34,239 nt of DNA from contig JAQYLJ010000015.1 in the NCBI GenBank assembly GCA_028720145.1, forward strand, positions 1-34,239, in the 5' to 3' direction. Positions 1 through 34,239 of the stretch are shown in pieces. The notes below the pieces were generated by a model. That model had not been told where the DNA came from, made no database searches, and saw nothing but the letters and a program-made list of their open reading frames with translations. The number at the start of each line of letters is the position of its first letter. Position 1 is the first letter of the stretch. Made by a program: the position numbers and the translations under genes. This DNA comes from Clostridia bacterium (lineage in GTDB: Bacteria > Bacillota > Clostridia > Oscillospirales > CAG-272).

Positions 1-17
1 CCTTGTGTTATACAAAT

Positions 18-55
18 AATTTGCACCTTCGCGTGAAAACGAAGGTGCAAATTTT
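18..55. terminator. Strong hairpin, likely bidirectional intrinsic terminator
   Basis: AATTTGCACCTTCG (18-31) / CGAAGGTGCAAATT (40-53): 14-bp perfect stem, 8-nt loop, followed by T-run. Confidence 0.75.
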
Positions 56-123
56 GCACTTTTTATAGCGAGAAGTGGTGCAAAAATCTCCACACGTGGT
101 CAAACATGTGGTCAAAAGCGAAA

Positions 124-167
124 AATGGGCTTGTTCAAACCTCAAAGCAGGGAAGAACAAGCCCATT
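124..167. terminator. Hairpin, possible terminator or element-end structure
   Basis: AATGGGCTTGTTC (124-136) / GAACAAGCCCATT (155-167): 13-bp perfect stem, 18-nt loop. Confidence 0.45.
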
Positions 168-214
168 CGATTTATCAAGAAAACGCGAGATTTCGCGAGG
201 ATTTGCAAGGAAAT

Positions 215-246
215 AAAATCGGAGATCCAATTGAACCTCCGATTTT
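215..246 (-). terminator. Intrinsic terminator immediately 3' of tRNA-Pro
   Basis: AAAATCGGAG (215-224) / CTCCGATTTT (237-246); on the minus strand the hairpin ends in TTTTATTT directly after the tRNA CCA. Confidence 0.75.
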
Positions 247-321
247 GGTCTGAGTGACTGGACTTGAACCAGCGGCCTCTACCACCCCAAGGTAGCGCGC
301 TACCAACTGCGCCACACCCAG
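246..321 (-). tRNA. tRNA-Pro (anticodon GGG), CCA encoded
   Basis: Minus strand CTGGGTG...CACTCAG acceptor pairing, anticodon stem CTACC/GGTAG with loop TTGGGGT, T-loop GGTTCAAGTCC, discriminator A followed by CCA. Confidence 0.93.
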
Positions 322-651
322 ATACGCACGCGCAAACGGTTTCCCCGTTTCGTGCTTTGCTATTATAGCACCGCGCGCGGGGTTTGTCAAGAGAAAATGC
401 GAAGTTCATTGAGGGAAGTTTGTTTGTCGGAAGAAATGGAGAAATTCGGAGAAAAAGCAATATGGCGTACGAGTTCGGAATACGGAGAGAGCGTCAGGAG
501 AACGGAAGAACGCGAAAGAGGGCGCGTGAGCGCGGAATACGGAGATAAAGCCGGAAAAACGGGGAAAATGCGAGAGCATCGGGAAATTGTACGGGAGTGC
601 ACATGGAAATTCATGCGGGAGAAAACAAGAAGTGCGAGGTGAAGACGAGAG

Positions 652-701
652 AAAAAAACGAGGGAAAAAACGAAGGAAAAAACGAAGGAAAAAACAAGGG
701 A
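652..701. repeat. Imperfect 12-bp tandem repeat (GGAAAAAACGAA-like, about 4 copies) inside a purine-rich intergenic region
   Basis: gaaaaaaacgag-ggaaaaaacgaa-ggaaaaaacgaa-ggaaaaaacaag read directly. Confidence 0.8.
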
Positions 702-1046
702 GAGGATGAGTGAAAAAATGAGGAAGAAGAGTAAAGGGAAGCCGAGGCGCATAGTGGAGGTTCAAGAGACGGTGGCAGCGTACGGAAGGGATACGCGAGA
801 GCATGGGAGAACGAATCAAAGCGGGAGGAGCGACAGAAGAGTATGCGAAGGAGAGCTGCCGGAGAGCAGGACGGACAAAAATGATACTTAGCACTCAAAG
901 ATGTGGGACTTTTTGTGTGGAGCGCAGCGGGAGAGCGGGGGAGGGGAAAGAGAGAGCGGGAGGGTGAATAAAAGTAAACTTTCTGTGAACGAAAACGAAA
1001 AGGCACAGGAAAACTAGTGGCTTTGAAAGGGGCGGATATCTTGTCA

Positions 1047-1060
1047 TGGAAACGATTCCA
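1047..1060. promoter_or_regulatory. LacI/GalR/CcpA-type operator (cre-like) upstream of the fructan locus
   Basis: TGGAAACGATTCCA; with flanks ATGGAAACGATTCCAA it fits the B. subtilis cre consensus WTGNAANCGNWWNCAW. Confidence 0.65.
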
Positions 1061-1068
1061 AAAATCCC

Positions 1069-1097
1069 TTGACAACCGCGAAAGGGTATTGTATGAT
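1069..1097 (+). promoter_or_regulatory. Sigma70/SigA-type promoter
   Basis: TTGACA (1069-1074), 17-nt spacer, TATGAT (1092-1097), about 38 nt before the ATPase start codon. Confidence 0.8.
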
Positions 1098-1134
1098 GGC
1101 AATAGAATTCGTCTTTTTTCACAAGGAGAGAGCC

Positions 1135-2562
1135 ATGGCTGAGTTGTCTTTGCGTCATATTTACAAAGTCTATCCCGGGAAAGCGGGAGCAAAAGCGAAA
1201 TCCGCAAAGAAGGGCGAAGAGAAAGACACCGACACCCGTCACGGGGACTATACCGCAGTGCGGGATTTCAATATGGAAATTTCGGACGGTGAATTTATCG
1301 TATTTGTCGGTCCTTCCGGCTGCGGGAAGTCGACGACGCTCCGCATGATAGCGGGACTCGAACAGATTTCCGCGGGGGAGCTCTACATCGACGGTCGCCT
1401 GATGAACAATGTCGAGCCGAAAGACCGAGATATCGCGATGGTCTTCCAAAGCTACGCGCTCTATCCGCACATGACCGCCTATCAGAACATAGCGTTCGGT
1501 CTTAAAATGCGGCGGGTCCCCGTACCGAAAACCGACAACGAGGGGAACCCCATCTATGCGATTGACAAACGCAAGATCCGTGATATTAAAAGAAAACTGC
1601 GGGATCTGAACGCCGAAATCGCCCATACCGAAGAGGGCGAGTATTCCGCAAGTCTCCTCGACCAAAAAACCACTTTGGAAGCGGAACTTGAACACTATCA
1701 AACGACCCCGGTTCCGGCGTATCGGTATCAGCATCTTTCGGCGGCGGAAATCGACGATAAAGTCAAGCGCGCCGCGATGATTCTCGGCATCGAGGAACTC
1801 CTCGACAGCAAACCCGCAGAAATGTCGGGCGGGCAGAGACAGCGTATCGCCCTCGGGCGCGCCATCGTGCGGCAGCCGAAGGTGATGCTCCTCGACGAGC
1901 CGCTCTCCAACCTGGACGCGAAACTGCGTACTGCCATGCGCGCCGAGATCGTCAAAATCCATCAGCGTCTGGGAACCACTTTCATTTATGTCACACACGA
2001 CCAAGTGGAAGCCATGACGATGGGCACACGCATCGTGGTCATGAAACTGGGGGTCATCCAACAGATCGACACCCCGACCAACCTGTTCGATTATCCGGTC
2101 AATAAGTTCGTCGCCGGCTTCATCGGTACGCCGCAGATGAACTTCTTCGATGTAACCGTTCGTCGCGTTGGGGACAAGCTGGAAACGGTATTCCCGGGTG
2201 GCAGTGAAATGCAGTTTGACCTCAAAAAGATGCGTACCATTGACCCGTCGTACTTAGACGGCGAAGCGCACGAAGTGACGCTCGGCATCCGCGCGGAGAA
2301 TATGCGGGTGGTGTCCAAGGGCGGCATTCCCGCCACGCTGTCCCTCAAAGAGGTGCTCGGCAACACCACGCAACTGTTCTTCCGTCTGACGGACGACGGT
2401 GAAGATTCTATCCTCTGCGTCTCGGAGCGCAATGACCTGCGACCGGGAGAAGGGCTGCGCGTGGCGTTCAGTGAAGCGCACATTCATCTCTTTGACAGCG
2501 AAACCGAATGTGCCCTCATGGAGCGCACCATAGGGAACCCTGTCGACGGGGACGCACAATGA
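1135..2562 (+). CDS. Sugar ABC transporter ATP-binding protein (MsmK/UgpC/MalK family) with an inserted helical segment
   Basis: Walker [11 protein letters not shown]-loop [10 protein letters not shown], signature MSGGQRQR, Walker [18 protein letters not shown]-loop [12 protein letters not shown]. Start at 1135 chosen by RBS AAGGAGAG; the ORF track starts at 1069 inside the promoter. Confidence 0.93.
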
Positions 2563-3881
2563 CCGCCGTACGCAAATGGCTCTCCTGCTTCGGACTCGGG
2601 TTCTGGTCGGGAGAGAAAACCAAAGATGCGGGACGGCGCGGATACGGAAACCTGTTCTTCTCTTTCCTCTTGGCACTGGTGATTCTGGTCATCGGGGTAT
2701 TCGCGGCAGACCTCGTCCCGTTCCGCACCCATTACCGTAACGCGGAAGCGTATCGCGCTTTTGTCGCCGACGCGCTGACCCCCACGGATGAGAACTCGCC
2801 GGTGCTCACCCTCTCGGCGGGGCGTCTCTCCGCCACATGGGCGGACGGTGAAACCGCGCTCATCGACACCGTGGCAAACTCCGCACAGGCGGAACGCTAC
2901 GGGAAAAACGGTTACCATCTGGTGATTGATACCCGTCCCGCGGACGCGCTCGATGATTTCGAGGCGTATTACCTCGCGAACGACGACACGAATCAAGAAA
3001 TCTCTTGCGACGAGTACGAGACTCTCTCGGAAGTCGCACGGCGCAATTTTGATTTCAAAATCCGCTATACCGGACGGGAACTGATCCTGACCGATGAACG
3101 CGTCTCGGAATACGAGAGCTACCTCGCGGGGCAGGAAAGTTCTGCGACCGCGCTCGATGAGATCCGCGCCGCGCGGGAGACCGACGGACCCGAGACCTAC
3201 CGTCGGAAAGTATATACCCTGTATGTCAAGACCCGTTACCCCTCGATGAAAAGCTATGAGACAAGCTCGGAAGTGCCGTTGCTTCGTAATTATTATATGT
3301 ACGATTATGTCAACTCCGGGCGGGTGACGCGCTATCTGTTTGTGTTCTGTGACGCCATGCTCGGCGCGTTTGAAACCGACGGCGGGCACGAAGCGACTTT
3401 CTACGGCTTCTATCCCGAGGGCGAGGGTGTCGTGATTCCCGGGGACGCGGCACCTGCCGACGCGCGGGTCGCGGCGGTGGATTTCGTGGAAGACTGTTTC
3501 TACGCGGCGACCCCGTTTTACCTCTATCTTTGGGTCACCGGATTCATGCAGTTGCTCCTGTATCTCATTCTTCTGCCGCTCGTGGTCGGACTGCTCTTGT
3601 TCTGCCTGATTCGCCTCACGAAGATTGACTCCACTCGCCGCTTCGGCGTTTGCCTGCGGCAAAGCGGGATTTGGCTGTGGCAGGCGGCGTTCCTCACGGG
3701 AATCGCGGTGTTTGCCCTCGGCTTCGCCGTCCAAAGACGGCTCCTGCAACCCCTGACCCTTCTCATCTATTTCTGCGTGCTGCTCGTGCGCGTGGGTGTG
3801 CAACTTCTCTTTGAGAAAAAGCACCCCGCGCCACCCCCGCATGACGCATCTGCAAGACTAATCACTTCCGAAGAGGACTGA
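2559..3881 (+). CDS. Unknown integral membrane protein (N-terminal TM, large extracytoplasmic region, C-terminal TM cluster)
   Basis: ATGA overlap with the ATPase stop; hydrophobic [21 protein letters not shown] and [31 protein letters not shown]. No recognised motif. Topology is reminiscent of maltodextrin-locus YvdJ/DUF1189 proteins, unverified. Confidence 0.75.
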
Positions 3882-3885
3882 AACT

Positions 3886-4797
3886 ATGATACTGTGTGTC
3901 GGCGAGATACTCGCGGATATGATCGGCTCCGAGCGAGACGGTAACTTCTATTATGAACGAAAGGCGGGAGGCGCGCCCTTCAATGTGGCATGTGCCGCAC
4001 AGCGGTTCGGCGCGGAGGTCGCGTTCGTCGGCTGTGTCGGAGACGACCTGATCGGTGCGTTCTTAAAACAGTTTGCCGAGGACCGCGGGTTCTCCCATAC
4101 CGAGATTGCAACAGACCCCGCGCGGAATACCACGCTCGCCTTTGTTGAACTGGACGAGCACGGCGACCGTTCCTTCTGCTTCTATCGCCACGGCACCGCC
4201 GACTACCATCTGCCGTCTGTCCCCGACGCATATCTCAGACGGGCGACGCTGGTGCATATCGGCTCGCTGATGCTCTCGACGGAAGAGGGGCGCGCCTACG
4301 CGCTTCTGCTCGCCGACCGCGCACACCGCGCGGGGATCCCGGTGAGTTTCGATGTCAATTTCCGCACCGATATCTTCCGCGACAAAGACGCCGCCCTCGC
4401 CGTCTATCGGCAAATGTTCGAAAAAGCGGATATCGTGAAGTTCTCCGAAGACGAAGTGGAGATGTTCACCGAGGATTATATTCGGGATCGGCTCAAAGAG
4501 AAACTCGTGTTCGTCACACTCGGAAAGCACGGGGCGGAATGGCGTTACCACGGCAAAACCCATCGTCTCCCCGCGCTCGACCTCAAACCCGTGGACACAA
4601 CGGGGGCGGGCGACGCTTTCTATGCAGGCGTGCTGTCGCGGCTGGACGGCAAGCGGACGGACGATTTGAGCGACGCGCAACTCGACGAAGCCCTGAAATG
4701 GGGGAATGTCGCCGGTTCGCTCAACACCTTGGGGCACGGAGCGATCGACTGCCTGCCGACGCAGGAAGAAATCCTCCGCGCACTCGAAACCTACTGA
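3886..4797 (+). CDS. scrK: PfkB-family carbohydrate kinase, likely fructokinase
   Basis: N-terminal MILCVGEILADMI and GGAPFNVACAAQRFG; C-terminal signature DTTGAGDAFYAGVLSRL. Confidence 0.88.
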   Translation: MILCVGEILADMIGSERDGNFYYERKAGGAPFNVACAAQRFGAEVAFVGCVGDDLIGAFLKQFAEDRGFSHTEIATDPARNTTLAFVELDEHGDRSFCFYRHGTADYHLPSVPDAYLRRATLVHIGSLMLSTEEGRAYALLLADRAHRAGIPVSFDVNFRTDIFRDKDAALAVYRQMFEKADIVKFSEDEVEMFTEDYIRDRLKEKLVFVTLGKHGAEWRYHGKTHRLPALDLKPVDTTGAGDAFYAGVLSRLDGKRTDDLSDAQLDEALKWGNVAGSLNTLGHGAIDCLPTQEEILRALETY

Positions 4798-4848
4798 TCG
4801 CAATTTCCCTAACCGCATAGTGAAACGGTCTTTCGGCATTGCCGAAAT

Positions 4849-4862
4849 CGGAATCGATTCCG
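4849..4862. promoter_or_regulatory. Second candidate LacI-type operator upstream of the surface GH32 gene
   Basis: Perfect 14-bp palindrome CGGAATCGATTCCG sharing GGAA-N-CGATTCC with the site at 1047; preceded by TTTCGGC-ATT-GCCGAAA (4831-4847). Confidence 0.6.
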
Positions 4863-4897
4863 TACCGTGCATGGTCGTGAAAAGGAGACGATAACTT

Positions 4898-7800
4898 ATG
4901 AATATCGGTACCAAACCAATCAAACGCATCCTCCTTGGCGGGAGTTTTGTACTTGCCTGTCTGTTTCTTATCGTGATCTTAACGGGCGTATGCTTCGTTT
5001 GGGCAGAGAGCGGGGAGGTATCCATGCAGTCGGAGGGAGACGCGTTTTCTCTGACGGATACCGCCTATGACGCGGGAGAGGGCTTCGTTTTCAGCGCGGA
5101 TGTGAACTTCTCGGACGGAGACGGCTATGCCGCAGGGCTGGTATTCGGCGCGGCGGACGGCGCTCACTATTGGGTATTTAACATCGACCGGGAAGCCAAC
5201 CGCGTCAAACTCATGTACTTCGCCCCGAATGAAGGCGGCAATATGGCGGCGACGGTTCTGAAAGAAACCTACTTCATCGGGACCGACACCATGACGGCGG
5301 CGGATACCGCCCTTGTGGCGCCCAAAGTCAGAACGGTCTCTTCGGTACAGCTGAAAGTGATTCTGACCCCCGATACCGAGACGGGCGCGGTGTACGGTGA
5401 GTTTTACGCCGACGGCATCCGTCGCTTCCGCACTACCTATGAGGACGACGATGTCATTGACTTAAACAACCTCGCAGCGGGCGTCACCTACGAGGGCGGC
5501 AACCTCGGGTACAATACCTACCGCTCCCGCGTGACCTTCTCGGATGTGACGGTCGGAAAGAGCGACTATGCGTATTATACCGAAATGTACCGTCAGCAGT
5601 ACCATTTCTCCCAGTTCGCCCATTGGAACAATGACCCGAACGGACTCGTGTACTACGACGGCTGGTATCACCTGTATTATCAGCATCATCCTTACAGCAA
5701 CTATTGGAGCGATATGTATTGGGGTCACGCCCGCAGTCGGGATCTGACCCATTGGGAACTGCTCCCGATCTGCCTTTTCCCGAATACGGGGAACGAGGGA
5801 CTCGGAGAGGGAGACGGATATGCGTGGTCCGGCTCCGCGATGGTGTACCGTCCCGGGATGTCTGCGGATATTGACGCGCAGAATTGGTTCCCGACAGGGG
5901 AGGGCACAGGACTGATTGCCTTCTATACCCGTGACGGGGCACATCAGGATCAAGTCATCATGACCTCGGACGACGGAGGGTTCTCTTGGACGCGCCGCCG
6001 CCTGATAGCCCAATCGGTCGCGACCGCCGTCGACGGCATCACGGGAAAGACCGATTGCCGCGACCCGAAAGTATTCCCCGTCGAAACCGACGGAGAGGGG
6101 AACACCACCCTGTGGGGCATGGCGCTCACCGGTATGGCGACCAACCGCGTCTGGTTTCTCAAATCCTCGAACCTGCTCGACTGGTCCTACGCAGGCGGAT
6201 TTGCGATGACGAGGCCCGAGTGTCCCGATGTCGTCCGTCTCGACCTCGACGGCACCCCCTACACCGTCATGACCTTCTCGGGGAGAAGATATCTCGTCGG
6301 GCAAATGCAATATGACAGCGGATCCGGCGAGATTCGGTTCCTCGATCGGAGCGGAGAAGTGGTGCGGGACGCGAGCGACCTCACGCAGGTGATGGACTAC
6401 GGTCCCGATTCCTACGCAACACAGACCTTCTATATTGACGATCCTTCCGGTGAGTTTTACGGACAGACTCTCTCCATCAGCTGGTTCAGCGGCGTGCCGA
6501 ACGCCCCCGCCTCGATCGAGAGCGGCGCCCTCGCGGCGGCGCGCGGCAGATGGAACGGGAGCGGCATGACCATTCCCGTCCGCTGGGGTCTTACCTCGGA
6601 AGGAGAGAAGATTCTTCTCACCGAGACCCCGATCGTATCCGATGCGAGCGGCTTTGCGTCTCTCAAGACCGAATTGCTCCACACGCAGAACGTGTCTCTG
6701 AACGCTTCTTCCGGCAACCTGTTGCAGGAAGTGAACGGGCGCTGTCTCGAACTCGCCCTCACGCTGAAAAACCCCGCGAGTGTCCCCGTCAGTATTCGTC
6801 TGAACCAAAGCGAGGACGAGTACATGGAAATCGGCTGGAACGCCGAAGAGGGGTACTATGTCGACCGCTCCCACGCGGGGGATGCGGGTCTCGGGCTCGG
6901 GAATTACGCGGTGCGGTACACGACCGGACCCGTTGCAAGTACGACCCAGTCCTTCTACATTCTCTCCGACCAAGGGGGGATGGAAATCTTCTGTGAGGAC
7001 TTCACGCGTCCTTTCTACCTGTTGACCTTCTCTTCGCCTTACGCGACGGGCGCTTCTCTTTCGGTCGGCGGCGATGTGACCGTCAACGATTTGACAGTGA
7101 ACGCCATCGGGACCGTCTGGCGTACCGCGGGCGAGACCGAGGAAACGGTGCTCTATCTGGAATCCACCGATATTCGTCTCGATACCTCGCTCACCCCCTC
7201 GAAAGAAATCTTCGCGTACGCCACCTCGGGCGGGGACTTCACCTGGGAGATCCTCTCGGGTGAGGACTTCATCACCCTGACCCCGACCGCGCACGGCGCC
7301 ATGATTGCCTCCAAACAGGCGGGGAACGCCGTCGTCCGCGTCACCTCGGGGAACGCGAGCCGCGAGATTCAGGTCGCGGTGACCGCGGGACAAATCGAGA
7401 GCGATCTCCCGTTCTCGTCAGACGGCAAATACAGCGGGGAATGGTACTTTACTGCCGACGGTCTTGTCGGATACCGCCCCGCGGGTGACGGATTCTTACT
7501 GTCGAGCCAAAGCGGCGGGGACTTCACCTATACCGCTTCGCTCGATTTGGGCGACGGAGCTGCGGCGGCACTGGTATTCCGCGCACAGGCGGATATGAGC
7601 GACTATTTGATTGCCAACTACGACCGCAACGCCGGCGTGGTGAAACTGTGGTCGCCCCGCGGGGAGATTGCCCGTGCTTCGTTCACGGTGTCCGACCCTG
7701 CGCACCTGACCCTGAAAGTAAGAGCGGAGGGCAGAACCGTCACGGTGAGCGTGAATGGAGAGACCGTTATCCAAGCGACCCTGGGTGAAAATGAACCGAC

Positions 7801-8572
7801 CGAGGGGCTCTTCGGACTGAATGTCTGCGCGACCCGCGCGGTGTTCCGCTCGGTCACCCTGTTCCGCGAAAGCTGGACCTACGTGGGCGGTAGTCTCGCG
7901 GTGGTGGGAGATGTCAGTCAGACGGTCTACGAACTCTATAACCGCACGCTCGGGAATACGAAAATCAGCCCGAATTTCTATACCTCCGACGGCAGAAATC
8001 TCGTCCTGTCCGAGCAGTATTTCGCGTGCCTGCCGGCAGGTGTCTATACCTTCTCCGCGAGAGGGACTCTCTCCCGCTTCGACTTCACGGTTACGGTGCC
8101 GGAGGGGACAAACGGGTTCATGCCGATAGAGGCGCTCGACCTCGAAGCGGGCAGTAACGCCGTCCTATTCCTCGGACGGTATGTCCCCGCGACCCTGACC
8201 TTGGACGGTGCATCCGTTACATACACTCTCCGTGACGGCACCCTGACGATTCCCGCGCGCTATCTTGCCGCAGGGGAACATACCCTCGTGCTCGATACCC
8301 ATACCGTCACGATTCGGGTGGCGGAAGAAAAAACCGTCAATTTGGATACCCCCAAGGAGACTGACAAGCCGGGAATGGACGAGCCCACAGGCAAGTGGCT
8401 GCCACTCATCATAGGCTGCTCGGTCGGCGGTGTCCTCGCGATTGCTGCCGCGGTCACGACCGTCATTCTGATAAAAAGAAAGAAACGGAAAAATCTCTCC
8501 GTGACAGATCTCCCGGAAACCCCCGATGGGGAAACCGGAGAGAACGCAGATACTCATCACTCTGAATCGTGA
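4898..8572 (+). CDS. Cell-surface GH32 fructan hydrolase (levanase/beta-fructosidase) with jelly-roll/CBM66-like flanking domains and C-terminal TM anchor
   Basis: N-terminal hydrophobic signal; GH32 motifs WNNDPNGLVYYDGWYHLYYQHHP, CRDPKVF, RPECPDV; C-terminal WLPLIIGCSVGGVLAIAAAVTTVILIKRKKRK. Two GFVFSADVNF.../FTYTASLDLGDGAAAALVFRA... domains resemble each other. Confidence 0.9.
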   Translation: MNIGTKPIKRILLGGSFVLACLFLIVILTGVCFVWAESGEVSMQSEGDAFSLTDTAYDAGEGFVFSADVNFSDGDGYAAGLVFGAADGAHYWVFNIDREANRVKLMYFAPNEGGNMAATVLKETYFIGTDTMTAADTALVAPKVRTVSSVQLKVILTPDTETGAVYGEFYADGIRRFRTTYEDDDVIDLNNLAAGVTYEGGNLGYNTYRSRVTFSDVTVGKSDYAYYTEMYRQQYHFSQFAHWNNDPNGLVYYDGWYHLYYQHHPYSNYWSDMYWGHARSRDLTHWELLPICLFPNTGNEGLGEGDGYAWSGSAMVYRPGMSADIDAQNWFPTGEGTGLIAFYTRDGAHQDQVIMTSDDGGFSWTRRRLIAQSVATAVDGITGKTDCRDPKVFPVETDGEGNTTLWGMALTGMATNRVWFLKSSNLLDWSYAGGFAMTRPECPDVVRLDLDGTPYTVMTFSGRRYLVGQMQYDSGSGEIRFLDRSGEVVRDASDLTQVMDYGPDSYATQTFYIDDPSGEFYGQTLSISWFSGVPNAPASIESGALAAARGRWNGSGMTIPVRWGLTSEGEKILLTETPIVSDASGFASLKTELLHTQNVSLNASSGNLLQEVNGRCLELALTLKNPASVPVSIRLNQSEDEYMEIGWNAEEGYYVDRSHAGDAGLGLGNYAVRYTTGPVASTTQSFYILSDQGGMEIFCEDFTRPFYLLTFSSPYATGASLSVGGDVTVNDLTVNAIGTVWRTAGETEETVLYLESTDIRLDTSLTPSKEIFAYATSGGDFTWEILSGEDFITLTPTAHGAMIASKQAGNAVVRVTSGNASREIQVAVTAGQIESDLPFSSDGKYSGEWYFTADGLVGYRPAGDGFLLSSQSGGDFTYTASLDLGDGAAAALVFRAQADMSDYLIANYDRNAGVVKLWSPRGEIARASFTVSDPAHLTLKVRAEGRTVTVSVNGETVIQATLGENEPTEGLFGLNVCATRAVFRSVTLFRESWTYVGGSLAVVGDVSQTVYELYNRTLGNTKISPNFYTSDGRNLVLSEQYFACLPAGVYTFSARGTLSRFDFTVTVPEGTNGFMPIEALDLEAGSNAVLFLGRYVPATLTLDGASVTYTLRDGTLTIPARYLAAGEHTLVLDTHTVTIRVAEEKTVNLDTPKETDKPGMDEPTGKWLPLIIGCSVGGVLAIAAAVTTVILIKRKKRKNLSVTDLPETPDGETGENADTHHSES

Positions 8573-8586
8573 GGTGATAGCATACC

Positions 8587-9564
8587 ATGGCAACAACCAT
8601 ATCCGATGTCGCGAAACACGCAGGTGTCGGCGTCGGCACCGTCTCTCGGGTCATCAATGACGACAAGGGCGTCAACGAGGAGACCCGCGAGCGGGTGAAA
8701 CGCGCGATTGCGGAACTCGGCTACCGTCCGAACCGCATGGCGTCCCGCCTGCGGCGAAACGAGAACAAGCTGATCGCCCTGATGGTGCCTGTCATCGATC
8801 ATCCGTTCTTTGCGAAACTCGCGTATTACATTGAAGACGAAGCAGACCGATTCGGCTATTCGCTCTTACTGGTTTCCTCACAGCAGAGAGCTTGGAAAGA
8901 GAAGAACATTCTCGAATGCATTAAGCATCGGGAGGTCGACGGTGCGGTGTTCGTCACCCACTACGACCATGACGAAGAGGATCTCCGCGCCTGTCCCATC
9001 GTCTCTCTCGACCGACACTTCGGCGCCGATGTCCCCTATGTCACCTCGGATAACTACGATTCCACCTATCGCGCCATCGAGTATCTCATCGAGCACGGCT
9101 GCCGGCGGATCGGCTATATCGGCTCGAAACCGATCGTGGCATCCGAGGTGATGGAGAGGGAACGCGCCTATCGCGATGCCGTCGCACGGTACGGTCTCGA
9201 CCCCTGTATCGTCAATGCGTGTATTCCGCACGGCGACGAGTGGCGGGTGGTCTCCGACTTCTTCCGCGACTATCCCGCCCTCGACGGGGTGTTCGCCTCG
9301 GGGTATTCCATGGCGCAGGCGGCGTATCTGCGGGCGGAGGAACTCGGCATCGACATTCCCGGGCAGTTGCAGCTCATTGCCTATGACGGCTCGTTCGGAC
9401 AATGGGATTTTCAGAAGAAACGCGGGGTCACCTGCGTGGAACAACCCATCGAAGAGATGGCGCGAGAACTCGTCCGTCTCCTGATTGCCAAAATCCGCGG
9501 CGAGACGCTCGAAACACGCCATGTGTTCCCCGCGCGTTTCCTCGTCGGCGAGACCACGCGATAA
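8587..9564 (+). CDS. LacI-family transcriptional regulator
   Basis: N-terminal HTH MATTISDVAKHAGVGVGTVSRVINDDKGVNEETRERVKRAIAELGYRPN, followed by a periplasmic-binding-like sugar domain. Confidence 0.95.
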   Translation: MATTISDVAKHAGVGVGTVSRVINDDKGVNEETRERVKRAIAELGYRPNRMASRLRRNENKLIALMVPVIDHPFFAKLAYYIEDEADRFGYSLLLVSSQQRAWKEKNILECIKHREVDGAVFVTHYDHDEEDLRACPIVSLDRHFGADVPYVTSDNYDSTYRAIEYLIEHGCRRIGYIGSKPIVASEVMERERAYRDAVARYGLDPCIVNACIPHGDEWRVVSDFFRDYPALDGVFASGYSMAQAAYLRAEELGIDIPGQLQLIAYDGSFGQWDFQKKRGVTCVEQPIEEMARELVRLLIAKIRGETLETRHVFPARFLVGETTR

Positions 9565-9626
9565 CCGCTTGATACTTTTTTCAAAACCTGCAAATCAAAG
9601 AACCAACAGATAAAGGAGAAATCAAA

Positions 9627-10979
9627 ATGAAACGCATTCGGAACATACTCGTGGCGGCACTTCTGATTCTCGCCATGATCTTCGCTTTTGCCTCTTGCGG
9701 CACCGACGGTACCGGCGATGGCGACGGTGACGGCGATACGGTCGAGCCGGAAGTCGACGAACAGGGCAATACCGTCGTGCGTGTGATGGTCCATGTGGAC
9801 GCGAAGTCCGCGGAGGGCATCGCCTACCAGAAGCGCATCGACGCGTTCAACCGTGCGTACGCGGACGAAAAGATTCGCGCCACCATTATCTACAAAGCAC
9901 GCACCAGCGGTGCCAGCTCCTATGAGACCGAGCTGAACACCATGCGGCTCGAGGGGACTCTCCCCGATATCATCACGTTCGACGCACCGAACTGCGCGAG
10001 TTACGCCTTCTCGGAACTTATCTACGACATTACCGATTTGGTGCCGACCGATGTGCAGAACGATTTCTACGCCATTTCTCTGAACACCTATAACGGACGC
10101 CTGTACGGACTCCCGATTCAGGAATCCAGCGCGGGATTCTTCTATAACAAGAAGATCTTCGCCGCCGCGGGAATCGATGTCTCGGCGTATTCGGTCGAGA
10201 ATCCTTGGACGTTCGCACAGTTTAAGGATGTCTGCGCCCGCCTGAAGAGCTATCTCGGGGACGGGAAAGCGGTGGATATGCGTCTCGACGCGACCAAGGA
10301 CGAGACCGCGACCTATCTGCTCTATCCGTTCATCTACGCCGCGGGCGGGGAATTTACCTCGGCGGACGGCTTTACCGCACAGGGCTATCTGAACTCCGAC
10401 GCATCGAAGAACGGGTTCCGTTTCCTGCGGGAGCTCGTCGACGCAAAGTATACTTCCAACACCATCAATCCGACCGATTTCTTTACCGGGAAAGTCGGTA
10501 TGTATCTCTCCTCGGGTTGGACCATTCCCGACCTCGATAACAAATATCCCGACACTTTTGCTTCGCGTGACGACTGGGGTCTGCTCCCCTATCCGAAAGA
10601 AGTCTCTGCCGCCAGCGCGACGGGGAGCTGGTCGTTCGGTCTGACCGATAACGGGAAGGCGGACAAGACCCCCGCTGTGAAACTGCTCCTTTGGCTGACC
10701 TCCGCGGAGAGCTCCAAAGCCATCACCGATACCACCGGGATGATCCCCGCCCGCAAGTCGGTCGAGACCAATTATGCGGTCGGCTCTCCCGAATACACCC
10801 TTTTGAAACAGTTGGAACTCAGCGGGCGTGCTCGCCCCGCCACCGTGGCGTATCCGAACTTCTCGACCGCGTTCAGCCAGATCATCTACAAGATCTCCAT
10901 CGGCTCGGTGGATGATTTCATGGCGACGATTGACACTCAGACCGCTACCCTGCAAAGGGAAATGAACAGCAAAAAGTAA
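9627..10979 (+). CDS. Extracellular sugar-binding lipoprotein of ABC transporter
   Basis: Lipobox AFASC-G, acidic GDGDGDGD linker, YETELNTMRLEGTLPDIITFD, PWTFAQFKDVC; lies before two permease genes; RBS AAAGGAG. Confidence 0.9.
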   Translation: MKRIRNILVAALLILAMIFAFASCGTDGTGDGDGDGDTVEPEVDEQGNTVVRVMVHVDAKSAEGIAYQKRIDAFNRAYADEKIRATIIYKARTSGASSYETELNTMRLEGTLPDIITFDAPNCASYAFSELIYDITDLVPTDVQNDFYAISLNTYNGRLYGLPIQESSAGFFYNKKIFAAAGIDVSAYSVENPWTFAQFKDVCARLKSYLGDGKAVDMRLDATKDETATYLLYPFIYAAGGEFTSADGFTAQGYLNSDASKNGFRFLRELVDAKYTSNTINPTDFFTGKVGMYLSSGWTIPDLDNKYPDTFASRDDWGLLPYPKEVSAASATGSWSFGLTDNGKADKTPAVKLLLWLTSAESSKAITDTTGMIPARKSVETNYAVGSPEYTLLKQLELSGRARPATVAYPNFSTAFSQIIYKISIGSVDDFMATIDTQTATLQREMNSKK

Positions 10980-10983
10980 TCTG

Positions 10984-11015
10984 CCGACAACCCCCGCATC
11001 CCGCGGGGAAGTCGG
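10984..11015 (+). promoter_or_regulatory. Intercistronic hairpin between SBP and permease genes
   Basis: CCCCGC (10992-10997)/GCGGGG (11003-11008), extended by CCGAC/GTCGG; no U-tract, so read-through and mRNA stabilisation is plausible. Confidence 0.55.
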
Positions 11016-11081
11016 GAACCGCCGCCCGCCGCTTTTCGTCGGGTAGGCGCAGTCAAACGCAAATGTGAAGCAGGAGTCGCT

Positions 11082-12113
11082 ATGATACAACCAACCTATC
11101 TCCTTGCCGCCAAAAGCAGCAACGGAAGCGCACAAATGATTCGTTCCACCCTCATCATCGCCCTTGTGTTCGTCGCGGCGTTCCTTGTTCTGTTCGCCGT
11201 GGACCTCTGGCGTAAGCGGGGGAAGAGAGACGGATACCGTCTGCGCTCGTCCGTCACGGCATATCTCATGCTGCTGCCCGCCGTGGTGCTGGCGTTCATC
11301 TTCATCATGCTCCCCATCCTCTATTCTCTCGGGTACGCTTTCACGAACTTCAACCTCATGCGCCCCGAGAAGACCATGAACGACTTCGTGGGTCTTGCGA
11401 ACTTTCAGCGCGCGTTTGAGGAGATTCGGGACCGGGGGACGCTGTACCACGCCATTATCAATACGCTGAAATTCGTTGTCGGCGTGGTGCCCTTGCAGAT
11501 CGGGCTCGCGCTCGGACTCGCCATCTTCGTCAACCGCCCGAAACCCGGGGTCAAGATTTTTAAGGTCTGCTTTTTCGCCCCCGTGGTCATTTCGCTGAGT
11601 GTCACCTCGTACCTGTGGCTCTCCATCCTCTCTCCCTCCGAGACGGGACTGCTCAACTCTCTCATCGGGATTTTCGGAGCCGAGCCGCACGACTGGCTGC
11701 GCGACCCGAAGACCGCCATGCTGTGGATCGTCATTCTCAGCGCATGGCAGGGATGCGGATACCAGATGCTGATTTTCCTCTCGGGGCTTACGAACATTCG
11801 CTCCGACCTCTACGAGGCGGCGTCTCTCGACGGGGCGGGCGCGTGGCAGAAGTTTTTGCACATCACCTGCCCGGGTCTGCGTTCCACCTTCGTCTTCGTT
11901 TTGGTCACGGTCTTTATCGGCGCGTGCCGCGTGATGATACAGCCCATGCTCATGACGGGGTATCAGGAACATACCGTCACCCTGAGTTACTTTATGTATT
12001 ATACCGGTTACCGCGACTATTCGGTCGGGTATTCCTCCGCCGTGGCACTTTTGATGACCATTATCATCGGGATCATCACATTCGTCCAACGCCGTGTGTT
12101 AAAGGAGAAATAA
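11082..12113 (+). CDS. Sugar ABC transporter permease (MalF-like)
   Basis: Multiple TMs; EAA-like loop LYEAASLDGAGAWQKFLHITCPGL. Confidence 0.92.
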   Translation: MIQPTYLLAAKSSNGSAQMIRSTLIIALVFVAAFLVLFAVDLWRKRGKRDGYRLRSSVTAYLMLLPAVVLAFIFIMLPILYSLGYAFTNFNLMRPEKTMNDFVGLANFQRAFEEIRDRGTLYHAIINTLKFVVGVVPLQIGLALGLAIFVNRPKPGVKIFKVCFFAPVVISLSVTSYLWLSILSPSETGLLNSLIGIFGAEPHDWLRDPKTAMLWIVILSAWQGCGYQMLIFLSGLTNIRSDLYEAASLDGAGAWQKFLHITCPGLRSTFVFVLVTVFIGACRVMIQPMLMTGYQEHTVTLSYFMYYTGYRDYSVGYSSAVALLMTIIIGIITFVQRRVLKEK

Positions 12114-12114
12114 G

Positions 12115-13044
12115 ATGGAACAGACAGCCAAACACATGGGCGCGACTCTGCCGCCCCTCCTTCATACCAAACCCCCGAAAAGGGTGATCGTCGGAAACAT
12201 TGTGTACTATGTTTGCGGGATTCTCTTGTCGATTCTGTTCTTATTCCCGCTCGTCTATATGCTCGCCACCTCGACCAAGAGCGAGTCGGTCTTTGCCGCC
12301 GACGCGGGGACGCTGCGTATGTTTCTGCCGGATTTCGCCCACCTCGGCACCATGTTCGAGAATTACAAGACGGTTCTGACCGAGTACGACATCTGGAAAT
12401 ACGCCCTGAACAGCCTTGTGTACGCGGGCATCGTCATCGTCCTCAATATTATCGTCAACGGACTCGCGGGTTATGTCATGGCAAAGATGAATTTCCCGGG
12501 GAAACGGCTCTTCTCGTTTCTCATCATCTTCCTCATCGTGGTGCCGGTCGAGACCTCGATTATCCCCTTGTACCTGATTGTCAAGACCATGCTCGGACTC
12601 AAGGGTTCGCTCTCGATTCTCGGCGTGATTTTCCCCGCCACCATCAGCGTGTTCAACATTTTCCTCTTCATGCAGTTCTTTGAGGGGATCCCCAAAGAGT
12701 TTGAGGAGGCGGCGCGCATGGACGGCGCGAACACCATGGACATCTTCTTCCGCATCATTCTTCCGCTCTCGAAGCCCATCGTCGCGACCGTCGCGGTGTT
12801 CTGCTTCATCGGGGTGTGGAACGACTATGTATGGCCAGCGATGATCCTGCCCGTGACCGAGCCGGGAGAGTGGCCTCTCCTGCCGATTCAGGCGGCGCTC
12901 ACCACCATTCAGAGCATCGAGATGATTACCACGGGCGAGGTCATGGCATCGCTTGTCGTCACCAGCATTCCCATCTTCATTATCTATGTTGTCGCACAGA
13001 AATATATCGTGCAGGGCTTCGGTTCTGCCGGTCTGAAAATGTGA
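12115..13044 (+). CDS. Carbohydrate ABC transporter permease (MalG-like)
   Basis: Multiple TMs; EAA loop EFEEAARMDGANTMDIFFRIILPLSKP. Confidence 0.93.
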   Translation: MEQTAKHMGATLPPLLHTKPPKRVIVGNIVYYVCGILLSILFLFPLVYMLATSTKSESVFAADAGTLRMFLPDFAHLGTMFENYKTVLTEYDIWKYALNSLVYAGIVIVLNIIVNGLAGYVMAKMNFPGKRLFSFLIIFLIVVPVETSIIPLYLIVKTMLGLKGSLSILGVIFPATISVFNIFLFMQFFEGIPKEFEEAARMDGANTMDIFFRIILPLSKPIVATVAVFCFIGVWNDYVWPAMILPVTEPGEWPLLPIQAALTTIQSIEMITTGEVMASLVVTSIPIFIIYVVAQKYIVQGFGSAGLKM

Positions 13045-13052
13045 GGTCACTG

Positions 13053-15611
13053 ATGAAACACATTCGCGTATTTGCCGCCGTTTTGGCACTGCTTATGGCG
13101 CTCTCTTTCTGCCTGACTTCCTGCGGGGAGAACACAGACACAACAGAGCCGACCGAGAAACCCGGTGATGATACCGCAGTCCAAACGCCGACAGAAACCC
13201 CCATCCTCCACTACGGTTTCGATGAGACCGGTGCGTCGAGCACCACGGTCGAGACCGTCAGCGGGACCGACACGAAAATCTACTATGTGTTCAACGAGGA
13301 AAACGCCGACAACCTGTTTAAGGAGCCGTCCGAAGCGCTCCGCAAAGCGGGCGTGAAAGGCAACGCTCTTTACATGGACGGGTTTTCCACCTATCTGCGG
13401 AACTCCGACTTGAATGTCCCCACCAAGGCATTTACCCTCTCGGCGTGGGTCGCGCCGCGCGTGTTCGAGAACCTCGCGTACTACTCGGGTTCCTCTGCCG
13501 CCGCGGGTCAGCCCCGCCTGACCTCGGTCATCGACTGGGGCGATATCGAGGCGGGTGAAGGCGTTCTCATGGGCTACGGCAGACTCGGGCTCTGGGGCGT
13601 GCAGCTCGCCCTGCGGAATCGGGACACCTACGAGGAATTTGTCGTCTCCTATTACGACCCGCTGAATGCGTTACCGCTCTATGAGTGGTCGCATATCGCC
13701 GTCAGCTTCGACGGCGATACGGGGTATATCGCGCTCGCCTATAACGGGCAGATCGCCTATGAAGCCATCATCCCCGAACTGGTGGGCACCTCGGTCATTC
13801 CGTCGGGAGAACCCCTGTATATCGGACGCTATACCCCCTCGAACACCCAGACCGAATTTGCGGTGAATCGACAGATGATAGCGGGACTGCTCGACGAGGT
13901 GAGCATCTATCGCTCGTCTCTCTCCCCCGCCGCTCTTGCCGGCGTGTATCGGGAATGTGCGGTGAACGGCGTACACCCTACGCTGGATTTCAGCGAGATT
14001 GCGCTGGATTCCTCGGTCTATGAGGGGGACCGTTACCGCCCGCAGTACCATGCGATTCCTCCCGCCACCTGGATGAACGAACCGCATTCGCCCTTCTATT
14101 ACAACGGAAAATACCATGTCATGTATCAGCACAATCCCGCGGGACCCTACTGGTCGCAGATTCGCTGGGGACATCTCGTCAGCGATGATATGGTACATTG
14201 GAAAGCGGTCAAGGACGCGGTCGTCCCCACGGCGGGCATCTGCCCCGAGGGTGTTTGGACGGGCGGTGCCTGTATCGGACCCGACGGCACACCTTGGCTC
14301 GCCATCACCGCGGGTACGACTCAGACCTCGTGGAGCGGGCAGAATATCGCTTTCGCCCATGCGAAGGACCCGACCGACCCCTACTTAACCGAATGGGTAG
14401 TCGAGGAGACGGTCGTCATCGCACAGCCCTCGGACGACTCGCAGGGAGAGCGGGATCAGTTCCGCGACCCGTTCGTCTGGCGGGACGGTGACACCTACTA
14501 TCTGATGGTCTCCACTTCGGTGCCCGGCAGAGGCGGCTCCGCCTGTATCTACACCTCCGCAAATATGCACGAGTGGGAATACCGCGGCTACCTCTATGAA
14601 TGTGATTTTGCCGCATATCCCGAACAGGGCGCGCACTGGGAGTGCGTGGTCATGCTCCCGATTTCCACAAAGGACGGGAAAACCACGAAATACATCCTGT
14701 TCGACTGCCCGCAGTACACGGTGGACGGCTATGTCGTCGATTGCTACTACTGGATAGGCACGTTCGATAAAGAAAACTGCCGCTTCATCGCGGACAACGA
14801 CAAGCCGCAACTCTTCGACCTCGGGCGCGGTGTCTACACCGGGCAGAACGGCTATTGCTACCTGACCGAAGAGGACATCGCGGCAGGGAAAACCGCTTAT
14901 GAGGCGGGACGCACCATTCTCTACGCCATCGCGCAGGGCAAGGACGCGGGCACCGCACAGAATATCAGCGCGGGTTGGGCGCACAACTTCGCGACGGTAC
15001 TGGAACTGCATCTCTCGGACGACGGGACGCAGGTCATTCGGGAACCGATAAGCGAACTTGAAAGCCTCGAGCGCGAGGTGCTCTACGACTATTCCGGCGA
15101 GGGCATCACCGCCGATACGCTGAACGCGGGGATTTCCGAGGTGCGCGGCGATATGCTCCGCATCGATGCGACCTTCACGCTCTCGCCGACCGCCCCCGAG
15201 TATGCCGCGGGGATTCGTGTCAGATACAATCCCACGACCACCGCGCTCGGTACCGAGCATACCGACATCATCTTCGGCTCGTCGGGTGTCTATGTCAACC
15301 GAGACGAGACCACCATGCTCACCTATGTGGCGAATCAGCCCAGTTATACATGGGACAATACGGGGAGAGAATTTTCAGTCACCATTCTCCTCGACCGCTC
15401 CATGCTCGAAGTGTATGTGAACGGGGTCATGAGCTTCACCATGCGGGTCTATCCCAAATGGGGCGACTCGGATTTCCTCTCTGTCTTCGATCAGAACGCG
15501 GGGGTGACTTTCACCTCGTTCCGCGTGGTGAGAATGGGGAGTGCCTACCGTGACGAGGTCACGCCTCCCTACTACGGCAATGTCGGAAACCTCAAAGACC
15601 AAATCGACTGA
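13053..15611 (+). CDS. GH32-family lipoprotein with N-terminal LamG/ConA-like domain; nucleophile motif altered (WMNEPHSP)
   Basis: Lipobox FCLTSC; PPATWMNEPHSPFYYNGKYHVMYQHNPAGPYWSQIRWGHLVSDDMVHW, FRDPFVWRDG, WECVVMLP. Start 13053 (MKHIRVFAAVLALLM) replaces the ORF-track start at 12816, which overlaps the permease. Confidence 0.88.
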   Translation: MKHIRVFAAVLALLMALSFCLTSCGENTDTTEPTEKPGDDTAVQTPTETPILHYGFDETGASSTTVETVSGTDTKIYYVFNEENADNLFKEPSEALRKAGVKGNALYMDGFSTYLRNSDLNVPTKAFTLSAWVAPRVFENLAYYSGSSAAAGQPRLTSVIDWGDIEAGEGVLMGYGRLGLWGVQLALRNRDTYEEFVVSYYDPLNALPLYEWSHIAVSFDGDTGYIALAYNGQIAYEAIIPELVGTSVIPSGEPLYIGRYTPSNTQTEFAVNRQMIAGLLDEVSIYRSSLSPAALAGVYRECAVNGVHPTLDFSEIALDSSVYEGDRYRPQYHAIPPATWMNEPHSPFYYNGKYHVMYQHNPAGPYWSQIRWGHLVSDDMVHWKAVKDAVVPTAGICPEGVWTGGACIGPDGTPWLAITAGTTQTSWSGQNIAFAHAKDPTDPYLTEWVVEETVVIAQPSDDSQGERDQFRDPFVWRDGDTYYLMVSTSVPGRGGSACIYTSANMHEWEYRGYLYECDFAAYPEQGAHWECVVMLPISTKDGKTTKYILFDCPQYTVDGYVVDCYYWIGTFDKENCRFIADNDKPQLFDLGRGVYTGQNGYCYLTEEDIAAGKTAYEAGRTILYAIAQGKDAGTAQNISAGWAHNFATVLELHLSDDGTQVIREPISELESLEREVLYDYSGEGITADTLNAGISEVRGDMLRIDATFTLSPTAPEYAAGIRVRYNPTTTALGTEHTDIIFGSSGVYVNRDETTMLTYVANQPSYTWDNTGREFSVTILLDRSMLEVYVNGVMSFTMRVYPKWGDSDFLSVFDQNAGVTFTSFRVVRMGSAYRDEVTPPYYGNVGNLKDQID

Positions 15612-15625
15612 AAGGAGACAGGGAC

Positions 15626-18193
15626 ATGATACAGAACCGAACACCGAGAAAACGCCTTGCCTCCGTTTTGGCACTCGTCCTCGCCGCCGCGATGCTTCTG
15701 ACGCTTGTCGGCTGCAGCAAGGACGGTGATACGCCTGTGCCCGACGATCCGACTCCCGCCGAGACCGCCGCCGCGGCTCCGCAGAACGGCGGATTCGAGA
15801 GCGCGGACCTCTCGGGCTGGACGGTCGAATGGGGTGACGCGTTCGACAACAGTTGCGTCTCCTCCGAGACCACATTCACCTTTGCCTCCGATGCACAACA
15901 TCAGCGTCTTTCCGTCGACCAGACCGGGAATTGGTATCTGACCGGTAAGGGCTTTGACGGGAAGTATTCGGGTGCCCGTACGGGTTCCATCCGCTCGACC
16001 GAGTTCGTGATGCCCTCCGACGGGGTCATCTCGTTCAAACTCGCGGGCGGCGCACTCACTATCGGCAAAGGGGAGAGTGCCCCCGATAAAGACCCGACGA
16101 AACTCTGCTACCTCGCGGTGTACCGCGCGTCGGACGACCGCATGATCGCGCGGCAGACCAACGACTATTTCTTTGAACATACAGAGGATTATGTCAATGC
16201 CGCCAAATATGCGTCGGGCGCATATTCGACCGATAACTTCAATCTGTATACCCTCTTGCTCAAAGAGTACGCGGGCGAGCGCGTGTATCTCCGCATCGTG
16301 GATAACGACGAGAGTTACTATTACGGCTATCTCGCCGTGGATGACATCCGTGTTGGGGCGAGCGCTCTGCCGCAGACCGAGGGTGCGGCGTTCACCAAGG
16401 TGCGTCTCCCGAGCGGGGAGGTGTCCGAAGTCTCGCCCTATGAAATCGTGAACGGCGGTTTTGAGACCGGCGACCTCACGGGCTGGACCATTGTCGAGGG
16501 CGAGGCGTTCTCGAACGACGGCGTCAATACCGAGAGCGTCTGGTGGAACGAAAATATCCCCTACCGCCGCGACGGGAACTTCCACTACGGATTCTACAAG
16601 CCCTCCGCTACGGGCGTGATGCGCTCGTCCGAGTTCATCCTCGGCGGAAGCGGCTACATCTCCTTCAAACTCGGCGGATGCGCGAACGGGGGCGAGACCT
16701 ATCTCCGTTTCCTGCTCAAAACCGAGAACGGAGAGGGAAAAGAAGTGGCGCGCTTCACAAACGCGAAGTACCGCAACTTCCAGTTCCCCTATGTGCAGAA
16801 CGGGATGCATCTGCTCAACATGGTGCAGTATTACGCGGACTTCTCGCAATACCTCGGCGAGACCATGTATATCGAGGTGGTCGACAGAAATCCCTCGTCC
16901 GACGACCTCGGGTGCCTGACCCTCGACAGCATCAAGACCTATTGGGAGGAAAAACCTGTCTGGTATACCTCCGAATCCTACGAACTCACCTTTGACGGTG
17001 ACATCATGCCGGAGAGCGAGTATCAGGTCGCGAACGGCGGATTTGAGACAGGCGACCTCACGGGATGGACGCTCTCGGGCGAGATCGGGGTGGTCAGCGA
17101 CGCATCGGGCTGGTGGGCGGAGAACCTGCCGTACAACAAGCGCGGTACCTACCTCTTCACCGGCATTGCCCATGAGGGCGGCACCGGCACCCTCACGAGC
17201 TCCGCCTTCACCGTCAGCCCGAACGGGTGGATCACCTATCTGCTCGGCGGCGGCGGGAACAGCGCGCTCTGCTATCTCTCGGTGGTGGATGCCGAGAGTG
17301 GGGAAGAACTCGCACGCTACGGGAACCGCTTCTTCCACGATGCGGGGATCGCGACCATCAATCGCGGGAGCAACCTCGCCAACATGATTCTCTACCGCGC
17401 CGACCTCTCCGCGTTCGCGGGACGCAGCGTGAAACTGGTCGTCACCGACCTCGCGACCTCCGGCTGGGGGCTTATCACCTGCGACAGTTTCCGCACCTAT
17501 TACGCAACTGAGGATTCGGTTCCCACCGACGCGCATCTCGCCGTCGACCTGCTCAACACGGGTGAAACAAATCCGTATCAGGTTGCAAACGGCGGATTCG
17601 AGAGCGGTACGCTCGACGGCTGGACGCTCACCGTCACGGGTGGTTCCGGGGACGGTCAGATCGGCGGCATCTCCTTCGCCGATTCGTGGTGGGCGGAATG
17701 CATCGATTACAACAAGGACGGCGACTTCTTCTTCAGCGGCTGGGAGGGGAGTGAATCCCGGACCGGCACCCTGACGAGTTCGACCTTCACCATTGGCGGC
17801 AGCGGTCTTATCACCTTCAAACTCGGCGGCGGGAAGAACACCGACCTCTGCCGCGTGGAGATCGTCGATACCGAGACCGGCGAGGTCCTCGCCGCGTATG
17901 GGAACACCCTCTTCTCGGACGCGAACTTCGATGCCTGCAAGGGCATCGGGACGACCGAGCACCCGGTCGACGCCGCGAGCAAGGGCGTGTATATGGCGAA
18001 CATGGTGCTCTACCGAGCGGACCTCTCCGACTACCTCGGTCGGACGGTCGTCATTCGTCTGGTGGATAACGCCACGGGCGACTGGGGGCTGCTCTTCGCC
18101 GACAGTTTCGTGACTTACTATGAAAACGCTTCCGATGTGCCGGAGGGCACGGTTTTGGCGGAAAATCTGAATGCAACAAGCACAGATGAATAA
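15626..18193 (+). CDS. Extracellular lipoprotein composed of four 'NGGFExGxLxGW' jelly-roll-like modules (candidate fructan-binding protein)
   Basis: Lipobox LTLVGC; NGGFESADLSGW, NGGFETGDLTGW, NGGFETGDLTGW, NGGFESGTLDGW each followed by TGTLTSS-type, LGGG and VVDNA-type motifs. No catalytic motif recognised. Confidence 0.82.
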   Translation: MIQNRTPRKRLASVLALVLAAAMLLTLVGCSKDGDTPVPDDPTPAETAAAAPQNGGFESADLSGWTVEWGDAFDNSCVSSETTFTFASDAQHQRLSVDQTGNWYLTGKGFDGKYSGARTGSIRSTEFVMPSDGVISFKLAGGALTIGKGESAPDKDPTKLCYLAVYRASDDRMIARQTNDYFFEHTEDYVNAAKYASGAYSTDNFNLYTLLLKEYAGERVYLRIVDNDESYYYGYLAVDDIRVGASALPQTEGAAFTKVRLPSGEVSEVSPYEIVNGGFETGDLTGWTIVEGEAFSNDGVNTESVWWNENIPYRRDGNFHYGFYKPSATGVMRSSEFILGGSGYISFKLGGCANGGETYLRFLLKTENGEGKEVARFTNAKYRNFQFPYVQNGMHLLNMVQYYADFSQYLGETMYIEVVDRNPSSDDLGCLTLDSIKTYWEEKPVWYTSESYELTFDGDIMPESEYQVANGGFETGDLTGWTLSGEIGVVSDASGWWAENLPYNKRGTYLFTGIAHEGGTGTLTSSAFTVSPNGWITYLLGGGGNSALCYLSVVDAESGEELARYGNRFFHDAGIATINRGSNLANMILYRADLSAFAGRSVKLVVTDLATSGWGLITCDSFRTYYATEDSVPTDAHLAVDLLNTGETNPYQVANGGFESGTLDGWTLTVTGGSGDGQIGGISFADSWWAECIDYNKDGDFFFSGWEGSESRTGTLTSSTFTIGGSGLITFKLGGGKNTDLCRVEIVDTETGEVLAAYGNTLFSDANFDACKGIGTTEHPVDAASKGVYMANMVLYRADLSDYLGRTVVIRLVDNATGDWGLLFADSFVTYYENASDVPEGTVLAENLNATSTDE

Positions 18194-18208
18194 CGAAAGG
18201 AGAATAAG

Positions 18209-18364
18209 ATGATGGTTCGGGAACAAAAACAATGGGAATCTCCCCGGTGGGAGATCATCCTCTTCGACTCCCAAGATGTCATTCGGACATCGGGAAACGG
18301 CGTGACGGTGGAAGACAGCGGGTTTGGACAAGAGGTCGGCTGGAACGATCTCTTCACCGACTGA
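18209..18364 (+). CDS. 51-aa micro-ORF of unknown function: MMVREQKQWESPRWEIILFDSQDVIRTSGNGVTVEDSGFGQEVGWNDLFTD
   Basis: Good RBS (GAAAGGAGAATAAG-ATG); fills the gap between the two NGGF-module genes. Missing from the supplied ORF track, whose shortest entries are 60 aa. Confidence 0.7.
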   Translation: MMVREQKQWESPRWEIILFDSQDVIRTSGNGVTVEDSGFGQEVGWNDLFTD

Positions 18365-18404
18365 CACCGCGGAACCGACAGTGCATGACAAGAGAAGGAA
18401 AGGA

Positions 18405-21296
18405 ATGAAATCCATGAAAAAATTGCTATCGATTTTTGTCAGTTTGGTTCTTGTGACGCTGCTGTTCACGCTCTGCTTCGTGGCGGTGAGCGCGAACGAC
18501 ACCGACCCCGTCTGTGACGCTACCCTCGCGGGGTATCAGAATCAGGTGGGCGGCAGCGGACTCCGCGTCATCGCGGAAATCGCGAATGTGAGCGAGTACA
18601 GCGAGATCGGCTTCGTCCTCTCGAACGGGACGAGCGAGAAAACCGTATCGATCACAACCGTATTCACGACCCTGTTGGCGTCGAACGCCGCGGGCGATAC
18701 CTATGAGGCACTGACCGCGAGCGAGGGGCACTACCTCTACGCACTCGTGCTCACGGAAGTGCCGGACATCGACATCACCCTCACCGTCACGCCCTATACC
18801 GTGCGTGCGGATAACGGCACGACCGTGAGAGGGACTACCAAGACCCTCGCGAAGAGCGCGGGCGGCAGTTTCGCCCAAGTGAGCGAGACCGCCAAATACG
18901 AGGTTTTGAACGGCGGATTCGAGAAAGGTGACCTCACCGGCTGGACGCTCTCGGGCGACATCGGCGTGGTCTCGAACGACAGCACCTATTGGAACAACCC
19001 CGATAACACCTACGATAAAGCGGGTGATTACCTCTTTACTTGGTGGAGCTGGAATACCGAAGCGAACGCGGAGATCAACCGCGAGAGCGCGACAGGTACC
19101 TTGACGAGCAGCACCTTTGTCCTGCAACCCTCGGCGTATGTATCGTTCCGCTTCGGTGCGGGTGTCAATAACGCAGGCATCCGTGTGGAATTTGTCAACG
19201 CCGATACAGGCGCTGTCATCGGACAGTTCTTCAACACCTCACCGCGTGACGGGCATCTGATTCCCTACGGCTACAGGTTCTCGAACTCCGAGGAAATCAA
19301 CTGCTATATCCGCGTCGTGGACGAAGCGAGCAGCGGATGGGGCTGTTTCGCGGTGGACGACTTCGTGACCTATTATCCCGCGGACGAGACCCTTGCAGGT
19401 GCGGTTTCCGCCATCAATGCCGTCGCCCTCAAAGAGGAACTGCAGGCAGAGATCGATAATAACCGCCTGACCGCGCAGGGCGACTATACCGCCGATTCCT
19501 ATGCCACTTATGTGACGGCGCTCGCAAATGCCGAGAATACGGTCGGAGGAGTGAATCTGCCTTCGGTCATCACCGCCACGCTGAATACCTTGCGGGATGC
19601 GAAAGCGGGTCTGACCCCGAGAAGCGTGACCGAAGTCACGGGCGCGCGTAAGGAGCTGTCCATCGTCGTGGACGAAAGTTACGAGTTGCTCTTTGCGGAT
19701 TATGTCAACACCGACGGGCTCTCGGGCATCACCTACGCGGTCGCATGCGGCGCGGGCGTGACCTATACCGAGATTGCGGGCGGCGTGACCCTCTTGGCGG
19801 GTTCCTCCGCGGCATCCGATGTTCCCGTGACCATTACGGTATCCTACTACGGAAAGACCGCCCTGACAGTGACCCTCTCGGTCACCGTCACCGAGGATGT
19901 CACGCCGAGCGTGAATACTTCGACCTCCCGTGATTTGGATCTCTACGGTGCCACCGATACCGATAAGACCGTAGACTTCTCTGCCGCGGTGAACAATCCG
20001 GGCGGACTTACCCTGACCTACACGGTGACCCTGAACGGGGAACCCGTGACTTTGACCGATGGCTCGAAACTCGTGTTCTCTGCAACAGCCCCCCTCGGTG
20101 AAGCGTATACCTCCTATGTCTATCATGTGGTTGTCGGCTACACCGTGAACGAGGTCGCGGACACCCTCTCGTTCGATTACACCCTGCGCGTGAAGGACAC
20201 CGCGGGCTACCGTGTACCGAACGGCGGCTTTGAGAGTGGGAACCTCAACGGCTGGCATCTGACCAATTCCGACCTCGGCGCGGTCTCGGACGGCTCCTAC
20301 TACTGGGTGGGCGACGCGGAATCCGCGATCGGCTTTACCTTCAACAAAGACGGCGAGTGGTTCTTCAATGCCTATGCCACCGACAGAGAAAACGCGCTCG
20401 GCACGCTAACGAGTTCTGCCTTCATCATCGGGAACAGCGGCTGGATGACCTTCAAACTCGGTGCCGCGAAGAATGTGAACTCGGTCTATATCGAAGTCTT
20501 CGACGCTTCGACGGGCGAGATTCTCGCACGGTTCGGGAACACTGCGTGGGCAGACCGCACGGACGGCGTGAAGAGCGGTTGCACCATGATTGCCTATAAG
20601 GCAGACCTCTCCGCGTTCCTCGGCAGAACCGTCAAGGTGCGCGTGGTGGATAACGCTTCGAGCGACTACGGGCTCTTCTTCGTCGACAGCTTCAACAGCT
20701 GGTACGACGCGGAGCCGGGCAACGAGTTCGTGACCGCGGTCCCGCAGACCCTGCTCGCGAACAGCATCTACGAAGTAGCGAACGGCGGCTTCGAGACGGG
20801 CGACCTCTCGGGCTGGCACCTCTCGGGCAATATGGGTGTGGTGTCGAACGACAGCACCTATTGGAACGACGCGAACAGAACCTATGACAAAGAGGGGAAT
20901 TACCTCTTTACCTGGTGGAGCTGGAATCCCGAAACGAATGCGGAGGTCAACCGCGAGGGCGAGACGGGTACGCTCACCAGCAGCGTCTTTGTCCTGAAAG
21001 CGGGCGCCATCGTCAACTTCAAGTTCGGCGGCGGCAGCGGCAACCAGAATATCTATATCGAGTTCGTCAACGCCGATACCGGCGAGACCATGGCGAAGTT
21101 CTATAACACGAACGCGAACGACGGGAAGTTGATCGGCTATACCTATCAGTTCACGGGTACCGAAGACACGAACTGCTACATCCGCGTGGTGGATAACGCC
21201 ACGAGCGGTTGGGGGTGCCTGACTGTCGACGGGTTTGAAGTGAACGCCGCCACCAAAGCGGACGGTTATCTCGACGCGACCAATCAGATTCAGTAA
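18405..21296 (+). CDS. Secreted multidomain protein with three 'NGGFExGxLxGW' modules, a FIVAR-like helical segment and Ig-like region
   Basis: Signal peptide MKSMKKLLSIFVSLVLVTLLFTLCFVAVSA; modules at NGGFEKGDLTGW, NGGFESGNLNGW, NGGFETGDLSGW; helical AALKEELQAEID...TLRDAKAGLTPRS-like stretch. Start chosen by RBS at 18405. Confidence 0.82.
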   Translation: MKSMKKLLSIFVSLVLVTLLFTLCFVAVSANDTDPVCDATLAGYQNQVGGSGLRVIAEIANVSEYSEIGFVLSNGTSEKTVSITTVFTTLLASNAAGDTYEALTASEGHYLYALVLTEVPDIDITLTVTPYTVRADNGTTVRGTTKTLAKSAGGSFAQVSETAKYEVLNGGFEKGDLTGWTLSGDIGVVSNDSTYWNNPDNTYDKAGDYLFTWWSWNTEANAEINRESATGTLTSSTFVLQPSAYVSFRFGAGVNNAGIRVEFVNADTGAVIGQFFNTSPRDGHLIPYGYRFSNSEEINCYIRVVDEASSGWGCFAVDDFVTYYPADETLAGAVSAINAVALKEELQAEIDNNRLTAQGDYTADSYATYVTALANAENTVGGVNLPSVITATLNTLRDAKAGLTPRSVTEVTGARKELSIVVDESYELLFADYVNTDGLSGITYAVACGAGVTYTEIAGGVTLLAGSSAASDVPVTITVSYYGKTALTVTLSVTVTEDVTPSVNTSTSRDLDLYGATDTDKTVDFSAAVNNPGGLTLTYTVTLNGEPVTLTDGSKLVFSATAPLGEAYTSYVYHVVVGYTVNEVADTLSFDYTLRVKDTAGYRVPNGGFESGNLNGWHLTNSDLGAVSDGSYYWVGDAESAIGFTFNKDGEWFFNAYATDRENALGTLTSSAFIIGNSGWMTFKLGAAKNVNSVYIEVFDASTGEILARFGNTAWADRTDGVKSGCTMIAYKADLSAFLGRTVKVRVVDNASSDYGLFFVDSFNSWYDAEPGNEFVTAVPQTLLANSIYEVANGGFETGDLSGWHLSGNMGVVSNDSTYWNDANRTYDKEGNYLFTWWSWNPETNAEVNREGETGTLTSSVFVLKAGAIVNFKFGGGSGNQNIYIEFVNADTGETMAKFYNTNANDGKLIGYTYQFTGTEDTNCYIRVVDNATSGWGCLTVDGFEVNAATKADGYLDATNQIQ

Positions 21297-21303
21297 TATC
21301 CTC

Positions 21304-21329
21304 TCCGAGCGGGCGCACGCCCGCTCGGA
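21304..21329 (+). promoter_or_regulatory. GC-rich intercistronic hairpin
   Basis: TCCGAGCGGGCG (21304-21315)/CGCCCGCTCGGA (21318-21329), perfect 12-bp arms, no U-tract. Confidence 0.6.
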
Positions 21330-21345
21330 ATGAAAAGAGTTTTCC

Positions 21346-22701
21346 ATGAACGACAAACTATTTGACGCATATCCGCTTTTCCATATCACGGGGCGACCCG
21401 GTTGGATCAACGACCCGAACGGTCTGGTATATTTCCGCGGACAATACCATGTTTTCTACCAATACTACCCCGCGGCTACCCATTGGGGACCCATGCACTG
21501 GGGTCATGTCGTAAGTGACGACCTCAAACAGTGGGAGCAGATGCCCATTGCGCTCGCTCCGGGCGGGAAGGGGGATAGAGACGGCTGTTTTTCGGGGAGT
21601 GCCATTGTATGGCAGGACAGAATTTGGCTCCTCTATACCGGCTTTACCGAGAACGGCGGTGGGGATGCCATTCGGCAGGTGCAGTGCCTCGCCTCTTCCG
21701 CGGACGGCGTTCGGTTTGAAAAGCACGGAGTCGTCATCGACGAAAATGATTTGCCCGCAGACTATTCCCCGAGTGACTTCCGCGACCCGAAAGTCTGGCG
21801 GTCGGGAGACAGCTTCTTTTGCGTCGTGGCGGCTCGCCGCGTGGGCGGTCGGGGGCGGGTGCTTCTCTATCGCTCCGAGGATTTGCGGACATGGCATTTT
21901 GTCGGAGACCTCTTCGGTGTGGACAGCCGCGGGAGCATGATCGAGTGCCCCGACTATCGGTCGGACCTCGGACTCCTCATGCTCTGTGAGCAGTTTCAGC
22001 CGCAGGAGGGACATACGCACCTCAATATCCATACCAATCGCTACTATCTCGGGATACTCGATGAGACGAGCGGCTCGTTCCGCCCGACCTCGGAGGGCAT
22101 CTGCGATTACGGCTTCGATTTCTACGCGCCGCAGACCTTTGCGGATACGCCCGTGATGATCGGTTGGATGAATATGTGGGACAGAAATGTTCCCTCCGCC
22201 GATTACGGGTTCGCGGGGATGCTGACCCTGCCGCGCCGACTGGAAGTGCGGGATGGGCGGCTCCGGCAGACCCCCTGTCTCCCCGAGACACGCATCGTCC
22301 GTACCGAAAACGGTATGGGGACTCTCACCGATTGTGCCGTGACAGGTGTCATCGAAGTGCGGGCGCGGGATTTGCGACACCTCACCCTCCGCCTGCGGGT
22401 CAAAGGCGAGCAGTCTACGATCCTTTCCTATCGTGCGGGAGAATGGGTGTTTGACCGCTCGCACGCAGGGGTCGCCATTACGGGCGTGGAACAGGACGCG
22501 GACAGCCGGGCGGGGATTCGTCGGATGCCGGGAGAGGGAGATTATGTGTCCCTCACCGTGGTGATGGACCGCTATTCCGTCGAAGTGTTCGCGAACGGGC
22601 GCGCGCTCACCTCGACCGTCTATCCCGATGCCGATGCGGACGGGATTGTCTTCGAGGCGGATGCCGCGGAGTGCACCTATACCCGCGCGGAACTCGTCTG
22701 A
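21346..22701 (+). CDS. GH32 beta-fructofuranosidase / sucrose(-6-phosphate) hydrolase, predicted cytoplasmic
   Basis: No signal peptide; WINDPNGLVYFRGQYHVFYQYYP, FRDPKVW, MIECPDY motifs. Confidence 0.92.
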   Translation: MNDKLFDAYPLFHITGRPGWINDPNGLVYFRGQYHVFYQYYPAATHWGPMHWGHVVSDDLKQWEQMPIALAPGGKGDRDGCFSGSAIVWQDRIWLLYTGFTENGGGDAIRQVQCLASSADGVRFEKHGVVIDENDLPADYSPSDFRDPKVWRSGDSFFCVVAARRVGGRGRVLLYRSEDLRTWHFVGDLFGVDSRGSMIECPDYRSDLGLLMLCEQFQPQEGHTHLNIHTNRYYLGILDETSGSFRPTSEGICDYGFDFYAPQTFADTPVMIGWMNMWDRNVPSADYGFAGMLTLPRRLEVRDGRLRQTPCLPETRIVRTENGMGTLTDCAVTGVIEVRARDLRHLTLRLRVKGEQSTILSYRAGEWVFDRSHAGVAITGVEQDADSRAGIRRMPGEGDYVSLTVVMDRYSVEVFANGRALTSTVYPDADADGIVFEADAAECTYTRAELV

Positions 22702-22842
22702 TTCGCCCCCTCGTTTTTCCGGTTCTCGCCTCTGCGGGCGAAAAAACTAACCCCTGCGGGTAATGCGCAAGAGCCATAGGGATTATTAGTCAGAAATAAA
22801 AGTATAGTGTGCTTTTTTTCTCCACAAAAGATTTAAAATTAT

Positions 22843-23018
22843 GTTATATTTTTAGTCTTACGGCTAAAAGTGATATGCAAGTGGCTTGCGTTATATTTTG
22901 ACTTTCAGTCAAAGTTATATTATATTTGCCTTAACTTCTCCCATAGGGGGAAATATAACTTTGCGCAAGCAAAATATCACTGCGATAGCAATATAACTTG
23001 CCGAAAGGCAAATATAAC
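22843..23018. repeat. Array of short hairpins framed by GTTATAT (left) and ATATAAC (right) boxes
   Basis: Boxes at 22843, 22870 (GTGATAT), 22890, 22914 and mirrored ATATAAC/ATATCAC at 22953, 22974, 22991, 23012, with small palindromes between (TTTAGTC/GGCTAAA, GCAAG/CTTGC, TTTGACT/AGTCAAA, TTTGC/GCAAA, TGC/GCA, TTGCC/GGCAA). Confidence 0.8.
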
Positions 23019-23021
23019 TAA

Positions 23022-23070
23022 CGGCGTAGTGATAAATCCCTATCACTACGCCGCTAATCGGGCGTTTTTC
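23022..23070 (+). terminator. Long hairpin with following T-rich tract, probable terminator in the convergent intergenic region
   Basis: CGGCGTAGTGATA (23022-23034)/TATCACTACGCCG (23041-23053), then GGGCGTTTTTCTTTT. Confidence 0.55.
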
Positions 23071-23141
23071 TTTTGTCGTTTTTTGCCGATACGGGTTGCG
23101 ACCGTGCGCGGCGGTGCCGTCATGCGTTTGTATGCCGACAT

Positions 23142-23450
23142 TTACTCGGACTGCGCGAGGAGCTGCGCGAGGGCACCGGGGGAGAGGGTACCGGCGCGGC
23201 GGGCGCATTCCTTCCCGTCGCGGAGCAGGACCGTCAGGGGGATGGCGCGGACCCCGAACGCATCGCAGAGCGCGGGCGCGTCTGCCGTATCGACGAGGAA
23301 GAACTGCCAGTCCGAACGCATCTCTGCCGCGTGCCTGAATACGGGGACATAGGTGTGACAATGGGGGCAATGTGCGCCCGAAAAGCAGAGGGCGACTTTT
23401 CCTTTGCTCTGTTTCAGGGTCGCGAGGGCGGTATCCGTGAGTATTTCCAT
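23142..23450 (-). CDS. Thioredoxin-like protein (CPHC active site)
   Basis: KVALCFSGAHCPHCHTYVPVF, VDTADAPALCDAFGVRAIPLTVLLRDGKE; start at 23450 supported by RBS GGAGA. Confidence 0.85.
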   Translation of the reverse strand: MEILTDTALATLKQSKGKVALCFSGAHCPHCHTYVPVFRHAAEMRSDWQFFLVDTADAPALCDAFGVRAIPLTVLLRDGKECARRAGTLSPGALAQLLAQSE

Positions 23451-23531
23451 GGGATGTCTCCTGTCTTTTGGGTGAAAACCCGTTTTAGACCTAGGATGCG
23501 CCACTCTGCACGGAGATATGTATGCGGCGGG

Positions 23532-24362
23532 TCAATCGACCCATTGAATCGTATAGTTCCCGTCTCGGAGCAGGTAGTCCATGACCGCGTCGTAGAGCGC
23601 CTGATTGCGGACATAGGGGTGGGTCTCGGTGAGGGGTTCGGACGACGGGAGCGGAACCCCCGTCGGGGCGAAACAATCGGCGGCGGTTTCCTCGCTAAGA
23701 GCCGCCGCGGTCTCTTGGAGGACGGCGGGGTCAAGTGTGAGCGTGACACTGTGAAAGACAAGCGCGACCGCGAGGTTCGCGCGAGCGATGGCGCGCGCGT
23801 TTTCTCGGAGATAGGTCTCGCCCGCCGCAGCACTGACAAGAGAAAAGGTCTTCGCGACATAGGAGGCGAGGTCGGGAGATTGGTCCTCGGGCGTGCCGTA
23901 GAGGGCGATCAGGGTATTTTCATAGACCCGCATGCTCTCAAAATAGTTCTCGAGCGCGGCGAGGTTATAGGCATAGTCCTCCGCGGGGACCTCCCCATCG
24001 CCATAAGCCTCGGTGAGTAAGAGAAGAACCGCGTCCTCGAGCGCGAACCGCAGAATTTCCGCGTCGTATTCGTCTGCCGCATCTTGCGTCTCGTCACCGC
24101 CCGCGCCCGTATTTTCCGGCTCCTCCCCGTCATAGAGCCATAGAGATTTTCGCGACAGGACAAGGGTCATGTCGGTATACACCTCCTGCGGGATCGGGGG
24201 ATAGGCAGAGAGGTCCGCCCCGAGATAGTCGAAAGGCTGAACGGGAGCGGGCGACCCCTCTCCCGCGCGACTGTCCTCCCGACAGCCGACAAGCACGAGC
24301 GGAAGAAGCGAAAGAACCAAAACGAGCGCGACCGTGCGACGACGCATAGCGAAACCTCCCAT
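23532..24362 (-). CDS. Hypothetical lipoprotein, mostly alpha-helical
   Basis: Signal plus lipobox LPLVLVGC; no recognised domain. Confidence 0.7.
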   Translation of the reverse strand: MGGFAMRRRTVALVLVLSLLPLVLVGCREDSRAGEGSPAPVQPFDYLGADLSAYPPIPQEVYTDMTLVLSRKSLWLYDGEEPENTGAGGDETQDAADEYDAEILRFALEDAVLLLLTEAYGDGEVPAEDYAYNLAALENYFESMRVYENTLIALYGTPEDQSPDLASYVAKTFSLVSAAAGETYLRENARAIARANLAVALVFHSVTLTLDPAVLQETAAALSEETAADCFAPTGVPLPSSEPLTETHPYVRNQALYDAVMDYLLRDGNYTIQWVD

Positions 24363-24363
24363 A

Positions 24364-24729
24364 GTGAATTGTCAAGTGAAGTGCAACACCTGATAGAATC
24401 ATTTATCGAGAAGTACTCAACCGCATCGAACAGTAAAAGACACCCCGTTCGTGCCTTCTCCCGCGGGAGAAGGTGGCAGCCGACGGCTGACGGATGAGGC
24501 GTTACACAACGGATTTCATTCAGATGCGAAGTTGTTGTTTTGCTTCTCTTACTCCTCATCCACCGCTGACGCGGTCCCCCTTCTCCCACAGGAGAAGGCA
24601 AATCAAATCACGGACGGGACGCTCGGGCAATCACCGGGAAGTATTCTTTGTGCTGCAACTACATGAGAACAGGTTTGCTGTATGAGTTTTTTCTTTTTTC
24701 CAAGTGTTGCACTTGATAGTATAATTCAC
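24364..24729. mobile_element. MITE-like/degenerate IS remnant with 26-bp imperfect terminal inverted repeats
   Basis: GTGAATTGTCAAGTGAAGTGCAACAC (24364-24389) versus the reverse complement of 24704-24729 (GTGAATTATACTATCAAGTGCAACAC), 19/26 identical by eye; no transposase ORF inside. Confidence 0.5.
24452..24600. repeat. 149-bp inverted-repeat element nested inside 24364-24729
   Basis: TGCCTTCTCC (24452-24461)/GGAGAAGGCA (24591-24600); the left arm contains a perfect 20-bp palindrome CCTTCTCCCGCGGGAGAAGG; GGATGAGG/CCTCATCC mirror motifs. Confidence 0.7.
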
Positions 24730-24739
24730 CCACCCATGT

Positions 24740-24765
24740 AAAAAGGGACTGTCGGAGACAGTCCC
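24740..24765 (-). terminator. Intrinsic terminator for the CPBP protease gene
   Basis: Minus strand GGGACTGTC-TCC-GACAGTCCC followed by TTTTTAC. Confidence 0.85.
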
Positions 24766-24793
24766 AAGACAAGCATATGCGTATCGCGCCAAG

Positions 24794-25813
24794 TTATGCG
24801 AGGAAAATGGTCGCGACAATCGAGAGCAGGGTGATGACGAGGTAGAGGATGGCGCCCGGGTTCGCGAGGATGGCGTGCGCCCGGGTACGCGGGGCGAGGG
24901 GACAGGGGGTGAGCCCCTGTTTCAGCTTGCGCCAGTACAAGACGAGGAAAACCAGCCCGATGATGGCGAAGAGGTAAGGCAGGTAACTCACTGCCATTAA
25001 GCAAATGAAAGAGAGGGGATTCGCCTCGATGAGCGCCTCCAACTCCGCATCGGTCGCACAGGAGAAAAAGTCGACCGGGAGAAGATACTCGACGATAGTC
25101 GGAAGAATCCCGCCGAAGAAGTTGACGATGCCGTGCATGAGGATGGTGTACAGCAGATTCCCGGTTTTGAGATAGACATATGCGAGCAGCCCGCCGAGAA
25201 GCGCGGCATAGAAGAACTGCTCAATATTTCCGTGAAACAGACCGAATGCCACGCCCGAGAGAATTACGCAGGCGATATCCCCGAGGAACGAGAGACGGTC
25301 GACGAGGAATTTCCTGAAAAACAGTTCCTCCATCACGGGGGCGATGATCAGCGAGTAAAGACACGAGAGCCAAAGGGCGGAGCCGCGAATCGCCTCGGTG
25401 ATGGAGCTTTCCTGTTCTCCTGCGAAGCGTTCGATGAAGCGGTTGATATTCTGTCCGATGATGCTCCCGAGAGTCATGAGCAGAAAACCGATGAAAAGGA
25501 AAATCAGAAAGGTCTTTGCGGAAAGACGCCTTTTCGGGAGATTCTCTTTTTCGAGCGGGCGCAGAATCAGATAGGTGAACGGAGCGGCAACCACATAGAG
25601 CGAGAAGATGGTGACCGTCCAGTTGTACCAGTCCGCCTCAAACAGTTCCGGCTGTATGAATTTTGTCAGCAGTTGGATAACGAGCGAGGCAACGGTCGAG
25701 ACCAGCATGAAAACGAATAGCGCGAGTCCCACCCGCGAGACGGCGCGAGAAGTCTTCTTTTCAAGGTCCGGGTTCGACTGTTGCTCTGGCTCCGAAAAAT
25801 GAAAGTATTCCAT
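24794..25813 (-). CDS. CPBP-family intramembrane metalloprotease
   Basis: EELFFRKFLVDRL, FGLFHGNIEQFFYA, LMHGIVNFFGG; multiple TMs. Confidence 0.9.
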   Translation of the reverse strand: MEYFHFSEPEQQSNPDLEKKTSRAVSRVGLALFVFMLVSTVASLVIQLLTKFIQPELFEADWYNWTVTIFSLYVVAAPFTYLILRPLEKENLPKRRLSAKTFLIFLFIGFLLMTLGSIIGQNINRFIERFAGEQESSITEAIRGSALWLSCLYSLIIAPVMEELFFRKFLVDRLSFLGDIACVILSGVAFGLFHGNIEQFFYAALLGGLLAYVYLKTGNLLYTILMHGIVNFFGGILPTIVEYLLPVDFFSCATDAELEALIEANPLSFICLMAVSYLPYLFAIIGLVFLVLYWRKLKQGLTPCPLAPRTRAHAILANPGAILYLVITLLSIVATIFLA

Positions 25814-25879
25814 CAGAGTCCCTTCCTTTCTGTCTTAGAAAGTGTAGCATATTTCTATAGAGAATACAAGAACCATTGC

Positions 25880-25908
25880 TTGACTTTTCTTTAAATTCTA
25901 TATATAAT
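25880..25908 (+). promoter_or_regulatory. Sigma70-type promoter
   Basis: TTGACT (25880-25885), 17-nt spacer, TATAAT (25903-25908). Confidence 0.8.
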
Positions 25909-25985
25909 GAAACCGTAAAATGCCCGGGCGGTGCCGTCATGCACGGCGACACCCAGACCTCGGGAGAAAAGGAGGCAGATGTGCG

Positions 25986-26786
25986 ATGACTGTTTTTCCG
26001 CCTTGCCCCAAGTGCCGCGGGCGGCTGTCTTACGATACCGAGCAGGATGTCTTTTTCTGCGATGCGTGCGGGAACAGATTTTTCCGTGAGATGCTGCTCG
26101 GGAAGCCGGTTGCCGGCTCCGAGACTACGGTCTACCGTGCGCCCGCTACGGGTACCGAGGAAATCTGCCTTTCGTCTCAGTTCGAGGAACCCACGGACGA
26201 CGAGCCGGTGAAAGAGCCGCTCCCCATGCAGAGCGTCAGCGTCGAGGGACATACCCCCGCGAAGGCCACGGGTCCCTCCCGACAGGCGCAGCGGATGATT
26301 GCCGCCTATGACAAAGAGCGCCAGAAACGCGAGGAGAACCGACGGGTCGCCGACGAGGAGATCTCCCGCGGGCGGGCGAGCGTCTCCGAGGGGGTCCTGC
26401 GCGCGAACCTGCATGAAATCAATGCCCCGCGGAGCAAGGGGCGACCTGTAGCGTCGGAAGAGACGAGCGTGAGCGGACAGATAGTGCCGAGTGAGCTGCC
26501 CACGGCGGACGATGCGCCCGATACTGCGGGACAGCCCGTGAGCCGTGACCGCCTGAAACTCGCCGTGCGCGCGGCGGAAGGTGTGCTGAAAGAGAAAAAG
26601 GCGGTCGCTAAAAAGCGCTCGAGAGAGATATGGAAACTCGAGAGACAGGCGGGCGAGAGCCGCACCGACTTCAAGCGCAGGCTGGACGAGGCGAACCGCG
26701 AGATCGACCTCGCAGAGATCGAAGTGAAAGAAGCAAAGGTTGCCTTAAAAGAAGCAAAACGCGCCTATAAACAGGCGGGCAAATAA
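25986..26786 (+). CDS. Hypothetical zinc-ribbon protein with charged C-terminal coiled coil
   Basis: CPKC...CDAC zinc ribbon at the N-terminus; C-terminal KLERQAGESRTDFKRRLDEANREIDLAEIEVKEAKVALKEAKRAYKQ; start by RBS AAAGGAGG. Confidence 0.75.
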   Translation: MTVFPPCPKCRGRLSYDTEQDVFFCDACGNRFFREMLLGKPVAGSETTVYRAPATGTEEICLSSQFEEPTDDEPVKEPLPMQSVSVEGHTPAKATGPSRQAQRMIAAYDKERQKREENRRVADEEISRGRASVSEGVLRANLHEINAPRSKGRPVASEETSVSGQIVPSELPTADDAPDTAGQPVSRDRLKLAVRAAEGVLKEKKAVAKKRSREIWKLERQAGESRTDFKRRLDEANREIDLAEIEVKEAKVALKEAKRAYKQAGK

Positions 26787-26810
26787 CGCCGACCTAGCCA
26801 CAAAAAGTCA

Positions 26811-26845
26811 AAGAGGAGCCGAAAACATGGCTCCTCTTCCTTTTT
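26811..26845. terminator. Bidirectional terminator between convergent genes
   Basis: AAGAGGAGCC (26811-26820)/GGCTCCTCTT (26829-26838), T-rich tract after and A-rich tract before. Confidence 0.75.
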
Positions 26846-26871
26846 CTCCTCGGGTCTTTTGCCGCGGAAAA

Positions 26872-27252
26872 TCATTTTTCCTCGGGGTTCTCGGTCGCGG
26901 TGTCCGCGGCGGCATCGTTCTTGTGCAGCTCGGTCAGGATCTCTGCGATGCGCGCGCCGTGGGAGATGGATGCGTCGTGAATAAACGAGAGTTCGGGCGT
27001 GACGCGCAGATTGACCGTCACCGCCAAATGGTGGCGGAAGAGACCCGTGCACTTGACGAGTGCGGTACGGACCTCTTTCGGGTCGCCCATGCAGGAGAAG
27101 TAGACAGTCGCGTTTCTGAGGTCGGGCGCGACCTCCGCGCGGGTCACCGAAACGAGCGCGCCCGTGATACGCGGGTCGCGCACCTCGCGGAGCGCGAGAT
27201 TGAGTTCCTGCGCCACAGCGTCATTGATGCGATTTCTTCTGAAATTAGCCAT
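26872..27252 (-). CDS. rbfA: 30S ribosome-binding factor A
   Basis: RINDAVAQELNLALREVRDPRITGALVSVTRAEVAPDLRNATVYFS; TPELSFIHDASISHGARI. Confidence 0.93.
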   Translation of the reverse strand: MANFRRNRINDAVAQELNLALREVRDPRITGALVSVTRAEVAPDLRNATVYFSCMGDPKEVRTALVKCTGLFRHHLAVTVNLRVTPELSFIHDASISHGARIAEILTELHKNDAAADTATENPEEK

Positions 27253-27314
27253 GTTGATTCTTCCTTTGCTTTTCTACCAATAGAATACCCCGAAATCGGA
27301 AAAAACACAACCCC

Positions 27315-28082
27315 TCAAAGGGCATATTTTTGTACTTTTGTCGGCAGGGGCGCTCCGAGCAGGCGTTCTGCCTCTTTTTCAAAGCGCGCGGGCGCGTCGC
27401 TGACAAAGACTTCGAGGTTCCCGTGTCCGACCTGCGGATTCGTGGCGACCATCGCCGCGGCGGCCGCCTCCCCCGCGCCGATAAGCCGCACCCCGGGGAG
27501 GGCGGCGGAGATCTGCGGAGCAAGCAGGGGAAAATGGGTGCACCCCAAAATCAAGGTGTCAATTCCGCTTTTCCCCAGCGGGGGGAGATAATGCCGTACC
27601 GCCTCCCGTGCGACCGGATCCCCGGGGGAAGTAAACCCGTTCTCGGCGAGGGACACAAACAGGGGGCAGGCGAGGGAACGGGTCGTGACCCTGCCGAGAC
27701 GGTGGAGCGCGGTCTCGAATGCACGGCTCTCCACGGTCGCCTCGGTGGCGATGATGCCGATGGTGCGGTTTTTGGAGGTGTGATAGGCGAGGAGCGCCGC
27801 GGGTTCCACGACTCCGATGAGCGGAACGGGGAAAGCGGGGGCAAGGTGGGGGAGCGCGACCGAAGAGACGGTACCGCAGGCGACCAAAATCGCGTCGGTC
27901 CCGCGCGAGACGAGAAACCCGAGCGCCTCTCGCGCGTAGCGGATGATGGTCTCACGGGAGCGGGTCCCGTAGGGCACCCGCGCGGTATCTCCGAAATAGA
28001 GGATGTCAAGGTCGGGGCGGAGACGGCGCAGTTCGCAGAGCGCGGTCAGACCGCCGAGCCCACTGTCAAAGACCCCTAACAT
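27315..28082 (-). CDS. murI: Glutamate racemase
   Basis: MLGVFDSGLGGLTAL, YFGDTARVPYGTRS, ILGCTHFPLL; start at 28082 overlaps the ddl stop by 7 nt (ATGTTAG). Confidence 0.92.
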   Translation of the reverse strand: MLGVFDSGLGGLTALCELRRLRPDLDILYFGDTARVPYGTRSRETIIRYAREALGFLVSRGTDAILVACGTVSSVALPHLAPAFPVPLIGVVEPAALLAYHTSKNRTIGIIATEATVESRAFETALHRLGRVTTRSLACPLFVSLAENGFTSPGDPVAREAVRHYLPPLGKSGIDTLILGCTHFPLLAPQISAALPGVRLIGAGEAAAAAMVATNPQVGHGNLEVFVSDAPARFEKEAERLLGAPLPTKVQKYAL

Positions 28083-29095
28083 GACAGCGCCCGCTCGATA
28101 AGACGGCGGCAGAGCAGGGGGAGGTCGAGCCCCTCGTGCTCCCAAAGGCGCGGGTACATACTGTCGGATGTGAACCCGGGCATGGTATTGATTTCGTTAA
28201 AGAACACGCCCTCCTCGGTCTTGAAAAAGTCCACCCGCGCGAGATGGCGGCACCCGAGGTGACGGAAGAGCGAAAGAGATGCATCCATGAGACGGTGCTG
28301 TTCGCTCTCATCCAGCGGGGCGGGGATGACGAGGCGGGTCGATCCGCGGAGATACTTGGTATCGTAGTCGTAGAAGTCGCTGTCCGTGAGGATTTCCCCC
28401 GGGCGGGACGCGCGCGGGGTCCCGTCGTCAAAGATCGCGACCTCGATTTCCCGTGCCCGCACGAGCGGCTCCGCGAGTAGGAGAGAATCTTCTCGGAACG
28501 CAGAATCCAAAGCGGCGGGGAGCGTGCTCGGGGAGAGAACGGGAGAGGCACCGAAAGAACTGCCCGAGCGGGCAGGTTTCAGAAAGAGGGGGAAACGCAG
28601 GGTCTCCGCGAGTTCCCGTGCGGGAGTCTCTCGCGTGATGGGGGTCTCTGGGAGGGTGGGGATGCCGATGCTCCTCGCCGCTTGCTTGGCGAGCAGTTTG
28701 TTCATCGCGAGCACCGAACACTCGACCCCACAGCCGACATAGGGGATGTGCCATGTGTCGAGAAATCCTTGCAGACGGCCGTCCTCGCAATAGGTGCCGT
28801 GGACGGCGGGGAATACGACATCCGGGCGGAGCAGTCGACCGTTGTCGGTAAAAAAACTGCCGCCCTCGCCGAACCAGATTTGGGTCAACCCGGGGGTATT
28901 CTCCCATGTGGCGTTAAAAATACGGTCGGGACTCCCGCGGAATAAAAACCATGTGCCCTCCCGGGAAATCCCGAGCGGGAGGACATCGTACCCTGCCGTC
29001 AGCAGGGCATCCCGAATGGCGGCGGCGCTCCGACAGGAGACCTCGTACTCGGGACTTCTCCCTCCGAACAGGAGGGCGACGGTAGGACGCTTCAT
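28076..29095 (-). CDS. ddl: D-alanine--D-alanine ligase
   Basis: VALLFGGRSPEYEVSCRSA, VHGTYCEDGRLQGFLD, FFKTEEGVFFNEINTMPGFTSDSMYPRLWE. Confidence 0.94.
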   Translation of the reverse strand: MKRPTVALLFGGRSPEYEVSCRSAAAIRDALLTAGYDVLPLGISREGTWFLFRGSPDRIFNATWENTPGLTQIWFGEGGSFFTDNGRLLRPDVVFPAVHGTYCEDGRLQGFLDTWHIPYVGCGVECSVLAMNKLLAKQAARSIGIPTLPETPITRETPARELAETLRFPLFLKPARSGSSFGASPVLSPSTLPAALDSAFREDSLLLAEPLVRAREIEVAIFDDGTPRASRPGEILTDSDFYDYDTKYLRGSTRLVIPAPLDESEQHRLMDASLSLFRHLGCRHLARVDFFKTEEGVFFNEINTMPGFTSDSMYPRLWEHEGLDLPLLCRRLIERALSC

Positions 29096-29145
29096 ATAGT
29101 CACCTCACAGGGGGAGATGAAGAAACATCCGTTCGCTTGGTATTC

Positions 29146-29952
29146 TTACTTTTTCAGCACCGCACAGCGGGGGTTTCCACCGAGGTCAAAGAGAACTTCC
29201 GCTTGCATCTGCCACTCTTCAGCGAGGCGTTCGATATCCGTCTTTTGGTCGTATCCGATTTCAAATACAAAGAACCCGCCAGGGGCGAGACACGCCCGAC
29301 CGTCACGCAGAATGGAGCGGTAAAACTCGAGCCCGTCTCCGCCGCCCGCGAGGGCGATGCGCGGCTCATACCCGATCTCGGGCGCGAGGGTATCGACCAC
29401 GGCATCGGGGATATACGGGGGGTTCGACAGAATGGCTGCGTAAGTGCCTGTCGGCGGGTCGCACAGCAGGTCGCGGAGGAAAAACGAGACACGGTCGGAG
29501 ACCCCGTTCCGCTCGGCGTTTTCCCGCGCAAGTGCGAGTGCTTTCTCTGACACATCGTATGCGTCAGAGGTGCAATCGGTGCGCGCCGCAAGGGTGGAGA
29601 CGGCGATACAGCCGCTCCCGGTACAGAGGTCGGCGAAATGCGCGTGTGGGGGCAAGAGACGAATCGCCGTCTCGACGACAAGTTCGGTATCCGGGCGGGG
29701 AATCAGGCAGTCGGGGGTCACCCGATAGGTTTCCCGGCAGAACCCCACTTCTCCGAGAATATATTGGAGCGGTTCCCGATTCAGCCGTCGGGCGAGCGCA
29801 TCCGCAAGAGCCGGACTGTCGCTCGCGGGGTCACAGCCGATGAGCGTGGCGGGCGCATACCCCGCGAAGTGAGTAAAGAGCAGGCGCGCCTCCCAAAGAG
29901 CGTCCGAAATCCCGACGCTTTCGAGGGCGCGCGCACATTCAGAGAGTTTCAT
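29146..29952 (-). CDS. prmC: Peptide chain release factor N(5)-glutamine methyltransferase
   Basis: DLCTGSGCIAVSTL, ILSNPPYIPD; 4-nt overlap with the upstream gene. Confidence 0.92.
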   Translation of the reverse strand: MKLSECARALESVGISDALWEARLLFTHFAGYAPATLIGCDPASDSPALADALARRLNREPLQYILGEVGFCRETYRVTPDCLIPRPDTELVVETAIRLLPPHAHFADLCTGSGCIAVSTLAARTDCTSDAYDVSEKALALARENAERNGVSDRVSFFLRDLLCDPPTGTYAAILSNPPYIPDAVVDTLAPEIGYEPRIALAGGGDGLEFYRSILRDGRACLAPGGFFVFEIGYDQKTDIERLAEEWQMQAEVLFDLGGNPRCAVLKK

Positions 29953-31193
29953 GCTTTTTCGTTTGCGGCGGCGGTGGCATCAGGCGGCGTTGCGCCGTTT
30001 TCGGTCGGCTCCGCACCGTCACACGCATCGTCACACGCACCGTCACATACGCTGTCGGTTTGACCCGCGGCTGTGTCGGAAACCGCGCTGTCGACCGCAT
30101 CATCGGGTGTGGGCTCCGACACGGGGGCGGCATCTTTTTCCGCGGTCTCCGCATACCCGTCTTTCGCCTCGTAGGCGGCGCGGTCAAAGTCGGGGAACAG
30201 GTCGGAGAGCGCGTGCTTGGTAGCGATGATCGCCACTTCCAACTGTTCGAGCGACGGCTCCTTGGTGGTCAGACGCTGCATCCACAGACCGGGGGCGGAA
30301 AAGAACTTCACGAGCGGGCGGTCGCAATGTTTCCCCGCGTACATGAGAAACTCGTACCCCAGTCCCATCACGAGGGGCAGGAGCAAAATTCCGATACCGG
30401 TATAGATGAGGGATTCGAGCGTTTTACTGCCGGTGAGAATCGCAAAATCAATGCCGAACCCCCATTCGAGGACAATCCGAATCGCGAGCGACAGGAGAAT
30501 CCCCAAAAGAATCATGACAAAGAGGAACGAGGTGCCGCAACGGGGGTGGAAACGGGAGCATTTCTTCGCATTTTCGGGCGTGAGTTCCATGTGGCTCTCG
30601 AAGCAGGCGATGGTCTTATGCTCTGCGCCGTGGTACTGAAAAGTCCTGCGAATATCGGGGAGCAGGGAGACCAAAAAGATATAGAATATAAAAATGAAGA
30701 CTTTGATGACACCCGAGGTCACCGCTTTCCAGACTCCGAGGTCATGCCCGACGAGGTGTTCAAGCCCCTGCGACGCGAGGTTCGGCAGATAGAGGAACAG
30801 GAGCAGAGCAAGCCCCACGCCGAGGACGAGCGAGATGCCGCTCACCAAGTCCATGAGAGAAAAGCCGAGATGCTTCTTCATCCACGAGTCGGCTTTCCCG
30901 TCCGAGAGCTCTTCTCCCGCCGCCGCTTCGGCAGAGTCGGTGAGTACCGCGAAGGAGAGTTTCATCGACGCGATGAAATTGAAAATCCCGCGCAGAAAGG
31001 GCCATCCCATCCACTTGTGTTTCTCTTTTGGGAGAGAAAACTCGCGGGGGATGACTTTGACGGCACCGCTCGGGAGGCGGACGGCGGTGGAACAGTTCTT
31101 CCCCGCACGCATCATGATCCCGTCCAACACGGCTTCGCCGCCGACGCGGTTGAGCCGCTCGTTCACGGGACAAGTACTTTGTTTTTTCTTCAT
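29949..31193 (-). CDS. DUF1385 family membrane protein (YqhQ-like)
   Basis: VGGEAVLDGIMMRAGKN, WPFLRGIFNFIASMKLSF, RTFQYHGAEHKTIACFE, RFHPRCGTSFLF; location next to prmC. Confidence 0.88.
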   Translation of the reverse strand: MKKKQSTCPVNERLNRVGGEAVLDGIMMRAGKNCSTAVRLPSGAVKVIPREFSLPKEKHKWMGWPFLRGIFNFIASMKLSFAVLTDSAEAAAGEELSDGKADSWMKKHLGFSLMDLVSGISLVLGVGLALLLFLYLPNLASQGLEHLVGHDLGVWKAVTSGVIKVFIFIFYIFLVSLLPDIRRTFQYHGAEHKTIACFESHMELTPENAKKCSRFHPRCGTSFLFVMILLGILLSLAIRIVLEWGFGIDFAILTGSKTLESLIYTGIGILLLPLVMGLGYEFLMYAGKHCDRPLVKFFSAPGLWMQRLTTKEPSLEQLEVAIIATKHALSDLFPDFDRAAYEAKDGYAETAEKDAAPVSEPTPDDAVDSAVSDTAAGQTDSVCDGACDDACDGAEPTENGATPPDATAAANEKA

Positions 31194-31326
31194 GGGTATC
31201 CTCTATTGTTCTCTTGCCCGCGGAAAAGAAAAACCGCTTTTCTTTTTTCACGGGAACATTATATTTCATAATAGTATATCATACTGCGCGAATAAATTCA
31301 AGACCCGCGCCTGTGCGATGAAAGAA

Positions 31327-31354
31327 AGCACGCCGAAGAGATTCTCGGCGTGCT
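31327..31354 (-). terminator. Terminator downstream of the 5'-nucleotidase gene
   Basis: AGCACGCCGA (31327-31336)/TCGGCGTGCT (31345-31354); lies just 3' of the minus-strand stop. Confidence 0.65.
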
Positions 31355-31374
31355 GAAAAAATGAAAGTGCGTTT

Positions 31375-33792
31375 TTACGATTCGCCCGTATAGACTTTGG
31401 CGTACACCATCTCGATGGTGACCGTGCCGGAAGTGCTGACATAACGCTTGATTTGCCCGTAGAGGATGACCGTGTCGCCCACCTGCGGCGGGTTGGTCAT
31501 GGCATCGTAGCGGGTGCCGTCCATGTCGTAACAGCCGTAGATATACAGTTGATTGCCGTCGGTATCTTCGATATACATATTCCCGTATGTGGTGCTTCTA
31601 ATGGAGACGACCGTGCCGGTCACATAGTAAGATTCTGTGGAGGTCCCGTTGTCGGCGAGTGCCTCTCCGACTGCCGTAGCATCCGGGATGGAGGTCATCA
31701 CGGCACCCGCGGGGAGTTGGACGCCACCCGTGCCGCCGGTTCCGCCGCTGCCCGTGCTGCCCCATCCGCCGCCGCGGATAAAGTTCGCGAGGAGGTCGCG
31801 CGCGAAGGTGTCGTCGCTAAACCGGGCGATTTCCGTGATACGGTTCGGCGCGTAAGACGAAGTGTAGGAGTCGACGACGATATAGTAGGTGCTCGAGTCG
31901 ACGATCGACAGGGAAGAATCGTAGGCGGAGTGGTAGGCAGAGTTCGTGGAGTTGATGAATTTGCTCTTGAGGTCTGCGCCGCTGATGGAGCCGAGGACCA
32001 AGGTGTTGTCAAACGGTAGGAGCGAGAAAATGTCCGCGTAGGTGACATTTCCCGCATTCAGACTGTACGGCGAGCGGGTCTTTAGGTACCCGCCTCCCAA
32101 GACGACATTGTATGTACTCCACTGCTCTTTTCCGAATGCAAGATAGAGTTCCGCTATCTTCTCGGTGATTTCATCGGAGGACTTGCCGGACGAGAGTGTG
32201 CCCAAAACCGTTTCATAGGGGTTTTCATCGGGGAAATATTTATTGAAAATATTTTGGACGGACGGGTCGTGGGGAATCGAGGAATTGCCGTATACGGTGT
32301 TCGAGACACTTCTCGGCTCGACATTGTAGGAGCCGGTGACGAGGTTATAGGAGACCCGCGCGAGACTGATTGCTCGGTTCTCTCCGCCGCCTTGCAGGTG
32401 GTAGACCCCGTACTCGTCTTTCAGAATGTAACTCTGGTGGGTGTGCCCCTCAAAGACGAGGTCGACATAGCCGTTCGAGAGCGAGGTGTCGTAGTAGATA
32501 CTGCTCCCGTCCGAGAATGCGGAACCCGAGAGGGAGGTGATACCGCTCGTGCTGCTGCCGTAGCCGTCATGCAGGGAGTAGACGATGAAGTCACAGTCCT
32601 CCTCTTCCCGCAGGCGGGTCGCTTCGGCTTTGACGAGTGCGGTGAGGGCACTGCCCGTGATGAAGGTCATGCCGGTTTGATACTCTCCCGAGATGGAGGA
32701 GAGACAGTTTCCGATGGCACCGATGATGCCGATTTTCACGCCGCCGCGCTCCACCACGACCGACGCCTGACAACCTTCGAGCATCTCGCCATTGTACTGA
32801 ATATTGATGGCGAGGAGCGGGAAGTCCGCGATGGTACTGACCTTGGCAATGCCGGACTGCCCCCAGTCGAACTCGTGGTTCCCGAGCGTCATGGAGGCGA
32901 ACCCCACCTCGTTCATCCACTCGGTCATGAGTGCGCCGCGGTTGGTCGAGGACTCGACCGTCCCCTGCCACATATCGCCTGCGGAGAACAGCACTTCATA
33001 GGCGGACGCGTCCGCATACAGGTTCTTCATATAGGTGGTAAATTCGTCGACACCGGGCTGGGTGTTGGTGTCCATGTATTTGCCGTGCAGGTCATTGATC
33101 CCATAGAAGTCAATGTTCACACAGACATTCTGCGTGCAGTTGTCGCAGATGCCGTTGTCGTCGGCGTCGATATGGTTGCAGGCGCCCTCGGTATAGGTCA
33201 CCAAGCGGCTGTACGCGCTGTCGGTCGCGGTCGCGCCGTCCCCGATTGCCTGCACTTTCAGCGTGTCGCCGTCGGAGAGTTGCAGGGAGGTCAGGCTCGT
33301 GGTTTCGGCTTCCCCTTGGTTCAGAACATATCGGTAGCCGACCGCACCCGATATCGCCTCCCAAGACGCGACACCGTCGTTCCCCAAGGTGATGACGGGG
33401 GTCGGGAGCGGGAGAACGCGCGTCTCTTCGTCGGGTGTGCCTTCATCGGGCGAGTAGGTGACTGCGGCAGAGTAGTCGCTGTCGAGGTAGTTGCCGTTTC
33501 CCTTCGCCTTGACCCGAATGCTCTCGCCCGCGTTCAGCGTGACCGAGCGGGCGGTCGTCTCCTGTTCTGCCTCGTCTCCGATGAGATAGACATAGCCGAC
33601 GGCGTGTTCGACCGCGTTCCATGTCGCGATGCCGCCTCCGGTGACCGTAACCTGCGGGGTCGCGAGTTTGACGGACTGCGTGCCACCTGACGGAGTTCCG
33701 CCCTCGAAAGTCAGTTCGCAGGACGCAAGACATAAAACAAGTGCCAGAAGAATCAAGATGGCAGAGAGAAGACGCGGGCAAGTTCTTTTCAT
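31375..33792 (-). CDS. 5'-nucleotidase/2',3'-cyclic phosphodiesterase-type metallophosphatase lipoprotein with OB-fold-like C-terminus
   Basis: Lipobox LVLCLASC; DFYGINDLHGK, SAGDMWQG, LGNHEFDWG, EGHTHQSY; C-terminal VTGTVVSIRSTTYGNMYIEDTDGNQLYIYG. Confidence 0.87.
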   Translation of the reverse strand: MKRTCPRLLSAILILLALVLCLASCELTFEGGTPSGGTQSVKLATPQVTVTGGGIATWNAVEHAVGYVYLIGDEAEQETTARSVTLNAGESIRVKAKGNGNYLDSDYSAAVTYSPDEGTPDEETRVLPLPTPVITLGNDGVASWEAISGAVGYRYVLNQGEAETTSLTSLQLSDGDTLKVQAIGDGATATDSAYSRLVTYTEGACNHIDADDNGICDNCTQNVCVNIDFYGINDLHGKYMDTNTQPGVDEFTTYMKNLYADASAYEVLFSAGDMWQGTVESSTNRGALMTEWMNEVGFASMTLGNHEFDWGQSGIAKVSTIADFPLLAINIQYNGEMLEGCQASVVVERGGVKIGIIGAIGNCLSSISGEYQTGMTFITGSALTALVKAEATRLREEEDCDFIVYSLHDGYGSSTSGITSLSGSAFSDGSSIYYDTSLSNGYVDLVFEGHTHQSYILKDEYGVYHLQGGGENRAISLARVSYNLVTGSYNVEPRSVSNTVYGNSSIPHDPSVQNIFNKYFPDENPYETVLGTLSSGKSSDEITEKIAELYLAFGKEQWSTYNVVLGGGYLKTRSPYSLNAGNVTYADIFSLLPFDNTLVLGSISGADLKSKFINSTNSAYHSAYDSSLSIVDSSTYYIVVDSYTSSYAPNRITEIARFSDDTFARDLLANFIRGGGWGSTGSGGTGGTGGVQLPAGAVMTSIPDATAVGEALADNGTSTESYYVTGTVVSIRSTTYGNMYIEDTDGNQLYIYGCYDMDGTRYDAMTNPPQVGDTVILYGQIKRYVSTSGTVTIEMVYAKVYTGES

Positions 33793-33957
33793 TTCGTACT
33801 CCCGCCCGCGGGAAAGACCTGCGAGCCAGTGATATAAATATAAGATAAATAGATAAGGTTTTCAGAGTTTCTCTATTTTAACATAAATATTTTTCTCTGT
33901 CAAATTCTTGCCTTTTTGTAAGAATAGACGAAAAAACGATTTTTCGCATATTTCCTC

Positions 33958-33986
33958 TTGACAGCCCAAAGAGATTTTGCTATACT
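33958..33986 (+). promoter_or_regulatory. Upstream sigma70 promoter (P1) of a tandem pair
   Basis: TTGACA (33958-33963), 17-nt spacer, TATACT (33981-33986). Confidence 0.75.
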
Positions 33987-34066
33987 GCCAAAGCGAGTCT
34001 TGAAGAGCCTGTCCCATGGGCGGCGAAAGCGGAAATCATTGATTTTCGATTTTTTTAAAAAAAGAC

Positions 34067-34095
34067 TTGACAAACCGTTTTCTATCGTGTATGAT
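34067..34095 (+). promoter_or_regulatory. Downstream sigma70 promoter (P2), probable rRNA operon promoter
   Basis: TTGACA (34067-34072), 17-nt spacer, TATGAT (34090-34095); AT-rich UP-like tract GATTTTTTTAAAAAAAG just upstream; downstream CCTTGAAAATTGAACAAC leader. Confidence 0.75.
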
Positions 34096-34239
34096 ATGAA
34101 AAGTCGCGAGTAAGAAAGCGGCGAGATTGGTCCTTGAAAATTGAACAACAGAAATTCGTATCACTGGAACTTGGTAAAACAAGATTGCAGTGTGAGGAAT
34201 CTCGAAAAACACTTTGAATAACTCGAAAAAGTAAAAGAG

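Follow-up and report, generated by a model that had tools for sequence, protein, structure and literature searches.

Enzyme-free arrays of a CBM38-like module as probable fructan-capture proteins in a GH32 locus of a Clostridia bacterium

INTRODUCTION

Surface glycan-binding proteins (SGBPs) of Bacteroidota, encoded in the SusE/SusF position, are non-catalytic, multi-domain surface lipoproteins whose genes lie beside those of matching hydrolases and an importer. To our knowledge, Gram-positive gut bacteria lack homologues of SusD and of SGBPs. In a survey of loci from Roseburia and E. rectale, polysaccharide binding was attributed to ABC binding proteins and to carbohydrate-binding modules (CBMs) that form part of enzymes (PMC5320581). 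A further described case from a gut Firmicute is Sas20 of Ruminococcus bromii, also a non-catalytic, multi-domain, polysaccharide-binding surface protein, although it differs from the proteins described below in binding starch rather than fructan, in being an amylosome component, and in its folds (PMC9112005).

Among fructan-binding modules, the closest described counterpart is CBM38 (formerly X39), the inulin-binding module of the cycloinulooligosaccharide fructanotransferase (CFTase) of Paenibacillus macerans, a GH32 enzyme that contains the founding module of the family (AAG47946.1). CBM38 comprises residues 32-389 of that enzyme, forms two beta-sandwich domains and binds inulin and levan in the low micromolar range; by 2023, two inulin- or levan-binding families had been reported and one more was newly proposed (PMC10076258). 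Here we describe a clostridial locus in which a module resembling CBM38 is borne by two proteins without an enzyme. The window analysed was the 34,239-nucleotide contig JAQYLJ010000015.1 of a Clostridia bacterium (CAG-272, assembly GCA_028720145.1).

RESULTS AND DISCUSSION

Seven copies of one module in two extracellular proteins

A module of approximately 165 residues occurs in seven diverged copies on the forward strand, four in the open reading frame at 15626-18193 (protein A) and three in that at 18405-21296 (protein B), each copy being delimited by module comparison and profile matches. Protein A is an 855-residue lipoprotein with the lipobox LVGC, and its residues 50 to 840 consist of modules A1 (15773-16360, E 6.6e-59 with profile A1), A2 (16439-16945), A3 (17021-17509) and A4 (17576-18145, the copy used for folding), joined by short linkers and accompanied by no other domain. 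The lipobox cysteine (Cys30) was invariant in the alignment column of all 37 protein A orthologues, 26 of which were also picked out by a lipobox pattern search. Protein B (963 residues, ATG at 18405) carries a signal peptide and is predicted to be secreted. It begins with an uncharacterised N-terminal domain, followed by module B1 (18897-19379), a FIVAR-like and Ig-like spacer (the FIVAR-like match scoring under the Pfam cut-off), and modules B2 (20208-20723) and B3 (20769-21257). No anchor is evident, and the protein may be released from the cell.

Pairwise identity among the seven modules ranged from 26 to 63%, and 17 alignment columns were invariant, including N-G-G-F-E, a leucine, G-W and a C-terminal aspartate. 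With BLAST E-values computed for a database size of 1e8, most module pairs were significant by themselves (as low as 2e-72 for B1-B3 and about 2e-45 for A3-A4), and only the comparisons of A1 with B1 and B3 were weak. In six-frame translation, the NGGFE motif occurred seven times in the window, always within a module, and the 1.9 Mb genome has no module outside this set of seven. The repeat is therefore far above chance level, and an earlier reading made from the sequence alone, which had described seven repeated modules divided between a lipoprotein (four) and a secreted protein (three), was accurate in this respect; its interval of 15784-21250 correctly runs from the first module to the last. 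Its description of both proteins as extracellular also agrees with the lipobox of A and the signal peptide of B, as does its description of them as non-catalytic with scans of Pfam and NCBIfam, which recognised no catalytic domain in either protein and returned no family above cut-off.

Gene content of the surrounding locus

The genome has three GH32 genes, all inside the window, and Pfam matches confirmed the flanking genes as GH32, as had been proposed from the sequence. GH32-1 (4898-8572, forward; PF00251 E 3.7e-47) is secreted with a C-terminal membrane anchor and has a CBM66-like domain on either side of its GH32 domain, the C-terminal copy matching CBM66 of Bacillus subtilis SacC (4azz) with E 4.5e-15 and the N-terminal copy with E 2e-4. 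The locus thus holds two unrelated types of fructan CBM, the CBM66-like domains of GH32-1 and the repeated modules. Further genes follow on the same strand: a LacI-type regulator (8587-9564; PF00356 and PF13377), an ABC sugar-binding lipoprotein (9627-10979; PF13416 E 3.1e-29), two ABC sugar permeases (11082-12113 and 12115-13044, read from their translations), and GH32-2 (13053-15611; PF13385 and PF00251), a lipoprotein with a LamG-like domain and a GH32 domain. Downstream of proteins A and B lies GH32-3 (21346-22701, forward; PF00251 E 1.3e-86), a cytoplasmic enzyme without a signal peptide. Judged from their translations, a PfkB-type sugar kinase, probably a fructokinase (3886-4797, forward), and an ABC ATPase of the MsmK/UgpC type (1135-2562, forward) upstream appear to round out a locus for fructan use. 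Elsewhere in the window, the reverse-strand gene at 31375-33792 encodes, by its translation, a lipoprotein resembling a 5'-nucleotidase/metallophosphoesterase with N-terminal repeats.

The nucleophile motif of GH32-2 is WMNEP, with glutamate where aspartate is usual; the corresponding motif of GH32-3 is WINDPNG. Glutamate at this position marks endo-inulinases. The motif WMNEPH or WMNEAH was present in 54 of 60 GH32-2 orthologues, the other six giving no motif match, and GH32 enzymes of Paenibacillus that carry the module also have the glutamate (WMNEP or WMNEA). GH32-2 and its relatives are possibly endo-acting or cyclising fructanases.

Proteins A and B are, with high probability, non-catalytic fructan-capture proteins that resemble SGBPs. 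Each module would be a beta-sandwich CBM; the lipid anchor would tie protein A to the membrane and display four modules on flexible linkers, and the secreted protein B would display three more. Together they would concentrate chains of inulin, levan or both beside the surface-bound GH32-1 and GH32-2, which would cut the captured chains, leaving the pieces to be taken in by the ABC transporter and finished in the cytoplasm by GH32-3. Fructan binding, multivalent capture and this division of labour are all features that we infer for the locus.

Association of the modules with GH32

We assessed whether the neighbourhood of modules and GH32 genes extends beyond this genome. A contig scan found 196 relatives, and GH32 was present within the locus stretch examined in 66 of the best 76, although these loci came mostly from related gut MAGs and were chosen by similarity, so that they are not independent cases and the proportion is inflated. 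The commonest gene order was GH32-2, the four-module lipoprotein, the second module protein and GH32-3. Because of this selection, controls at the level of genus and phylum were added. Within the genus, modules were found in 6 of 36 genomes, all six with a strong GH32 match on the same contig, compared to 3 of the 30 module-free genomes with strong GH32 (p 4e-5). In a draw of 399 genomes from the phylum, 44 were GH32-positive and all four genomes with modules were among them (p 0.0012, with the window's own genome left out). The specific association with GH32 that the sequence-only reading had anticipated was accordingly upheld at both levels. The whole locus is accessory within the genus, being found in the same 6 of 36 genomes. 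Standalone module lipoproteins also occur in Paenibacillus (L045:4160-5503) and Izimaplasma (L073).

Large GH32 enzymes of Paenibacillaceae carry the modules in their N-terminal part and in many cases have SLH anchors as well, which bears out the earlier suggestion that similar modules are attached to GH32 enzymes. One such protein (L174, 1494 aa) starts with a signal peptide and two modules, continues with part of a third module, LamG and GH32, and ends in a further module. It aligned with GH32-2 over 811 aa (34% identity, E 5e-126) and with protein A over 499 aa (38%, E 6e-96), so that a single polypeptide corresponds to two neighbouring genes of the window. This fusion of what the window splits in two makes a good case for a common substrate of module and enzyme, and module-GH32 fusions occur in many species.

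Relationship to CBM38 and other families

The Paenibacillaceae proteins also link the module to CBM38. In several of these GH32 proteins (L152, L153, L174 and others), a pair of modules that starts close behind the signal peptide and precedes GH32 spans 352 residues (58-409, for example). The module is likely to be CBM38 or a sister family, as it is matched by the published description of CBM38, with the likeness in position, size and fold being that of homologous Paenibacillaceae proteins rather than of the P. macerans CFTase itself. NCBIfam contained no CFTase model naming the Paenibacillus proteins, the plasmid collection yielded no CFTase record, and a text search pairing NGGFE with GH32 gave no match. 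The possibility, raised beforehand as a point against the sequence-only reading, that the modules match a characterised CBM family is probably borne out by CBM38, judging from domain limits and fold. What sets them apart is that CBM38 was described as part of an enzyme, whereas here the module is repeated three- and fourfold in enzyme-free proteins that are lipid-anchored or secreted.

Other families were considered and rejected. CBM66, the levan-binding module of B. subtilis SacC, is likewise a fructan-binding beta-sandwich fused to GH32, but profiles built from 7 and from 87 modules missed its structures (4azz, 4b1l and 4b1m) in the PDB, unlike GH32-1 of the same locus, which does match CBM66. 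CBM_4_9 (PF02018) resembles the modules in its overall fold and in an (N)GFE..GW motif near the N-terminus, and scored 17.7 bits for protein A and 11.2 bits for protein B against a cut-off of 25.9 bits; over 87 modules the best E-value was 0.0011 and none exceeded the cut-off. The NCBIfam model NTTRR-F1 (NF033675, cut-off 70 bits) gave 40.1 and 39.0 bits, through the short N-terminal motif only.

A counterpart in a SusCD locus

The location directly after SusC-SusD is the usual place of SGBPs. On a plasmid of Catenovulum adriaticum (Gammaproteobacteria), an unannotated 652-aa lipoprotein with three modules (L143:20470-22428, reverse strand; module profile E 6e-24 at 1e7 sequences) comes directly after a SusC-SusD pair, with module-bearing GH32 proteins close by, making it a candidate SGBP. 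The same plasmid encodes further module proteins, with 18 matches. Protein A shares with SGBPs that it is a non-catalytic surface lipoprotein adjoining matching hydrolases, while the window locus differs from SGBP loci of Bacteroidota in belonging to a Gram-positive-type cell, in using ABC import, and in lacking SusC and SusD. No sequence relation between the modules and solved SGBPs was found in the PDB search, and neither A nor B matched the SusD families PF07980 or PF14322. Of the original comparison to SusD/SGBP proteins, then, the SGBP half is independently favoured by the position of the Catenovulum protein, and the SusD half falls away, as nothing is shared.

Module clades beside other enzymes

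Ten of the 76 loci had no GH32. Modules adjoined GH66 in one locus (L070) and GH97 in another (L055), and in five others (L054, L061, L063, L072 and L076) they lay beside GH130-like proteins with F5/8 domains. GH66 is the dextranase family, and L070 and L055 may represent a dextran-type counterpart of the window locus. The latter five loci and L078 form a parallel locus type in Acholeplasmatales and Clostridia with a separate module clade, in which the partners are the GH130-like F5/8 protein (5 of 6 loci), GLUG-motif proteins, CBM_X2 proteins or DUF1861.

Since modules of the same family lie beside GH66/GH97 and GH130-like enzymes, the module alone does not prove fructan as the substrate; a module family confined to fructan is ruled out, and the exclusive dedication to fructan claimed from the sequence does not hold. 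The same loci lend some weight to the explanation that the modules of proteins A and B bind another polysaccharide, such as an alpha-glucan like dextran, and that their GH32 neighbourhood is historical. However, in a tree of 168 modules, for which the bootstrap had not fully settled, the GH66/GH97 and GH130-like modules formed their own clades (support 99/94 and 97/89), separate from the modules of the window, of which A1, A2 and A3 clustered with modules from the same lipoprotein position in other species. Given also that the genome has no GH32 genes other than those around the modules, and that fusion to GH32 occurs in many species, we regard this explanation as very unlikely. At position 38, an aromatic residue was present in 73 of 76 modules from GH32 loci versus 3 of 11 modules from other loci, which makes this column a candidate specificity site.

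Predicted fold

AlphaFold2 predicted module A4 (from 87 sequences) as an all-beta beta-sandwich with pLDDT 94.1 and pTM 0.90, in agreement with the proposal of repeated beta-sandwich modules. For the whole of protein A (pLDDT 83), four beta-sandwich stretches were predicted with pTM 0.46, so the arrangement of modules appears flexible and their mutual placement uncertain. The PDB yielded no solved structure of the module and no close solved fold, and by sequence no full-length homologue, only matches to the short N-terminal motif. The folds closest to the A4 model (TM about 0.5) were phage tailspike, reelin and gingipain domains together with several CBMs (CBM4-2, CBM22, CBM61, and porphyran- and alginate-binding modules), so that the predicted similarity to solved CBM structures is moderate.

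The fold bears on two further explanations. The first, in which the two proteins serve as adhesins or matrix proteins attaching the cell to levan-containing biofilm or mucus and do not feed GH32, would fit the gingipain cleaved-adhesin domains and reelin repeats among the fold matches, as well as a protein B with FIVAR- and Ig-like spacers and no obvious anchor. It sits poorly with the operon-like place of the genes, which are flanked by GH32 genes and preceded by an ABC transporter, with the fusion of modules to GH32, and with the SGBP-like position in a SusCD locus, and we consider it about as unlikely as binding of another polysaccharide. The second, in which the modules have only a structural role, as spacers or stalks, and bind no sugar, draws on the many invariant residues (NGGFE, GW and the final aspartate) that look structural and are common to the clades without GH32. 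Yet protein A is almost wholly modules and would have nothing else to hold out, the predicted fold is CBM-like, and the exposed-type positions 38, 39, 45 and 51 are more than 90% aromatic in modules of GH32 loci; of the explanations weighed here, this is the least probable.

Implications

The module itself is probably already known, and what is new is its stand-alone, lipid-anchored arrangement, the breadth of that arrangement, and the SusCD counterpart. More tentatively, and as a possibility that we hold with less than even confidence, the modules could constitute an unnamed CBM superfamily of which CBM38 is a branch. Such a superfamily would provide Gram-positive loci with stand-alone SGBPs, its clades tracking the substrate (fructan, dextran-type and GH130-like glycan), and the same module would act as SGBP in a SusCD locus of a Gram-negative bacterium. 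If fructan capture by proteins A and B is correct, these conserved, enzyme-free, lipid-anchored arrays would be a dedicated capture layer in the fructan loci of many Clostridia of the ruminant and poultry gut.
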